A DNA stretch of 64,000 nt from Alphaproteobacteria bacterium (GTDB lineage: Bacteria > Pseudomonadota > Alphaproteobacteria > Micavibrionales > Micavibrionaceae): positions 1 to 64,000 of the forward strand of contig JAGRHC010000001.1 in the NCBI GenBank assembly GCA_020445145.1. The letters run 5' to 3'. Below the pieces are notes generated by a model. The model had not been told where the DNA came from. It did not search any database and worked only from the letters and a program-made list of their open reading frames with translations. Made by a program: the position numbers and the translations under genes. Positions 1-64,000 of the stretch are shown here, piece after piece. Every line of letters starts with the position of its first letter. The stretch's first letter is position 1.

Positions 1-873
1 TTCGACGAACTTGCCGACCACGCCAAGCTTGCGGAGCATCTCGACCACGGTCAGGACGAGGTCCGTCGCAGTGGTGCCTTCCTTCATCTTGCCGGTGAGC
101 TTAAAACCGACGACTTCGGGGATGAGCATTGAGACGGGCTGGCCAAGCATCGCGGCTTCGGCCTCGATCCCGCCAACACCCCAGCCCAGAACGGCCAGAC
201 CGTTGACCATTGTGGTGTGCGAGTCGGTGCCGACCAGCGTATCGGGGTAAATCACGTTTTTGCCGGGATGGCTCTCATCTTCTTCCATCCAGACAGTCTG
301 CGCTAGATATTCGAGGTTTACCTGATGGCAAATCCCGGTGCCGGGCGGTACGACGCGGAAATTGTTGAAGGCGCCCTGCCCCCATTTCAGGAAGGCGTAA
401 CGCTCGCCATTGCGCTCAAACTCCTTCTCGACGTTCGCCTGAAACGCCCGCGGAGAACCATATTCATCCACCATCACCGAGTGGTCGATCACGAGGTCTA
501 CCGGGGAAAGCGGGTTAATCTTTTGCGCATTGCCGCCAAGGCCGACCATCGCTTCGCGCATTGCGGCCAGGTCGACAACCGCCGGAACACCGGTGAAGTC
601 CTGCATCAGGACACGGGCGGGACGGAAAGCGATTTCATGCGTGGATTTCTTTTTCTCCAGCCATTCCTTTACGGCGGCGACATCTTCGGTGGTGACCGAG
701 CGGCCATCTTCGAAGCGCAGCAGGTTTTCCAGCAGGACTTTGAGCGTAAACGGCAGGCGCGAAATATCGCCGATTTGTTCTGCCGCGGCATCGAGCGAGA
801 AGTAATCGTATGACTTCCCTTCGACTTCAAGCGTCTTGCGTGTGTTGAGTGTGTCCTGTCCAGTGCGCGTCAT
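1..873 (-). CDS. acnA: Aconitate hydratase A, N-terminal part (3' end outside window)
   Basis: Reading the minus strand from the ATG at 873 gives about 290 residues beginning [20 protein letters not shown]. This is the usual N terminus of AcnA/IRP-type aconitase, which interconverts citrate and isocitrate in the TCA cycle using a 4Fe-4S cluster. Family motifs visible are VLLENLLR near residue 45, [19 protein letters not shown] near residue 90, and [26 protein letters not shown] near residue 220. The cluster cysteines lie beyond the window edge. The frame is open to base 1, so the gene is truncated only by the window. It is divergent from the PLP-enzyme gene at 1259, and icd (the next TCA enzyme) lies 7 kb away. 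Confidence 0.95.
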
Positions 874-1156
874 GGTAAAAATCCCGTTGGAATGTGAAGT
901 TAAAGAGACTCAAATTTTTGTAATTTTACATTATTACAGGAGATAGATTAACAAGGAATTTATAAAAACATACAGCGATCTTTGGCCGTTCAGCATGTTG
1001 AAAACCTTATTTATTCCCCAATAAGATCATTATTTTGCCACATTTATGAATGATAATAATACTTAGATCATTAGGATTTTGGGAAGAAACTTTGGTTCAC
1101 TCGAATTTGGTGCTTTCTCAACCCTTTTATTGTTGTTGCTAACAAGATCTTATAAT

Positions 1157-1201
1157 AAAGCTTCTGCCTACTCCCTCTACTCAGGCAGAAGCTTTTTTTT
1201 T
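1157..1201 (+). terminator. Intrinsic terminator in the leader of the PLP-enzyme gene (possible attenuator)
   Basis: The arms AAAGCTTCTGCC and GGCAGAAGCTTT form a 12-bp stem around a 15-nt loop, followed directly by a run of eight to nine T. It points along the plus strand and ends about 58 nt before the start at 1259. The only gene upstream, acnA, runs the other way, so no coding gene is terminated here. Either a short RNA ends at this point or it attenuates the downstream gene. The rest of the 874-1258 gap is AT-rich and shows no other clear element. Confidence 0.8.
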
Positions 1202-1258
1202 GCGCGCCTTTCTGTTAAAAAATTATCTTACTTATCAAGAGATGAAAGGCCCTGCCCC

Positions 1259-2419
1259 ATGGACAAGAAACACTGGCATCGACGGACGAACGCTGTACAG
1301 GCCGGGATTGGGTCTGATCCGGCTTACCATGCAGTGATGCCACCGCTTTATATGTCCTCGACCTTTGCGATTGACGGGATCGGGCATAAGCCGGCTTACG
1401 AATATTCCCGCACGCGCAATCCGACGCGCGATGATCTGGCGCAGGCTCTGGCGGAGCTTGAGGGCGGCGTTGGCGCGTGCGTGACCTCCTCGGGGATGGC
1501 CGCGCTGACGCTTCTTTTGCATCTTCTGGGGCCGGAGGATTTGCTGGTGGCGCCGTATGATTGTTACGGGCGTTCCTATCGTCTTCTTTGTGCGCTGGCG
1601 GAGAAGAAGCATTTTCGCCTCCAGTTTGCCGATCAATATTCTCCGGAAGGGATCGCCGCGATGTTCGAGGAGACGCCAAAGATGATCCTGATCGAGAGTC
1701 CCTCTAATCCGGTGATGCGGATCGCGGATATCGGTTTGATTGCTGAAAAGGCCAGCGCATGCGGGGCGTGGACGGTTGTCGACAACACGTTTCTCTCGCC
1801 GATGCTGCAAAACCCGCTGAAGCTTGGGGCGGATATGGTGTTTCACTCGACGACCAAGTTTTTGAACGGGCATAGCGATATTGTGGGCGGGTGCGTTGTT
1901 GCAGGGACAAAAGAGATTTTGACCGACCTTGAATTCTGGGCCAATTCGCTGGGCGTTATCGGCGCGCCGTTTGATTCCTATATGACGTTGCGCGGGATGC
2001 GCACGCTCGAACTTCGCGTGCACCGGGCGCAGGAAAATGCAGGGATTATCGCGGCGCAACTTGAGGCACACCCTTCTGTTCGCAAGGTCTATTATCCGGG
2101 CCTTGCCTCCCATACAGGGCATGAGATCGCCGCAAAGCAGCAGGAAGGTTTCGGCGCGATGCTAAGCTTTGAGCTGGAGGGCGGGATTGAAGCTGTGGAC
2201 CGCTTTGTGCGGGCGCTGTCCGTATTTCGGCTGGCGCAATCGCTGGGCGGGACGGAAAGTCTTGTCAATCACCCGGCGACGATGACGCATGTCTCGATGG
2301 GGCCGGAGGCGCGGGCGAAGGCCGGCGTTACGGACGAGCTCCTCCGCCTGTCGGTTGGCGTCGAGCATATTGACGATTTGCGTCAGGATCTTGAGGCGGC
2401 GCTTCAGGCTGCATCTTAG
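1259..2419 (+). CDS. Cys/Met-metabolism PLP-dependent enzyme (cystathionine gamma-synthase / beta-lyase type)
   Basis: This 386-aa protein has the fold-type I pattern of the trans-sulfuration family. The YSRTRNPTRD motif lies near residues 49-58, SSGMAAL near 77-83, the cofactor aspartate in VVDNTF near 173-178, and the Schiff-base lysine K200 in FHSTTKFLNGHSD. It should catalyse a PLP-dependent elimination or replacement on a homoserine or cysteine derivative; the exact substrate cannot be read from sequence. The frame is open upstream to a TTG at 1079, but the ATG at 1259 is preceded by GAAAGG and matches the usual N terminus, whereas the extension runs through the leader terminator. It is followed by a small TPR protein 18 bp downstream. 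Confidence 0.88.
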   Translation: MDKKHWHRRTNAVQAGIGSDPAYHAVMPPLYMSSTFAIDGIGHKPAYEYSRTRNPTRDDLAQALAELEGGVGACVTSSGMAALTLLLHLLGPEDLLVAPYDCYGRSYRLLCALAEKKHFRLQFADQYSPEGIAAMFEETPKMILIESPSNPVMRIADIGLIAEKASACGAWTVVDNTFLSPMLQNPLKLGADMVFHSTTKFLNGHSDIVGGCVVAGTKEILTDLEFWANSLGVIGAPFDSYMTLRGMRTLELRVHRAQENAGIIAAQLEAHPSVRKVYYPGLASHTGHEIAAKQQEGFGAMLSFELEGGIEAVDRFVRALSVFRLAQSLGGTESLVNHPATMTHVSMGPEARAKAGVTDELLRLSVGVEHIDDLRQDLEAALQAAS

Positions 2420-2437
2420 TTTAACCGGGAAGCCCTT

Positions 2438-2905
2438 ATGCATTTTGATGAAAACTTCTTTCTGCTTCTTGTTCTTGGCGCCGGTGGCGGCCTTGCGGGA
2501 TTGCTGCTGGCTTTGCGCCTGAAAGAAAAAAGGCCGATTTTGTCCGGGCTTGTGATGTTTTTATTTCCTGCCATCGTGGTTTTTACTGCGGGTTACTTTA
2601 TGACGCCAGGTCTGCCGCCTCCCGAAATCCGCGCCGGGATTTATATCCAGAAAGGCGCTTATGAGGATGCCATCGCCCTGCTCTCTCCTCTCCATGAGAA
2701 AGAACCAGAGAATGCCGATATTTCGCTTCAACTGGCGACGGCTTATTTTGTGCGCGGACTTTTTCATGCCGAGCAGCACGACAATAAGGAAGCTCTGGCA
2801 GATATGCAAAAGGCCCAATCGATTGCGCCGCCGGATGCCCCCTGGCGCGACGATCTCTCGCGTTTTATAGCGATCATTGAAAAGAAGGATACAGAGGCGC
2901 TCTAG
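2438..2905 (+). CDS. Small membrane-anchored TPR-like protein
   Basis: This 155-aa protein has two hydrophobic helices near residues 7-26 and 35-52, followed by a soluble helical tail (about 65-150). The tail resembles tetratricopeptide repeats (AYEDAIALLSPLHEKEPENADISLQLATAYF). The plan, two transmembrane segments and then TPRs, resembles the C-terminal part of CcmI/CycH-type cytochrome c maturation proteins, but the protein is short and no other ccm genes are nearby. A general scaffold role is as likely. It probably shares a transcript with the PLP enzyme. Its last 4 bases overlap the end of the convergent gene at 2902. Confidence 0.7.
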   Translation: MHFDENFFLLLVLGAGGGLAGLLLALRLKEKRPILSGLVMFLFPAIVVFTAGYFMTPGLPPPEIRAGIYIQKGAYEDAIALLSPLHEKEPENADISLQLATAYFVRGLFHAEQHDNKEALADMQKAQSIAPPDAPWRDDLSRFIAIIEKKDTEAL

Positions 2906-3207
2906 AGATTACTTGCAGGCGCGCATTCGTCAACGGCTACACGACTTCGAATTGCTCCCGGGATTGCATTCAAAATTTCTGCTGATGGAGGTGAGGCCCC
3001 GACGCTGTCGAAAATAAGACGCAGATCATAGGACCCGTCATCATTAGCGGAGGCCTGTTCACATTTAAAAATGCGATTCCTGCATGATGTTTCTGGATTT
3101 TCCCGAAGCACTGCCCGAACCATCTCTCCCAAAACCTGGGTGCGGTCATCTTCTTGAGCCCCTAGCACGAGCATAGTTTGTTGATCGAAATGTAATAAAA
3201 CTTCCAT
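2902..3207 (-). CDS. Hypothetical protein
   Basis: This 101-aa acidic protein has no domain I recognise. It starts at an ATG preceded by AGGGA. It contains two close cysteines (SCRNRIFKCEQ) and a third near the C terminus (VDECAP), and has no obvious signal peptide or membrane helix. It is convergent with, and overlaps by 4 bp, the TPR gene. It is followed upstream by two other minus-strand proteins of unknown role, so it may belong to a small accessory group. Confidence 0.55.
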   Translation of the reverse strand: MEVLLHFDQQTMLVLGAQEDDRTQVLGEMVRAVLRENPETSCRNRIFKCEQASANDDGSYDLRLIFDSVGASPPSAEILNAIPGAIRSRVAVDECAPASNL

Positions 3208-3287
3208 GCTATTGTCCCTGCCTGTTTTTATAAATTATGGCAACGATATAGGAACAGACTGAAATGTCAAAGGGGATAATGGCGGAT

Positions 3288-4004
3288 TTATTCGACGAGG
3301 TCGCTATAGAGTTCTTTTTTCTTTTTTCGGAAGTCCGGGCAAATGTCATCGACGCGGTTATATTCATCCAGATTATCAACCGCGCGCTGACGCTCTAAAC
3401 GATCAATGTCAAGTTTCTGATATTCGAGCTGGAGAATTTGCCCCACGACATGGTGCATTTTCTTCGCCACGCTCTGAGCGTTATCGCCTGAGATCGGGCC
3501 GGAGGAGAACCCTCTGCTTTTAAGCTCAGACATCAATTTTTGTCCGATTGCGCGCGCATGTTCGTTGACGAGCTCCCGATCAACGCGGATATGTTTCATT
3601 TCATGGTCGATCAAAGCGCCGCGCATACATCTATCATCATAAAGTTCGCTGGCGACAACTATTGTCGGGTCGATCGATAGCTCCACCGTGATGTCCTCAT
3701 ACCAGATGCACACCGCATTGCGGTAACCTTCGATCGGGCCATAGTTCAGTTTAACCTGATGCTTTCGTTCGATGCCGCCACTCATAAATGCCTGTGTAAT
3801 GCTTTTTCCATGAAATCCGTATGGATCAACCGTATCCATATTGTAGTTCTGGATTTCCTTTAAGGTCTGACTGGTATCGAACTCGACATCTTCGGTGCGG
3901 GGGATGACGTTGATTGCGGTCGGGTCGTGTGCCGGGCAGACGGGCTTTTGCGCGCTTGCCAGCACCAACAGCGCTGAAGCTGATAGAACATCAATACCGA
4001 ACAT
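3288..4004 (-). CDS. Secreted HExxH-motif protein, putative zinc metallopeptidase-like
   Basis: The 238-aa product begins with a hydrophobic signal-like segment (residues 1-18, ending ASA-QK). It carries the exact zinc-protease motif HEMKH at residues 134-138, preceded by a CMRGALID segment. The layout recalls small secreted DUF922-like putative Zn-dependent proteases, but I cannot confirm the family. The C-terminal third is charged and helical (KLDIDRLERQR). The ATG at 4004 follows a good AGGTGAG ribosome site. Export to the periplasm is inferred from the N terminus. Confidence 0.6.
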   Translation of the reverse strand: MFGIDVLSASALLVLASAQKPVCPAHDPTAINVIPRTEDVEFDTSQTLKEIQNYNMDTVDPYGFHGKSITQAFMSGGIERKHQVKLNYGPIEGYRNAVCIWYEDITVELSIDPTIVVASELYDDRCMRGALIDHEMKHIRVDRELVNEHARAIGQKLMSELKSRGFSSGPISGDNAQSVAKKMHHVVGQILQLEYQKLDIDRLERQRAVDNLDEYNRVDDICPDFRKKKKELYSDLVE

Positions 4005-4094
4005 CCGCTCACCTACCCTCTTTTCCCTGTCATTATAACAGATAAAATGAAAAGAGGGTTAAATTGAGAGCAGGTGCGCGTTCTTTCATGAAAA

Positions 4095-4118
4095 AAGGCC
4101 GGACTGAACCGGCCTTCC
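4095..4118 (-). terminator. Intrinsic terminator of the 4126-4416 gene
   Basis: On the minus strand AAGGCCGG and CCGGCCTT pair around a 6-nt loop and are followed by T6. The stem starts 8 bases after the stop codon of the gene at 4126. Confidence 0.8.
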
Positions 4119-4125
4119 ATGGGGA

Positions 4126-4416
4126 TTAGTCGTCTATCGACGGATAGGCCCTAAAACCGATGTGATCATGATGGCCTGTATTTTCAGACAAGCCGACTTT
4201 AAAGCCATCGGGGCCCCAATAGCTCGTTTCGAGATTATGGGCTGCGCGCAGTATTTCCCTTTGATGATCGTTCAGGTCCCCCTCCAGGACGATCGTCCCT
4301 TCCCGTCCGCCTAAAACGGCCTGGGCACCACTACCATTTACAACTTTATTTAGTCTCTCTTGAAGATCTCCAGCTGAAAAGCCTTCCCTCACTCCAACGT
4401 ACTGTTTACCTGCCAT
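4126..4416 (-). CDS. Hypothetical small protein
   Basis: This 96-aa protein starts MAGKQYVGVREGFSAGDLQE. An ATG 12 bases upstream (4428) is also in frame, but it overlaps the ribosome site GAGGTG that serves the ATG at 4416, so 4416 is preferred. No known domain is apparent. The C-terminal half has aromatic and histidine-rich stretches (TSYWGPDGF, NTGHHDHIGF). It is a single-gene unit closed by its own terminator. Confidence 0.6.
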   Translation of the reverse strand: MAGKQYVGVREGFSAGDLQERLNKVVNGSGAQAVLGGREGTIVLEGDLNDHQREILRAAHNLETSYWGPDGFKVGLSENTGHHDHIGFRAYPSIDD

Positions 4417-4638
4417 TATACACCTCATCCATTCCTTTTATTGTTTGGGTTGCATTCTTCAAGCGTACGCTCAGCGGGGCTTTGCCAGCAATATATATAT
4501 TTTTGTTTTGTAAAATAATTATGTTGCTAAAAATCTGGTGCTTGTGAAATAATGCGCCAACTTTTAAATCCGGCATTTTCGGCTTTCGTTTTTTGCGCTA
4601 TATATCCCGTAAGGCATTTTATCAGAGAGGACCTGCGG

Positions 4639-4926
4639 ATGTTTATTGGCGGCATTATTTCGACACTCGTACAAATTTATATTTACGTCATCATTCTTCA
4701 GGTGGCGATGAGCTGGCTTATCGCGTTTGATATTATTAACGCTAATAATCAGGCCGCCAAGAACCTTACAGAGCTCTTGCGCAAACTTACTGATCCCGTT
4801 TATAAACCGATCCGCAAATATGTTCCTCCGGTCGGGGGGATTGATCTGACCCCGCTGATTGTCATCATCGGGCTTCAAGTTCTGGTCAGCCTTCTGTTCC
4901 GGATGACTGGCGGCTACTTGATCTAG
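4639..4926 (+). CDS. YggT family membrane protein
   Basis: This 95-aa protein has two hydrophobic segments separated by a loop with the family pattern [21 protein letters not shown]. That matches YggT proteins, small inner-membrane proteins implicated in envelope or turgor functions in other bacteria. The frame is open from 4552, but the ATG at 4639 has AGAGAGGA at the right spacing and gives the standard N terminus. It sits 10 bp before folD and is probably cotranscribed with it. Confidence 0.85.
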
Positions 4927-4936
4927 GGGAATTTCC

Positions 4937-5779
4937 ATGGCGCACATTATTGACGGCAAGCAAATCGCGGCCGAGCTTAAAGACAGGCTGGCGCAGGATG
5001 TTCAGGCGCTCGAAACGGCGCCGGGCCTTGCGGTTATTCTGGTTGGCGATGATCCGGCCTCGCAGGTCTACGTGCGCAACAAGATTGTGGCTTGCGAGAA
5101 AGTCGGGATCAAAAGTTTTGAGTCCCGCCTGCCCGCGCGTGCGACGCAGGCCGAGGTTGCCGCCGAAATCAAAGCTTTTAACGATAATCCTGCCGTGAAT
5201 GGTATTTTGCTTCAGCTTCCGGTGCCGGATCACCTTGATTCTGATGCGCTGGTACAGCTGATTGCGCCGCATAAGGATGTGGACGGGCTGACGGTGGCCA
5301 ATGCCGGGAAGCTGTTTTTGGGACTGGAGGGTGGCCTGGTGCCCTGCACGCCTCAAGGTTCCCTGATTTTGATTAAATCTGTTCTGGAGAATTTGTCCGG
5401 GCTAAATGCCGTTGTGATTGGTCGTTCCAATTTGTTTGGCAAGCCGATGGCACAGTTGCTGCTTCATGAAAACTGCACCGTAACCATGGCACATTCCCGT
5501 ACGCACGATTTGCCTGCGCTTTGCCGGAATGCGGATATTCTCGTTGCGGCGGCAGGACGGGCGAAGCTCGTTCAAGGAGACTGGATCAAGCCAGGGGCTT
5601 GTGTGATTGATGTCGGGATTAACCGCGGCGAGGACGGCAAGCTTTGCGGGGATGTTGATTATGATGCCGCTTTTGAAAAGGCGGGGTTTATCACCCCTGT
5701 TCCGGGCGGCGTTGGCCCGATGACAATTGCCTGCCTGCTCGCCAATACAGTGAAGGCTTACGGGCTCAAGCGTTCCTAA
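4937..5779 (+). CDS. folD: Bifunctional methylenetetrahydrofolate dehydrogenase / cyclohydrolase
   Basis: This 280-aa enzyme interconverts 5,10-methylene-, methenyl- and 10-formyl-tetrahydrofolate in the cytoplasm. FolD motifs are complete: the YVRNK region with the catalytic lysine near residue 56, the [10 protein letters not shown] loop, the Rossmann segment [16 protein letters not shown] near 165, and [10 protein letters not shown] near 260. Length is normal. The start ATG follows AGGGGAA. It is convergent with the secreted protein at 5786, with 6 bases between them. Confidence 0.97.
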
Positions 5780-5785
5780 CTTGCC

Positions 5786-6508
5786 TTAATAGACCATCAG
5801 ATTAAAGGCGCGATATTTTCTGATCTCGATCAGGTTGATCTGGCGCACCCGAAGCATGTTGTAATATTCGATCCGCTCAGGGGGACGAATAAAGCCTACT
5901 TTGGGGTAATCAAGGTAATAGAGGTCTTCCCTGCTGTAGAGATAATTGATCAGGCGCTCATTACTGTCGATCCAGGCCGTCATATCGACCATGAACGATC
6001 TTACTTTTGTTTTGTTCTGACGATAGGCCGTGCGAATTGATGATGAGGCATTCTGCTTGTCCATTTCCATATCCAGATCTTTCATTTGCTGATCAATGTC
6101 CTGCTGCCAGAATTTCAGGACAACTTTTGCCTTTCTGACATTTATGATCTGTTTCTTTAGAAAATCACGGTCTTTATATATTTGGGGGTTGCCGACCTCG
6201 ACCATATAACGGCGAATTTCATAGCCGTACATGTCGTACTCTGGCGCGACATCAATATCGACTCCATAGATCAGCTTTGAGACACGCTCTGTGAGCGATG
6301 ACAGTTCCTTTGGTTTTAGATACTGGATTTCGACAAATCGAGGCGCGACTGGCGGTGTTAGATCATCGTCAATCAGAATCCCGTCACTTTCCATTCTGGG
6401 CATGATGACCGTCGGATCATCATCGGATGGTGATTGCGCCTTGACAACACAAGGAACCGTTGCAATCATCATACCACTTAACAAAAGAATTGCCGCATGC
6501 CTAAACAT
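5786..6508 (-). CDS. Secreted protein of unknown function
   Basis: This 240-aa protein has a clear signal peptide (residues 1-24, ending VKA-QS). The mature part is rich in charged and tyrosine residues with a probable helical bundle (residues 110-175, including KVVLKFWQQDIDQQMKDLDM). I recognise no domain. The start is supported by AAGGATC upstream of the ATG. It is transcribed separately from icd and convergent with folD. A periplasmic location is inferred. Confidence 0.6.
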   Translation of the reverse strand: MFRHAAILLLSGMMIATVPCVVKAQSPSDDDPTVIMPRMESDGILIDDDLTPPVAPRFVEIQYLKPKELSSLTERVSKLIYGVDIDVAPEYDMYGYEIRRYMVEVGNPQIYKDRDFLKKQIINVRKAKVVLKFWQQDIDQQMKDLDMEMDKQNASSSIRTAYRQNKTKVRSFMVDMTAWIDSNERLINYLYSREDLYYLDYPKVGFIRPPERIEYYNMLRVRQINLIEIRKYRAFNLMVY

Positions 6509-6553
6509 ATAGATCCTTACAAATCCATTTCCTTATAGTCAGGATAACTGAAA

Positions 6554-7993
6554 TCACTCACCTTGTGCAACAGTGTACCCTCTTTGGCCATTGAAATCAT
6601 ATAGATTTTCAACTTTGATGAAGTCAAACCCCGCACCGGAAATGGCGCTTAACTGCTGCAATAGCATGTTGTGGCTGACATTCTCGCCGATGAAACGCAG
6701 GCACCAGTGGTCGGAGCAGAACGTGCCCTCTTGACCGTCCGGCCAGACCTTCACGCCACGGTTTGATATGACTTTCAGGCGTAGCCCGTCCACGACCAGA
6801 TGCCTTAACTTTGCGGCAAGCGTGTCCGGCTTACCTTCCCAATCAAGGAAGATATCCGCACCGACCAGTTTTTTGTCTTCTACCAGAACCATTTTTAGCG
6901 GTGGGATTTTCAGCCCTTCCCCGCCGCCGGTGCCGTAATCGACAGGCTTAAACTTGGCGGGGGTCTGCCCGATACGGGCGATGACAGCATCGGCGAATTC
7001 TTTTGTGCCGACTTTTTCCTTGCTCAGGCCTTCATCATAAATATCGCCAGTGTGGATCCCGTCTTCGATGGTTTTGTACCATGCGTTATGGACCTTGGTT
7101 GCGACATCGTTCTGGCCGATATGGTTGAGCATCAGGATCGCGCCGAGCAGCAACCCTGACGGGTTGGCGATGCCTTTTCCTGCGATATCCGGGGCTGAGC
7201 CGTGAACAGCTTCGAACATGCCGAAATCCGCGCCGATGTTGCACGAGCCGCCAAGACCGACGGAACCTGTGACTTCCACGGCAACGTCAGAAATAATATC
7301 GCCGTACAGGTTTTCGGTGACGATGACATCGAAATCTGTGGGGCGGGCTGCGATGCGGGCGGTGCCGATATCGATGATGTAGAAGTCCTGCTCGATGTCC
7401 GGATATTCCTTTCCGATCTCGTCAAAGACGCGGTGGAACAAGCCGTCGGCCATTTTCATGATGTTGTCCTTGGCCATGCAGGTCACTTTTTTGCGGCCGT
7501 TTGCCCGTGCATATTCAAAGGCGAAGCGGATGATGCGCTCAGAGCCTGCGCGGGAGATGATTTTGAGAGACTGCACGACGCCTTGCGTCTGGCGGTGTTC
7601 GATCCCCGCATAAAGATCTTCTTCGTTCTCGCGGACGATCACCAGATCCATACCGGGGAAGTTTGTTTCCACATACGGGTGATAAGAAACACAAGGGCGG
7701 ACATTCGCAAACAGGCCGAGCGTTTTGCGTACTGTGACATTCAGGGACTTAAATCCTCCGCCCTGCGGCGTGGTGATCGGAGCCTTCAGAAAGACCTTGG
7801 TGCGGTGGAGACTGGCCCATGCGCTATCCTCAATCCCGGTCGGGATGCCGCGCTCATAGACGGCTTTGCCGATCTCGATTTCCTCAATGTCGAGCCTTGC
7901 CCCAGCGCTTTCGAGAATGCGCAATGTTGCGTCCATAATCTCGGGGCCGATGCCGTCGCCGCGTGCAACTGTGATGGGAGTATTGGCTGTCAT
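6554..7993 (-). CDS. icd: NADP-dependent isocitrate dehydrogenase (long alphaproteobacterial type)
   Basis: This 479-aa enzyme oxidises isocitrate to 2-oxoglutarate. The N-terminal two-thirds carry the isopropylmalate/isocitrate dehydrogenase motifs: ARGDGIGPEI near residue 9, the substrate loop VTVRKTLGLFANVRP, the metal-site region IVTENLYGDIISD, and HGSAPDIAGKGIANP. The extra C-terminal domain of about 130 residues is typical of the ~480-aa type found in Rickettsia and related alphaproteobacteria. The ATG at 7993 has AAGGA upstream. The in-frame extension to 8035 lacks support and is left out. Confidence 0.93.
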   Translation of the reverse strand: MTANTPITVARGDGIGPEIMDATLRILESAGARLDIEEIEIGKAVYERGIPTGIEDSAWASLHRTKVFLKAPITTPQGGGFKSLNVTVRKTLGLFANVRPCVSYHPYVETNFPGMDLVIVRENEEDLYAGIEHRQTQGVVQSLKIISRAGSERIIRFAFEYARANGRKKVTCMAKDNIMKMADGLFHRVFDEIGKEYPDIEQDFYIIDIGTARIAARPTDFDVIVTENLYGDIISDVAVEVTGSVGLGGSCNIGADFGMFEAVHGSAPDIAGKGIANPSGLLLGAILMLNHIGQNDVATKVHNAWYKTIEDGIHTGDIYDEGLSKEKVGTKEFADAVIARIGQTPAKFKPVDYGTGGGEGLKIPPLKMVLVEDKKLVGADIFLDWEGKPDTLAAKLRHLVVDGLRLKVISNRGVKVWPDGQEGTFCSDHWCLRFIGENVSHNMLLQQLSAISGAGFDFIKVENLYDFNGQRGYTVAQGE

Positions 7994-8161
7994 GGTGGAA
8001 ATCCTTACATGGAGAAAGTGAAGAGATGGAATCAAACGAGAAGAATTTTACAGGATTCTTGCAAATTGCACCAGATGAGGCTTAGGATAAGAACATGATA
8101 ATGTATCTTGTCAGTTATTTTTGTATTTGACGCTCGCCGATTATTTTGTTATGAAAATCCA

Positions 8162-8719
8162 ATGACAGCACAAGATTCCATTCGCGTTTTTTTTCAGGTT
8201 TTTACTGAGGCCGTTGGGCGGCTTGGGACATCCGCCTATGACGATCTTACTCAGGAGCGTTCAATTGGTGAACATGTTCTGGTGCTCAATGCCTTCATTG
8301 ATACTTTGCAAAATGGCCGTTTTTTATTTGACGAACTTTCCGTTTTTATTGAGCGTGGTAAAGATGGCAGGGCGTCAGAACTTGTTTTTGATTTTAACGG
8401 CATTCCATCCTTAGAGGGGGTTGCAAGACAACATACAGTTGATGAATACAAGATTGCATTTCTCAAGGCTTTTGGGGTCCAAGGCCTCTACAACGGCGCT
8501 CCCGTTATTGACGACAACGCTATAAGAGCTTTAATTACGACAAGCGTTGTCAATGCTGGCGAGGAAAATGAGGGCGTTTCCCATTTCCTTAGTGGTTTTC
8601 GCGTAAAGGACCCCACATTGATGAGGCACATTGCCGATGTCATCGACCGTAAAGCTAACGTCTCAACTTTTTCTTCCGATAGCACTGCATCCGGTAATCC
8701 ATATATTCCATTACATTAG
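8162..8719 (+). CDS. Hypothetical protein next to the viral block
   Basis: This 185-aa protein begins MTAQDSIRVFFQVFTEAVGR. An 18-codon in-frame extension to 8108 is possible but has no better ribosome site. I see no signal peptide, membrane segment or known domain; it looks globular with a Ser/Thr-rich C-terminal tail. It is convergent with the holin gene, and the two reading frames overlap by 4 bp at 8716-8719. It could be the last host gene or part of the viral cargo. Confidence 0.55.
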   Translation: MTAQDSIRVFFQVFTEAVGRLGTSAYDDLTQERSIGEHVLVLNAFIDTLQNGRFLFDELSVFIERGKDGRASELVFDFNGIPSLEGVARQHTVDEYKIAFLKAFGVQGLYNGAPVIDDNAIRALITTSVVNAGEENEGVSHFLSGFRVKDPTLMRHIADVIDRKANVSTFSSDSTASGNPYIPLH

Positions 8720-9246
8720 TTTTTGGTTATATTGCGCGGATTCCAGAAAATCACTTCCTTGCCTGCGGCTTTTTCTTCGGAGCGTTTGTAGACGTAGATG
8801 CCCAGCACAGAGAGGCCGACGGCCCAGATGGCGCTTAAGTTTCCGAGCGCCGCCATGACAACGCCTGCCTTGTCTGTCTCAAAGACGATCACATAGGCGA
8901 CACCGAACATCTGGGCGGCCCAAGTGAGCGCCATCAAATAGCCGAAGGTCGGGCGCATGCGCCTCACATAGGCGTCATTTGAGGCGACTTCGGCGCGCAG
9001 TGACTGGTTGATCTCGGACAAAGCGGCTTTCCCCTCCTCTATTTCTATTTCCGCCATTTTTTCGGCGTGGCGGTTGGCTTCGGCGAGTTGCTCGGCAGAT
9101 ATGCCGCCGCTTTTGATCTCTTCCTTCACCTTTTCCAGCGCTCCGGCGGCGGTTTTGGTGACCGGGGTATCAATCGCGCCGAGCGCTTCCCCTAGTATCG
9201 ATAACAGCACCGGCAAGCCGATCTGTGAGAGTATATTTGTAAGCAT
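8716..9246 (-). CDS. GTA-type three-TM holin-like protein
   Basis: This 176-aa protein has an N-terminal hydrophobic segment (residues 5-22) and a charged helical middle (KVKEEIKSGGISAEQLAEANRHAEKMAEIEIEEGK). Two further membrane helices lie near residues 105-150. The layout and the VRRMRPTFGYLMALTWAAQM segment match the Holin-of-3TMs-for-gene-transfer-release family, described in gene transfer agents and phages. It would permeabilise the inner membrane to release particles. It is the last gene of the viral block, and its end overlaps the convergent host gene by 4 bp. Confidence 0.75.
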   Translation of the reverse strand: MLTNILSQIGLPVLLSILGEALGAIDTPVTKTAAGALEKVKEEIKSGGISAEQLAEANRHAEKMAEIEIEEGKAALSEINQSLRAEVASNDAYVRRMRPTFGYLMALTWAAQMFGVAYVIVFETDKAGVVMAALGNLSAIWAVGLSVLGIYVYKRSEEKAAGKEVIFWNPRNITKN

Positions 9247-9345
9247 GTTCTTTCCTTTTACTAATTTTTCAGGCCTATTTCTTTGACTGCTTTGGCGTAA
9301 TATGAAAAAATAAGTCTGCTTTAGATTGCGTACGAGAAAACGTGA

Positions 9346-9773
9346 ATGATTTCAAAAACTTTTGATGAAATGGGCAACTCAGGTAAGGATATCCGTTTTC
9401 ATACTTATGACAGTGTTTCGCAGAAAATGGATGGGTATACTTGCCTTGGTGATATCCCAAGTTACGAAACGTTTTCGAACCTGACCATTGATGGCCCTGA
9501 AGGCTGGATCGATTTAGATACTATCGATATGATGAAGAAGATCGAGCCAGATTATTTGCCTCCAGTTCCCGATGCCTTTACGGCACATCTTTGTTGTTGT
9601 CCCTTGCTATGTCGCCCGGCGCGGGCGAGCTTGCCAGCAACAAGGCAAAAAGAATTCTTGAAGTCTGTGTTGAATCCGGTGTTTTATCTCAGGAACATGC
9701 GGCTTTCGTTACCGGACAATCCCGGATGTCCGAGCCGCGAGAATCGATTATCGATGACACCTTAAATCTCTAG
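9346..9773 (+). pseudogene. Hypothetical gene apparently split by a -1 frameshift
   Basis: A plus-strand frame from the ATG at 9346 gives about 80 ordinary residues ending PDYLPPVPDAFTA. It then runs into a cysteine- and arginine-rich tail that looks out of frame. A second frame, open from about 9579 and ending at 9773, gives a plausible continuation (MLLSLAMSPGAGELASNKAK and onward). The join lies near 9580-9600, around CTTTGTTGTTGT, and needs a one-base shift. The gene is opposite to its viral neighbours. Function is unknown. It could also be two small overlapping genes or a sequencing error. Confidence 0.45.
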
Positions 9774-9782
9774 CCTGATCTT

Positions 9783-10268
9783 CTAGCTTTCGTTTTTTAC
9801 GTTATAAAAAACATGCCGTCCGATTTCAGCACTCGCGGCTTCGCCCTTGGCCCAGTAGGGAAGCGTCCCGCGGGCGTGGTAGTGGGTTGCGCCGCCCGTG
9901 CTGTCTTTTAGAACGCCTGCGATCGCGCGGTTGGCCACGCGCATGGCGGTTGCGAAATACAGATCCGATGCATCGACGGCGAGCAGTTTTCTGAAATTGG
10001 GGTCTGCGCGGTTCCAGCAGCTAAATTGATATGGCTTCTGGCAAACCTGAATGATGTTGTTTCCCCACCAGTAGCCGCCCTTCTGGTTGGCGCGTTTGAC
10101 GCGGTTCAGGACCACACAGGCGACGGCCTCCATGCCGGGTACGCCCTCGCCGCGTGCCTCGCCCCAGATTGTGCGGGCAAAAACATCGGCGGTCATATCG
10201 TTATAGAATTTTTCTGCAGCCGGATTGGTTTGGCCGCCGGGGATGGCGGTCAAAGTTGGTTTTTTCAT
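9783..10268 (-). CDS. SleB-type cell wall hydrolase (probable endolysin)
   Basis: This 161-aa protein matches the Hydrolase_2 (SleB/CwlJ) family: ARTIWGEARGEGVPGMEAVACVVLNRV near residues 31-57 with the catalytic glutamate in WGEARGE, and later GGATHYHA. Such enzymes cleave peptidoglycan glycan strands. It has no signal peptide, so exit would depend on a holin, which fits its place between holin-like genes. The ATG follows TAGGAG. The family is also used by host genes for cell wall work; here the context supports lysis. Confidence 0.88.
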   Translation of the reverse strand: MKKPTLTAIPGGQTNPAAEKFYNDMTADVFARTIWGEARGEGVPGMEAVACVVLNRVKRANQKGGYWWGNNIIQVCQKPYQFSCWNRADPNFRKLLAVDASDLYFATAMRVANRAIAGVLKDSTGGATHYHARGTLPYWAKGEAASAEIGRHVFYNVKNES

Positions 10269-10284
10269 TTGTTACTCCTATGGG

Positions 10285-10605
10285 TTACTTGTTTGAATTG
10301 GTATTCCGTTCGGCCTTGAGCGCTGTGGCGTCCAGTTTGGACTCAATGCGCAGCAGGTGATCGACCAGTCTTGTCTCGAGGGCGCGCAGATCTCTTTGCG
10401 AGGCATAATTTTTGGCAACTTCCAGCTTGAAGGCGGCGAGCGCGTCCCTGAGCTGGTCGCAGCGGCGGTCGAGAATGGTATGAAGACGGGCTGTGTTTTT
10501 TTGGCTTTCATCCCTTGTCCGCCAAAGTAAAACCCACAGGCCGCCCAGCGCCGGTAAATCTACGGCGGTGACCCACCAGATCCAGTCTTGCGTGAATATG
10601 CTCAT
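10285..10605 (-). CDS. Phage-block membrane protein with coiled coil (possible spanin-like)
   Basis: The 106-aa product starts MSIFTQDWIWWVTAVDLPAL, with one transmembrane segment near residues 8-24 and then a long charged amphipathic helix (residues 28-95). An in-frame extension to 10761 crosses a terminator and another gene. The ATG at 10605 has GGAG upstream and is preferred. One N-terminal helix plus a periplasmic coiled coil, placed beside the endolysin, resembles inner-membrane spanins, but sequence support is weak. Confidence 0.6.
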   Translation of the reverse strand: MSIFTQDWIWWVTAVDLPALGGLWVLLWRTRDESQKNTARLHTILDRRCDQLRDALAAFKLEVAKNYASQRDLRALETRLVDHLLRIESKLDATALKAERNTNSNK

Positions 10606-10620
10606 CTTGATTTTCTCCAT

Positions 10621-10644
10621 AAAAAAACCCGCCTTCGAGGCGGG
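10621..10644 (-). terminator. Intrinsic terminator of the 10673-11128 gene
   Basis: On the minus strand the arms CCCGCCT and AGGCGGG pair around a 3-nt loop and are followed by T7. It lies just after the gene ending at 10673 and before the coiled-coil protein gene. Confidence 0.8.
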
Positions 10645-10672
10645 TGTTTCGATTAATTTTTTTATACTGTTT

Positions 10673-11128
10673 CTAGCGCGTCCCTCTGACCAACCTTGAG
10701 GCGGAAAAGCACCGCCCAAAAGCGGGCTCATCTTTTGCTCTTGTCTCCAGCACGCTGACAAAGGCAGGATCCCCTCTGGATAAACTATCCCGAAGCTGTT
10801 TATCGATACTCTCCAGCCACCTCATCATTTCATTGACTGGGTCACGCAAGTCTGCCAAGGACTCTTCTGCACGAACAACCTCTGAAAGCGCATAGATGGA
10901 TTCTAGAAGATTACGGCATCTTCCCATCTCCCGGATTTTCTTCATGCGATCGTACAAAGTATTGGTCTGCTCGGGACTTAGTGTTTCGATCAACGGCCTT
11001 ACTCTATTCCCGATTTCAATACCTTCTCGCATTTGATTGCGGTATTGGCTGCCAAATGCATGGCAGAACGAAAATGCTACGCAATCAAAACAGCCTCTCA
11101 GTTGCCCTGCAAGCTTCAGTAACCCCAT
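10673..11128 (-). CDS. Hypothetical protein in lysis region
   Basis: This 151-aa protein begins MGLLKLAGQLRGCFDCVAFS. It has cysteines at the N terminus (CFDCVAFSFCHAFG) and a mainly helical remainder (ETLSPEQTNTLYDRMKKI and onward). No domain is recognised and no clear signal peptide is seen. The ATG follows GGGTGA. It is closed by its own terminator. It lies between two small membrane proteins of the viral block and may be cargo rather than a structural gene. Confidence 0.55.
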   Translation of the reverse strand: MGLLKLAGQLRGCFDCVAFSFCHAFGSQYRNQMREGIEIGNRVRPLIETLSPEQTNTLYDRMKKIREMGRCRNLLESIYALSEVVRAEESLADLRDPVNEMMRWLESIDKQLRDSLSRGDPAFVSVLETRAKDEPAFGRCFSASRLVRGTR

Positions 11129-11232
11129 ATTTCACCCGTTTTTTATACTCGCTACAACGCCTCCATTTTTTACCATAAATGCATAGCCTGTCAAACTAAT
11201 TTCATTTTTTATTCGAGGCGTTTTGCTTATGA

Positions 11233-11508
11233 TCAGGGCATGTAAGCTTTATTGACGACCCCGGCGATCAGGACCAGAAGCGCCATAAGGACGCCACCGG
11301 CAAAAAGGCCCTGCATAAACCCGCCGACGACGGATTTCCCTTTTTTGTGATAGGTCAGCGCGCCCATGATCGCAAAGACAAACGTGACCGACCCGACGAC
11401 CACGGCAAGCAACTCCATTGATCCGCCCATCACATGCGCGGCGTTATCCAATGCCTGCTGCCAGTCCGGGACTTCGGGTGTCTTTGGTGGTTCTGTGGGT
11501 TTGGCCAT
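11233..11508 (-). CDS. Two-TM holin-like protein
   Basis: This 91-aa protein has a proline-rich N terminus (MAKPTEPPKTPEVPDW) and two membrane helices near residues 35-54 and 65-86, separated by a short basic turn (HKKGKS). Two-helix proteins of this size next to an endolysin are typical class II holin candidates. The ATG at 11508 has AGGAG at good spacing, so the 11-codon extension to 11541 is rejected. It follows the large terminase gene with about 40 bp between. Confidence 0.65.
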   Translation of the reverse strand: MAKPTEPPKTPEVPDWQQALDNAAHVMGGSMELLAVVVGSVTFVFAIMGALTYHKKGKSVVGGFMQGLFAGGVLMALLVLIAGVVNKAYMP

Positions 11509-11547
11509 TCCTGCTCTCCTTTTCAGCCAAAAAGGATACACTGTTTT

Positions 11548-13032
11548 TCAGTGCTCATCCAGCACCCCTTTGGCGGTATGCGGCGCGGCGCCGGTCATCC
11601 AGCTTTGCTTGCCCATACCGTGGATTCGCGTGAGGCGGTCGGGGTGCCCGGACAGCGCTCCTGCCACCGCGTCCAGCGCATCATCGTGGACTTTGGTTGA
11701 GCCGGGGCGCCATTCACGCATCTCTCGCAAGAACGGCGTGCGGCAGATGTCTTTGTGCACGTACAGGCGGCCTGCAGCCATCAGGGTCTCGAAGCCCTCG
11801 ATAATCCGGACGGCCTTGTTCTTGGTGCTTGGCTCTTCACGCACCGAGGCGCTTGATTTCGCCTTCGTCAGTGCATTGCGGAGCATGCCCGGCAGGAATA
11901 TCCCGATGCCATTATTTTCAACGCTGATGGAGGGCAAATACATTTCTTTCGCGATCCCGGCGACGATTTCACATTGCTGCTCGGCTTCCGGTTTGTCGCT
12001 GGCGGGATCAATCCTGATATATTCGAGATGATGGAGATAGTAGTTCCCGGCTTCGTCTCCGAACACGATGGCAAGGACACTATCATCGCCCTTTGCACTG
12101 CCAAAGGCCGGGTCCCAGCGGCATGACGCCCCGGCCATGCGGTTGGGGCCGATATAGAGCGCATCCAGTTCGCGGGCATATTCCAGCTCGGCGTCATAGA
12201 AGCGCAAGAGATCAGGGTTTAACCTGCTTTCCATGATGTTCACGGGTTTGAGCATCATCTGGCTTTCGAATTTGCCGGGACCGGTTTCCGCGCGCAGGCG
12301 TTCGATGTCTTCCAGCGTGTAGCGCTCAGGCCATGCGCTTTGGTTTTTCTCATTGAGGATCGGGATTTGCAGGCGGGAGAAGCCGCTTAGAAATTCCCGC
12401 TCCTCACCGATTTCCGTGCGCGGCGTGTCGGCGTAGATCGAGTAGTAATCGTGCGGCGTGCCGATATAAAGCTGCGCGCCGCCTGCGACAAGGACATAGG
12501 CCATCTCGCCGAGGACCGTGCGCAGGTTTTCGCGCTTTTCGGCAGAGTCGCAGGTGGCCGGGACTTCGACGTCATCGCAAATGACGATATCGGCGCGGGA
12601 GCCTGTGATGTTGCCCCCTACGCCTCTTGCCAGCATCGAGGGGTCGCGCGATTCCAGCGCCCTGGATACGGTAAAGCGGTCGGAGGCCCACTGATCCGCC
12701 TTTTCCGGCTTGAGATGTGCGGTCAGCGGGTGGCGCTCGATGATGCGTTTGACGTTTCTCACCATCTTGCCCGCCAGCGCGTTGTCTGCGGCCAGCACAA
12801 GGATACGCAGGTCGGGATCGCGGTAGAGCAGCCAGCTTGCGTACAGGCCGACGATTGTACTTTTGCCTGCGCTACGGAAGGCCATCAGGAGGCTTCTGGT
12901 CTCCCCGCTTTCACGTCCTGCCTCCAGCCATCCGGCGATTTTTATATGGAGCATGGGCGTCGTCCGTCCCTGCATGCGATTCCACAGGACAAGAAATGTC
13001 CTGAACCCCACTACGGGGATTTGGTTGGTCAT
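11548..13032 (-). CDS. Phage terminase large subunit
   Basis: This 494-aa protein is the packaging motor ATPase and nuclease. The Walker A-like loop FRSAGKST is at residues 52-59 and the Walker B IVICDD near 149-154. The C-terminal nuclease domain shows an acidic pattern with RWDPAFGSAKGDDS near 308-321 and a late HDDALDAVAGAL. The overall pattern fits T7-like terminases. The gene is full length with AAGGATCG before the ATG. Its place after the tail genes and before the lysis group matches gene 19 in T7 order. All catalytic regions look intact. Confidence 0.92.
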   Translation of the reverse strand: MTNQIPVVGFRTFLVLWNRMQGRTTPMLHIKIAGWLEAGRESGETRSLLMAFRSAGKSTIVGLYASWLLYRDPDLRILVLAADNALAGKMVRNVKRIIERHPLTAHLKPEKADQWASDRFTVSRALESRDPSMLARGVGGNITGSRADIVICDDVEVPATCDSAEKRENLRTVLGEMAYVLVAGGAQLYIGTPHDYYSIYADTPRTEIGEEREFLSGFSRLQIPILNEKNQSAWPERYTLEDIERLRAETGPGKFESQMMLKPVNIMESRLNPDLLRFYDAELEYARELDALYIGPNRMAGASCRWDPAFGSAKGDDSVLAIVFGDEAGNYYLHHLEYIRIDPASDKPEAEQQCEIVAGIAKEMYLPSISVENNGIGIFLPGMLRNALTKAKSSASVREEPSTKNKAVRIIEGFETLMAAGRLYVHKDICRTPFLREMREWRPGSTKVHDDALDAVAGALSGHPDRLTRIHGMGKQSWMTGAAPHTAKGVLDEH

Positions 13033-13116
13033 GTCGGCGATCCTTTAATGATGTTTTGTAATTGACGGTCACTGCCTGAAAGGCTTATCGCGCGTCAGAG
13101 ACGGGGCATCGATGCC

Positions 13117-13626
13117 CTATTCCCTCTCGAGGTGACTGCTGTACATCTCTATGACAGCATAAGTTCCATCGCAATTCAATTTTGGCACCTTGCAAATACG
13201 GCTTAGTCTAACATTCATATCTCTAAACACATTCGTAATCCCATCAACGCGCTTGTTTGCAAGCTTTGTGTTATAATCCTTTGGGCCTGCCTCGTCCGTG
13301 CAGCCGATAATATGGAATGAAACCTGAGGATCACCCGCATATCTTCTATAACTGTCCCTGATACTGTTCAAGCTTGAGCGAGGTGTTTCTTTGCCGGGGT
13401 CATAGAAGAAAATTTTTTTACGGTCTATATCCCTAATGCGGTTGTCCAGATTTAAGTCGTCTGGTAATAGCGGTGCGGATTTTTCTTCAGCATACAACGG
13501 TCCGTTTTCGGGGGCGCACCCCAGCCTTTCCCTTTGCTGATGATGAAACGCCGTATTAAAGAGGTCGTCCATATAATCCGGGACCAGCGCCGGGACGCCC
13601 TGTTTTGCCCCCGAAGCTCCGAGCAA
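13117..13626 (-). CDS. OmpA-like domain protein, probably frameshifted at its signal peptide
   Basis: The 169-aa frame carries an OmpA/Pal-like peptidoglycan-binding domain in its second half: VSFHIIGCTDEAGPKDYN followed by TKLANKRVDGI is the family's GxTD...N..L...R pattern. In this frame the only start is a weak TTG at 13626. An ATG at 13667 opens another frame reading MDFRTVAKPLSFF into a run of eight T. One extra T would join the two frames and create a complete signal peptide (FFLLLGASGA). The gene is therefore either broken, slippage-dependent, or affected by a homopolymer error. It sits between the terminase genes, where no structural role is expected. Confidence 0.6.
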   Translation of the reverse strand: MLGASGAKQGVPALVPDYMDDLFNTAFHHQQRERLGCAPENGPLYAEEKSAPLLPDDLNLDNRIRDIDRKKIFFYDPGKETPRSSLNSIRDSYRRYAGDPQVSFHIIGCTDEAGPKDYNTKLANKRVDGITNVFRDMNVRLSRICKVPKLNCDGTYAVIEMYSSHLERE

Positions 13627-13701
13627 TAAAAAAAACTGAGCGGTTTTGCTACTGTTCTAAAGTCCATGATCGGATTAATTACCTTAATTCGGCCTGACTT
13701 G

Positions 13702-14013
13702 TCAAATTTGTGATTCTGCTTCCATTCGTTTGACTTCGCTTTCGGCGTATTCGATCAGGCCGCGCATCTGCTCGTTGCTGGCGGCTCCTTTGAGGACCGA
13801 GACCGGCATATCGACCAGTTTTGCCAGCTTGATCAGCAGTTCAATGTGGGCAATCGCGACCTTGCAGGCGTCGTGGTGCTTTTTGAACTTAACCGGGTCA
13901 TTGTCCTGTTTGGCCTGCTTTGTGAATTTCATGTAAGAGTTCAGAGCTGTGCTCAGGGCGCGGGGGAGAAATTCGGCGATGCGTTTGCGCATCCCTTCTT
14001 CGGATAGGGGCAT
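13702..14013 (-). CDS. Small-terminase-like protein, copy B
   Basis: This 103-aa basic helical protein begins MPLSEEGMRKRIAEFLPRAL. It is clearly paralogous to the 99-aa protein at 15959-16258: both share MRKRIAEFLP, DPVKFK, HDACKVA.AHIELL.KL and a C-terminal acidic helix. Its position, just upstream of the large terminase and with only the OmpA-like gene between, is that of the T7 small terminase (gene 18, 89 aa). I saw no specific terminase motif, so the call rests on size and position. The ribosome site AGGAAA is clear. Confidence 0.5.
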   Translation of the reverse strand: MPLSEEGMRKRIAEFLPRALSTALNSYMKFTKQAKQDNDPVKFKKHHDACKVAIAHIELLIKLAKLVDMPVSVLKGAASNEQMRGLIEYAESEVKRMEAESQI

Positions 14014-14035
14014 GGTTTTCCTTTCTGTGGCTAAA

Positions 14036-14062
14036 GAAAAAGCCGCCTTTGGACCGGGCGGC
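14036..14062 (-). terminator. Intrinsic terminator after the RTX gene
   Basis: On the minus strand GCCGCC and GGCGGC pair around 9 nt and are followed by TTTTTCTTTA. It lies between the palindromic repeat at 14093 and the ribosome site of the gene at 14013. Confidence 0.7.
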
Positions 14063-14092
14063 GAATTGTTTCAATCAATCTGTAATTTACAT

Positions 14093-14174
14093 TGTCATTC
14101 CGAACGTGCAGAGCGCGGAGGAATCTTCAAGACATCCGTATGCTTAAGATCCCTCACATGCGTTCGGGATGACA
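14093..14174 (+). repeat. Dispersed palindromic repeat, copy 1
   Basis: This 82-bp element has near-perfect inverted ends: TGTCATTCCGAACG at the left and CGTTCGGGATGACA at the right. The internal pieces GCGCGGAGGAA and AGATCCCTCACAT also occur in the copy at 19162-19245. It lies in the gap after the RTX gene. No transposase is present, so it looks like a small non-autonomous or REP-like element. Confidence 0.8.
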
Positions 14175-14185
14175 TTTCCTGTCTT

Positions 14186-15574
14186 TTAAACGTCGTGATC
14201 GAATAGTTTCTGATCGGCGACCAGTCCGCCGGATGCGAGCAAAGAGTCGACCGTGACGCCGGTGAAGTTGGTCAGGACGGATACGACCGGTATCCAGCCA
14301 TCGCCTGTTCCCTCCTCGCTGATTTTGATGTCGGTGCGGAATTCGTCGCGGAAGTAGAATTTCACGAACTCATTGATATCGCTGGTTGCTGCGTCATAGC
14401 CGCTCAGGAGGTCGCTGATGTTGATCGTGTCGTCGCTAAAGCTGAAGTCCTCGATCCGGTGTGCCTTGCCTTCGGGGATGCCGTCAAAGGCGAAGGTGTC
14501 ATGGTCCGCGCCGCCGATCATCACGCTCTGGCCATAAGACCGTGCGACCAGCAGGTCATCGCCGTTTTCGCCGTTCAGCACATCCCGCCCGTCGCCGCCA
14601 TAAAGCTGGTCATCGCCATCGCCGCCTTTGAGCTTATCGTTTGAGGGCAGCGCGCTGCCGCCGGGATCGTCCGCGAAGAGCATGTCATTTCCGCCGCGGC
14701 CCTTCAGTTCGTCGCTGCCGCCCTGACCATAGAGGATGTCGTTGCCTTCGCCGCCATCCATGTAGTCGTTCTGGCCGCCGCCATACAGGACGTCATTACC
14801 GTCTGCGCCGAAGACCACATCAAAGCCATCGCCTGCGAAAATCATATCGTTGCCGGTGCCGCCATGCACATAGTCTGCCCCGCCGCCTGAACGAATAATG
14901 TCGTCGCCTTCGTTCCCATAGATGTAGTCGAGGCCATCGCCGGAAATGATATAGTCATCGCCACCATTTCCCCACATTATGTTGTCACCGAAAAGATCGA
15001 ACAAAATATCGTGGCCCCCGCCGCCAACGAGTAAATCATCCCCTAGCCCGCCGGATAAGATGTCGTCGCCTGGATCGCCATCTACCCTGTCGGTTCCGTC
15101 TCCGCCGAAAACATAGTCATTGCCACTGCCGCCAAAGACGTCATCGTTACCGTCATTTCCAAAGAGCATATCGTTGCCTTCGCTGGCGCTGACATTGTCA
15201 TTGCCTTCCCCGCCATAGACTTCGTTCTGGCCGTCGACGGCGTAGATAATGTCGTTCCCGAGATAGCCGTCGATATAGTCATTGCGGCCATCGGTGGTCC
15301 AGACATTGTCTGCGGACGAGAGTATATAAACGGCTTCGTGCGCGTAGTCCTGACCGGTGGCGAAAGCGTAATCCATGATGCTGTCGTTTTGGGTGTTGTA
15401 TTGTAGCGTGCGCTGTATTTTGCTCAGGTCGCCGGTGTCTTCCGTATCGAATTCACGGGTGGTGATGATTCCATCTGCCGTCCAGAAAAGCTGGGTGTAG
15501 GTGCCGTCCTCATTCTGGCGTACGAAATAGTCGCCAAGACCAGAGTTAAAGCCGAATTGTGAATAAGTTGGCAT
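14186..15574 (-). CDS. RTX-repeat calcium-binding protein with T1SS-like C terminus
   Basis: This 462-aa protein has a short N-terminal domain (1-95) and then at least 15 glycine/aspartate nonapeptides of the hemolysin type (GGxGxDxxx; residues about 100-335), for example GGEGNDNVS, GGSGNDYVF and GGTGNDMIF. Calcium is expected to fold these into a beta roll. The C-terminal segment (IEDFSFSDDTINISDLLSGY near residue 385) resembles the export signal region of type I-secreted RTX proteins. It has no Sec signal. It sits inside the viral tail region, where it replaces nothing in the T7 order, so it is likely cargo. The type I exporter at 45-50 kb could secrete it. Confidence 0.85.
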   Translation of the reverse strand: MPTYSQFGFNSGLGDYFVRQNEDGTYTQLFWTADGIITTREFDTEDTGDLSKIQRTLQYNTQNDSIMDYAFATGQDYAHEAVYILSSADNVWTTDGRNDYIDGYLGNDIIYAVDGQNEVYGGEGNDNVSASEGNDMLFGNDGNDDVFGGSGNDYVFGGDGTDRVDGDPGDDILSGGLGDDLLVGGGGHDILFDLFGDNIMWGNGGDDYIISGDGLDYIYGNEGDDIIRSGGGADYVHGGTGNDMIFAGDGFDVVFGADGNDVLYGGGQNDYMDGGEGNDILYGQGGSDELKGRGGNDMLFADDPGGSALPSNDKLKGGDGDDQLYGGDGRDVLNGENGDDLLVARSYGQSVMIGGADHDTFAFDGIPEGKAHRIEDFSFSDDTINISDLLSGYDAATSDINEFVKFYFRDEFRTDIKISEEGTGDGWIPVVSVLTNFTGVTVDSLLASGGLVADQKLFDHDV

Positions 15575-15740
15575 AGGACCCTCCAGATTTTTGATGCTTC
15601 TTTGGATTACCTGAAAAAGATAATCATTGTTTGTTTATCAACTACAAGATTCCCTTTACAGCGATATGTCAACCCGGTTGTCCGGTTCCATTTATGCGTA
15701 TTCATTCGGCTTGTCAGGCCTGCATTCAGCTTTTTCCATT

Positions 15741-15959
15741 TTACAAATACTTACCCACAATCCACCATTGCCCGCCGTCGGAGACCACGGTGATGGCGCT
15801 GTATTGGGAGGATAGCGCCTGGCTGGAGAGGTCGGGGCCGGAGCCGCCTTGTTCGGTGACGGTGACGGCGTTGGCGGAGACGTCGGTTTTCTTGATGGTG
15901 ATGGTGCGCCCGACGGCTTCCGCGGCGTTGGCGAGGAAGAGTTTGAAATCAATATCCAT
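15741..15959 (-). CDS. Free-standing copy of the tailspike C-terminal module
   Basis: This 72-aa frame, beginning MDIDFKLFLANAAEAVGRTI, is almost the same as the last ~70 residues of the tailspike ending at 17111; both end SQYSAITVVSDGGQWWIVGKYL or very close to it. The DNA shares a 66-bp block of complete identity (15868-15933 with 17238-17303), while flanking bases have diverged. Its ATG overlaps the stop of the preceding gene (TGATG), so translation is probably coupled. It may be a chaperone-like or trimerisation module on its own, a spare cassette for tail switching, or a remnant of a second tail fibre gene. Confidence 0.65.
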   Translation of the reverse strand: MDIDFKLFLANAAEAVGRTITIKKTDVSANAVTVTEQGGSGPDLSSQALSSQYSAITVVSDGGQWWIVGKYL

Positions 15960-16258
15960 CAGCCATCAAACCCTTTCGTATCCCCGTGCGCCGCCTCAAT
16001 CAGGCTCCGCAGCTCTTCCTGCCGGATCTCGCTGCTCAAATGCGGCTCCGGCAAATCGGCCAGCTTCACCAGCTTCATCAGCAACTCGATATGCGCCAGC
16101 GCCACCTTGCACGCATCGTGATAGGCCTTGAATTTTACGGGATCGCCTTCATGGCTTTGTTTGTCCGAAAACGTCTTGTACGACGCCACCGCCGTCTCCA
16201 GCGCTTTAGGCAAAAATTCGGCAATGCGCTTCCGCATCCCCGCTTCAATTTTGGGCAT
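15959..16258 (-). CDS. Small-terminase-like protein, copy A
   Basis: This 99-aa protein, starting MPKIEAGMRKRIAEFLPKAL, is paralogous to the 103-aa protein at 13702-14013; roughly half the residues are conserved over the aligned core. The ATG at 16258 follows AAGGAG; the extension to 16309 runs through a terminator and is rejected. It is translationally coupled to the tail-module fragment downstream. A DNA-binding or packaging-initiation role is inferred only from its relative near the large terminase. Confidence 0.5.
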   Translation of the reverse strand: MPKIEAGMRKRIAEFLPKALETAVASYKTFSDKQSHEGDPVKFKAYHDACKVALAHIELLMKLVKLADLPEPHLSSEIRQEELRSLIEAAHGDTKGFDG

Positions 16259-16281
16259 GTTTTCTCCTTGGCAAAAAAATG

Positions 16282-16306
16282 AAAAAGCCGCTAAAAAAGC
16301 GGCTTT
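16282..16306 (-). terminator. Intrinsic terminator of the 16334-17047 gene
   Basis: The arms AAAGCCGCT and AGCGGCTTT pair around 5 nt. On the minus strand they are followed by a T5 tract and, after a short gap, by T7. Confidence 0.75.
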
Positions 16307-16333
16307 CAAAAAGATAAAAACAACAGAAATTTG

Positions 16334-17047
16334 TTACAACTTATTATGGTCCAAAGTAGCATTCGTAGACACGCCCAATACTGCCGCTGCCTCATAAAAG
16401 TTCTTGGAAACATTTTGCAACCCTCTTATCAACGCGATCCTACTCTCCAGAGCTTGCTCCAATTGCGCCGGGCGCAAACCTACACGCTCCGCCATATGAT
16501 TTAACAGCTTAGCATACGTCGTAACAGAAACCGTCCCATCATTTCCCATCCTATCACAACACATCTTCTCATTTTTAAAATGATTTATAAGCGGCACTCC
16601 CGTTTCATCATACGCTTCCTGCTTCATAGAAACAACTGCCAAGCCGTCATCTAATATGATTTCATATTGAGAAGACGCTTCCGCAGCACTTCCATCCCCG
16701 GCCAAAAGCCTTACATCCAACCTGCGATCATCACAAGACTCAAAAACAACCAGCCTGCCCGCGGGATTCTTGTTGATAATGCTAAGTGCACTGGCCATAT
16801 TTCTTAAAACATCCGTCGCCTGCATCTCCTGCGCACTCGGGGGATCAGTCATCCAATCCGGCGCAATATAACGACCATATATCTCTTTTGCTTGATCAAT
16901 ATAGGGAGCAATAGAATCTAACGAAACGCCTGAAATAAGTTCTCCATCAGCGCCATATCGCCCTAATTCGCCCTGGAGCCCCAGTTTCTCATTTGACTGC
17001 GCTGTTAACTGACCTTTGTCGTTTTTCAGCACCGTATGCTGCTCCAC
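16334..17047 (-). CDS. Hypothetical protein between tailspike and small-terminase-like gene
   Basis: This 237-aa protein starts at a GTG (17047), with AAGGTC some distance upstream. It has no signal peptide or membrane helix. The middle part (residues 95-145) looks like a beta-rich globular domain and the C-terminal third is helical. I recognise no family. It is closed by its own terminator and is less GC-rich than the tail genes, which suggests cargo. Confidence 0.55.
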   Translation of the reverse strand: MEQHTVLKNDKGQLTAQSNEKLGLQGELGRYGADGELISGVSLDSIAPYIDQAKEIYGRYIAPDWMTDPPSAQEMQATDVLRNMASALSIINKNPAGRLVVFESCDDRRLDVRLLAGDGSAAEASSQYEIILDDGLAVVSMKQEAYDETGVPLINHFKNEKMCCDRMGNDGTVSVTTYAKLLNHMAERVGLRPAQLEQALESRIALIRGLQNVSKNFYEAAAVLGVSTNATLDHNKL

Positions 17048-17110
17048 TATTTTATTTTGACCTTAATAGGATAAACATGTTCAAAGGCAAAAGCAATGTT
17101 TATATGAAAA

Positions 17111-19135
17111 TTACAAATACTTTCCCACAATCCACCACTGGCCGCCGTCGCTCACCACCGTGATCGCGCTGTACTGAGAAGAAAGGCTCTGCGCCGAATT
17201 ATCCGGCCCCGTTGCACCCTGCTCGGTAACTGTAATCGCGTTGGCGGAGACGTCGGTTTTCTTGATGGTGATGGTGCGCCCGACGGCTTCCGCGGCGTTG
17301 GCGGGGGGGAGCCTTGCGGTCAGTGCGCCGCTGAAGCTGGAGAGCAAATACGTGTCCACGGCCATGTCGATGTCGTAGGTGCCTGTGCCATCGTAATACC
17401 GCGTGTTGCCCGGCGCGCGGTTGGAGGAGAGGACAAACCATTCCGCGCCGTTGGAGAGCATCAGCACAAAGTCGTTCTCCGCGCCGAGATAGTAGCTGTG
17501 GCCGTCGGGGCCGTTGCCTGTATCCTCTGTGATGGTAATCACGTTGGCCGAGGAGTCGGTTTTCTTGACCGCCATCATCACGCCAGTCGCATCGGCGGCG
17601 TTGGGCAACTCGACCGTGAGCGCGCCGCCGAAGCTGGAGACCAGATGGATGGAGTGCGAGGTGTCGAGGCTGACGCTGCCGCTGGTGTCGATAAATTCGG
17701 TATCGTAGCGTTGCAGCGTCGCGTTCAAATCATTCACGGTCGTTTTTTGCAGGGTGTTTTTGTAAGGGTATCCTGCGTTATAGGCCGTGTACTCGCCGCC
17801 GGAAAGATCGTAAATGGCTGCGCCGTCGCTGGCCGAGAGCAGGTTATAGATCGCGGTTTCGATCGATCCTGCCTCCAGTTTGATATTGGGCACGAGGTTG
17901 TCGCTCTCTGCATAGGGATTGAGCAGCAGCGTCTTTTCCGCATTCGCGCCGATGATGAAACCCCCTTGCGCGGTGCCCTTCACGTTGGCTTCGCAGTCGA
18001 TGAAGGCGTTGTTGTATTTGCCATCCTCGATATAGAACCCTGCGCCCGAGATATCCGCGCCTAGAGAATAAGCGCGGCAGGCATAGAATTTGTTGGCGTT
18101 TGGCGTGTCCCCTGCTCCGCTTAAGGTCAGATGGAAGCCGTTCACGGCGGGCTGCTCGACCAGCACGCGGGCGAAATTGTTCCAGTAGCACGGCTTGTTC
18201 GTATCATTATACCCGTCAAGCTGGACGCCTGTGTTGGGCGCGACAATTGTGACATCGCGCACGGAAGACTGCACCACGGGGCGGCTTGCGCCATAAAGCT
18301 TGATCCCGACATCGCCGCCCTCAATGCGCAAATCCGAGATACGCACGTAATCCTCGATGATCTCGATGACGTTGAAGGTGTTGGCGTTTGCTTTCAGGAC
18401 GGATTTTGCGCCTGCGCCGATCAGGCTCTGGCGGGCTGTGAGCTGGATTGTGCCTGTCACCAGATATTCGCCTTCGGGGATAAATACCGCATTTTTAGCG
18501 CTGAGCGCATTGATAATCGCCGTCGTATCGTCGGTCAGGCCGTCCCCCGCTGCGCCGAAATCCTTTACTGAAATCAGGTCCGAGAATTTATCATGGCTGG
18601 TACGCGTGGCTGCGCCTGTGCCGGCGGGGGTAAAGTCCGGCGCGGCCATCGAGCCTTCGAGGCTTACGGCCACCGGATCGCCATTGCCGTCGAAGCCCAG
18701 CGCCATATTCGCCCGCACGGCTCTGTCCGGCAGGGTCACTTCGCCCGGCGTTTCGTAATCTGCGTATTTGAGCATGGTGTCGTTTTCGCGCTCGACCTGC
18801 TGGAGGGCGGCGATCATGTAGTCGAGTTCGTTGTTGATCGCTCTTGCGCTGAAATCCCCGCCTTCGAGGAAATCCGTCACCCGCTCGACGGGGAGTTCGC
18901 GGGCGAGCGTGATGATCGTACCACTGGCGGGGGCATCATCAAATGTCACATCTCCGCCCAGCGTTTCCCCTGCTCCGTCGATGGTAAAGCCGCTGACAAT
19001 TTGTGCGCCGTCGATATACACTGCCAGATCCTCGCTTGCGAAAATCGGGAACGGATAGGCGAAAACGGTCTGTGTCCCGTTTGCATTATAACGCACGATC
19101 GGCGTCACGGCGGGCATCTTGATATGCTCGGTCAT
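17111..19135 (-). CDS. Tailspike: T7-type tail fibre N terminus plus pectate-lyase-like beta helix
   Basis: This 674-aa protein starts MTEHIKMPAVTPIVRYNANG. Residues 10-120 match the T7 tail fibre N-terminal attachment domain (QTVFAYPFPIFASEDLAVYIDG; ALQQVERENDTML). Residues about 190-450 begin VKDFGAAGDGLTDDTTAI, the classic entry of the pectate-lyase-3/right-handed beta-helix fold found in tailspikes and surface depolymerases. Two C-terminal beta modules follow (about 520-600 and 605-674), the last duplicated at 15741. It would bind or cut a host surface polysaccharide. The ATG at 19135 has AAAGGAG; the apparent 37-codon extension lies in a dispersed repeat. Confidence 0.88.
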   Translation of the reverse strand: MTEHIKMPAVTPIVRYNANGTQTVFAYPFPIFASEDLAVYIDGAQIVSGFTIDGAGETLGGDVTFDDAPASGTIITLARELPVERVTDFLEGGDFSARAINNELDYMIAALQQVERENDTMLKYADYETPGEVTLPDRAVRANMALGFDGNGDPVAVSLEGSMAAPDFTPAGTGAATRTSHDKFSDLISVKDFGAAGDGLTDDTTAIINALSAKNAVFIPEGEYLVTGTIQLTARQSLIGAGAKSVLKANANTFNVIEIIEDYVRISDLRIEGGDVGIKLYGASRPVVQSSVRDVTIVAPNTGVQLDGYNDTNKPCYWNNFARVLVEQPAVNGFHLTLSGAGDTPNANKFYACRAYSLGADISGAGFYIEDGKYNNAFIDCEANVKGTAQGGFIIGANAEKTLLLNPYAESDNLVPNIKLEAGSIETAIYNLLSASDGAAIYDLSGGEYTAYNAGYPYKNTLQKTTVNDLNATLQRYDTEFIDTSGSVSLDTSHSIHLVSSFGGALTVELPNAADATGVMMAVKKTDSSANVITITEDTGNGPDGHSYYLGAENDFVLMLSNGAEWFVLSSNRAPGNTRYYDGTGTYDIDMAVDTYLLSSFSGALTARLPPANAAEAVGRTITIKKTDVSANAITVTEQGATGPDNSAQSLSSQYSAITVVSDGGQWWIVGKYL

Positions 19136-19161
19136 GGTGGTTACTCCTTTGATTTGATCGC

Positions 19162-19245
19162 TGTCATTCCGAACGTGCGAAGCGCGGAGGAAACTTCCAG
19201 ACTTACGCAGTTGGCGAAGATCCCTCACATACGTTCGGGATGACA
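19162..19245 (+). repeat. Dispersed palindromic repeat, copy 2
   Basis: This 84-bp element has the same inverted ends as copy 1 (TGTCATTCCGAACGTG at left, ACGTTCGGGATGACA at right) and the shared internal GCGCGGAGGAA and AGATCCCTCACAT. It lies in the gap between the gp14-like gene and the tailspike gene, in the same orientation as copy 1. Confidence 0.8.
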
Positions 19246-19283
19246 TTTATACATTATGATTATTTATCCAGACGGCCTTCTCG

Positions 19284-19820
19284 CTAGAACAAGCCACCCA
19301 GCGCGGCGATATTCCGGGCGAAGGTGTAGTTTGAGGACAGATCGTCCAGGCTGTTTCTTTGGGCCAGTTGGGTGCGTTGGAGGACGTTTTGGGCTTTGTT
19401 CTGCGCGAGGTCCTGATCGAGGGCGGTGGTGCGCAGGGCATCGAGTTGCTCGCGCTTTTGCTTTTCCGCGTCCGATTCATCGAACAGGCCGAGCAATACG
19501 GCTTGCGAGGAGCCCGCTCCACTACCGACGCCTTGCGCCCCGAAATTTGCACGCTGGCGGGCGACGGCGCGGCGTAAAGCCGATTTACGGTCGGCTTCGC
19601 TTTGCGCGGCTTGCGTGGCGATTTTTTCCTTCTCCAGCGCGTTTTGCGCGGCGAGCTGACGCTCCTGCAAGGTTTGCTGCGCTTGCAGTTGTTTGAGGGC
19701 GAGGTCCTGAGAGGCTTGCGTTTGCCTGCGCGAGAGTTCGCTGTTCGCGACGCCGTTCACAAGGCTAGCTCCTTGTGAAATCAACTGAGCTGCGCCCAGC
19801 ACCGATTGTATGGCACCCAT
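19284..19820 (-). CDS. Internal virion protein-like (gp14-type) helical protein
   Basis: This 178-aa protein, beginning MGAIQSVLGAAQLISQGASL, has a hydrophobic N terminus and a long Gln/Ala-rich coiled coil (residues 25-95), then a Gly/Ser loop and a second helical part. The composition and its place between tail tubular B and tail fibre match T7 gene 14-type internal proteins. The ATG at 19820 follows AAAGGA, and the extension to 19859 is unsupported. No partners of gp15 or gp16 size are present. Confidence 0.65.
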   Translation of the reverse strand: MGAIQSVLGAAQLISQGASLVNGVANSELSRRQTQASQDLALKQLQAQQTLQERQLAAQNALEKEKIATQAAQSEADRKSALRRAVARQRANFGAQGVGSGAGSSQAVLLGLFDESDAEKQKREQLDALRTTALDQDLAQNKAQNVLQRTQLAQRNSLDDLSSNYTFARNIAALGGLF

Positions 19821-19849
19821 GGTTTTGGTTCCTTTCGTTGTTGTACAAT

Positions 19850-19879
19850 AAAAAAACACCCCTTATTTGGGGTGCTTTT
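19850..19879 (-). terminator. Intrinsic terminator of the toxin-antitoxin-like operon
   Basis: On the minus strand CACCCC pairs with GGGGTG around 6 nt, followed by T6 or more. It lies just after the stop at 19900 and isolates this AT-rich cargo from the downstream virion gene. Confidence 0.8.
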
Positions 19880-19899
19880 GAATTTTCTGATATTGCTTT

Positions 19900-20358
19900 T
19901 TAATTAACGTGTTTCTTCTTAGGAGAACTTTTCTTTTTTATTTTTTTTGGTTTCTCTGAGTTTTTCTGCACAAAAATTTGGCCGGCAATTGTCCATTCAT
20001 TTTCAATTTTTATTTTTACTTTTAAAAAGTCTTCTTTTGTTATTGGAAATGGAGAGAATATCAGAGAAATATGAGTCTCATTGGTTTCAATATTTTCATG
20101 GAATTTGTTTTTTTGAAATTCAACAACAACATCACCGTCTGCAATAATATCATCGCCATATTCAATCTTTAGAGGCAAAATCTGTTTTTCCCGCTCGGCA
20201 GAAACTATATTTACCATAATATAAAATTTTGGGAGGAATGCCGGAATTTCCGGCACAATTATATCATTATGATAAACTCCTACGAGTGTTATCTTGCCGT
20301 TTTTTTCTTCGCGGATATCGTCACAAAATTGTGCGTATCCAAAAGTTTTTACTGTCAT
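19900..20358 (-). CDS. Third gene of the RelE-like/Xre operon, hypothetical
   Basis: This 152-aa protein begins MTVKTFGYAQFCDDIREEKN. The FCDDIR...GKITLVGVYHNDI opening resembles a small family of uncharacterised bacterial proteins (DUF6941-like; not verified). The C terminus is a lysine-rich tail (EKPKKIKKKSSPKKK). Its start overlaps the stop of the Xre gene by 4 bp (ATGA), so it is a true third member of that operon. It is strongly AT-rich compared with the tail genes on both sides, a sign of separate acquisition. Confidence 0.6.
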   Translation of the reverse strand: MTVKTFGYAQFCDDIREEKNGKITLVGVYHNDIIVPEIPAFLPKFYIMVNIVSAEREKQILPLKIEYGDDIIADGDVVVEFQKNKFHENIETNETHISLIFSPFPITKEDFLKVKIKIENEWTIAGQIFVQKNSEKPKKIKKKSSPKKKHVN

Positions 20359-20870
20359 GTTTTTAACCCAAGGACGTTAAACAATGTGTTGGGATCAATA
20401 TCTAGAACTTCGCAAATACGTGCTGCTGTGAGCAAGCTTGGCATTTCTTTTCCTGATTCATATCTGGATATTTGATATTGCTGAATACCAGCCTGTTGCG
20501 CCAATTCATCCTGTGAAAATCCCTTCATAAGTCTTATGCTTCGAAGAGTTTCGTTTTGCTTTTCGTCCTTTATAAAAGCCCCCAGTTCACGACGCCCTTG
20601 ACGGATAGAATCTTCATATCCCTCTGAGTAAAGTTCCTGCATAAAATCTTCAAACGGTGTGCTTCGAGGATGATTTTTATACAAATGATCTTCCGGCCAT
20701 ATTCCCTTGATCTCAAATACGTTTTCATGTTCTTCGCCATCGCTTGATACAAGACGAGCATAACTGGGAGACGTTTCCGCTTCACGCCCGTGGAAGTTTT
20801 GAAAGCCCGAGGCAGTCGTATCGACGGATAATTTCTGCGATAAATTCTTTGTCTTCCTCATAATTAACAT
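20355..20870 (-). CDS. Xre-type HTH regulator, probable antitoxin
   Basis: This 171-aa protein has a C-terminal Cro/CI-type helix-turn-helix (about residues 108-168: IRLMKGFSQDELAQQAGIQQ, then ISRYESGKEMPSL). The N-terminal part is of a kind often seen where a regulator contacts its toxin. The start ATG (20870, or the next ATG at 20861) lies inside the end of the RelE-like gene, with about 80 bp overlap. It is expected to neutralise the toxin and repress the operon. This toxin-first order is that of HigBA-like systems. Confidence 0.75.
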   Translation of the reverse strand: MLIMRKTKNLSQKLSVDTTASGFQNFHGREAETSPSYARLVSSDGEEHENVFEIKGIWPEDHLYKNHPRSTPFEDFMQELYSEGYEDSIRQGRRELGAFIKDEKQNETLRSIRLMKGFSQDELAQQAGIQQYQISRYESGKEMPSLLTAARICEVLDIDPNTLFNVLGLKT

Positions 20871-21201
20871 CCCTTTCCATCAAGCCTAGAATATGGATTG
20901 TATTTCTCTGATAATCCGGCGCGTAAATCACACGGTATCTCAGGTTAAACTTTGCTTTTTTTGTAAAACCAAATATTTTTAGCCGCCACATATTCCGCAG
21001 CATTTTATTCTGAATACTCCAAATTGCATCTACATTAAAATCTTTGCACTCAAACCCCGGATAAGTTAGATCATCTATGCTCACACAATTTTTGCTCAAT
21101 TCCTCAATAACAGCAAACAGACGCCCTGCCTGATTTTCATCTGTTTTAAACAGATTGCGTATTTCCTCCTTTGCTTCCTCAACAATGTCTACACGAAACA
21201 T
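20782..21201 (-). CDS. RelE/ParE/HigB-like toxin
   Basis: This 139-aa protein, starting MFRVDIVEEAKEEIRNLFKT, has the RelE/ParE superfamily layout: an N-terminal helical pair, then RLKIFGFTKKAKFNLRYRVI and NTIHILGLMERDVNY in the beta sheet near the active surface. It is likely an mRNA interferase or a gyrase toxin; which one cannot be told. The ATG at 21201 is preceded by GAAAG; the 23-codon extension to 21270 would enter the tail gene. It is the first gene of a three-gene AT-rich operon inserted between tail genes. Confidence 0.7.
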   Translation of the reverse strand: MFRVDIVEEAKEEIRNLFKTDENQAGRLFAVIEELSKNCVSIDDLTYPGFECKDFNVDAIWSIQNKMLRNMWRLKIFGFTKKAKFNLRYRVIYAPDYQRNTIHILGLMERDVNYEEDKEFIAEIIRRYDCLGLSKLPRA

Positions 21202-21266
21202 TATATTACTTTCAATATAAATGAGCACGGTAAAAATATTATGAACGATGTTTTCTCTCCGTTCAA

Positions 21267-23165
21267 TCAATCATTCACCTTCACTTCCGTGATGACGGCG
21301 AGGAGTTCGAAGCCGAGCGGGGCGTCCTGTTCGATGCGCCAGAGGGGGGATGTGCCGTCTCTTTGCCAGCCTAAAGACCGCACCGTCACATCGCCGCTGA
21401 CTTGCGGGGCTGGCGTGTCGAGAATATCGTCTTCGCCGAGCTGTTTGAGGGGGATGTCTTTCAGCCCCTGCCCGACATCAATGCGCAGGGCGGCGGTGTC
21501 CTTGACCCGGAATATGCCGCGCACGAGGCGCAGGCGGTTGCCTGATCCGACCGCTCCAATCTCGTTGGGCGGGAGGGGTTCGATCCTGTGGGTATAGGAG
21601 AGGCCGATTTCAACGCTGCTGGCAGCTTCGGCGAGTGTCACCTGCCCGCTTGTGACCGTCTGTTCCTCCAGCACCACGCCGTCGGCGACGATTGAGACGC
21701 TTTGGCCTTCGAGGTGATCGAGGCCGGACCAGACTGTTGCCGGCGTTCCTATTTCACCGGATAAAGCGGCGTCGAGGTGCAGGGTTTCATCCATCAATTC
21801 GATAAAATAGCTGCCGTCCCGAAGCATCAGCAAATAGACCTCTTCGCCGACCACGCAGACCGATCTGGCCTGTCCGTTTGTTTCATGGAGGGTCCAGGCC
21901 TGTACGCTTTCCGAGCGAAAGACAGTCAGCGTTGCAAATGTCCCGTCCTCGCGCACGACGTACAGGAGGCGGTTGTTCTGGTCGTAGTCCTGATCGGCTG
22001 GCCTTTCAACAATATGATGCGAGAGCAGCGCGAGGTCGTTCGAGGTATAGGCTTGCTCGAGGTCGGTATAGAGGAACTCGAAAATCTCGCGGCCCGATCT
22101 TGCGGCATAGAGCGTTGCGCCGTCCACGTTCACGGGCGGGATATAGCGGTCGATGCGCGAGCCGGTTCTGGTTTGCCGTCTGATCTGCACTTCGGCGGGG
22201 GTTAGCGGTTCACCGGTGACCATCCATTCCGCGCCACTTGTGAAGACCTGCAGGTGGCGGGAGGAGAAAATGCCGCGGATGGCGTTGACCTGATCGGAGA
22301 GGATTGCAAACTCGATGGCTTCATCGTCCAGCCCTTCGCCGAGATCAAAGTTGAACAAATCGCCGCTTTTTGAAAACCATAGACGGTTGGGCAGGTCTCG
22401 GCTGCCGCCGATGACGAGGCGGTCCTGATGGAAGGCGGCGGTCACGGGGTATCCGCGCGCCGGACTAAACGCTTGTTCGAACCAGTCGATGGTGGCGTCG
22501 GTATTATCCAAGTCCTCATTCAGGGTGACGGTGACCACTGTGGCCGAGTCGTAATCGGTGATCAGGGCTTCGACGCCGTTCACGCGCAAGTAGGTGTTTT
22601 CGTGGTCTGCGGTGAAGACATCTTCGGAGGCTGTCAGCGTGATGCTGCCCGTTATTCCACTCGGGGTCAGTGTCACTTCGGCATCCACGAATTTATAATA
22701 GGGCTGGTAAACGATTCCGGCATCGGTGAAAAAGCTCCAGTCATTGAGGCTCCATGTGCCGCCTGTGCTTCTGACCAGTTTTTTTGGCGGGACGTCCGGG
22801 TGGGTCAGGAGGAGCGTATCGGCACTCTGAGTCCACGCGAGCTGCCGGATCTGGCTTTCAGTCCATGGCGCGCTTAGCGTCTCCAGTTTTACGCCGCCGG
22901 CATAGATGTCAATCTGGCTGTTTGTGACAACCAGCAGCGCCGTTTGCTCGGTATTAAACTCGAAGGCGATCAGCTTGCCGTCGCCTGCGGCAGTGTCGAT
23001 ATAACCAAGGCCAAAACGCCTTTTCACACCGCCTGTCGGGTTGATAAAGACATTGCGCAAGACCAGCGCACCGTTGTCATAGGCCCGCAAATCCCCTCTT
23101 CCCAGCAATTCGCTCGACACTTCACCGGCGGTGAAGGTCGTTTTCATCTGTGTGATGCGTGTCAT
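21267..23165 (-). CDS. Tail tubular protein B-like (T7 gp12-type nozzle)
   Basis: This 632-aa protein is beta-rich and begins MTRITQMKTTFTAGEVSSEL. The N-terminal pattern (FTAGEVSSELLGR.DL..Y..G...L.N.....GGVKRR.G) is characteristic of podovirus tail nozzle proteins, and later regions carry beta-propeller-like strands (QDRLVIGGSRDLPNRLWFSK). It would close the tail tube and dock the tailspikes. It is full length with a good ribosome site, and is separated from tail tubular A by the 23260-24062 module. Confidence 0.82.
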   Translation of the reverse strand: MTRITQMKTTFTAGEVSSELLGRGDLRAYDNGALVLRNVFINPTGGVKRRFGLGYIDTAAGDGKLIAFEFNTEQTALLVVTNSQIDIYAGGVKLETLSAPWTESQIRQLAWTQSADTLLLTHPDVPPKKLVRSTGGTWSLNDWSFFTDAGIVYQPYYKFVDAEVTLTPSGITGSITLTASEDVFTADHENTYLRVNGVEALITDYDSATVVTVTLNEDLDNTDATIDWFEQAFSPARGYPVTAAFHQDRLVIGGSRDLPNRLWFSKSGDLFNFDLGEGLDDEAIEFAILSDQVNAIRGIFSSRHLQVFTSGAEWMVTGEPLTPAEVQIRRQTRTGSRIDRYIPPVNVDGATLYAARSGREIFEFLYTDLEQAYTSNDLALLSHHIVERPADQDYDQNNRLLYVVREDGTFATLTVFRSESVQAWTLHETNGQARSVCVVGEEVYLLMLRDGSYFIELMDETLHLDAALSGEIGTPATVWSGLDHLEGQSVSIVADGVVLEEQTVTSGQVTLAEAASSVEIGLSYTHRIEPLPPNEIGAVGSGNRLRLVRGIFRVKDTAALRIDVGQGLKDIPLKQLGEDDILDTPAPQVSGDVTVRSLGWQRDGTSPLWRIEQDAPLGFELLAVITEVKVND

Positions 23166-23203
23166 GGTGTTTTTCCTTTTTGAATTTCTTTTATTTCAGG
23201 GCA

Positions 23204-23232
23204 TAAAAAAAACCCGCCGGATGGGCGGGTTT
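23204..23232 (-). terminator. Intrinsic terminator of the 23260-24062 module
   Basis: ACCCGCC and GGCGGGT pair around 5 nt. On the minus strand a T8 tract follows. It separates the AT-rich module from the tail nozzle gene. Confidence 0.8.
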
Positions 23233-23259
23233 GGTCTCTTGATCTGATTTAAGTGTGTT

Positions 23260-23730
23260 TTATGCGGCCATAATGTCCCATTTATCTTTATGATTTTCGA
23301 GGATCAATTCATTTTCCTCCATATCTTCTATTTTTTGTAAAATATTTATCATTTTTTTGATTGTTGTATTTTCCTTTAAGTGCCCCATCACAAATACCCT
23401 CAATAAAGCTTCTGTCTGGTCGGGCAATTCTTTTTTTAAGTCCGCTTCCATTTTTGCTATGGAGTCACGCGAACGCTTCAGACATTTTGCCATGCTTGCC
23501 TGTGAAATATGCAAAAATGACCTCAAAAATCGTAACTCCATTCCTCTGAGATGAGGAACTTCCGTAATAATTGCATATGCGATTGTTTCGTGGAGACGAT
23601 CAGCAGAATGAATAGCGTAGGCCATATCTCCGTCTTCATCTTCATAGAGGTCAAAGCCATTCATGAGATAAATGTAGTCAAGACCACATCCCGTGTAATG
23701 AAGTTTATCTTTCGCCTTTATCTTTTTCAT
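23260..23730 (-). CDS. HTH regulator, probable antitoxin partner of the DUF4258-like protein
   Basis: This 156-aa protein has a short N-terminal domain (HYTGCGLDYIYLMNGFDLYE) and a central helix-turn-helix (about residues 72-103: LRFLRSFLHISQASMAKCLK). The N-terminal plan resembles alphaproteobacterial regulators found next to DUF4258 proteins. Its ATG overlaps the stop of the upstream gene by 4 bp, so the two are coupled. Base composition is AT-rich compared with the adjoining tail genes. Confidence 0.68.
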   Translation of the reverse strand: MKKIKAKDKLHYTGCGLDYIYLMNGFDLYEDEDGDMAYAIHSADRLHETIAYAIITEVPHLRGMELRFLRSFLHISQASMAKCLKRSRDSIAKMEADLKKELPDQTEALLRVFVMGHLKENTTIKKMINILQKIEDMEENELILENHKDKWDIMAA

Positions 23731-24062
23731 GGGTCAATCCACATCACTGTTTTGACTTTTAACTTATTCGAATTTTTAAAAATAATTGTTACTGCTGCGG
23801 CATCCCTGTTTCCATTGACTTTCTTTTGTATAATGGCTTCCCATTCTCCTTTTTTATTCTTTTGAGGCTTTTGCAGCACGCGGCCTTTTTGCAATATCCA
23901 ATAGACATCAATATCTGTAATTGAACCGCGTTCCTCTAATCTTTCATAAGCATGCATAGAAACCAGAATATTCGCCGTGTCATTTGCCCTCTGCCTGATC
24001 AGCCTTTCCGCTTCATCAGATCTAAGATCTATCCATCTAACAGGCCTCGGGTTAACTTTCAT
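23727..24062 (-). CDS. DUF4258-like putative toxin
   Basis: This 111-aa protein contains the DUF4258 pattern SMHAYERLEERGSITDIDVYW near residues 34-54, followed by beta strands and an ending LKVKTVMW. The fold is thought to be related to small RNase-type toxins. It is upstream of, and overlaps by 4 bp, an HTH gene, as in toxin-first modules. The toxin role is inferred from family and neighbour. Confidence 0.65.
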   Translation of the reverse strand: MKVNPRPVRWIDLRSDEAERLIRQRANDTANILVSMHAYERLEERGSITDIDVYWILQKGRVLQKPQKNKKGEWEAIIQKKVNGNRDAAAVTIIFKNSNKLKVKTVMWIDP

Positions 24063-24110
24063 TCATGTATAATAATTATACATGATTAATAGTCAAGATT
24101 TCACTAAAAT

Positions 24111-24680
24111 TTATCCCCTTACGTCAATCAAAGTGAAATCTTCGATCCGTCCCGGGGAGTCTTGCTGGGCGTCGATCTGGCGGGCGCGGGCGAATTCTTT
24201 TTCGGCCAGGGTGTAGAGCATTTCGGCGCGGCTGGTGTTTTCGGTGACGGGGAGGCAGAATTCGGCGGCCAGTTTTGTGATGAGGATTTGATCGAAATAT
24301 GGCGGAAAGGCCTCTTCTTCGGGGCGGTAAATATAGGTCAGGATGACGTCCGGGGCATTGGTATGCAAGGCGCCGCCGGCGATGCGGTAGTTCAGGCCGC
24401 GCCCTCTTGTGCCGGAGCCAGCGGACAGTGCGCGCAGGAAATCTGCGGGGAGTTGGTAGGCGTAATCGTAATCGGCGACCGGACCGCTTGAGAGTTGTGT
24501 CAGCTCTACCTGCCCTGTGGCGAAGCTCCATGCGTAAGCCGAGAGGAGCGCGTCGCGGATCTGGTCGAACAGCGCGTTCGCGATTTCGGATTCAGCAGTG
24601 CCGTCATCAAAACTTGTGATGGGGGCCGCGCCGAGGCGGATAAGGGCGCGGGAACATAGGGCGACATCTGATAACGCCAT
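24111..24680 (-). CDS. Tail tubular protein A-like (T7 gp11-type)
   Basis: This 189-aa protein begins MALSDVALCSRALIRLGAAP, the typical opening of podovirus gatekeeper/tail tubular A proteins, followed by SEIANALFDQIRDALLSAYAWSFA. The C terminus is helical. It would join the portal to the nozzle. The ATG has AAAGGAG at ideal spacing. The order capsid, tail tubular A, tail tubular B is that of T7. Confidence 0.85.
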   Translation of the reverse strand: MALSDVALCSRALIRLGAAPITSFDDGTAESEIANALFDQIRDALLSAYAWSFATGQVELTQLSSGPVADYDYAYQLPADFLRALSAGSGTRGRGLNYRIAGGALHTNAPDVILTYIYRPEEEAFPPYFDQILITKLAAEFCLPVTENTSRAEMLYTLAEKEFARARQIDAQQDSPGRIEDFTLIDVRG

Positions 24681-24706
24681 GATTTTACTCCTTTTTTACA
24701 TATATC

Positions 24707-24735
24707 TTGACATAATTTATGTTTTTTCATAACAT
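24707..24735 (+). promoter_or_regulatory. Sigma-70-like promoter for the 67-aa gene
   Basis: TTGACA (24707-24712) and TAACAT (24730-24735) are separated by exactly 17 bp and lie 41 bp before the ATG at 24776. It is one of the best consensus matches I found. It fires on the plus strand, against the viral transcription direction. Confidence 0.65.
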
Positions 24736-24775
24736 TCGCACATTCGGTGAGGTAACCAAACAAAGGTAAATAAAA

Positions 24776-24979
24776 ATGGCTCAGGCAAAATATGCGCGAC
24801 TGGAAGATGCTCTTTACGCTGCTGTTCGTATTAGCAATGTTGAGATCAGCAATTATTTGATCGCGAAAGTGGAAGCGGCCATTTTAAACAATGAAGATCC
24901 TCGTGCGCTGGAGATTGGGCTTCTTGCACTTGCTGGCCAGAAGACACCTACATTTCATACTGAGCGTCTCGCAGCTTAA
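24776..24979 (+). CDS. Small hypothetical protein with its own promoter (cargo candidate)
   Basis: This 67-aa, mostly helical protein begins MAQAKYARLEDALYAAVRIS and has no signal peptide or membrane helix. It has a clear promoter and an AAAGG ribosome site, and is transcribed opposite to the virion genes. The context, between capsid-related and tail genes with an independent promoter, is that of a lysogeny-expressed moron. I do not recognise the family. Confidence 0.6.
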   Translation: MAQAKYARLEDALYAAVRISNVEISNYLIAKVEAAILNNEDPRALEIGLLALAGQKTPTFHTERLAA

Positions 24980-25003
24980 TTCTTAGATAAGTTTCATTAC
25001 CAA

Positions 25004-25042
25004 ACGCAGCCCCCCTCGCCATAAGAGCAAGGGGGGCTGCGT
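25004..25042. other. Long GC-rich hairpin in the gap 24980-25183
   Basis: ACGCAGCCCCCC (25004-25015) pairs perfectly with GGGGGGCTGCGT (25031-25042), extended by one T-A pair, around a 13-nt loop. It has no T tract on either side, so it is not a simple intrinsic terminator. The rest of the gap holds further short inverted pieces (GCGCCTGTTACAGGCGC-like) but no convincing gene. Confidence 0.55.
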
Positions 25043-25183
25043 CGTTATCGACTGACGGCGCTTGTAATGCGGCGCGGGCGGAGCGGACTTGCGGGGTAGG
25101 AACGACGAAGATCGCCGCCCCGCCAAAGCAGGCATCACCTGTGCGCGCCCGTAACAGGCGCAGGTGAGGAGCACGGCTCGCTG

Positions 25184-25429
25184 TTATGCGTAGACCGTGA
25201 CGGTGACGCTGCTGCCGTCGTTGCCGCTGACCACGTAGAACTTGGTCAAGGGCGTGCCGTCCGTGTCGATATTCATGATCACCAGATCGTTGAGGCGAAG
25301 CATGTCGACGGCGTTGTCGAAGTAGCCCGCTGTTTCAATCGCGGTGGTATCGTCAGTGGTGGTGAAGTGCCAGAGCGTGAAGTTGTTGGCATAGGCCAGA
25401 ACGCTCAGGTCATTTGCTGTATAAGCCAT
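25184..25429 (-). CDS. Small virion-associated protein (head or decoration candidate)
   Basis: This 81-aa beta-rich protein begins MAYTANDLSVLAYANNFTLW, with a good AGGAGATATAACC ribosome site. It lies directly after the capsid gene in transcription order. Small beta proteins here are often head decoration or completion proteins, but no family is recognised. No cysteine, signal or membrane helix is present. Confidence 0.6.
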   Translation of the reverse strand: MAYTANDLSVLAYANNFTLWHFTTTDDTTAIETAGYFDNAVDMLRLNDLVIMNIDTDGTPLTKFYVVSGNDGSSVTVTVYA

Positions 25430-25449
25430 GGTTATATCTCCTTAAAATA

Positions 25450-25506
25450 GTTGCAAGGTTCAAGATGCAAGGTTCAAGATTCTTGCACCTCGACCCTTGC
25501 GCCTCG
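25450..25506. repeat. TTCAAGG-type intergenic repeat, copy 1
   Basis: The gap before the small virion gene contains tandem GCAAGGTTCAAGAT units followed by an inverted-like TTGCACC...CCTTGCGCC part. The same words, TTCAAGGTGC and inverted CTTGAACCTTGAAT, occur at 35473-35574. Confidence 0.55.
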
Positions 25507-25512
25507 TTTCTG

Positions 25513-26346
25513 TTAGTCCGGTGTCTCGTCGCAGTTGATGACGACGATTCCATCCTCGTCGATCAACCCTGCGCCCTGGCTCATCATGTTGTTGACGAAG
25601 TGGGCGGCGCGGTCGCCGTGCCATGTGATGTCGGTTTTGACTTCGCTGGCGGCGGCATGGCCGAGGGAGGTGCGGTGGTAGTAGAAACACGAGCGAATAT
25701 CGCTGCCGTCTACAGGAAGGCCGGAATGCGGGATGAAGATCGTTCCGAGGAACATCTTGGCCTGTGTGATGGACGCGAAGGGCAAGGATTCCTGACCGAT
25801 GTAATCGGCGTTCACGAATTCCTCGATGCCGAGAAGCTCGCTCCACTGTTTCCAGCCGACGATGCAAAAGCGCTGGCCATCGTCCGGGACATCGTTTTCG
25901 CCGAAGGTCTCGAAGGCGCTCAGGATTTTGTCCTTGGTCATGCCGGTGTTGCCGTCGGCGATCACATTTGTCGATGCGCCTGAGAGGGCGCTGATGATGA
26001 GATCATCGGTTTTGCGGCCCAAGGCCCCTGCCCCGGCGGCGGCGATGACTTGCCTTTCGTCGATGTTGGTTTTCAGTTCGTCCAGACGGTCGACCCAGTC
26101 GCCGGCGTAGAAGTCCTGTAGTGTGACCTCGACATTGCTATGGTCAAGATTCATGACCGGGACCATGCCGTGGGTGGATTTGGTGCTGGCGGTGCCGGTG
26201 CCGACTTTCTGGAAGACTGCGGTGGAACCGTTAACGCCTGTGGTGTTACGCACTGTGGACCGTAGTTTTGAGCCAAGGCGCTGGTAGGCCAGATGCACTT
26301 CTTGTTCGAACTGCTTGATGAAGGCCTGATCTATGGATGTAGACAT
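25513..26346 (-). CDS. Major capsid protein (podovirus type)
   Basis: This 277-aa protein begins MSTSIDQAFIKQFEQEVHLA. It has features of small HK97-fold capsid proteins of podoviruses: an N-terminal arm, an E-loop-like basic region (LGSKLRSTVRNT), a central DWVDRLDELKTNIDERQVI helix, and a C-terminal beta part. It follows the scaffold gene as expected. It appears to have its own promoter at 26524-26552. No truncation is seen. Confidence 0.78.
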   Translation of the reverse strand: MSTSIDQAFIKQFEQEVHLAYQRLGSKLRSTVRNTTGVNGSTAVFQKVGTGTASTKSTHGMVPVMNLDHSNVEVTLQDFYAGDWVDRLDELKTNIDERQVIAAAGAGALGRKTDDLIISALSGASTNVIADGNTGMTKDKILSAFETFGENDVPDDGQRFCIVGWKQWSELLGIEEFVNADYIGQESLPFASITQAKMFLGTIFIPHSGLPVDGSDIRSCFYYHRTSLGHAAASEVKTDITWHGDRAAHFVNNMMSQGAGLIDEDGIVVINCDETPD

Positions 26347-26523
26347 TCTTTACCTCAATAAATTTTAGGGTGAAACAAAAGCCGGATTCACGGGTTGCCC
26401 AATGCAATTGCCCGCTCTTACATCTGCAAAGCGGGGTGCGTTCGGGCCAGTTCATGCGGGGGAAATTAAACTCAAGCCGCTTCGTGCCAGAGACAAGACG
26501 GAGTTGTGGCGTTGATGCGCATA

Positions 26524-26552
26524 TAATTAGGAATTTTTTCTTAAATTGTCAA
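26524..26552 (-). promoter_or_regulatory. Sigma-70-like promoter upstream of the capsid gene
   Basis: On the minus strand TTGACA (26552-26547) and TAATTA (26529-26524) are 17 bp apart, about 180 bp upstream of the capsid ATG. The remaining 26347-26686 gap is AT-rich and shows no gene. Confidence 0.5.
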
Positions 26553-26620
26553 GCGTTTTTTATTTTCCTGTGCACATTTTTTAAAATCGATGTGATTTCG
26601 CCTTAATTTTACCACAAACC

Positions 26621-26629
26621 TGTTATATT
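26621..26629 (+). promoter_or_regulatory. Extended -10 promoter element for the PilZ gene
   Basis: TGTTATATT is an extended -10 motif (TGn plus TATATT) 58 bp before the ATG of the PilZ gene at 26687. A -35 is not obvious, which suits an extended -10. Confidence 0.45.
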
Positions 26630-26686
26630 CGTTTTCATAAATATCACTGCTATTACAGCAGGTTGCCATGAGTAAAGAGCGTAAGA

Positions 26687-27085
26687 ATGATTGATAAGCT
26701 TTTCCCTTCCCTGAGAAACGCTCAGGATGAAATCGAAACTGAAGACGATGCCCCATCCCGTCGCAACTATCCGCGCCGGAGCGGTGATGCTTGTGTGACG
26801 ATGTTAAACGGGAAAATATATCCTGTCGAGAACTGGAGCCTTGGCGGCGCGCTGGTCAGCGCGGATGACCGCTTGTTCGGTGTTAATCAGGATATTGATA
26901 TCACGATGAAGTTCAAGCTGCGCGGTGAAGTCATGGATGTGGTTCATAAGGGCAGAATCATCCGCAAAGGAACGAACAAGATCGCCCTGCAATTTGCGCC
27001 GCTCACGAAAAAGATCCAGACCGCATTCCAGCAAGTCGTGGATGACTACGTGGCGCAACGTTTTGCCGATTCCCAGACTGTCTAG
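26687..27085 (+). CDS. PilZ domain protein (c-di-GMP binding)
   Basis: This 132-aa protein carries both parts of the PilZ ligand motif: RRNYPRR near residues 24-30 and NWSLGGALV near 49-57. A beta barrel and a C-terminal helix follow. It is predicted to bind cyclic di-GMP in the cytoplasm. It is transcribed opposite to the virion genes, between scaffold-side and capsid genes, with its own promoter, so it is cargo and not structural. Just after the stop is a run of 14 C. Confidence 0.85.
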   Translation: MIDKLFPSLRNAQDEIETEDDAPSRRNYPRRSGDACVTMLNGKIYPVENWSLGGALVSADDRLFGVNQDIDITMKFKLRGEVMDVVHKGRIIRKGTNKIALQFAPLTKKIQTAFQQVVDDYVAQRFADSQTV

Positions 27086-27089
27086 ATCT

Positions 27090-27103
27090 CCCCCCCCCCC
27101 CCC
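27090..27103. repeat. Poly-C tract (14 C) after the PilZ gene
   Basis: Fourteen consecutive C start five bases after the PilZ stop codon, flanked by TCTAGATCT and AAGCTTAG. Homopolymers this long are rare and prone to slippage, but this one is non-coding. The rest of the gap to 27218 has only a GCAGGTG/CACCTGC inverted pair. Confidence 0.85.
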
Positions 27104-27218
27104 AAGCTTAGAAGCCGGATCTGTTGCGCCCTGTTTTGCGAGCAGGTGTTTTTGTTTGTATATGCAAGACAAGCTCACCTGCAGGTTTTACGCTGTAGAT
27201 GAGTCTTTTGGGGTGTTT

Positions 27219-27650
27219 TTATGATCTGTCGTTGTTGTGCCGTGAACACCCTAACCCGGGTCGGCTGCCAAACATTGTGTCTGCGAATTTTTCATTCAGT
27301 TCCTCGCAGTTGATTTCTTCTTTGAATTTCCTGTTTTTCATGTGATCGATGACGGCGCCGACCGCTGCAATATCCTGTTTTGACATGCCGAGAATCGTGT
27401 TTAATCCAATGCAAACCGTCCCTTCACTCCAAGCGATGCCAGAGCCCTCGTTTGCGAGGTGGCTGATAATGCGGCAGAATTTGTTGAAATCTTCGTAGGA
27501 TATTTTTTCTGCCGAGACGGTTTCGCCTGTTGCGCCAAGAGACCATTTCAGGCCTGTTGCCGCGCTCAGCTTTTCTATTTGTTTTTGAAGGTTTTTATCG
27601 AGAGTGTGATGTTGCGTTTCCGTATCCGGGGTATGTGCCACTTTTCCCAT
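27219..27650 (-). CDS. Hypothetical protein between scaffold and PilZ genes
   Basis: This 143-aa protein begins MGKVAHTPDTETQHHTLDKN. It has an alpha/beta look with a central LKWSLGATGETVSAEKISYE segment and no known domain, signal or membrane helix. The ATG follows AAAAGGACC. It is not part of the T7 order and may be cargo. Confidence 0.55.
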   Translation of the reverse strand: MGKVAHTPDTETQHHTLDKNLQKQIEKLSAATGLKWSLGATGETVSAEKISYEDFNKFCRIISHLANEGSGIAWSEGTVCIGLNTILGMSKQDIAAVGAVIDHMKNRKFKEEINCEELNEKFADTMFGSRPGLGCSRHNNDRS

Positions 27651-27798
27651 GATCAGGTCCTTTTCTTTTTATGTTGATTCCTTAGGCAAAATAGTTTGTG
27701 TGTTTTGCCTGACCTTTAGTTATCATATATGGAAATAGTTAACATATTCATATTTTGCGGCGCACCCTTCCCTTTTTTGAAAGAGTGCGCCAATTTTC

Positions 27799-28440
27799 TT
27801 ATTTGCCGTAGAGGCTCTGGAATCCTTGCGTCACTTTTGCAACGAAGGTCGGGTCGCGTTCTTTCCAGTATTTGGGGTCGCGCATCATGGCGGCGAGCGC
27901 TTTTTCATCGGCTCCGCCCGGACTTTGTCCAGCGTCATGATGCAGGGACGGTTCCTCGCCTTTCATCATGCGGTAGAGGGCGAGGACACCTTCGTAGGAA
28001 CTGGCGAGGTTGTCCAGCACTTCGGCGGGAAGATTCTGGTTGCCAAAAGCGAGGAGTTGCCTTGAGACTTCCTTCCATTTTTCAGGGCTGCCGAAATGGG
28101 CGATGAGCTTTTCAACTTCGCGGTCGGCCTGAAATTCGGCGGCGAGCTCGGCGATCATCGGAACCATTTTTTCGGCGGCGAGATTGTAGACTTCCTGCGC
28201 CTGATCCTGTGTAAAGCCAAGCGCGTGCAGGCGAGCGTTGATTTCAGGGTCAGGCTGGAACATGCCGTGGGCGCAGTCGATGCAGTACTCTTCCGGGCTT
28301 TTGGGCGCGGGCGTGTTTTGCGAGAGGCGCTTTTCCAATTCGCGGTAGGATTGCAGAAGGGCTTCTGCGCGCAGATTGCCTGTTTCCGGGTCTTTGAATT
28401 TTTCCGGGATGTCGGTGGTTAAGAGGTTTTCTTCGGTCAT
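27799..28440 (-). CDS. Capsid assembly scaffolding-like protein
   Basis: This 213-aa acidic, mainly helical protein begins MTEENLLTTDIPEKFKDPET. It carries KFKDPETGNLRAEALLQSYRELEKRL, a motif common to podovirus scaffold proteins, and ends in a basic helix (PTFVAKVTQGFQSLYGK) as expected for capsid contact. It lies directly after the portal gene, as gene 9 does in T7. Confidence 0.75.
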   Translation of the reverse strand: MTEENLLTTDIPEKFKDPETGNLRAEALLQSYRELEKRLSQNTPAPKSPEEYCIDCAHGMFQPDPEINARLHALGFTQDQAQEVYNLAAEKMVPMIAELAAEFQADREVEKLIAHFGSPEKWKEVSRQLLAFGNQNLPAEVLDNLASSYEGVLALYRMMKGEEPSLHHDAGQSPGGADEKALAAMMRDPKYWKERDPTFVAKVTQGFQSLYGK

Positions 28441-28442
28441 TG

Positions 28443-28541
28443 CTTTTCTCCTTATTGAGTTGAGAGTTGAGAGTTGAGAGTGGTGAGTGAGCGCGGGCAG
28501 ATGCAGAGTGAAATTACTTTTTTACCCTGCACTCGCTGCTT
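28443..28541. repeat. GAGTTGAGA / CACTC intergenic repeat between portal and scaffold genes
   Basis: The gap holds three tandem GAGTTGA or GAGAGTT words, then GTGAGTGAG, and near its right end the complementary words TTCACTCTTCACTC (which run just into the portal stop region). It looks like a small imperfect inverted-repeat element; no gene is present. Confidence 0.45.
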
Positions 28542-28542
28542 T

Positions 28543-30066
28543 TCACTCTTCACTCTGATGTAAAATCAGGTCGTGGGGGACGGCCAGCGATTCGCCGAGA
28601 TATCTGGCGGCGGCGGGAAGGTCGATCGCCTGCATGGCCTGCGGACCCATGGCCAGAACGGAGGTGATCCAGCTAAGCGTGGTCTGGACATTGCGCTGAC
28701 CTTGCGCGCGGGCGAGCGGGGAGCGGTAGTCCACCGCGACTAATCTTCCGTCGAGCGCGATATCAGGCACCTCGCCGCGGCGCCTTAGTATGGCGAAGGC
28801 GCGCTTGATGAGGGGTGTCAAAAGTTCTGATTGCAGGCGTCCGTATGTTGCGCCGAGGAGAAGCGAGACTTCTGCCGAGCGTTCGAGCACTTCGGTGGCG
28901 GTCATGCGCGGGGAGGCTACGGGCGCGAGTTTGTCGGCCATCAGGGCATGGCGGATGCGGGATTGCAGGCTGTCGAGGACGAGCTGCGAGACGTCGAAGC
29001 GGCCCGGCATTTCGAGGGGCTGGAGGCCCTTGGAGCCGATGGCTTTGGGGATGATGACGCCCGGCAAAAGCTCTATGTTGGCCGGGTTGAGGACGCCGTC
29101 ATCATCGGCCTGCCAGATGCCGGTCACGGCGATCGAAGCGTTTTTGAGGATGAGCTCGACGACTTTATTCGCGGTTTTGATGTCCGGGAGCGCCTTCATC
29201 ACCGGGGAGCGTCCATAGATTTCGCCGGGCGATTTGGCCCAGCGGAAGGCGATGACCGGGGACTGCGCGAAGGTGCCGGTCTGCAGGATGTGCGGCGGGC
29301 CGTTTTCAAGCAGAAGCGCGGTGTAGCTGTGGGCGAAGCCCTCGGGGAGAATGGATTCCAGCACTTTGAAGCGTGTTTGGGGATCTCTGGCGGCTTGTCT
29401 TGCGGCCTGGGCTGGGATTTCCGGCTGGGCGTAGCGGCTCATGATCTGCTCGAGGGTCAGGGACAGAATACGGTGCGCGCCGTCCAGCAGGCCGTCCTCC
29501 CCCTCCTCCAGCACGATTTGCGCGAGGGGGGCGGCGGTGAATTTGAAGGCGGAAAAACCGCCGGGGGTGGCTTCCTCAAAATAGAGGCTTCCGGTGCCGC
29601 CGACGACGAGATCGAGATAACACTGGTGGATTTCGACGGCGAAGTTGGAGCGGTCAAAATGCGCCTGAATGGTGCGGGAGGCTTGTTCCAGCGCGGGGGC
29701 GAGGGCTGCGGCCTGCTGTGGTGACAAGTCGGGGCCGGGTTTTAGGCCGAACCACTGGGACCATGTCGGGGTGAGCTGGCCGAGCAGGCTGGCGGCGAGT
29801 TGGTCGGCGGCGTCGAGGGCGGTGGCGTCATAAATCTTTTTGCCGCGCGGGCTGCCGGGTATGAAGCTACCGGCGAAATCGCCGCGCTGCGGGAGGGCGT
29901 AGTCGTAGCAGTCCTGCCACAGGCTTTCCCAGTTTGAGCGGCGGGAAAGCGCGGTTTCGTGGCGCTGGAGGATTTTTTCGGCGTGCGCGCGTTGTCCTTG
30001 CGATTCCTCGATTTGCGGGCCGATATTGACCGGAACCTTTGGTTTTTTGCGGGTTTTGGTTGTCAT
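28543..30066 (-). CDS. Podovirus head-tail connector (portal) protein
   Basis: This 507-aa protein matches the T7-type portal family. Family landmarks include HETALSRRSNWESLWQDCYDYALPQ (residues 34-58), GKKIYDATALDAADQLAASL near 75-94, GTGSLYFEE near 156-164 and a C-terminal helical barrel region. It forms the ring through which DNA enters the head. It follows an 86-aa protein by 2 bases and precedes the scaffold gene. The frame is intact. Confidence 0.9.
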   Translation of the reverse strand: MTTKTRKKPKVPVNIGPQIEESQGQRAHAEKILQRHETALSRRSNWESLWQDCYDYALPQRGDFAGSFIPGSPRGKKIYDATALDAADQLAASLLGQLTPTWSQWFGLKPGPDLSPQQAAALAPALEQASRTIQAHFDRSNFAVEIHQCYLDLVVGGTGSLYFEEATPGGFSAFKFTAAPLAQIVLEEGEDGLLDGAHRILSLTLEQIMSRYAQPEIPAQAARQAARDPQTRFKVLESILPEGFAHSYTALLLENGPPHILQTGTFAQSPVIAFRWAKSPGEIYGRSPVMKALPDIKTANKVVELILKNASIAVTGIWQADDDGVLNPANIELLPGVIIPKAIGSKGLQPLEMPGRFDVSQLVLDSLQSRIRHALMADKLAPVASPRMTATEVLERSAEVSLLLGATYGRLQSELLTPLIKRAFAILRRRGEVPDIALDGRLVAVDYRSPLARAQGQRNVQTTLSWITSVLAMGPQAMQAIDLPAAARYLGESLAVPHDLILHQSEE

Positions 30067-30068
30067 GG

Positions 30069-30329
30069 TTATTCTCCCAGAAGGGTTTTACGGGTGGTGT
30101 TGCCGGTGGCGAGGTCCAGCAGACCGCGGAAGCTGGTCTGGACAGTGCCAAGGCGGCTGCGGGCGCTGGAGAGCAGGTTGGTTTTTCTGACCTCTGCCGC
30201 TGTAGTTTGTGCGCTGTCGGCGGACGCGTCTGTTGTACTTGTGTCCGTCGAAGCGGTCGTTGTTGTGGTTTGCGGCACGTAGGCAACTTGCGTGCTCGGG
30301 GCCTTGGGCCTTGAGGCGAGACTTCCCAT
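30069..30329 (-). CDS. Small Thr/Ser-rich protein preceding the portal gene
   Basis: This 86-aa protein begins MGSLASRPKAPSTQVAYVPQ, has a low-complexity Thr/Ser/Ala linker (residues 22-46) and a basic C terminus (RSRLGTVQTSFRGLLDLATG). The ATG has AAGGAGTAA upstream. It is spaced 2 bases from the portal start and is clearly in the virion operon. The role is unknown; the second residue being Gly makes N-terminal modification conceivable but unproven. Confidence 0.6.
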   Translation of the reverse strand: MGSLASRPKAPSTQVAYVPQTTTTTASTDTSTTDASADSAQTTAAEVRKTNLLSSARSRLGTVQTSFRGLLDLATGNTTRKTLLGE

Positions 30330-30333
30330 GATA

Positions 30334-30750
30334 TTACTCCTTATTGTCTATTGGATGGGGATGAACCAAAATTGCGTCACGCTGAAGTCGGCAGTAGAGC
30401 TGCCATGGCGTGATGATGAACCTGTTTTGTAGTCCGATGAGACGCTTGGCGATCTCGACGCAGCTTATGAAGGCCGCCGGGGCGGGCTTTGTGTTTGCGA
30501 TGACGCGGGCCGGGAGGGCTTCATGGCCCTGCGATTTGAGCCAGTGGATCAGGTCAAATTCATCTGCAAGTTCTTGAACTTTCAACTCAATGTGGCTGGC
30601 GAGCGGGTCAAGGGTGACCCATCGTGACCCGTCATGCACCACCACGAAACAGTGCTTGAAGCCGGCCTTCAAGAAGAATAATCGTTTGAGGTCGGTTTGG
30701 CCTGTGAAGACGACCCATGCTTTTTGCGCGTCGCTTGTCTTGTTGTTCAT
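30334..30750 (-). CDS. Hypothetical protein, second gene of the viral operon
   Basis: This 138-aa protein has an alpha/beta pattern with FFLKAGFKHCFVVVHDGSRW and VTLDPLASHIELKV, then a helical C terminus. The Cys/His/Asp arrangement hints at a papain or NlpC-like fold, but I cannot confirm it. It is 12 bp after the first gene and 4 bp before the next, so all are in one operon. Confidence 0.6.
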   Translation of the reverse strand: MNNKTSDAQKAWVVFTGQTDLKRLFFLKAGFKHCFVVVHDGSRWVTLDPLASHIELKVQELADEFDLIHWLKSQGHEALPARVIANTKPAPAAFISCVEIAKRLIGLQNRFIITPWQLYCRLQRDAILVHPHPIDNKE

Positions 30751-30762
30751 GACGTTCTCTCC

Positions 30763-31173
30763 CTACTCTGCTGCGATGCCGTAGATGTGGCTGGCCCAAC
30801 TCGAGGAACGGACGATTCCCTTTTTTTGCAGCGGGGGTTCGAGACGCTCCATCGCCTCCCTCCAGAGGCGGTAAGCGTGCATTTCCTTGATGCGGCGAGG
30901 GTCGGGCGGCATGTTCCGGCGGCCATAGTGGCGGAGCACCAGAAGGTGATCCATCTTCAAAACCCGGTTGCGGTGGAGGCGGTCGAGGGTTTTCAAGATG
31001 TCTAGCGGCTCGCACGGTCTTGGCATCCTCCCCATTCCGGCCACGAAGCGCGCGCCGTCATTGCGAGCGCCTTGCGCTGCGATAAACCAGAACCATGCCT
31101 CCTCCACGTTATCAAAAGGAACAAGGTGGCCCGCGTTTTGTATGTTGTCGCCTGGAGATGTCTTGTGCGTCAT
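30763..31173 (-). CDS. Hypothetical protein, first gene of the viral operon
   Basis: This 136-aa basic protein begins MTHKTSPGDNIQNAGHLVPF. The ATG follows AAGGAAA. The C-terminal half is arginine-rich and helical (RPCEPLDILKTLDRLHRNRV). No domain is recognised. It is the first gene downstream of the LexA-type box and could be regulatory or DNA-binding, but that is only a guess from charge and position. Confidence 0.6.
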   Translation of the reverse strand: MTHKTSPGDNIQNAGHLVPFDNVEEAWFWFIAAQGARNDGARFVAGMGRMPRPCEPLDILKTLDRLHRNRVLKMDHLLVLRHYGRRNMPPDPRRIKEMHAYRLWREAMERLEPPLQKKGIVRSSSWASHIYGIAAE

Positions 31174-31225
31174 CGCGATTTCCTTTTCCTGTTATTGTGG
31201 ATTTTAGCGGGCGCAAGATACATTT

Positions 31226-31240
31226 GTTCCCCTTATGTTC
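31226..31240. promoter_or_regulatory. LexA-type (SOS) box GTTC-N7-GTTC
   Basis: GTTCCCCTTATGTTC fits the alphaproteobacterial LexA operator exactly (two GTTC half sites, 7-bp spacer; GAAC-N7-GAAC on the other strand). It lies 53 bp upstream of the first viral gene and 95 bp upstream of the HTH-PyrE start. One or two such matches are expected by chance in 64 kb on both strands, so location in a 161-bp divergent promoter region is the main support. Confidence 0.6.
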
Positions 31241-31334
31241 TCGTTTTTGATATAGTTTCACTGGGATGTCAAGAAAAAATTATGATTTTTTTCCTATTTA
31301 CCTTTCGATTGAAAGATGGGACTATCATCCTATC

Positions 31335-32264
31335 ATGTTTACACATATGCAAATTTGGCGGGGGATTGACCGCCTTGCTGCTTCGCACGGGCATTCTCCG
31401 TCGGGGTTGGCCAAGTTGGCCGGGCTGGACCCGACCTCGTTCAATAAAAGCAAACGGCATAGCCCGGAAGGCAAGCCGCGCTGGCCTTCCACTGAGAGTT
31501 TGTCCAAGGTTCTGGCGGTGACCGGCGCAACGATGTCCGAGTTTATCGCGTTGATCGGGGCGAATGATGATACCCCGGTGGCACAGACTTTTTCGAAAGA
31601 CGAGATTGCTCGCACGGCGGCGGAGGCTTTGATTTCGACCGAGTCTGTTTTGTTTAATGCGTCGAAGCCTTTTACACTGAAGTCCGGGAAGAAAAGCCCG
31701 GTTTATATTGATTGCCGGCGCCTGATTTCGTTTGTTGCCGAGCGCAAAGCGCTGATGGACGCAGGAGCGCAGCTTTTGTGCGCCGAGGTTGGGCCGAATA
31801 ATATTGATTTGCTGGCGGGCGGTGAGACGGCGGGGATTCCCTATAGTGCGTTTCTGGCCGAGCGGCTGGAGAAGCCTATGATCTATGTGCGCAAACAGCC
31901 CAAAGGTTACGGGCGGATGGCGCAGATCGAAGGTGTTTTGCCGGAAACCAATGCCAAAGGCCATGCGCCGCGCGTTGTGATGATTGAAGACTTACAGACT
32001 GATGGTGGGAGCAAGCAGATCTTTATTGATGCTTTGCGCGCTGCCGGGGCTGAGGTTAAGCATACGTTTGTGGTGTTCCATTACGGTATTTTTCCGGCGA
32101 GCACGGCCAATATGAAGGCTTTGGGCGTGAAGCTTCATGCGCTTGCGACGTGGTGGGATGTTCTGGCGGTGGCGAAGGCGAAGAATTATTTCGATGCGGC
32201 CACGCTGGAGTCCGTGGAGGCTTTCCTGAATGATCCTGCGAAGTGGCAGGAAAAGTACGACTAG
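31335..32264 (+). CDS. pyrE: Phage-repressor-type HTH fused to orotate phosphoribosyltransferase
   Basis: This single 309-aa frame holds two parts. Residues 1-75 (MFTHMQIWRGIDRLAASHGH, then SPSGLAKLAGLDPTSFNKSK) match the N-terminal HTH of alphaproteobacterial S24/CI-like repressors. Residues 87-309 are a full OPRT: substrate segment FTLKSGKKSPVYIDCRRL (113-130), catalytic loop RKQPKGYGR (186-194) and PRPP site VVMIEDLQTDGGS (214-226). OPRT makes OMP from orotate and PRPP in pyrimidine synthesis. No S24 peptidase part remains. The ATG at 31335 gives the usual HTH start; a 23-codon extension is possible. Bacillus PurR shows that an HTH-PRT protein can be a PRPP-sensing regulator. Confidence 0.85.
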   Translation: MFTHMQIWRGIDRLAASHGHSPSGLAKLAGLDPTSFNKSKRHSPEGKPRWPSTESLSKVLAVTGATMSEFIALIGANDDTPVAQTFSKDEIARTAAEALISTESVLFNASKPFTLKSGKKSPVYIDCRRLISFVAERKALMDAGAQLLCAEVGPNNIDLLAGGETAGIPYSAFLAERLEKPMIYVRKQPKGYGRMAQIEGVLPETNAKGHAPRVVMIEDLQTDGGSKQIFIDALRAAGAEVKHTFVVFHYGIFPASTANMKALGVKLHALATWWDVLAVAKAKNYFDAATLESVEAFLNDPAKWQEKYD

Positions 32265-32348
32265 AGGGTTTTATCGCCGTTGTTGCTCGCATGTTTAACC
32301 CTGTTGTGGCACAATGGAAATATAAGCTTTGTCAAAGAGTAAGAGCGT

Positions 32349-33107
32349 ATGAAGATATCTTTCCAGCCCTCCCCCAAGCCGCGCGCGCAGGCCGCCTTTG
32401 AAGAGCTTGTTCAGAAATATGGCGATCATGCGCCCGAGGACGCCGATGTTCTGGTTGTGCTTGGTGGCGACGGGACGATGCTGCGGGCGTTGCATCAGTT
32501 TGCGGGGACGAACGTGCCGATTTACGGGCTTAATCTTGGGACGCTCGGGTTTTTGCTGAATGAAAACAGGAAGTCGGATTTACCGGCGCGCATTGAAGCT
32601 GCGAAGGGTTATACGATCCATCCCTTGCGGATGGTAGCGGCGGACCGGGAGGGGAAGCGCTTTACGGAGCTGGCGTTTAACGAGGTCTCTTTGTTGCGCG
32701 AGACGCACAGTTCGGCCAAAATCATGGTTTTTGTGAATGAGGAAATCCGTTTGCCGCTTCTGGTGTGTGACGGAGTGATGCTGTCGACTCCGGTGGGGAG
32801 CACGGCTTATAATTCTTCGGCGGCGGGGCCGATTGTTCCCTTAAGCGCCAATGTCCTGCCTATGACGCCGATCAGCGCGTTTCGTCCTCGGCGCTGGCCG
32901 GGGGCCCTCCTCCCCAATACGTCGCGGGTACGGTTCGAGGTCATCAAGCCGCATGAGCGGCCTGTCAGTGTTTCGGCCGATTTTACAGAGATTCGTGATG
33001 TGGTGACGGTTGATATTGAAGAGGCCCGCGATGTGTCGCACCGGCTCTTGTTCGATCCGGACAATCATCTGGAAGAGCGCATTTTTCAGGAACAGTTTGC
33101 GAGCTAG
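32349..33107 (+). CDS. nadK: NAD kinase
   Basis: This 252-aa enzyme phosphorylates NAD to NADP. Motifs visible are VLGGDGTMLRALH near residues 37-49, GLNLGTLGFLLNE, NEVSLLRE and DGVMLSTPVGSTAYN near 140-154. Length is standard. It follows the HTH-pyrE gene by 84 bp on the same strand. A strong bidirectional terminator separates it from purC. Confidence 0.95.
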   Translation: MKISFQPSPKPRAQAAFEELVQKYGDHAPEDADVLVVLGGDGTMLRALHQFAGTNVPIYGLNLGTLGFLLNENRKSDLPARIEAAKGYTIHPLRMVAADREGKRFTELAFNEVSLLRETHSSAKIMVFVNEEIRLPLLVCDGVMLSTPVGSTAYNSSAAGPIVPLSANVLPMTPISAFRPRRWPGALLPNTSRVRFEVIKPHERPVSVSADFTEIRDVVTVDIEEARDVSHRLLFDPDNHLEERIFQEQFAS

Positions 33108-33122
33108 AGATTTGATCAGAAT

Positions 33123-33164
33123 AAAAAGGCCACCAGAATGAGAACGATCTGGTGGCCTTTTTTA
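33123..33164. terminator. Bidirectional terminator between nadK and purC
   Basis: AAAAAGGCCACCAGA and TCTGGTGGCCTTTTT form a perfect 15-bp stem around 10 nt, with A-rich and T-rich flanks, so it works for both convergent genes. Confidence 0.92.
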
Positions 33165-33176
33165 TATGTATTTGAC

Positions 33177-34028
33177 TTAAGCCTTGCGCGGCTTTGGCGG
33201 GTTGATGCTCTGGAGCGCGCGGCGCTGGGCGAGTTCGTTTTCGATCTGGCCAAGTTTTTCCGCGAGTTGCTCATTGATGCTGCCACCCTTAATGATGCCA
33301 CCTTCGGGGATTAGACCCAGGCGCTCTGCGATGTACTGGTAGCCTTCGATTACGTCTCCCAGATCCTGGCGGAAGCGGTCTTTGTCGAGTTTCTCGCCGG
33401 TTTTTTCATCCCACAGACGGCAGTTGTCGGGAGAGATTTCGTCGGCGAGAACGATATAAAGTTCGCCGTGTTCGCCCCAGATGCGGCCAAATTCGAGTTT
33501 GAAGTCTACCAGTTTCAGGCCGATGCCGGAGAACAGGCCGTTGAGGTAGTCGTTCACACGCCACGCCATCGCGACCATTTCGTCCAGTTCGTATGGGTCT
33601 GCCCACCCGAAAGTGACGATGTGATCTTCGCTGATCAGCGGGTCGCCGAGCTCGTCCTTCTTGTAGTAGTACTCGATCAGAGGCTTGCGCAGGTACTCCC
33701 CTTCCGGGACGCCAAGACGCTTGCACAGGGAGCCCGCGGCAATGTTGCGTACGACCAGTTCAATCGGAATGATCTCGACGCGGCGGACCAGTTGTTCGCG
33801 CATGTTGATCGAGCGGATAAAGTGGGTCGGGATGCCGATGGCTTCGAGTTTGGTCATCAGGTGTGAAGAGATCCGGTTATTGAGGACGCCCTTGCCTGCA
33901 ATCACGGCTTTCTTCTCGCCGTTGAACGCGGTCGCGTCATCCTTGAAATACTGGATGACTGTTCCGGGCTCCGGGCCTTCGTAGAGAATTTTTGCTTTGC
34001 CTTCATAGATTGTCTTGCGTCTTGCCAT
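33177..34028 (-). CDS. purC: Phosphoribosylaminoimidazole-succinocarboxamide synthase
   Basis: This 283-aa enzyme joins CAIR with aspartate in purine synthesis. Typical segments are [11 protein letters not shown] at the N terminus, [26 protein letters not shown] near residue 95, and [13 protein letters not shown] near 195. A C-terminal helical tail ([20 protein letters not shown] and onward) extends beyond the minimal family length, as in other alphaproteobacteria. Confidence 0.96.
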
Positions 34029-34162
34029 GAATTTCGTCCTTGCCGCGTGCGGCTCTTTTTAAAAATTGAATATCCCTCATATAACAATGGATTTGATAAA
34101 ATTCCAATGCTAGAACGTAGATAGATATACTTTATTGCATAAAAAACGCTGGAGATTAGAAA

Positions 34163-34489
34163 ATGTCGGGTATGGATGACCGCAAAAAAGGGTTTGAAGG
34201 GACGTATGCTCACCGGGAGAAGATGGATTTTGCGATTGAAGCCCGCACGAGCAAGTTGTTTGGCTTGTGGGCTGCGGAGAGACTTGGCCTGAGCGGACCG
34301 GATGCCAGTACATACGCGGCGGATGTTGTTTCTTCTAATCTGGAAGAGCCAGGTTTTCAGGATGTCCTGCGTAAGGTCCGTGCGGATTTTGATGCGAAAG
34401 AGATCGATGTCACCGACCACCTTATGGAGGTTGAACTCGATAAAGCGCTGGAAGAAGCCAAAAAGCAGTTGAAGGGCGCTGAGGAATAA
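34163..34489 (+). CDS. F1FO-ATPase zeta inhibitor subunit (DUF1476)
   Basis: This 108-aa helical protein begins MSGMDDRKKGFEGTYAHREK, the family's conserved opening. The family is known in alphaproteobacteria as the zeta subunit, which inserts its N terminus into the F1 motor and blocks ATP hydrolysis. Length and the C-terminal AEELGL-like acidic end are normal. It is monocistronic, with its own terminator. Confidence 0.9.
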   Translation: MSGMDDRKKGFEGTYAHREKMDFAIEARTSKLFGLWAAERLGLSGPDASTYAADVVSSNLEEPGFQDVLRKVRADFDAKEIDVTDHLMEVELDKALEEAKKQLKGAEE

Positions 34490-34515
34490 TCCCCCTCCCC
34501 CAATATCTGGAAAAA

Positions 34516-34552
34516 CAAAACTCCGCCCCTGAAACAGAGGCGGAGTTTTTTT
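34516..34552 (+). terminator. Intrinsic terminator of the zeta subunit gene
   Basis: AACTCCGCC and GGCGGAGTT pair around 11 nt, followed by a T7 tract. Confidence 0.9.
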
Positions 34553-34884
34553 CACACTTTGGTGACCCTCTCACTGTCCAACGCGCCATTTTCGGCATAC
34601 ATCGTTTAATAAAAGTCACCCTCTATTATCGTCCAACAACATGGATTGCTTTCCTGAAACAGGTCTACAGATCGTTGTTGCTGCCGTTTGTCGTTTGATT
34701 TGAACGTTGCAGAAATTTTGCTTTGGGTGCAAGAAAAAAATTATCGCTCAAGGATGGCTCCTTAACATAACCTTTGCTCAAACGTACTGCCTGCCTTCGT
34801 TTTCCCTGATGTTTCTCTTGCAAAAAAAAATTCTTCCGCGTATCTGATTAGACAGTGACACCAAATGGAGGCAAGAGAGTTATC
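34553..34884. other. Non-coding gap upstream of bolA
   Basis: No convincing gene is present. A weak promoter-like pair, TTGCAA (34818-34823) and TATCTG (34841-34846) with a 17-bp spacer, may drive bolA-grxD. AT-rich runs are frequent. Confidence 0.5.
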
Positions 34885-35121
34885 ATGGCGATGGAAGCAG
34901 CGGAAATTGAGAAGCTGATCAAGGAAGGCATTCCGGATGCCGTTGTGGAAATCGAGGATTTGCGCGGGGATGGCGATCATTACGCCGCTTATGTTGCGTC
35001 CCCCTCCTTTAAGGGAAAAACGAGAGTTCAGCAGCATCAGATGGTGTTTGATGCCTTGCAGGGCAAAATGGGTAACGAGCTTCACGCGCTGGCGCTTCAG
35101 ACCGGTGTGAAAGAAGACTAG
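34885..35121 (+). CDS. BolA family protein
   Basis: This 78-aa protein begins [20 protein letters not shown] and has the BolA fold signatures [17 protein letters not shown] and [18 protein letters not shown], with a histidine in the conserved GDGDHY position. BolA proteins pair with CGFS glutaredoxins in iron-sulfur and iron regulation, and the next gene encodes such a glutaredoxin. The ATG at 34885 is preferred over an upstream in-frame start. Confidence 0.92.
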
Positions 35122-35135
35122 AAAGGATTAATGAC

Positions 35136-35468
35136 ATGACCAATCCCGTATTCGACCGTATTCAAAAAGAGATTGATAACAATGATGTTTCCCTGTTTAT
35201 GAAGGGGACAGCCGATATGCCGCTTTGCGGGTTTTCCGCGATGGTGGTTCAGGTTCTTTCACAGCTTGGGGTTCCGTTTTCGACTGTGAATGTTCTCGAA
35301 GACGATGACATCCGTCAAGGGATCAAGGATTTCACCAACTGGCCGACCATTCCTCAGCTCTATGTGAAGGGCGAGTTTATCGGCGGGTGTGATATTGTTC
35401 GTGAAATGTACGAAACCGGCGAGCTTCAGGATTTCTTTGAGGAAAAAGGACTTTTGCGCGCCGCGTAG
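35136..35468 (+). CDS. grxD: Monothiol glutaredoxin (Grx4/GrxD type)
   Basis: This 110-aa protein carries the CGFS active site ([12 protein letters not shown], Cys near residue 29), plus [19 protein letters not shown] for glutathione binding. Such proteins carry 2Fe-2S clusters and act with BolA. The gene is 14 bp after bolA and clearly cotranscribed. Confidence 0.95.
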
Positions 35469-35472
35469 TTTT

Positions 35473-35574
35473 TTAGGTTCAAGGTGCGAGGGACAAGGTG
35501 CAAGATGGGAATTGCACAAATTCGTTTTGCTTTCTATTCTTGAATCTTGAACCTTGAATCTAGTACCTTAAGAA
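35473..35574. repeat. TTCAAGG-type inverted intergenic repeat, copy 2
   Basis: The gap between grxD and mreD has AGGTTCAAGGTGCGAGGGAC at its left and the inverted words ATTCTTGAATCTTGAACCTT at its right. It shares its core words with 25450-25506. It could form a long imperfect hairpin. Confidence 0.6.
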
Positions 35575-35575
35575 A

Positions 35576-36094
35576 ATGCAAATCGACATGCTTTTGCGCC
35601 TTTGCGTGCCTTATGGGTTTATTTTGTGCCTGTTTGCGCTCAGCACCGTGCCACTTACTTTACCGTTGACCGGACCTGTCGAGGTTCCGTTGCTTGTGAT
35701 GGCGATTTATTACTGGTCGCTTTACAGGCCGACGTTGCTGCCTGTCTGGCTGGTGTTTGCGGCGGGGGTTTTGTATGACCTGCTGAGCGGCCTGCCGGTT
35801 GGGATGCATGCGTTTGTTTTTGTTATTATCCGGTGGGTTGTTGTCGATCAGCGGTTATTCCTGACGGGGCAACCGTTTGTGACGGTCTGGATCGGTTATA
35901 TGCTGGTGAGTGCCGGCGCAGCCCTCTTACAGTGGGGTTTGTTCGGGCTTATTCATTTTCAATGGCCTCCTTTCGCGCCGACTTTGTTGATGACAACGCT
36001 CGGGATTTTTATGTTTCCGTTTATTATGATGGCCCTGCATTTTACGCACCGATTCCTGCCTGTTCTCGTTAACCCGTATAGCGCGGTGAAGTAA
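35576..36094 (+). CDS. mreD: Rod shape-determining protein MreD
   Basis: This 172-aa protein has five or six hydrophobic helices and the MreD signature GVLYDLLSGLPVGMHAFVFV near residues 63-82. It is an inner-membrane elongasome component. It starts at the ATG after AAGAAA and is 11 bp upstream of mrdA. Its usual partners mreB and mreC are not upstream but convergent at 39-41 kb. Confidence 0.85.
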   Translation: MQIDMLLRLCVPYGFILCLFALSTVPLTLPLTGPVEVPLLVMAIYYWSLYRPTLLPVWLVFAAGVLYDLLSGLPVGMHAFVFVIIRWVVVDQRLFLTGQPFVTVWIGYMLVSAGAALLQWGLFGLIHFQWPPFAPTLLMTTLGIFMFPFIMMALHFTHRFLPVLVNPYSAVK

Positions 36095-36105
36095 GGGATG
36101 CGCGC

Positions 36106-38010
36106 GTGGTAAAAAGAGAGGCAGATAGCGGGAAAGTTTTTACGCGGCGGGCTTTTATTATGGCGGGCCTTCAGCTTGCGGGACTTGGCGTACTGGGCAC
36201 GCGGCTGGCCTGGCTTCAGATTGCGCAAGGGGGGCGTTACAAGACGCTCTCGGATAAAAACCGGATTAACGTACGTTTGTTGCCGCCTTCGCGAGGACAG
36301 ATTGTCGACCGGTTCGGGGTTCCGCTTGCTGTGAATGTCCAGAATTACAGGGTTCTGGTTGTGCCGGAGCAAACAGAAGACCTTGAGCAATCTTTGCATC
36401 ACCTTCAGGAATACATCACGGTTGATGACAAGACGATTGCGCGCGTTTTGAGGGAGGCCAAACGCACGCAAAAATTTTTGCCTATCAAGATTCGCGATGA
36501 CCTTGAATGGGAAGAAGTTGCGCGGGTGGAGGTTAACTTGCCGGACCTGCCCGGGATGATGATCGATAGCGGCAGTATTCGTAATTACCCTTACGGCGAG
36601 GCGACGGCGCATATTGTCGGGTATGTCGGTGCAGCATCGGAGAAGGAGGTGGGGACAGACCCCCTCCTCACCCTGCCCGGCTTTAAAATCGGGAAGTCGG
36701 GTATTGAGAAAACGTTTGATCTGGCGCTGCGCGGTAAAGCCGGAGCTGCTGAGGTTGAGGTTAATGTGATTGGCCGTGAGGTGCGCGAGCTTGGACGGCG
36801 CGATGCGGTTGAAGGGCGGCGGGTGACGCTGACGATTGACGGTGAAATCCAGCGTTATGCGCAGGAGATTCTGGCGCGGGAGAAAAGTGCGTCTTGTGTG
36901 GTGATGGATGCGCATACGGGCGCTGTCTATGCGATGGCTTCGCACCCTTCTTTTGATCCGAATTTGTTTGTGCGCGGGATGCCTTCGGATGTTTATCAGG
37001 AGTTGCTGGCGAATGAGGGCATTCCGCTGACGAACAAGGCGATTGCCGGGCAATATCCTCCGGGCTCTACGTTCAAGATGGTGACGGGGCTGGCGGCGCT
37101 GGCGGCTGGGGCGATTGATCGGAATACGAGTGTCTTTTGTCCCGGTTATTTTGATTATGGCGGGAACAAGTTTCACTGCTGGAAGCATGGCGGGCATGGA
37201 CGGGTTAATCTGCGATCGGCTTTGATGGGGTCGTGCGATACTTATTTTTACAAGATATCGCTGGATACAGGGATTGATAAAATTGCGGCGATGGCCCGAA
37301 AACTAGGGCTTGGGGAACTTCTTGATTTTGAGCTGAATGAGGAGCGTCCCGGGCTTATTCCGGACCGTGCGTGGAAAAAGGGTAAGCTTGGTGAAGTGTG
37401 GCACAACGGGGAAACGGTTGTGAATGCGATCGGGCAAGGCTACATGCTGGCGACTCCTTTGCAGTTGGCCGTTATGACGGCGCGGATTGTGAATGGCGGT
37501 AAGGCGGTGAAGCCGACGCTTGCGGGGTTTGTCGGTGCGCTGGGCCGGGTGCAGGATAATCCGGCGAGCCTTGATATTCCGGAGCGGCATCTCTCTCTGG
37601 TTATGGAGGGGATGAATGATGTGGTGAATAATCTGCGCGGGACGGCCTATGGGTCGCGGATTAAAGAACCCGGCATGGAGATGGCCGGTAAAACCGGGAC
37701 GGCGCAGGTTCGCCGCATTACGAAAGAGCAGCGGGCGCAAGGTGTTAAAAACGAGGATTTACCTTGGAAACAGCGCCACCATGCTCTTTTTGTCGGGTAT
37801 GCGCCGGTTGATAACCCCAAATATGTTTGCTGCGTTGTGGTGGAGCACGGGGTTGGCGGTTCGAGTGCGGCGGCTCCGCTTGCGAAGGACCTTTTGCTCA
37901 AGACGCAGATGCGGAACCCGGCGGCGACGTTGATGCAGCCGGAAAAAGGAGCCGATGAAAATATTGTTATGCCCGGCTTTAAGCCGCTTGTTTTAGACAG
38001 GGGAGAATAG
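36106..38010 (+). CDS. mrdA: Penicillin-binding protein 2 (elongation transpeptidase)
   Basis: This 634-aa protein has an N-terminal membrane anchor (about 15-35), a dimerisation domain and a transpeptidase domain. The catalytic motifs are complete: STFK in YPPGSTFKM near residue 323, SCD in MGSCDTYFYK near 376, and KTGTAQ near 531. It cross-links peptidoglycan during cell elongation, with RodA as partner. The GTG start has AAGGGA upstream. RodA starts 3 bases after its stop. Confidence 0.95.
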   Translation: MVKREADSGKVFTRRAFIMAGLQLAGLGVLGTRLAWLQIAQGGRYKTLSDKNRINVRLLPPSRGQIVDRFGVPLAVNVQNYRVLVVPEQTEDLEQSLHHLQEYITVDDKTIARVLREAKRTQKFLPIKIRDDLEWEEVARVEVNLPDLPGMMIDSGSIRNYPYGEATAHIVGYVGAASEKEVGTDPLLTLPGFKIGKSGIEKTFDLALRGKAGAAEVEVNVIGREVRELGRRDAVEGRRVTLTIDGEIQRYAQEILAREKSASCVVMDAHTGAVYAMASHPSFDPNLFVRGMPSDVYQELLANEGIPLTNKAIAGQYPPGSTFKMVTGLAALAAGAIDRNTSVFCPGYFDYGGNKFHCWKHGGHGRVNLRSALMGSCDTYFYKISLDTGIDKIAAMARKLGLGELLDFELNEERPGLIPDRAWKKGKLGEVWHNGETVVNAIGQGYMLATPLQLAVMTARIVNGGKAVKPTLAGFVGALGRVQDNPASLDIPERHLSLVMEGMNDVVNNLRGTAYGSRIKEPGMEMAGKTGTAQVRRITKEQRAQGVKNEDLPWKQRHHALFVGYAPVDNPKYVCCVVVEHGVGGSSAAAPLAKDLLLKTQMRNPAATLMQPEKGADENIVMPGFKPLVLDRGE

Positions 38011-38013
38011 GTT

Positions 38014-39138
38014 ATGTCCCGCATTGCGCTGCGCGCCGATAAAAGTCTCTGGTATAAAATCCTGCATATGAACTGGGGGCTGGTGTTTTTGATCTGCTGC
38101 GTGACGGGCGTGGGGATTGCAGCGCTTTATTCTGCGGCGGGCGGGAGTTTTTCCCCCTGGGCGGAGCGGCAGCTTCTGCGGTTTGGTGTCGGGCTGGCGG
38201 GAATGCTGGTGATTGCACTGATTGATATCAAGATCTGGTACAAGCTTGCCTGGCCGATTTATTTTTTGGGCCTTGCGATGCTGGTTCTGGTGGAGATCAA
38301 GGGGCATATCGGGATGGGGGCGCAGCGCTGGATTAATCTGGGGTTTGTGCAGCTTCAACCTTCCGAATTGATGAAGATTGCTGTGGTTCTGGCGCTGGCA
38401 CGGCATTTTCATGGGGCGAGCCCGGAGGATGTGCGGCGGATTCCTTTTCTGGTTATTCCTGCGATTGTGATTTTAGCGCCTGTGGCTCTGGTGTTGTTGC
38501 AGCCGGATTTGGGCACTGCGCTGATGATTATCATGGCGGGGGCCGGGATGGTGTTTACCGTCGGGGCGCCTGCCTGGCTGTTTATTGCGGGAATTGCGGG
38601 GACGGCGGCGATTATCCCGATCGCGTGGCAGTTTATGCATGATTATCAGAAGCAGCGCGTGATGACGTTTCTTGACCCGGAATCAGATCCGCTTGGCGCG
38701 GGGTATCACATTACGCAGTCGAAGATCGCGCTTGGGTCCGGAGGGCTTGAGGGGAAAGGGTTTTTGCAAGGGACGCAAAGTCACCTCAATTTCCTGCCGG
38801 AAAAGCAGACAGACTTTATTTTTACGCTCTGGGCAGAGGAATGGGGATTGCTGGGCGGCCTTGCGCTTTTGGGGCTGTTTGCACTTTTGTTTCTCTATGG
38901 GCTGGTGATTGGTTATCGCTGTCGCCATAATTTCGGGCGGTATCTGGCGATGGGGATCAGTATTAACTTCTCTCTTTATGTGTTCATCAATATTGCGATG
39001 GTGATGGGCTTGATTCCGGTGGTGGGGGCACCTTTGCCGATGGTGTCCTATGGGGGGACTTCTATGTTAGCAGCGTTGATCGGGTTCGGGCTGATGATGT
39101 CGTGTCATACCTACCGGCACAGTAAAGTGACACGGTAG
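38014..39138 (+). CDS. rodA: Rod-shape SEDS glycosyltransferase RodA
   Basis: This 374-aa membrane protein has about ten helices and SEDS motifs LQPSELMKIAVVLALARHFH near residue 110 and QPDLGTALM near 163. Also present are FLDPESDPLGAGYHITQSKIA near 220 and MVSYGGTSMLAALI near the C terminus. It polymerises glycan strands with PBP2. It is the end of the mreD-mrdA-rodA unit and converges with mreC. Confidence 0.96.
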   Translation: MSRIALRADKSLWYKILHMNWGLVFLICCVTGVGIAALYSAAGGSFSPWAERQLLRFGVGLAGMLVIALIDIKIWYKLAWPIYFLGLAMLVLVEIKGHIGMGAQRWINLGFVQLQPSELMKIAVVLALARHFHGASPEDVRRIPFLVIPAIVILAPVALVLLQPDLGTALMIIMAGAGMVFTVGAPAWLFIAGIAGTAAIIPIAWQFMHDYQKQRVMTFLDPESDPLGAGYHITQSKIALGSGGLEGKGFLQGTQSHLNFLPEKQTDFIFTLWAEEWGLLGGLALLGLFALLFLYGLVIGYRCRHNFGRYLAMGISINFSLYVFINIAMVMGLIPVVGAPLPMVSYGGTSMLAALIGFGLMMSCHTYRHSKVTR

Positions 39139-39159
39139 AGTTCGTTGTTTTCAGGGCCC

Positions 39160-40026
39160 TTAGGGTTCGATCGCGCGGCGGAGGTTGGGGTCGTCGGATT
39201 TTTTGACAACCCGGACGTACATAAGGCGTGAAATATCCGCGAAAGATTCTACAGTGCGGATTCCCTCTTTGTTGATTGTTACACGGCCAACCGGGATACC
39301 GGGCGGAAAGACTCCGCCGTGGCCAGAGGTTACAAGGCGCGCGCCGTCCATGATTTCACTGTCTTGCGGCAGGTGGATCAGTTGCGGTTTATCTTCATTG
39401 GTCCCAGCCATGACAGCGTGCTGGAGCGTATCTTCGACGACGACAGGGACGCGGGAGTTCATATCGGTGAGCAGAAGCACGCGGGCGGATTGATCGCCGC
39501 CCTCAACGATGCGTCCAATTAGACCTTCGCCGGACATCACGGCTTGCCCCTTCTCAACGCCATCATTTTTTCCTGCGTCGACCAGAAGGCTTTTGACGTA
39601 GGTGTTTCCGGCATCGCCAAGAATGCGGGCTGTTACGAATGTGTTTTCAGGCTCCACTTTTACGTTTAGCAGGTCCCGCAATGCTTTGTTTTCCGAGTCG
39701 AGCAGCATGGCGGTTTGATACCATTGGCGCAGGCGTTCGTTTTCCTGTGTCAGGCGGGCGTTTTCTGCCTGCATCCCGGCGAGGCCCGAGACATCGCGGA
39801 CGAACATTGTCGCGCGCTGGATCGGTTGACTGATGGCGGAGAGTGCCGGGGCGAAAAGGTCGGCGGCATTCTCGCGGGCGGAGTCGAAGACTTGCGGTCT
39901 TAAGGCCGATATTGCCATGAGCGCGATGGAGACAAGTATAAGGATGAGGTAGGATAATCCCCCGCCGTGATAGTAAAAAGGCAGGGCTCTTGCTATGCTT
40001 CTCGCAATGGGACGACGACGTCTCAC
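39160..40026 (-). CDS. mreC: Rod shape-determining protein MreC
   Basis: This 288-aa protein has an N-terminal membrane helix (about 24-42), a coiled coil (MQAENARLTQENERLRQ, near 85-110) and the two-barrel periplasmic domain with GLIGRIVEGGDQSARVLLLT. It links PBP2-RodA to MreB. The start is GTG at 40026 with AAGGA upstream. mreB is 143 bp upstream on the same strand. Confidence 0.93.
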   Translation of the reverse strand: MRRRRPIARSIARALPFYYHGGGLSYLILILVSIALMAISALRPQVFDSARENAADLFAPALSAISQPIQRATMFVRDVSGLAGMQAENARLTQENERLRQWYQTAMLLDSENKALRDLLNVKVEPENTFVTARILGDAGNTYVKSLLVDAGKNDGVEKGQAVMSGEGLIGRIVEGGDQSARVLLLTDMNSRVPVVVEDTLQHAVMAGTNEDKPQLIHLPQDSEIMDGARLVTSGHGGVFPPGIPVGRVTINKEGIRTVESFADISRLMYVRVVKKSDDPNLRRAIEP

Positions 40027-40169
40027 GGGATCCTTGTTCTCTTATAAAAATTTTATTGTTCTTGCTCTTCACGGTTAAAGAACACAGACCGGAAAAGCAA
40101 GTCCACACACTTCGTATTCTACAGGAAAAAGGTTAAGTTTTCCAGTTCTTCTATGAGACCAATTTTTGA

Positions 40170-41366
<1,197 letters not shown>

Positions 41367-41389
41367 CCTTCATTCTACAGAAACGTATC

Positions 41390-41515
41390 TTAGCCCTGAC
41401 GCGCCTTGAAGCGTGGGTTTTTCTTGTTGATCACGTATATGCGGCCCTTGCGGCGAATCACGCGGCAGTTGCGGTCGCGGCTTTTCAGGGTCTTGAGCGA
41501 GTTAACGACTTTCAT
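41390..41515 (-). CDS. rpmJ: 50S ribosomal protein L36 (zinc-less 41-aa type)
   Basis: The 41-aa product starts [20 protein letters not shown] and ends with the standard [12 protein letters not shown]. It has only one cysteine, so it is the zinc-independent form. The longer frame to 41668 is not real, since the ATG at 41515 gives the exact family N terminus. Confidence 0.95.
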
Positions 41516-41706
41516 TTCTTTAAATCCTGCACATAATAATGTTCTGAGCGGGGAACATACCTGCGCGTATCCTCCTTTGTCAAGCATTGCTTTGTAAAAA
41601 TATACCCTTCCCCTGTATTCCTTAAAAAAGTTCATGTTATTAACCAAAATGTAAGGAAGGGTGTGCATAGTGAGGCGTGAATTGTAAGTGTGTGGAATCT
41701 AATTCA

Positions 41707-42924
41707 ATGACAGACATTCAAAGCAAAAAGAATTTTTCAGCCGGAGACGTTATTATGCGTCAAGGGGACGAAGGGGATTGCGCCTATATTATTGAAGAGG
41801 GCCTTGTTGAAATCTCTATTTCCCGTCCGAACGGCGATGTGCGTGTTGTCGGTACACGCGGCCCCGGTGCGATTATCGGGGAGATGGCGATTGTCGACGA
41901 TGCGCCGCGGACTGCGACGGTTGTGGCCATTGAAGATTGCCGGATGCTCGAGATTTCCAAAGAAGATTTTTCACGTCGTCTGGGGACGGCAGATCCTGTG
42001 ATCCGGATGATTTCGCAGGTTATTCTTACACGTTACCGCGATACGTTGACGCGTGCGGATATTAGCGGTGAGAAGCCTTACTGGCCGCCAGTTGAGATGA
42101 TTGAGCTGGGTTATACAGAGCAAGGTAATGCTATGGAGCGTATCCGCATTGCCAATGAATTTGAAAAGGCTTTGCATAGCGGTGAAATCCTTTTGCACTA
42201 TCAGCCGATCATTAATTTGCAAAATGGGCGAATTGAAGGATTTGAGGCGCTGATGCGCTGGATCCATCCTGAAAAAGGGTTTATCTCGCCGGGGATTTTT
42301 ATTCCAGTTATTGAAGATAGCGGTTTGATTGTTGAAGCCAGCAAGTGGGCTTTGAAAGAATCCTGTCTGGCGCTTAAGCGGATTGAAAGCAAGACGGGAT
42401 ATCATTCCGGTCTGCATATGAGCGTGAACTTCTCCAGCACAGACTTCTCTTCTGAGGATTTTGTTGAGAATGTATACAATACTCTGAGCGAGAGCGATGT
42501 TGCCCCTGAGCAGCTTCATCTTGAAATCACCGAAAGGCTTTTGATTTCGCAGCCTGAAAATGCCAAGGAAACCCTTAATATGTGCCGTAAGGCCGGTATG
42601 GGCATTGCGATTGACGATTTTGGAACCGGGTATTCCTCGCTGAGCTATTTGCATTATTTCCCAATTAATACGCTGAAAATTGATCAGTCTTTTATTCGTG
42701 ACATGAGTAGCAATGACAGTTCTCGGGAGCTTGTTAAATCCGTTGTTGCTCTGGGTAAGAATATGGATATGTCTATTGTCGCGGAAGGCGTTGAAGACAT
42801 TGAGGAAGCAAAATTTCTGAAGGAAATTGGTTGTGATCTGGCGCAAGGGTATTATTTTGCCAAGCCGATGAGCGAAAAAGACGTTACGGATTTTGTTGCG
42901 AACTGGAAGTCGGCGGATATTTAG
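41707..42924 (+). CDS. cNMP-binding domain plus EAL c-di-GMP phosphodiesterase
   Basis: This 405-aa protein joins an N-terminal cyclic-nucleotide-binding domain (residues 5-115; phosphate cassette GEMAIVDDAPRTATV at 58-72, with the key Arg) to an EAL domain (about 155-400). EAL catalytic residues are all present: EAL in EGFEALMRW, N in NFSS, E in EITERLL, DDFGTGYSS, K in KIDQSF and EGVE. It should degrade c-di-GMP under control of cAMP or cGMP. It is convergent with a CHASE2 cyclase, 3 bases away. The ATG at 41707 is chosen over 41677. Confidence 0.93.
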   Translation: MTDIQSKKNFSAGDVIMRQGDEGDCAYIIEEGLVEISISRPNGDVRVVGTRGPGAIIGEMAIVDDAPRTATVVAIEDCRMLEISKEDFSRRLGTADPVIRMISQVILTRYRDTLTRADISGEKPYWPPVEMIELGYTEQGNAMERIRIANEFEKALHSGEILLHYQPIINLQNGRIEGFEALMRWIHPEKGFISPGIFIPVIEDSGLIVEASKWALKESCLALKRIESKTGYHSGLHMSVNFSSTDFSSEDFVENVYNTLSESDVAPEQLHLEITERLLISQPENAKETLNMCRKAGMGIAIDDFGTGYSSLSYLHYFPINTLKIDQSFIRDMSSNDSSRELVKSVVALGKNMDMSIVAEGVEDIEEAKFLKEIGCDLAQGYYFAKPMSEKDVTDFVANWKSADI

Positions 42925-42927
42925 GAC

Positions 42928-45255
42928 TTATTTGCTTTCTGCAATGTAGATTCCCTGCCAGTCGGCGGGGATTTTTTTCTTTTTCTTCATGTCCTTGATA
43001 CGCTTTTCATACATATCATAATAGCTTTCGAGCGTCCCGTCGGATGCCTCCCGGCATTCGGCAACCATTTTCAGTGCATGATCAAAGTCTCGGGCGCGGT
43101 AGCGGGTCAGCATTTGCGTGTGCAGCGCATTCCAGGACTTGAACTGGTAGTCTTGTGCATACCCCTCATCTCCGACGAGCGCGTATATGCGGACCGGACG
43201 TACTTTTCCTATGACCTGAATGAGGTCGAGTTCGAGCATCGCAAGGCCCGGAGCTTTGTCGTGCGTTGTTTCATTGACGAGGATGTCTACGCCGTAGAAT
43301 TTGGTTTGACCTTCCAATCGTGCGGCGAGGTTTACAGCGTCTCCCAATGCTGAATAGGCGAAGCGCTGACGTGACCCCATATTACCGACGGCGCACAGGC
43401 CTGTGTTGATCCCGATCCCTGCGCTTAGGAGGACAGGCTTGCGCCCTACTTCATTGGCGCGGACGGCGATTCTTTCGTTGACCGGTCTTAAGGCTGCCTG
43501 CATCTGAAGGGCTGCGTAGCATGCGAGGCGTTCATGTCCATCAATATCATGAGGCGCATTCCAGAACGCCATCATTGCATCGCCGATATATTTATCGACT
43601 GTCCCCTGCTCGCTCAGTACGACATCGGTCATAGCGGTCAGGAATTCGTTCATCATTCCGACAAGTTCATCCGGCTCCATGCCTTCGGAGATTGCGGTGA
43701 AGCGCCGGATGTCGGTGAACATCACAGTAAGTTCTCGGGTTTCCCCGCCAAGGCTCAGCTTTTCAGGGGACTTTTCCAGTTCCTTCATCACCTCGGGCGA
43801 CACATAGAGGCCGAGGGCGCTACGGATATATTTTCTGCGTGACTCCGCGCGGGCATAGGACAGAATGGTTGAGACGACAAAAATGGTGAAGACGGCGATG
43901 CTTGGGTACACTGGATCAATCAGGAGACCATACTGTACGTATGCGTAATAAGCTCCGAAACCTGCGAAAGCAATAATGGTTGCGCATAATAGAGTTGAAA
44001 TAGCGACACCGATAAATGGTGAAAGAAGAATGAACAGCAACCCCGCGATCAAGATGTAGGATGCTTCGGCGGCCTCGGTTATGGATGGACGAAGCAGATA
44101 TTTCTCTTGCAGGACCTGTTCAATGACGTTTGCGTGAATTTCCACGCCGGGGCGGAAAGGCTGAAGCGCTGTGTTTCGTAGATCTTTCAGGCCTTCCGCA
44201 CTGGCTCCGATCAGGACAACTTTGCCTTTGACCCGTGGGCTCATTTCCGCTTCGTATTGAGGATCAATGATTTTATAGGCCGGAAGATAATCCAGTGATG
44301 TACACTTTGAGCCCTGCGCGGTCATATCCTGCTCGTTGCAAAACTGGCGATAGTACACATGTAGAATCCCGTCACTATCAACCGGGATAATATTTTCGCC
44401 AACGACGAGACGATAGGCTGTATCGATCTCTCTTTTGTTTTCTTCCGGCACGCCCCCAAGGATAACCGTTCCTTTTTTTCCGAGGAGACCCACGCGTAGC
44501 GCCTCCAGTGACAAAGATGGGTAGAGTGTTTTACCATCCGTAAAAATCATCCCTGCCCGACGTAACACACCGTCCTGGTCTGGCTGGGCCATGATGCTGC
44601 CTTCCCCTGCGGCATTTTTAGAAAAAATGGGCAGCGTAACGGCTGCAGCAGAAAATTTAGATGCATCTTTTAGAAAGGCATCCTGAACATCTTTTTTTGC
44701 CAAAAGCCTGTTTTTGTTAATTGGACGGTTCTGGGTTCGATCCGTTCGCCCGTAGGAAAATCCTGTGACAAAAACTTCAGAGTCCTTGATTGATTTTGCA
44801 AACATGGCGTCGTAGTCCAATAATTCTTTATTCGACTGCCATATTGTTGTTTGAATATTTTTGAATATCTGTTCCAGCTCTGGTGTGCGTGCCTGTTCCG
44901 GGAGGTGTTGCAAAAAGTAAAGCGGCGCCGATCGGTCTTCTTCTCCAAACACACCATCCAGAACGATTGATCTCGCTCCCATTTTTGCAAGACGCTCTGT
45001 CAATTTTGCCATTGTGTTTCTTGGCCACGGCCATTGCCCGATTTTCTCCAGTGATTTTTCGTCAATATCAATGATGACCACGGTTCCGGAGGCTTCGCGC
45101 GGATGAGCCTGATTGAACTGATCGAAGACCCCTTCGCGCAGGCGCAGGCGCATTTCGCTCGGGGAGCCGCTAAAAAGAATGGCTGCAAAGAGTAAACTCA
45201 GCAAAAAAACGAAATGAAAAATCGTCCAGCCGTTTGGTTTTACTTTATCCAGCAT
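42928..45255 (-). CDS. CHASE2-domain class III adenylate/guanylate cyclase
   Basis: This 775-aa protein has an N-terminal helix, a periplasmic CHASE2 sensor (about 35-330, with IDIDEKSLEKIGQWPWPR and KVVLIGASAEGLKDLRNT), three membrane helices (about 350-440) and a cyclase domain (about 490-670). Metal aspartates are in MFTDIRRFT and DKYIGDAMMAFW; the Asn/Arg pair is in LGDAVNLAARLEG. It makes cAMP or cGMP on a periplasmic signal. The ATG at 45255 has GGTGGAG. It is the last gene of the type I secretion operon, 13 bp after hlyD. Confidence 0.93.
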   Translation of the reverse strand: MLDKVKPNGWTIFHFVFLLSLLFAAILFSGSPSEMRLRLREGVFDQFNQAHPREASGTVVIIDIDEKSLEKIGQWPWPRNTMAKLTERLAKMGARSIVLDGVFGEEDRSAPLYFLQHLPEQARTPELEQIFKNIQTTIWQSNKELLDYDAMFAKSIKDSEVFVTGFSYGRTDRTQNRPINKNRLLAKKDVQDAFLKDASKFSAAAVTLPIFSKNAAGEGSIMAQPDQDGVLRRAGMIFTDGKTLYPSLSLEALRVGLLGKKGTVILGGVPEENKREIDTAYRLVVGENIIPVDSDGILHVYYRQFCNEQDMTAQGSKCTSLDYLPAYKIIDPQYEAEMSPRVKGKVVLIGASAEGLKDLRNTALQPFRPGVEIHANVIEQVLQEKYLLRPSITEAAEASYILIAGLLFILLSPFIGVAISTLLCATIIAFAGFGAYYAYVQYGLLIDPVYPSIAVFTIFVVSTILSYARAESRRKYIRSALGLYVSPEVMKELEKSPEKLSLGGETRELTVMFTDIRRFTAISEGMEPDELVGMMNEFLTAMTDVVLSEQGTVDKYIGDAMMAFWNAPHDIDGHERLACYAALQMQAALRPVNERIAVRANEVGRKPVLLSAGIGINTGLCAVGNMGSRQRFAYSALGDAVNLAARLEGQTKFYGVDILVNETTHDKAPGLAMLELDLIQVIGKVRPVRIYALVGDEGYAQDYQFKSWNALHTQMLTRYRARDFDHALKMVAECREASDGTLESYYDMYEKRIKDMKKKKKIPADWQGIYIAESK

Positions 45256-45268
45256 TACTCCACCTTCC

Positions 45269-46582
45269 CTATCTTTCCCGCAATGCGCGGTCAAATCCGC
45301 GGCGCACCGGTTTCATCAGATAGTGCAATATTGTTCTCTTGCCTGTGATTACATCGACGTGCGCGACCATACCGGGGGTGATTGGAAGCGGGCTTTGCTC
45401 GGTGCCGAGGTAATTTTTTGCTGTGCGCACCTCGATTTCGAAGAAAGCGTTTCCTTCCCGGTCAGATACAGTTGTTGCACCGATTCGGGAGAGTTTGCCA
45501 TCCAAGGTTCCGAATTTTTGCGGATCATACGCAGTAACTTTTACCTTTACCTGCTGGCCGGGACTTAAGAAGGCAATTTCATCCGGTTTTACCTTGGCGA
45601 CAATTTTGAGCTGGTCGTCTTCGGGAACAATCTCGACAAGATGCATGGCGGGTTCCACGACACCGCCGACCGTTTTGATGGCAATTTTGTTGACGACCCC
45701 ATCGACCGGGGCGCGAAGTTCTGTGCGATAGACGCGGTCGCCGATGGATTTCAGGCTTTGCTCGAGGGCGGAGATCTGCGCCTCGACCTCGCTTAGATCC
45801 TCGAGAGATTTTGAGCGGAACTGGTCGGTGCGAGTGGCGCGTTCATTTTCGGCGGCGCTCAAGTCGGCCTGAAGACCTTTTTTCCTTTGTACATTGGTAT
45901 TAATCTGGCCTTGCAGGTCAGCCAGTTCGCGTTCCTGACGAATTTGGTCGAGTTGAGGGACGGCGCGCTGCTCTACCATTTTCTTGGTGATCTCGAGTTC
46001 CTTTTTGAGGAGGCGGGCACTTTCGGAAAAACGGGAAATCTGGGCGTCGACTTCTTTTAAATCAGCCTGCGCCTTTTTGATTTTTTCGTCTTCTATCGCG
46101 TAGACGGAGGTTAGTTCTTTCTGGCGGGAGTTATAGAGCGCCTTTTCGTTGGCGACCAGTTGCGGCATTTTTTCGGCGATATCTTCGGGGGCTTCGAACT
46201 CCTTGCCGTTGGCTTCGGCCTGAAGACGGGCTTTTTTGGCGCGCAGGGCGAAGAAATGGGCTTCGGCCCCCTGCTCTTCCGAAGAATACTGGATATCGCT
46301 GATGCGCAGCAGCACCTGTCCTTTTTTGACGACATCGCCTTCGGCGACGAGGATATCCTGGATGATCCCGCCTTCGAGGCTTTGAACGGTCTGGATTTCC
46401 TGTGTCGGGACAACCTGCCCTTCGCCACGTGTGACTTCGTCGACTTCGGTGATCGCAGCCCAGAGGATGAAGAAGACAACGAATGCGGCAATGGTGAACG
46501 ACATCAGCAAAGCCGGGCGCGAGGGCCTTGCGTGCAGGGCCGCTTCGAGTTCGTTCATAAATTCTGTCTCTTTTGTGTTCAC
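45269..46582 (-). CDS. HlyD-family periplasmic adaptor (type I secretion)
   Basis: This 437-aa protein has one membrane helix (about 27-46), a lipoyl half-motif, a long coiled coil (about 110-290) and a C-terminal beta barrel with the family RTP-like end (PLPITPGMVAHVDVITGKRT). It bridges the ABC exporter and TolC. The GTG start overlaps the ABC gene stop by 4 bp (GTGA). Confidence 0.93.
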   Translation of the reverse strand: MNTKETEFMNELEAALHARPSRPALLMSFTIAAFVVFFILWAAITEVDEVTRGEGQVVPTQEIQTVQSLEGGIIQDILVAEGDVVKKGQVLLRISDIQYSSEEQGAEAHFFALRAKKARLQAEANGKEFEAPEDIAEKMPQLVANEKALYNSRQKELTSVYAIEDEKIKKAQADLKEVDAQISRFSESARLLKKELEITKKMVEQRAVPQLDQIRQERELADLQGQINTNVQRKKGLQADLSAAENERATRTDQFRSKSLEDLSEVEAQISALEQSLKSIGDRVYRTELRAPVDGVVNKIAIKTVGGVVEPAMHLVEIVPEDDQLKIVAKVKPDEIAFLSPGQQVKVKVTAYDPQKFGTLDGKLSRIGATTVSDREGNAFFEIEVRTAKNYLGTEQSPLPITPGMVAHVDVITGKRTILHYLMKPVRRGFDRALRER

Positions 46583-48783
46583 CCTTTTCTCACCTGAATT
46601 GATCCGGTTTGCAGTGCGGCGATTACTTCATCGCGCGGCCCGTCCATGATGATTTTTCCCTGATGCAGTAGAATCAGGCGATCGACCAATGGCAGCATAT
46701 TATGCTTGTGTGTGACCAAAACGAAAGTTTTGCCTGCTGTATGGTTGCGGATGTAATCGCTGAATGCCTGCTCGGCCTGGGTGTCCATGGCGTTGGTTGG
46801 CTCGTCGCAGATCAGGACTTGCGGGTTGCCTAGAAAGGCGCGCGCCATGGCGATGGCTTGCCGTTGGCCGCCGGACAGGCCCGCTCCCTGCTCGCCTACG
46901 GGCGCGTCGAAGCCCATCGGGTGGCGGGCGATAAATTCGTGGGCGCCGGAGGCTTTTGCTGCGGCGAGAATCTCGTCTTCGGCCGCGTGAATTTTTCCTG
47001 CGGCAATGTTGTCGCGGATACTGCCCTGAAAGAGGATGACGTCTTGTGCGATGTAGGCGAAGTTTCGGCGCAGGTCTGCCGGATCGATCTGGCGGATGTC
47101 CGTCTCGTCGATCAAGATCGTTCCTTTTTGCGGCTCGTATAGCTTCATCATCAGGCGGGCGATGGTGCTTTTACCAGAGCCGATGCGGCCGATGATCCCG
47201 ACTTTTTCGCCGGGCTGGATGGTGAAGGAAATATCTTCGAGCGCAGCGTTTTTGGAGGCGCCGGGATAGGCGAAGGATACTTTATCGAATGCGATTGCGC
47301 CTTTTAGGTTCGGGCGGTGCAGAAATTTTTGTTCCGGCGGGCGTTCGACCGGGCTGCCCATAATCCCGTTCAAGGTCTTCAGGGCGCCGCCAGCCTGGTG
47401 ATAGCGCGTGATAATATTGGCGACGGATCCGATTGGTCCGAGGGCGCGGCTGCCAAGGATGACGCTTGCGATCAAGCCGCCCATGGTGAGATCGCCGCTC
47501 TGGACGAGATACATCCCGGTCAGGATGATGATGACGGAGGCGCTTTGCTGGAAGAAGGTCGCGATATTCACGGCCAGAGACGACCAGAAGCGAGAGCGGC
47601 AGGAGGTGTTGGCGTTATCGCCGACATACTGGCTATAGCGCGCACGGAAGCGGCCATCGGCCCCTGCTGCCTTGATGGTTTCCAGTGCGTGGATGGTTTC
47701 CACAAGCAGGGCGTGCTTGGATTCGGACGACTTAATTGATCTGCGCACAAGCTTTTTCAGGCGCATCTGGATCAGGTATCCCGCAAAGCAGACAATGGCG
47801 ATAATCCCTACGATGATAAAGGCGACAGAGCCGCCGAGTTTGTAGACGAAGAACAGGAAGACGATGGAGAACGGCAAGTCGACCAGTGCGGTGATGGTGG
47901 CGGAGGTGAAAAACTCGCGGACGGAATCGAAGTCGCGCAGCATATTTGCGAACGCTCCGCTGGCTGCCGGGCGGCCGGCTAGTTTCATGTCGAGGACCTG
48001 ATCGTAGATTCTGCGGGCGGCAATGACGTCTATGCGGCGGCCTGCGAAGTCGATCAGGTAGCCGCGCATCGTGCGGAAGACGAAATCAAAGACAAAGGCT
48101 GCCAGTGCGCCGAGGCCCAGCGCCCAACCGGTTTCGATTGCGTTGTTCGGAATCACCCGGTCGTAGACGTTCATGACGAAGAGCGGGCTGACGAGCGCGA
48201 AAAGGTTGATGAAGAGCGAGCCTGCGATCATGAGCGCATAAATCGAGGCGTTCCGCCGCACCTCACCCCAGAACCAGTGGTGGCTGGCATCGACCTCATG
48301 TCGATGTTCGGGGTGGATGAATTCCGCTTCGGGATGCGTGTAGATGGCGTAACCGGCGTAATCGTTTTGGAGTTTTTGGATTGAAACTGTGCCCAGCGCA
48401 CCAGTTTCCGGGATGAAAACCTGCGCCTTGCCTTTTTCTTTGTCGATGTTCGTCAGAAGACAGGCCTGGGCATCGTGCAGGATCAAAACACAGGGCAGGA
48501 TAGCGCTCGGTATGGAGGTTATTTGCGGTTTTTTGATCGGGCTGGCGCTGATACCGACGCGGCGGGCTGCCTCGCAAAACAGGGACGGGCCCATTCCGTT
48601 TTCATCGTAAGCCAGACCAGCAACAAGCGAATCAGGTGATTGTGCATGGCCATAGTGTGAGCACAGTTGGGATAAACAGGCGAGGAGCGGCTCTACTCCG
48701 TTTGGCAGACCAATCTCAGCCGTGTCTGGTTCTGCTGTTTTTTTTTCAGCTTTCGCGGATGCAGATGCGCCGGCCTCCGGCAT
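46579..48783 (-). CDS. Type I secretion ABC exporter (LapB-like)
   Basis: This 734-aa protein has an N-terminal C39-like domain without the catalytic Cys (about 25-150), as in RTX exporters that do not cleave. Six membrane helices follow, then a nucleotide-binding domain: Walker A GRIGSGKST, signature LSGGQRQ, Walker B VLICDEPTNAMD. It exports RTX-type proteins. The ATG at 48783 is preferred to the adjacent TTG. The acidic Ala-rich first 25 residues are unusual. Confidence 0.93.
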   Translation of the reverse strand: MPEAGASASAKAEKKTAEPDTAEIGLPNGVEPLLACLSQLCSHYGHAQSPDSLVAGLAYDENGMGPSLFCEAARRVGISASPIKKPQITSIPSAILPCVLILHDAQACLLTNIDKEKGKAQVFIPETGALGTVSIQKLQNDYAGYAIYTHPEAEFIHPEHRHEVDASHHWFWGEVRRNASIYALMIAGSLFINLFALVSPLFVMNVYDRVIPNNAIETGWALGLGALAAFVFDFVFRTMRGYLIDFAGRRIDVIAARRIYDQVLDMKLAGRPAASGAFANMLRDFDSVREFFTSATITALVDLPFSIVFLFFVYKLGGSVAFIIVGIIAIVCFAGYLIQMRLKKLVRRSIKSSESKHALLVETIHALETIKAAGADGRFRARYSQYVGDNANTSCRSRFWSSLAVNIATFFQQSASVIIILTGMYLVQSGDLTMGGLIASVILGSRALGPIGSVANIITRYHQAGGALKTLNGIMGSPVERPPEQKFLHRPNLKGAIAFDKVSFAYPGASKNAALEDISFTIQPGEKVGIIGRIGSGKSTIARLMMKLYEPQKGTILIDETDIRQIDPADLRRNFAYIAQDVILFQGSIRDNIAAGKIHAAEDEILAAAKASGAHEFIARHPMGFDAPVGEQGAGLSGGQRQAIAMARAFLGNPQVLICDEPTNAMDTQAEQAFSDYIRNHTAGKTFVLVTHKHNMLPLVDRLILLHQGKIIMDGPRDEVIAALQTGSIQVRKG

Positions 48784-48850
48784 CAAGGCTTTTCCAGCCC
48801 CTGCGGAATCCTGACTTTCACTTTCATCCTGCGTTCGTTTTGAAATTTCC

Positions 48851-50242
48851 CTACTCCCCTGCCGCGGACTGACCCTCCGCTGAGCCAGCTGCTGTTTCTA
48901 TTTCTGCAAGGGGCGCTGCACCTTCGGCTTTTACGATCTCCGCAGCGTCCAGAGCTGATTTCAGGTAACCAATACTGGCGAGAACCTGGTACTGCACAGA
49001 GAGGAGTGTGTACTTATTATCATTTTCTTCCAGTTGCGCGTTAAAAAGCTGGCTATTGGCGCGCATGAGCTGAAGCAAATTAATACGAGATCCTTCGAAT
49101 TGCCGTTCATAGGCTTTGTAGAGTTTTTTGTTTAGATCCACACGTTCCTTTGATAGACCTGCCTTTTTAATTACGGCCCTATATTGTGCGTATGCTTGAT
49201 AGATATCGCGCTTGATGGCGCGCTTCATCTCATCTGTTTTGGCGAGGGCCTCACGGTATAAATGTTTTTGGCGAGACACCTCAGCCTTTTGCTCGCCGCC
49301 GGTGGAGAAATTCCAGTTCATACGTACGACAGCGCGACGGTCTTCCAGTTCTCCACCAATGACATCTTTTTTGTCGCTTTTAAGGTAGGACAGTTCGCCA
49401 GTAAAATCCGGAAAGTAGGCCGCGCGCGCAATATTCACACCTTTATCTGCTGCGTCAGCCTCTTGTTGTGCAGAGCGCAGGCCTGCATGATTAGACATCG
49501 CGGCATCAAAGGCGTCTTCCGCTGTTTCAGGAATGACCGCCGATAACGTTTCAGGCACGACCATTTCATTATCCGGCATCATGCCCGTCGCCTCGAGGTA
49601 AGCGGCTTCCGCAACTTCCTTTTGCCCCTGATATTCTGCAAGTGATGATTCGATGATCATACTTACATCACGAGCTTGCTGGAGCTCCGATTCATCGGCT
49701 CCCCCCTGATCAAACATGGCTTTTATTCGGCTTTGATATTCGGCAATTTTTTTCTTTTCTGCCAAAATCAGATTTACAGCAGCTCTGGTGCGCAGAACTT
49801 CTATGTAAGCTTGAGAGGCCCGCATTGCAATTTGCTCTTGTGTTTCCTCAAGCGAGCTTTTCATAGACTTTGCTTCTGAGTTTGCAGCAGCTACGCGGTT
49901 TGAGGTTTCCATGCCATCGAAAATGACCTGACGCATTGTCAGAGATGCTTCGCCGAAACCGGAATAGGCTGCTCCTCTTGTCGTTTCAAGGCCGCGACTG
50001 GTTGCGTTGTCCTCGTATATCCTTCCCGCTGTTCCGCTTGCAGAAAGCTCGGGGAAGTAGGCGGAGCGCTCCTCCTGCGCCTGACGCAAGGATGCCATGT
50101 AGCCGGCATCGGCTGCGGTGACGCTCGGGTGATTCTGCACTGCTGTCCGCACGGCATCTTGAAGTGTCCCAGCATACGCAGGCACCCCCGCTAGATAGAC
50201 TGGCAGCGCTAAACACATCAAAAAACCAAACTTTTTATTCAT
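48851..50242 (-). CDS. TolC-family outer membrane efflux protein
   Basis: This 463-aa protein has a signal peptide (about 1-24, ending AYA-GT) and two homologous OEP halves with coiled coils, each holding the family pattern (HPSVTAADAGYMASLRQAQE; HAGLRSAQQEADAADKGVNI). It forms the outer membrane channel of the type I system. It is the first gene of the operon, 67 bp before the ABC gene. The C terminus has an Ala/Glu-rich tail. Confidence 0.92.
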   Translation of the reverse strand: MNKKFGFLMCLALPVYLAGVPAYAGTLQDAVRTAVQNHPSVTAADAGYMASLRQAQEERSAYFPELSASGTAGRIYEDNATSRGLETTRGAAYSGFGEASLTMRQVIFDGMETSNRVAAANSEAKSMKSSLEETQEQIAMRASQAYIEVLRTRAAVNLILAEKKKIAEYQSRIKAMFDQGGADESELQQARDVSMIIESSLAEYQGQKEVAEAAYLEATGMMPDNEMVVPETLSAVIPETAEDAFDAAMSNHAGLRSAQQEADAADKGVNIARAAYFPDFTGELSYLKSDKKDVIGGELEDRRAVVRMNWNFSTGGEQKAEVSRQKHLYREALAKTDEMKRAIKRDIYQAYAQYRAVIKKAGLSKERVDLNKKLYKAYERQFEGSRINLLQLMRANSQLFNAQLEENDNKYTLLSVQYQVLASIGYLKSALDAAEIVKAEGAAPLAEIETAAGSAEGQSAAGE

Positions 50243-50502
50243 CAAAAACCTGTATCAGCTTACCTTGGCAAGAAAATGCCCACGGAAGAAGGTGCTGGGA
50301 ATCACACCTAGAGATGTATTAGTTTACTGAAGAAATCCTTGCCTGACAAGATGCTTACCGTTCTTCCTTGCTGGATTTGCCCACATTACTTGATTTGTTC
50401 TATGCTGCACAAAATTTGGTTGTGCGCTCTTCACAAGCAGCGGAATATCGGGCATGTTTCTAAGTGTTGCAATCGCATTACAGATATAAGGGGAGTTTGC
50501 CC

Positions 50503-51831
50503 GTGGGCTTACATATTACCGTTCCGAAAGAGACCCATAAACATGAGCGCCGCGTCGCTGTTTCACCGGAGACTGTGAAGAAGTTGTCTGCGATGGATTG
50601 CGTTGTCAGTGTTGAAAGCGGCGCCGGGCTGGCCTCTGATTTTACCGATGATGCTTATAAAGATGCAGGGGCGAAAATTGTGAAGGATGCTGCAGCCTCC
50701 TTGAAAACGGCTGATGTTGTTTTGAAGGTGCAGGCCCCTAATGCTGCGGAGCTCGGTGCGATGAAGAAAGGGGCACTGCTGGTTGCGATGTTGGGACCCT
50801 TTGGAAATCCGAGTGTTCTTAAAGATTGCGCGAAGGCCGGCGTGGATGCGTTCTCGATGGAATTTGTGCCGCGGATCAGCCGGGCGCAGGCGATGGATGT
50901 CTTGTCCTCACAATCAAACCTTGCCGGGTATAAATCTGTTCTGGATGCGGCGGAGCATTATGCGCACGCCTTCCCGATGATGATGACGGCGGCGGGCACG
51001 GTTCCTCCGGCGAAGGTCTTTGTGATGGGCGCAGGCGTTGCCGGTTTGCAGGCGATCGCGACGGCCAAGCGTCTTGGGGCTGTGGTCTCAGCGACTGATG
51101 TGCGCCCGGCGGCTAAGGAACAAGTGGCCTCTCTTGGCGGAAGTTTTGTCGCGGTTGAGGATGAAGAGTTCAAGCAAGCCGAGACAGCTGGCGGTTATGC
51201 CAAGGAGATGTCTGCTGACTATAAGAAAAAGCAGGCTGACCTTGTCGCCTCTCATATAGCCAAACAGGATATTGTGATTACGACTGCGCTTATTCCGGGC
51301 CGCCCTTCTCCGAAGCTGATCAGCGAGGCGATGGTTAAGAGCATGAAGCCGGGTTCCGTGATTGTCGATATGGCTGTCGAGACTGGTGGAAACTGCGAAC
51401 TGTCGAAAGCTGGTGAAATCGTTGAAGTTCACGGTGTTAAAATTATCGGGCACCTCAATATCCCGAGCCGTCTGGCGGCGGATGCGTCGGCCCTGTATGC
51501 CAAGAACCTTTTTAATCTGCTCGGGCTGGTGATCGATAAGGAGAAGAAAGCGTTGTCTATTGATTGGGACGACGACATTATTAAAGGCGTTGCCATGACA
51601 CGTGATGGCGCTGTGGTTCATCCGGCTTTTACGGGTGAGAAAAAAGAGACTGCGGTTCCTAAAGCGGAAAAAGCTGAAAAGGTGCCTAAAACTGAAAAGG
51701 TTGAAGCCAAGAAAGACAAGGCGCCTGAAGCGGAGAAAGATGCCGCTCCGAAGAAGGTGCCTGTAAAGAAAAAGGCGGCGAAGAAGCCTGCTAAAGAGAA
51801 GACAGAAACCAAGACGAAAAAGGGAGCATAA
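50503..51831 (+). CDS. pntAA: NAD(P) transhydrogenase alpha subunit, domain I, with Lys-rich tail
   Basis: This 442-aa protein starts at GTG (50503) after AAGGGGAG and reads HITVPKETHKHERRVAVSPE. The NAD-binding site VFVMGAGVAGLQAI lies near residue 170, and RPSPKLISEAMVKSMKPGSVIVDMA is conserved. It is the soluble NAD(H) domain of the proton-pumping transhydrogenase. The last 64 residues form a Lys/Glu/Ala-Pro repeat tail not found in the minimal protein. An AT-rich 257-bp gap separates it from tolC. Confidence 0.93.
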   Translation: MGLHITVPKETHKHERRVAVSPETVKKLSAMDCVVSVESGAGLASDFTDDAYKDAGAKIVKDAAASLKTADVVLKVQAPNAAELGAMKKGALLVAMLGPFGNPSVLKDCAKAGVDAFSMEFVPRISRAQAMDVLSSQSNLAGYKSVLDAAEHYAHAFPMMMTAAGTVPPAKVFVMGAGVAGLQAIATAKRLGAVVSATDVRPAAKEQVASLGGSFVAVEDEEFKQAETAGGYAKEMSADYKKKQADLVASHIAKQDIVITTALIPGRPSPKLISEAMVKSMKPGSVIVDMAVETGGNCELSKAGEIVEVHGVKIIGHLNIPSRLAADASALYAKNLFNLLGLVIDKEKKALSIDWDDDIIKGVAMTRDGAVVHPAFTGEKKETAVPKAEKAEKVPKTEKVEAKKDKAPEAEKDAAPKKVPVKKKAAKKPAKEKTETKTKKGA

Positions 51832-51834
51832 ATC

Positions 51835-52248
51835 ATGGCTGATGAAAGAAGCATTACTGAAAGCGCCAGTGATCTTGCGACACGCCTGCAGGAATTATCA
51901 GATAGTGCGGCTCAGCTTGCGGCGCAGACGGGAAGCGCAATTGCGGAAGGCGGCGCGCATGGCGGTGAGCCTTTCCTTGTTACGGGTTTGACCGTATTTG
52001 TTCTGGCCTGTTTTGTCGGATATCACGTTGTATGGCGGGTGACCCCTGCCCTGCACTCTCCCTTGATGGGGATTACCAATGCGATTTCCTCGGTGATTAT
52101 CGTCGGTGCTATTTTGGCCGTGGGCCCGAGTGATGGCGGGTTTTCAAAACTTCTTGGATTTTTTGCGGTGATGCTGGCGTCAGTGAATATTTTTGGCGGC
52201 TTCATCATTACGCGGCGTATGCTCGGGATGTTCAAGAAAAAGGGCTGA
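51835..52248 (+). CDS. pntAB: NAD(P) transhydrogenase alpha subunit, membrane part
   Basis: This 137-aa protein has an N-terminal helical leader (1-45) and four hydrophobic helices with [20 protein letters not shown], the conserved domain II motif. It begins 3 bases after pntAA. The split into AA and AB is usual in alphaproteobacteria. Confidence 0.95.
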
Positions 52249-52269
52249 TTTCGGCTGGGAAGATAGACC

Positions 52270-52971
52270 ATGCCTGATGGCGCCGTTTTGTCCGATCTTC
52301 ACTTGTTCTCGCGCAGGAGTGAGGGGACGAAAGTTGAGAATGCTCTCTGCTCGTATGGTGACGACCTCTCTTTTCTTGTTTTGAATGGCGATATTCTTGA
52401 TTTTCGGTGGTCTACTTTTGAGACTGAAGAAAACACGATAAAGGCAGGTATCAGCTGGTTGCAGGCTCTTGGTGAGCGCTTTCCGGATTGTCATGTGTAC
52501 TATGTGATGGGCAATCATGACTGTACTGCCGGCTGGGGGGAAGCACTGGACCGCTTATCCTCAGAACGGTTTTCGTGGTCGCCGACCCATTTCATACTTG
52601 GCGATTCTTTATTTTTACATGGTGATTTGCCGCTGGAAGGGAAAGAGCCTTTTCATCGACCTTTGCAGCAAGAGCACAGGCGCATGCCAGCTTACGGAGC
52701 GATGGACCTGCTTTATCATGGGCTTATTAAAGCCAGGGCGCATAAAATACCCTGCAGCCTGTTTTCGGGTTCCTATTGTGCGCCGAAAATTCTGAACAAT
52801 CTTCGTCTGCATGAGCCGGATATTCTTCCCGGTCTGCAGCATATTTATTTCGGGCATACGCATTCTCCTTTTCGTGGACATATGCATGAGGGTATCGCCT
52901 TTCACAATACCGGCTCGGCGGTTCGGTATATGGACTTTAACTCTATGAGCGTGGCGGTGCGGGATGTCTGA
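52270..52971 (+). CDS. Calcineurin-like metallophosphoesterase (LpxH/UDP-diacylglucosamine hydrolase-like)
   Basis: This 233-aa protein has the full metallophosphoesterase set: SDLHLF (8-13), NGDILDF (39-45), GNHD (81-84), HGD (117-119) and GHTH near 195. The overall plan is nearest to LpxH-like lipid phosphoesterases but the substrate is unknown. It lies within the pnt operon and overlaps the next gene by 8 bp. Confidence 0.88.
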   Translation: MPDGAVLSDLHLFSRRSEGTKVENALCSYGDDLSFLVLNGDILDFRWSTFETEENTIKAGISWLQALGERFPDCHVYYVMGNHDCTAGWGEALDRLSSERFSWSPTHFILGDSLFLHGDLPLEGKEPFHRPLQQEHRRMPAYGAMDLLYHGLIKARAHKIPCSLFSGSYCAPKILNNLRLHEPDILPGLQHIYFGHTHSPFRGHMHEGIAFHNTGSAVRYMDFNSMSVAVRDV

Positions 52972-53578
52972 TCCGGAAGAGGAGCAAAAAGGCGATTGTT
53001 ACGCAGATGGGGAGCGCTCGTTCATGGAATGGGGGCAGAGGCTTCGGCATCATCTTCTTTTGCCGGTTTTGAAATGTCTGGATCAGCAGCATGTGACGGC
53101 CAATCACCTGACGATTGTTTCGCTTGTGACCGGGCTGGCGGCGGCACTTTGTCTTGTGTTTTCGATTCCACTGGGCCTAGCTCTTTTACTTTTGCATGTT
53201 CTGGCGGACGGGATGGATGGGCCGCTCGCCCGCTATAGCGGCAGTGCATCTCATCAGGGGTCTTTTACCGACACGGCGGCGGATCAGGCTGTGATTGTCG
53301 CGATTATGATTGCGCTTGTGCATCTCAAGGCTGTTGATCCGGCGGCGGCGATTGTTTATGCGGTGGTTTATACCGTGGTTGTCGGATTTGCGATTGTGCG
53401 CAATAAGCTTGGCATTCCCTATTCGTGGCTGGTGCGTCCGCGTTTTGTGATTTATGGCTGGCTTGCGATAGAATTTTGGGTTTTTCCAGGCAGTTTAAAT
53501 ATGCTTATATGGGTGTGCAATTTGCTCTTGTTGGCAAAGGCGTTGACGGGGTTTTACAAGATCAGGCGGAAGATATGA
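52964..53578 (+). CDS. CDP-alcohol phosphatidyltransferase family protein
   Basis: This 204-aa membrane enzyme has the exact family motif D82-G-M-D85-G..A89-R90...G99...D103...D107. Five or six helices are predicted. It transfers a phosphatidyl group from a CDP-linked donor to an alcohol; the alcohol is unknown. It overlaps both neighbours, so the three lipid-related genes are translationally coupled. Confidence 0.92.
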   Translation: MSDPEEEQKGDCYADGERSFMEWGQRLRHHLLLPVLKCLDQQHVTANHLTIVSLVTGLAAALCLVFSIPLGLALLLLHVLADGMDGPLARYSGSASHQGSFTDTAADQAVIVAIMIALVHLKAVDPAAAIVYAVVYTVVVGFAIVRNKLGIPYSWLVRPRFVIYGWLAIEFWVFPGSLNMLIWVCNLLLLAKALTGFYKIRRKI

Positions 53579-53949
53579 AAGTTTTTGATTTCCAGCGCGT
53601 CGGTAATGCCTTCTTTTATTCGATGAAGGGGCTGAAAAAGGCCTTCCAGAATGAGACCGCGTGCCAGCAGGAATTGATTATGCTGTTTGTATTGACACCG
53701 GTGGCTTGTTTTATGGGTGTCAGCCTGGTTGAAAAAATCCTTTTGATTGCCAGTTTACTGCTTGTTTTAATTGTCGAGATTTTGAATACCGCGATTGAGG
53801 CCATTGTCGATATGGTCTCGCCGGAACCGCATCCTTTAGCCGAATATGCCAAGGATCTGGGAAGCGCTGCCGTTTTTCTGAGTTTGCTTCTCGGGGTCCT
53901 TGTCTGGGGCGGGATAGTGGGCTACAACTATTTTATTGTGAAAGGATAG
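53575..53949 (+). CDS. dgkA: Diacylglycerol kinase (DgkA type)
   Basis: This 124-aa protein has three membrane helices and the DgkA signature EILNTAIEAIVDMVSPEPHP followed by AKDLGSAAVFLS. It phosphorylates diacylglycerol (or a related lipid) at the inner membrane. The ATG at 53575 overlaps the preceding stop (ATGA). Confidence 0.93.
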   Translation: MKVFDFQRVGNAFFYSMKGLKKAFQNETACQQELIMLFVLTPVACFMGVSLVEKILLIASLLLVLIVEILNTAIEAIVDMVSPEPHPLAEYAKDLGSAAVFLSLLLGVLVWGGIVGYNYFIVKG

Positions 53950-53958
53950 AATACCACG

Positions 53959-55344
53959 ATGATCGCCATTGCTCCCTTCCTGTATCTGATTGCTGCCGTC
54001 TGTTTTATTCTGGCGCTGCGCGGCTTGTCTCACCCCGAGAGTGCGCAAAAGGGATTGAATTTCGGGATTGCCGGGATGGCGCTGGCTATTTTCACGACGC
54101 TGTTTGCGCCGCAGGTCGAGGGGTATTCCTATATTGTGCTCGGTATTGCTGCGGGCGGCGGGATTGGTGCGTTGATTGCCAAGAAGATTGAAATGACCGC
54201 CCTGCCCCAGTTGATGGCGGGTTTTCACTCGCTGGTCGGTCTGGCGGCGGTTTTTGTGGCGATGGCGGCGTTTTATAACCCGGAAGCATACGGAATTGGA
54301 ACGCATGGCGATATTCACACGGCGAGCCTGATTGAAATGTCGCTTGGTCTTGCGATCGGGGCTGTGACGTTTACGGGGTCTTTAATCGCGTTTGGAAAGC
54401 TGCAAGGCAAGATCTCGGGTAAGCCAATTATATTTGAAGGGCAGCATAAGCTGAACGCTATACTGGGCGCGGCGCTTTTCTTTATGATTATTATGTTGTG
54501 CGTAACCGGCAGTGCTTTCTGGCTCTGGATGATCGTTTTGATCGCGCTGGCGCTCGGGATTTTGATGATTATTCCGATTGGCGGGGCGGATATGCCTGTT
54601 ATCGTTTCTATGCTGAACTCTTACTCCGGGTGGGCGGCGGCCGGGATCGGGTTTACGCTGCACAATAATCTTTTGATTGTGACCGGGGCGCTTGTGGGCG
54701 CGAGCGGGGCCATTCTCTCCTATATCATGTGTAAGGGGATGAACCGTTCGTTTATCAATGTCATTCTTGGCGGTTTTGGCGGTGAGCAGGCTAGTGGCGG
54801 CGCTGATCTGGGTGACCGTACGGCGAAGACCGGCGCTGCGGACGATGCGGCGTGGATCATGAAGAATGCGGCCAAGGTCATTATTGTTCCCGGCTATGGG
54901 ATGGCGGTTGCACAGGCGCAGCACGCTCTTCGCGAGATGGCGGATATTCTTAAGAAAGAAGGCGTTGATGTGAAGTATGCCATACACCCGGTTGCCGGGC
55001 GGATGCCGGGGCATATGAATGTTCTTCTGGCGGAAGCGAATGTGCCTTATGATGAAGTTTTCGAAATGGAAGATATCAACCGCGAGTTTGCGCAGACCGA
55101 TGTGGTTTATGTGATCGGGGCGAACGACATTACAAACCCGGCGGCGAAGAGCGACCCCTCTTCCCCGATTTTCGGGATGCCGGTTCTGGATGTCGGTAAG
55201 GCGAAGACGGTTCTGTTTGTTAAACGCTCGATGGGATCGGGGTATGCCGGGGTGGATAATCCGCTCTTCTATCAGGACAACACCATGATGCTGCTCGGCG
55301 ATGCGAAGAAAATGACGGAAGATATCATCAAGGCGCTTGAGTAA
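53959..55344 (+). CDS. pntB: NAD(P) transhydrogenase beta subunit
   Basis: This 461-aa protein has about nine membrane helices in its first 260 residues and then the NADP(H) domain III with IVPGYGMAVAQAQHAL near residue 312 and VYVIGANDITNPAA near 390. It is complete. It lies 9 bp after dgkA, three genes away from pntAB. Confidence 0.96.
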   Translation: MIAIAPFLYLIAAVCFILALRGLSHPESAQKGLNFGIAGMALAIFTTLFAPQVEGYSYIVLGIAAGGGIGALIAKKIEMTALPQLMAGFHSLVGLAAVFVAMAAFYNPEAYGIGTHGDIHTASLIEMSLGLAIGAVTFTGSLIAFGKLQGKISGKPIIFEGQHKLNAILGAALFFMIIMLCVTGSAFWLWMIVLIALALGILMIIPIGGADMPVIVSMLNSYSGWAAAGIGFTLHNNLLIVTGALVGASGAILSYIMCKGMNRSFINVILGGFGGEQASGGADLGDRTAKTGAADDAAWIMKNAAKVIIVPGYGMAVAQAQHALREMADILKKEGVDVKYAIHPVAGRMPGHMNVLLAEANVPYDEVFEMEDINREFAQTDVVYVIGANDITNPAAKSDPSSPIFGMPVLDVGKAKTVLFVKRSMGSGYAGVDNPLFYQDNTMMLLGDAKKMTEDIIKALE

Positions 55345-55350
55345 GATTCT

Positions 55351-55821
55351 GTGCTTGGCTTTTCTCCCATACGCAGACGCGTTTTTGGTCGTCCCTTTTT
55401 ATTGGTATGTTTGGCTTTTTATTCGTTTGCCGTTGCTGTCGTTAACTTACCCTATCTGGTCTTAAACGATTTTTATTATTTCTCCGGGGACTCTTCTGGT
55501 TATTCGTTTGAGAGTAACCCTGAATGGTTTCTTATGTATTTTTCACTGGATGTTTTAAACTACGCAAACTGTGTTTTTCTCGTTTTTTTAGGATACCTTC
55601 TATTTAATTTAAAAAAGTCTTCATTTACTTTTGAATTTATAATTACTTTTATTTCTTTCATTCAGACTCTTATTATTTTTTCCTATGAATATGCCAATTT
55701 TCAGGCAATTGAAGATGGTTTTTTAGCTTCTGTTACCTACCTATATTTTTTTAACTTATTGGCCCAAATTTTCATACTTTTCTATGTCAGATATCTTGTG
55801 ACGTCAGATGTTCTAAAATAG
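55351..55821 (+). CDS. Small AT-rich integral membrane protein
   Basis: This 156-aa protein starts at GTG (55351), 6 bases after pntB. It has four hydrophobic helices (about 15-35, 65-85, 93-112, 125-147) and many Phe/Tyr. No family is recognised. Base composition is more AT-rich than its neighbours, suggesting later acquisition. Confidence 0.55.
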   Translation: MLGFSPIRRRVFGRPFLLVCLAFYSFAVAVVNLPYLVLNDFYYFSGDSSGYSFESNPEWFLMYFSLDVLNYANCVFLVFLGYLLFNLKKSSFTFEFIITFISFIQTLIIFSYEYANFQAIEDGFLASVTYLYFFNLLAQIFILFYVRYLVTSDVLK

Positions 55822-55874
55822 GTAGATTTTCACTTTCTTTAATTGCTATAATATTCTAGCAACACAATAAAATA

Positions 55875-56897
55875 GTGAACGGGTTTCTTTTGGATATTCA
55901 GCTTCAGACACCTCCTGACCTTGAGGAGCGATTTACGCAGCCGCCCGGCTGGCGGTGGCATTCGTTTGAACGTGTACCGGGGCGGCGCATTGTGTTTGGT
56001 TCTGTGTCTCCGCAAGACAGTATCCCGGATGCAACGGTCGTCTGTCTTGAAGGGGTCCGCGAGTTTTCAGCCAAATATTTTGAAACGGCGCGCTGGTGCC
56101 TTGATCATAATATGGCGTTCTGGGTTATGGACTGGGCGGGGCAAGGGATGTCTACGCGTTTTTTGGACAATCCGCAGAAAAGGCACTCGACCGGCTTTGG
56201 AGAAGACGTTGCTGATCTCCACTATTTCATTATGGAGTATATCAAGCATTCCAGCGTTCATCCAGACAAGGGCCGTATTCCGCTGGTGATGCTGGCGCAG
56301 TCGATGGGGGCGAACCCGGGATTGCGGTATTTGCACGATTATCCGGGTGTTTTCCGCTGCGCGGCGCTTAATGCGCCGATGACCGGCTTATTTGCGCTCA
56401 AGGATGTGCCTCCCCGACTTGGGCTGAGCGCAGCTTTTGCATTGAGCGGTGTTGCCGGAAAATCATATGCGTGGGGACAGGGCGATTGGGAAAATAAACA
56501 GCTCCCGGAAGATGAAATGGTGACGTCCGATCCTGTGCGCGGCGCTTTATTTAATCAGTGGCTTGAGGTCAACCCGGTTTTGAGATGTGGCGGTGTGACA
56601 AACAGGTGGATTTATGAAGCGCAGAAGTCTAACAATCTGCTTCATTCGTCAAATTTTGCACGTTCTATCGAGACGCCGTGTTTAATTGTCGTTACGGGTC
56701 ATGAACATCTGGTTGATAATGAGATGACCCGCAAGTTGGCAGCCTCTATGCCACATGCACAGATTCTTGAGCTACCGGATAGCTATCATGAGTCAATGCT
56801 TGAAACAGAGCGTATTCGCAATGCTTTTTGGGAGCCTACTTATGCGCTGATAAAAGAAACGGCTATTGACGATCCAGAGGCCTTGAAACCTTTTTAG
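55875..56897 (+). CDS. Alpha/beta hydrolase, lysophospholipase-like
   Basis: This 340-aa protein matches the Hydrolase_4/PldB-like group. The nucleophile elbow is AQSMG (Ser near residue 143), the acid is likely in GHEHLVDNE near 280, and the histidine in DSYHESMLETER near 302. FWVMDWAGQGMSTR is the family GxG.S segment. It probably cleaves lysophospholipids or similar esters. The GTG start is weakly supported. Confidence 0.82.
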   Translation: MNGFLLDIQLQTPPDLEERFTQPPGWRWHSFERVPGRRIVFGSVSPQDSIPDATVVCLEGVREFSAKYFETARWCLDHNMAFWVMDWAGQGMSTRFLDNPQKRHSTGFGEDVADLHYFIMEYIKHSSVHPDKGRIPLVMLAQSMGANPGLRYLHDYPGVFRCAALNAPMTGLFALKDVPPRLGLSAAFALSGVAGKSYAWGQGDWENKQLPEDEMVTSDPVRGALFNQWLEVNPVLRCGGVTNRWIYEAQKSNNLLHSSNFARSIETPCLIVVTGHEHLVDNEMTRKLAASMPHAQILELPDSYHESMLETERIRNAFWEPTYALIKETAIDDPEALKPF

Positions 56898-56943
56898 GAA
56901 CAAGGCAGAATGTTCACCACTGTAACGGGAGAAAGAAACGACC

Positions 56944-57180
56944 ATGCCTCATAATATGACCAGAGAACAAATTCGCTTGAGCGACCGCATTCTTTCTGCG
57001 CTGGAGTTGTCGCTGGAGCAGGACGATCTGAAGATTTCCGAGACACTCACGCGCGCTCTTGAAATGGCGATGACGCGAAATACGGGTGGCGGCGAATTTA
57101 TCGAGCGCCGCGATTATCCGCCTGAGATTGAAAATGCGATGAATCGTCTGTCTGACTTGCGCGATCAGGAACGCGGCTAA
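56944..57180 (+). CDS. Hypothetical small protein
   Basis: This 78-aa, charged, helical protein begins MPHNMTREQIRLSDRILSAL. A GGGAGAAAGAAACGACC ribosome region precedes it. It looks like a small cytoplasmic regulator or chaperone, but no family is recognised. It is followed by a terminator. Confidence 0.65.
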   Translation: MPHNMTREQIRLSDRILSALELSLEQDDLKISETLTRALEMAMTRNTGGGEFIERRDYPPEIENAMNRLSDLRDQERG

Positions 57181-57210
57181 ATTTTTTATGAATTCATATG
57201 TATATCAAAA

Positions 57211-57236
57211 AGAGCGGAGTATGGCTTCGCTTTTTT

Positions 57237-57238
<2 letters not shown>
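57211..57238 (+). terminator. Intrinsic terminator after the 78-aa gene (may also serve ligA)
   Basis: AGCGGAG and CTTCGCT pair around 5 nt, followed by T7 or more. It overlaps the ligA stop codon. On the minus strand a shorter T5 follows. Confidence 0.75.
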
Positions 57239-60164
<2,926 letters not shown>

Positions 60165-60167
60165 ATC

Positions 60168-61826
60168 TTAGGCCGCGTTTTCGAGGAGTTTTTCGGCGGC
60201 AGCTCTTGCTTCTTTAGTGATTGTGGCTCCGGCCAGCATACGCGCGATTTCCTCGCAGCGGGCTGTTCTGGTTTCCAGCGGCAGGATGGCGGTTTTTACG
60301 GCGCCGCCCTTTTCACTTTTCTCGACAATCCAGTGGGCGCTCGCGCGGGCGGCGATTTGGGGGGCGTGGGTGACGACGAGAACTTGCCGCCCTCTGGCCA
60401 GTCTGGCTAGGCGCTCGCCGACGGCGTCTGCGGTTGAACCGCCGATTCCGGTGTCGACCTCATCGAAAATGAAGCTGTGGACGCTGCCTTCCTGCGCGAT
60501 GATGACTTTGAGGGCGAGGATGAAGCGGGAGAGTTCGCCGCCCGAGGCGATTTTTTCAATCGGGCCGGGGTTGGCGCCGGGGTTGGTGGCGACAAGAAAA
60601 CGCACGCGCTCCGTTCCTTCCGGGCCCCACGCCGATTCGTCCAGAGGTGTGATTTGGGTAACGAATTTTGCGCGGTCGAGTTTGAGGGGCGGTAGTTCTG
60701 CCTGTACCAGTTCATCGAGTTTCTTTGCGGCCTTTTCGCGGGCGGTGCGAAGGATTTTGCTTTGTGCGATATAGGTGCTTCTTGCTTCTTCTACTTTAGC
60801 GGCAGCCTTTGTAAGGCCATCCCCGCCCTCCTCCAGCGATTCAAGCTGGGCCTTAATCTCGGCGTGCAGGCGCGGCAAATCTTCCATGCTGCACGAGAGT
60901 TTGCGGGCCAGCGCGCGGAGGCCAAACAAGCGTTCGTCGATACTTTCAAGATCGTGCGGATTGTCTTCGAGGCTGGAGGACAGCGATTCGATTTGTCCGG
61001 CGGACTCCTGCACTTCCAAAAGCGCGCGGTCCAGAGCTTCTAAAGCCGGATTTGCTGTTTCACCCATTTTTTCTGCTGCGCGGGACAGCGCAGCGTAAGC
61101 GCGGCGCAGCGGGTCATCTTCACCGTTCAGAGCCTGCCACGCGGTGCCCAGCGATTCCAGAATTTGTTCACGGTGCATCAGGCTTTCGCGCAATGCGGCA
61201 AGCTGCGCTTCCTCGCCCTCGACCGGGTTCCAGTGTTCGAGGTCTTCCTTAGCCGCGCGGAGCCAGTCTTCTTCGGCGCGTGCCTTGGCCGCGCCTACAC
61301 GCAAATCTTCGAGGTGCTTTTCCGTCTGTTTCCATGCGTCCCAAAGGGCTGGCAGGTTGTGCGTTGTTTTTGCGTATTCGTCCAGCATCGCGCGGTGGGT
61401 GGCCGGGTTCAGCAAGCCTTGTGCTTCGAACTGGCCGTGGATTTCAACGAGGCTGTCGCCTACTTTGCGCAGGTATGAGATGCTGACCGGCTGGTCATTG
61501 ATGTAAGCGCGGCTTTTGCCTTCGACACTTAAGACCCGGCGCAAGAGCAACTGGCCGCCCTCGTCTGCTTCTATGCCCCCTTCGGCCAGAGCCAGATAGA
61601 CAGGGTGACTTTCGGCAACTTCGAACGCGGCGGTGACGGATGCCTCTTCTGCGCCTTTGCGGACCAGAGTGCTATCGCCTCTGGCACCGAGGGCCAATCC
61701 GAGCGAGTCGAGGAGAATGGATTTTCCGGCTCCTGTTTCCCCTGTCAGGGCACAGAGGCCCTCCTTGAACTCGATGGCAAGGCGCTCGATCAGGACGACG
61801 TTTTGGATGATAAGGCTACGCAGCAT
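60168..61826 (-). CDS. recN: DNA repair protein RecN
   Basis: This 552-aa SMC-like ATPase has Walker A LTGETGAGKS near residue 30, a central coiled coil, the signature IASGGELSRFILALK near 428 and Walker B FIFDEVDTGIGG. It aids double-strand break repair. The ATG at 61826 is preferred to the TTG at 61838. No LexA-type box was seen in its short upstream region. Confidence 0.95.
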   Translation of the reverse strand: MLRSLIIQNVVLIERLAIEFKEGLCALTGETGAGKSILLDSLGLALGARGDSTLVRKGAEEASVTAAFEVAESHPVYLALAEGGIEADEGGQLLLRRVLSVEGKSRAYINDQPVSISYLRKVGDSLVEIHGQFEAQGLLNPATHRAMLDEYAKTTHNLPALWDAWKQTEKHLEDLRVGAAKARAEEDWLRAAKEDLEHWNPVEGEEAQLAALRESLMHREQILESLGTAWQALNGEDDPLRRAYAALSRAAEKMGETANPALEALDRALLEVQESAGQIESLSSSLEDNPHDLESIDERLFGLRALARKLSCSMEDLPRLHAEIKAQLESLEEGGDGLTKAAAKVEEARSTYIAQSKILRTAREKAAKKLDELVQAELPPLKLDRAKFVTQITPLDESAWGPEGTERVRFLVATNPGANPGPIEKIASGGELSRFILALKVIIAQEGSVHSFIFDEVDTGIGGSTADAVGERLARLARGRQVLVVTHAPQIAARASAHWIVEKSEKGGAVKTAILPLETRTARCEEIARMLAGATITKEARAAAEKLLENAA

Positions 61827-61942
61827 GCTTTTGGACAATTCTCTTGGACATTCGAGATATCGTGATTTTACCCTTCACGCGCGGCAAGATCACCAAGTTT
61901 TTAATGCCTTGGTTTTCTTTGCTTTTTTGGCTTACTTTCTTT

Positions 61943-62761
61943 CTAGTCCGGTTTCAGAAGCGAATCGAAGGTGCGGTTGATGATGCCGCGGTCGTCCATG
62001 AGCTTTTGTCGCTGGTCGGGGTCGAGCAGTTTGTAGCTCCTCTCATACCACTCGCTTCCAGGATAGTTATAGCCAAGAACGGCAGCAACTTGCAGCGCCT
62101 CTTGTCTCAGACCGAGCGTCATGTAAGCCTCGACAAGGCGGTGAAGTGCTTCGGGTGTGTGCGTCGTGGTCTGGAAGTTGATGACGACGTTGCGGAATCG
62201 GTTGATGGCGGCGTTGATCTGGCCGCGGTTTAAGTAATAACGCCCGACTTCCATTTCCTTGCCTGCCAGGTGGTCCATAGTCAGGTCACGCTTGAGCTCG
62301 GCGTCTCTTGCGTATTTGCTTTGCGGGAAGCGGTTAATCAGGGTATTCAGGGATTTGAGAGCCTCAATCGTCATTTCCTGATCGCGGCGGACGTCGGAAA
62401 TCTGTTCGTAGTAGCACATTGCCTTAAGATAATAGGCGTAATCGACATCCGGCGCACCGGGGTGGAGTTCGATATAGCGGTCCAGCGCTGTGATGGCGTC
62501 GTCATAGCGCTGGTCGAGATAGGAGGCGTAGGCACCCTGCAATTGCGCCTTCATGGAGTATTCGGAATATGGGTGCTGGCGCTCGACTTCTTCGAAATAT
62601 CTGGTGGCTTCGGCGTAATTCTCATCGCTCATGGCGGTGGAGGCTTTTTTGTAAAGCTCGTCGGCCGGAGCGGTTTCCTCCGGTTTATTGTCTTTTCCGC
62701 TCGCGCAGGCGGTCAGGGAAAGGATCAAACACAGTGACAGCAGGCTTTTCTTCAAAGACAT
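61943..62761 (-). CDS. bamD: Outer membrane assembly lipoprotein BamD
   Basis: This 272-aa protein has a lipoprotein signal with lipobox LTAC (Cys near 19), then five TPR-like repeats beginning DELYKKASTAMSDENYAEAT. It is the essential TPR part of the BAM complex. The ATG at 61761+1000 (62761) follows GAGG. It is followed by recN, a common alphaproteobacterial order. Confidence 0.95.
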   Translation of the reverse strand: MSLKKSLLSLCLILSLTACASGKDNKPEETAPADELYKKASTAMSDENYAEATRYFEEVERQHPYSEYSMKAQLQGAYASYLDQRYDDAITALDRYIELHPGAPDVDYAYYLKAMCYYEQISDVRRDQEMTIEALKSLNTLINRFPQSKYARDAELKRDLTMDHLAGKEMEVGRYYLNRGQINAAINRFRNVVINFQTTTHTPEALHRLVEAYMTLGLRQEALQVAAVLGYNYPGSEWYERSYKLLDPDQRQKLMDDRGIINRTFDSLLKPD

Positions 62762-62865
62762 CAAACGGCCTCTTTTGGTCGGGTGGAATTTTCCCCTTAT
62801 GCATAGCGTTCTTACGCGCAGATTGGAAGGGGGAGTTTGGTTTGATCCGAAAAGAAAAACCGTGT

Positions 62866-63768
62866 CTAGGCTGCGAAGGCAGGCTCGAGGCGGGTTTGGT
62901 CCTGAGTGGCGCTGTTTTCGTCGATGAAGGTCCAGTTTTCTTTGGATGCGAAGAGAGCATGCAAAATAGCGTTGTTCATCGCGTGCCCGGCTTTGAAACC
63001 GTCGTAACGGCCAAGGATCGGGGCACCGGCGAGGTAAAGGTCGCCAATCGCATCCAGAAGCTTATGACGGATAAACTCATCTTCGAAACGCAGGCCTTCG
63101 GGGTTCATGACCCCGTCGTCGCCAAGGACGATGGCGTTGCTCATCGAACCGCCCAGCGCGAGACCTTGCGTGCGTAGATACTCAACTTCGTTCAGAAAGC
63201 CGAAAGTGCGTGCTTGCGCTATATCATGACGGAAATTGCCGTTGACGAGGCTGGTCTCGAAAGCTTGTGAGCCAATACCGCCACGGTTAAAATCAATTTG
63301 TCCGGCGAAGGTGAAGGTTTCGGACGGCGCCAGTGTAACGCGCTTGCCGTCTTGTTCGACGCTGACTTCTTTCAGGACTTTCAGGACACGGCGCGGTGCG
63401 GCTTGCGCGGTGATGCCGGCAGCCTCGATGGCTTCGATGAAGGGCATGGCGCTGCCGTCCATGATCGGGACTTCCGGGCCGTCTATTTTGATGATCAGGT
63501 TGTCGATGCCGCAGCCACGCAAGGCCGACATCAGGTGTTCGATGGTTCCAACATTCGCACCGTCAACATTACCGACGACTGTGCAAAGCTTGGTGTCGAC
63601 GACATGGTCCCAAAGCGCAGGGATAACATTATCCCCTTCTGTCAGGTCGGTGCGAACAAAGGAAATCCCGGAGAAAACAGGGGCTGGCTCCAGCGTCATC
63701 GTGATATGACGTCCGCTGTGCAGGCCTACGCCGCTCATTGTCAGGGCTTTTGAAACCGTGTTTTGCAT
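62866..63768 (-). CDS. lpxC: UDP-3-O-acyl-N-acetylglucosamine deacetylase
   Basis: This 300-aa zinc enzyme makes the committed step of lipid A synthesis. The zinc ligands are in IEHLMSAL near residue 77 and HKLLDAIGDLYLAG near 237, with the active-site His in GHAMNNAIL near 264. The ATG at 63768 has AAGGAAGG upstream; the 16-codon extension to 63816 is not needed. bamD follows 104 bp downstream. Confidence 0.96.
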   Translation of the reverse strand: MQNTVSKALTMSGVGLHSGRHITMTLEPAPVFSGISFVRTDLTEGDNVIPALWDHVVDTKLCTVVGNVDGANVGTIEHLMSALRGCGIDNLIIKIDGPEVPIMDGSAMPFIEAIEAAGITAQAAPRRVLKVLKEVSVEQDGKRVTLAPSETFTFAGQIDFNRGGIGSQAFETSLVNGNFRHDIAQARTFGFLNEVEYLRTQGLALGGSMSNAIVLGDDGVMNPEGLRFEDEFIRHKLLDAIGDLYLAGAPILGRYDGFKAGHAMNNAILHALFASKENWTFIDENSATQDQTRLEPAFAA

Positions 63769-63903
63769 GGCTCGATTGCCTTCCTTTTCCGTATGATTAT
63801 TCAAGCGGGTGGACATATTCGGCTTTTACCGCAGGATGACTATATAAAATATGTGGCGCTGCATCAAATCACGCTTTGTTGCGTTTTGTTACAAAACCTC
63901 CAC

Positions 63904-63984
63904 CGTTTTACCCAGCGGGCGTTGCAACATCACTCGCGTACGTCATGTACGCTTCGCTCTGCTGCGCCTGCGCAGGTTAAAACG
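63904..63984. repeat. Palindromic repeat upstream of lpxC
   Basis: This 81-bp imperfect palindrome has CGTTTTACCCAGCG at the left and CGCAGGTTAAAACG at the right, with GCGTAC...GTACGC at the centre (63936-63952). It does not share sequence with the other repeats. The 63817-64000 gap holds nothing else recognisable. Confidence 0.6.
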
Positions 63985-64000
63985 TTGTTCGTTTTGCTCT

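Follow-up and report, generated by a model that had tools for sequence, protein, structure and literature searches.

At positions 31,335 to 32,264 (+ strand) of the window, by which we mean the whole 64,000-nucleotide stretch analysed, one unbroken frame encodes 309 residues plus a stop, in which a repressor-type helix-turn-helix (HTH) domain is joined in frame to a complete orotate phosphoribosyltransferase (OPRT, PyrE). The gene faces a phage-derived cluster that is most simply read as a domesticated gene transfer agent (GTA), and conserved predicted operators lie between the two and within the cluster. Taking the evidence as a whole, we consider it probable that the protein is a bifunctional RogA-PyrE that represses both the GTA-like cluster and its own gene, with the OPRT replacing the S24 domain of the ancestral repressor as the dimer module. 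The in-frame fusion had been proposed in the initial annotation of this DNA, and is borne out by the open frame and by matches of the OPRT half to NF001729 and PDB 4ohc.

The RogA-type HTH occupies residues 1–76 (31,335–31,562, +), followed by a flexible linker of approximately residues 77–86 (31,563–31,592, +) and the OPRT domain of residues 87–309 (31,593–32,261, +). The ORF finder gave an upstream ATG at 31,266; the relatives favour the start at 31,335. The first 76 residues are 58–83% identical to the N-termini of separate HTH-S24 genes of 203–234 aa (60–83% in the comparison that upheld the initial assignment to the S24-type repressor class), which are found in Micavibrionales, Rhizobium, Sinorhizobium, Hellea and others across the class. 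Because the Pfam match to this half is sub-threshold (HTH_26, E = 0.08), the HTH assignment rests on these relatives and on an AlphaFold model of the fusion (mean pLDDT 87.7), which consists of a five-helix HTH (pLDDT ~90), a disordered linker near residues 77–82 and an OPRT fold. The C-terminal S24-like domain is absent, with the OPRT in its place, so the protein is not a full RogA, although it would recognise DNA as one does.

Residues 85–307 pass the curated cutoff of the NCBIfam PyrE model NF001729 (303.6 bits, cutoff 245). The closest protein in the PDB is the B. cenocepacia OPRT (4ohc; sequence E = 3e-69, ~51% identity), with which the AlphaFold model aligns at a TM-score of 0.91 by target. 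The catalytic loop YVRKQPKGYGR and the PRPP motif VVMIEDLQTDGGS are both present, with active-site residues R186, K187 and K190 in the loop and E218, D219, T222, D223, G224 and S226 in the PRPP motif, in agreement with the earlier description of an intact-looking OPRT. Own-genome searches, which the initial annotation had suggested for pyrE, found neither a second pyrE nor a further copy of the RogA-type HTH in the 2.26 Mb genome; pyrF is present. As the cell's only PyrE, the OPRT domain should make OMP from orotate and PRPP.

Of 37 family genomes examined (Micavibrionaceae relatives, the named ones being Micavibrio MAGs), 10 carry the complete fusion, which also occurs at 21 loci of named MAGs and on three IMG/VR viral contigs. 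Approximately 25 genomes remain after duplicate removal, with the fusion always at the same locus. In each fused genome of the ten-genome set a single match spans both domains, and is thus the sole pyrE and the sole HTH of its kind. A class-wide sample of 240 genomes contained no fusion outside the family, and the plasmid collection had none either. An assembly or frameshift error, which the initial annotation had named as a possible source of the fusion, is ruled out by the open frame together with its recurrence in the family genomes and MAG loci. One MAG (OFTM66) carries two differing fused loci (L091 and L092) and is probably a mixed bin.

Both the HTH and the OPRT halves are under purifying selection, while the linker is free. 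In a comparison of 23 fused genes the HTH has a pN/pS of 0.23, the OPRT one of 0.29 and the linker, with a mean identity of 16%, one of 0.80, and dN/dS in the two closest pairs is roughly 0.01–0.06 in both domains. Residues D32, T34, F36, N37, K38, S39, K40 and R41 of the HTH are invariant. DNA-binding residues are conserved in all relatives, against the possibility raised earlier that the helices lack them, and the active-site motifs of the OPRT are kept in most fused forms.

In unfused relatives the HTH forms the start of the 203–234 aa HTH-S24 gene, which lies upstream of pyrE-nadK, at a distance of usually no more than a few hundred bases. Intermediates are found before pyrE as HTH-only genes of 72–104 aa (in G003, G008, G011, G020 and G036), and degenerate or truncated S24 domains also occur repeatedly among the relatives. 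The ancestral order reconstructed from these arrangements is an HTH-S24 repressor gene followed by pyrE, from which one clade lost the S24 half and had the HTH joined to PyrE. The locus records stepwise stages of domain replacement within a repressor. Some relatives (those with HTH-only genes) lost S24 without a replacement, so the HTH can persist without an OPRT. A RogA-type HTH without S24, in a frame of ~105 aa, is also kept in 0.9-Mb genomes (G125:C5:2923-3144 and G244:C2:80506-80727).

In a tree built from genes of the cluster and its flanks (portal, scaffold, capsid, D1, nadK and purC; G031 not included), 24 of 24 fused rows fall in one clade of 27 with an SH-aLRT of 100, and G001 and L090 lie inside the main fused clade. 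The unfused members of this clade are G028/L113, with separate genes, and the HTH-only G036. These loci (L047 in G028, L113, and L043 in G036) look like reversal or replacement at the locus. The OPRT-only tree scatters G001, G031 and L090, and a single fused clade is not rejected by the AU test (p = 0.10). Repeated independent fusions are disfavoured, since the OPRT tree is compatible with one clade and the cluster tree groups G001 and L090. We prefer a single origin, after which the OPRT half was exchanged in some lineages within the fused gene. The fused protein of G001 (L040) has an altered PRPP loop, EDLQNFGHSK, in common with the unfused G008; its OPRT half seems to have been exchanged with the fusion retained, as may have happened in some other lineages.

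Caulobacter RogA (CCNA_00080) is a 213 aa protein with an HTH and an S24-like domain that represses GTA production, and RogA is present in 819 of 1,331 alphaproteobacterial genomes (PMC9632790). It binds a promoter with two GGAA-N4-TTCC repeats, and the motif occurs in the promoter fragments bound in SPR (PMC9632790). The HTH-S24 family described here is strongly suggested to be the RogA family, CCNA_00080 being matched by length, domains, distribution, motif and particle association rather than by alignment. The RogA-like character of the HTH, of a probable GTA-repressor family, and the replacement of an S24 domain next to pyrE are points beyond the initial annotation.

The region upstream of the fusion holds, from 5' to 3', a GTTC-N7-GTTC box, GTCAAG and two predicted operators. 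The box (31,226–31,240) is of the type that we take to be the alphaproteobacterial LexA (SOS) box. GTCAAG (31,268–31,273), which reads as a conserved CTTGAC on the − strand, could be the −35 element of the divergent promoter, although the distance from CTTGAC to a −10 is not canonical and none at a suitable spacing turned up. Operators O1 (31,281–31,296, TATGATTTTTTTCCTA) and O2 (31,317–31,332, TGGGACTATCATCCTA), the latter just before the start codon, are conserved inverted repeats of the type T[AG]GGA-N6-TCCTA, 36 bp apart. A third conserved site, O3 (26,528–26,543, TAGGAATTTTTTCTTA), lies between the capsid gene and a putative PilZ gene. All match the GGAA-N4-TTCC of RogA, with a core of GGA-N6-TCC and variable inner A/T.

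Of 39 regions upstream of rogA, 37 carry inverted repeats, where mononucleotide shuffles predict 0.5, and 30 carry the SOS box, where the expectation is 0.18; these upstream counts are descriptive, as TAGGA and TGGGA half-sites were both scored after inspection of the sequences, and the independent checks are O3 and the loci across the class. O3 is kept in 54 of 73 loci, some of them duplicates, against 2.7 expected, and in other alphaproteobacterial families repeats stand at −51 and −15 of the gene, again 36 bp apart. The same spacing is found in 10 of 10 fused genomes of the upstream set, and O1, O2, O3 and the LexA box are conserved in fused and unfused relatives alike. The operator pattern has a single exact match in the genome, O2; sites with one mismatch are about as frequent as expected by chance, and two of them, O1 and O3, fall in this cluster.

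These sites give substance to the earlier suggestion that the protein may regulate its own gene or the viral operon opposite: of the three conserved inverted repeats, two fall within the stretch singled out there (31,174–31,334) and one within the cluster. Because O1 and O2 coincide in part with the −35 (TTTAC) and −10 presumed for the fusion gene, the fusion should repress itself; O1 also adjoins the divergent promoter, and O3 adjoins the capsid operon. CI and LexA proteins dimerise via S24; OPRTs form homodimers whose active site is shared between the subunits (cf. the title of PDB 1oro), and the OPRT could therefore stand in for S24 as the dimer module. An OPRT homodimer would carry two HTHs, each the DNA-contacting part of a GTA repressor of RogA type, to the palindromic operators. 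On O1 and O2 the dimer would repress its own gene and the divergent D1–portal operon, and on O3, before the capsid operon, it would keep the podovirus-type cluster silent. LexA would add another lock to the divergent promoter, one that responds to DNA damage. Binding of PRPP, orotate or OMP might in turn alter repression, which would couple particle production to the pyrimidine state.

Whether the two halves influence each other separates the two strongest alternatives. To the first, a passive fusion, we give close to an even chance: the S24 half and the intervening stop were lost, the HTH represses and the PyrE works with no allosteric link, and autoregulation of pyrE is the only effect. The repeated truncation or degeneration of S24, the position of pyrE directly behind it and the flexible, unconserved linker are all in keeping with this. 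However, the joined form has been maintained through a deep clade, and G001 and L090, whose OPRT halves group elsewhere than their cluster genes, are still fused, which hints at selection for joining; a passive fusion would also leave a silencing operator in control of an essential enzyme of biosynthesis. Lack of conservation in the linker favours a loose joint; that the fusion has been retained for so long favours its being of use.

The second, that the OPRT acts as a trigger enzyme, we regard as possible while falling short of probable. PRPP, orotate or OMP would close the loop across the dimer interface and shift the HTHs, and pyrimidine starvation or excess would switch the cluster. The OPRT active site spans the dimer, as the title of PDB 1oro states, the active-site motifs survive in most fused forms, and PRPP-sensing HTH-PRT proteins such as Bacillus PurR provide a precedent; the lack of conservation in the linker speaks against a precise mechanical coupling. 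It is plausible that PRPP or orotate exerts control. More tentatively, we propose that a GTA repressor has taken on an active biosynthetic enzyme as its sensor, with PRPP or orotate setting operator binding and the pyrimidine state timing a podovirus-type GTA. If so, the pyrimidine state would decide the activation of an ancient podovirus-type GTA widespread in Alphaproteobacteria. The fusion and its operator sites suggest a regulatory connection between nucleotide metabolism and particle production. The stimuli behind RogA and GTA activation in Caulobacter remain elusive (PMC13236601). With GTA triggers poorly known, the tie between a RogA-type HTH and a named metabolic enzyme makes pyrimidine control a testable question.

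The facing cluster runs from 31,173 down to 8,716 (~22 kb, − strand except where stated), beyond which isocitrate dehydrogenase comes next, and is of podovirus type. Its first gene encodes D1 (30,763–31,173), a conserved all-helical protein of no known family: Pfam, PHROGs and NCBIfam gave no family, and neither a phage homologue nor a PDB fold match was found. An assignment of D1 as a Q21 antitermination protein was rejected, the fold match (TM 0.40, E = 6) not being significant. Throughout the class D1 opens the divergent operon beside rogA; with this very weak Q21-like match it could conceivably be an activator or antiterminator. It is followed by D2 (30,334–30,750), conserved and without an assigned function, and the small conserved D3 (30,069–30,329). 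The structural genes begin with a T7-type portal or head-tail adaptor (28,543–30,066; phrog_332, E = 1e-104), followed by a probable scaffold protein (27,799–28,440; weak phrog_3742), which lies between portal and capsid, and the major capsid protein (25,513–26,346; phrog_3437, E = 2e-72). The putative PilZ gene (26,687–27,085, +), labelled by eye, is antisense within the cluster at a conserved position with O3 before it; in G003 this gene and O3 still adjoin rogA, and portal and capsid genes were not found there.

Further along are tail tubular proteins A-like (24,111–24,680; phrog_394) and B-like (21,267–23,165; phrog_376), a tail spike or fibre (17,111–19,246; phrog_1640 and others), the terminase large subunit TerL (11,548–13,032; phrog_38, E = 3e-84), a cell wall hydrolase or endolysin (9,783–10,268; PF07486) and a GTA-type 3TM holin (8,716–9,246; PF11351, 39 bits, cutoff 24.8). 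The cluster also includes a toxin-antitoxin-like pair, a ParE-like toxin with a Cro/CI-type HTH gene (20,355–21,270), and, between spike and terminase, a gene with approximately ten RTX calcium-binding repeats (14,186–15,574).

The viral origin recognised in the initial annotation stands for this operon, with the qualification that it is an ancient domesticated cluster; a recent prophage as neighbour is ruled out by its synteny, its presence in many families and its host-correlated distances. It seems unlikely that the cluster is nonetheless a prophage, or makes some non-GTA particle such as a killing particle, with the fusion as its host-domesticated repressor. The structural set is of podovirus type and fragments of the cluster appear in IMG/VR as viral contigs, as such a reading would have it. 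Against this, the cluster is syntenic in most Micavibrionales genomes and adjoins the same divergent repressor gene in ~13 other alphaproteobacterial families (L178–L193), where cluster members are mostly 52–59% identical, whereas the nearest phage portals are at most 34% identical apart from one fecal fragment at 53%. Portal distances correlate with those of host nadK and purC (rho 0.56–0.61, 0 of 499 permutations as high). TerL, capsid and the GTA-type holin are all there, and among the cluster ORFs scanned there is no integrase, polymerase or other replication gene. We read the cluster as ancient, domesticated and of podovirus type, and most simply as a putative GTA. It looks like a candidate further GTA type of podovirus kind, found beside rogA in many alphaproteobacterial families.

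The remaining explanation, a vestigial HTH on an ordinary PyrE with no DNA binding, would fit the weak Pfam recognition but is very improbable, as the HTH is the most conserved part of the protein, with its invariant D32–R41 set, and fused genomes have kept the operators next to it with no other copy of the HTH to use them.

In the literature collection searched, nothing relevant turned up on HTH-OPRT or HTH-PyrE fusions or on GTAs in Micavibrio. Regulators that combine an HTH with a PRT domain are already known, but the fusion falls far below the cutoffs of both families compared. Bacillus PurR is a PRPP-sensing HTH-PRT purine repressor with an inactive PRT. It likewise places an HTH before a PRT fold, which offers a possible mode of action, but its HTH is of another class, and purR_Bsub (TIGR01743) gives the fusion 13.7 bits (cutoff 258.7). 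The archaeal PRK02277 family also combines an HTH with an OPRT-like domain; its HTH is different, and the fusion scores 39.5 bits (cutoff 115). GfcR of haloarchaea is an archaeal HTH-OPRT-like regulator. PyrE itself (NF001729; 4ohc) has the whole domain, loop and PRPP motif in common with the fusion, which adds an N-terminal DNA-binding domain. The S24 repressors lambda CI and LexA share the HTH half of the architecture; without S24, the fusion would have no RecA-stimulated self-cleavage.

RcGTA and BaGTA are likewise phage-derived, host-inherited particle clusters in Alphaproteobacteria. The cluster here differs from both in being of podovirus/T7 type, and the genome lacks the RcGTA marker GTA_TIM (PF13547), which was detected in the Caulobacter positive control. 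Judged by GTA_TIM and an RcGTA-like gene set, the cluster is not of RcGTA type. Its structural and packaging genes derive from a phage and have been passed down with the host, as expected of a GTA. It differs from BaGTA also in that the Sulfitobacter phages nesting with BaGTA TerL are not among the best TerL matches. Unlike Caulobacter RogA, many Micavibrionales HTH-S24 copies have the Ser, and the Lys 37 residues later, of LexA-type proteases, as well as a QAG motif, and their S24 domain may still self-cleave. The fusion itself resembles RogA in its HTH, in the two copies of a GGAA-N4-TTCC operator and in its link to phage-derived particle genes. It differs in having PyrE for S24, in a LexA box by its operators, and in facing a podovirus-type cluster rather than the gafYZ of an RcGTA-type cluster.
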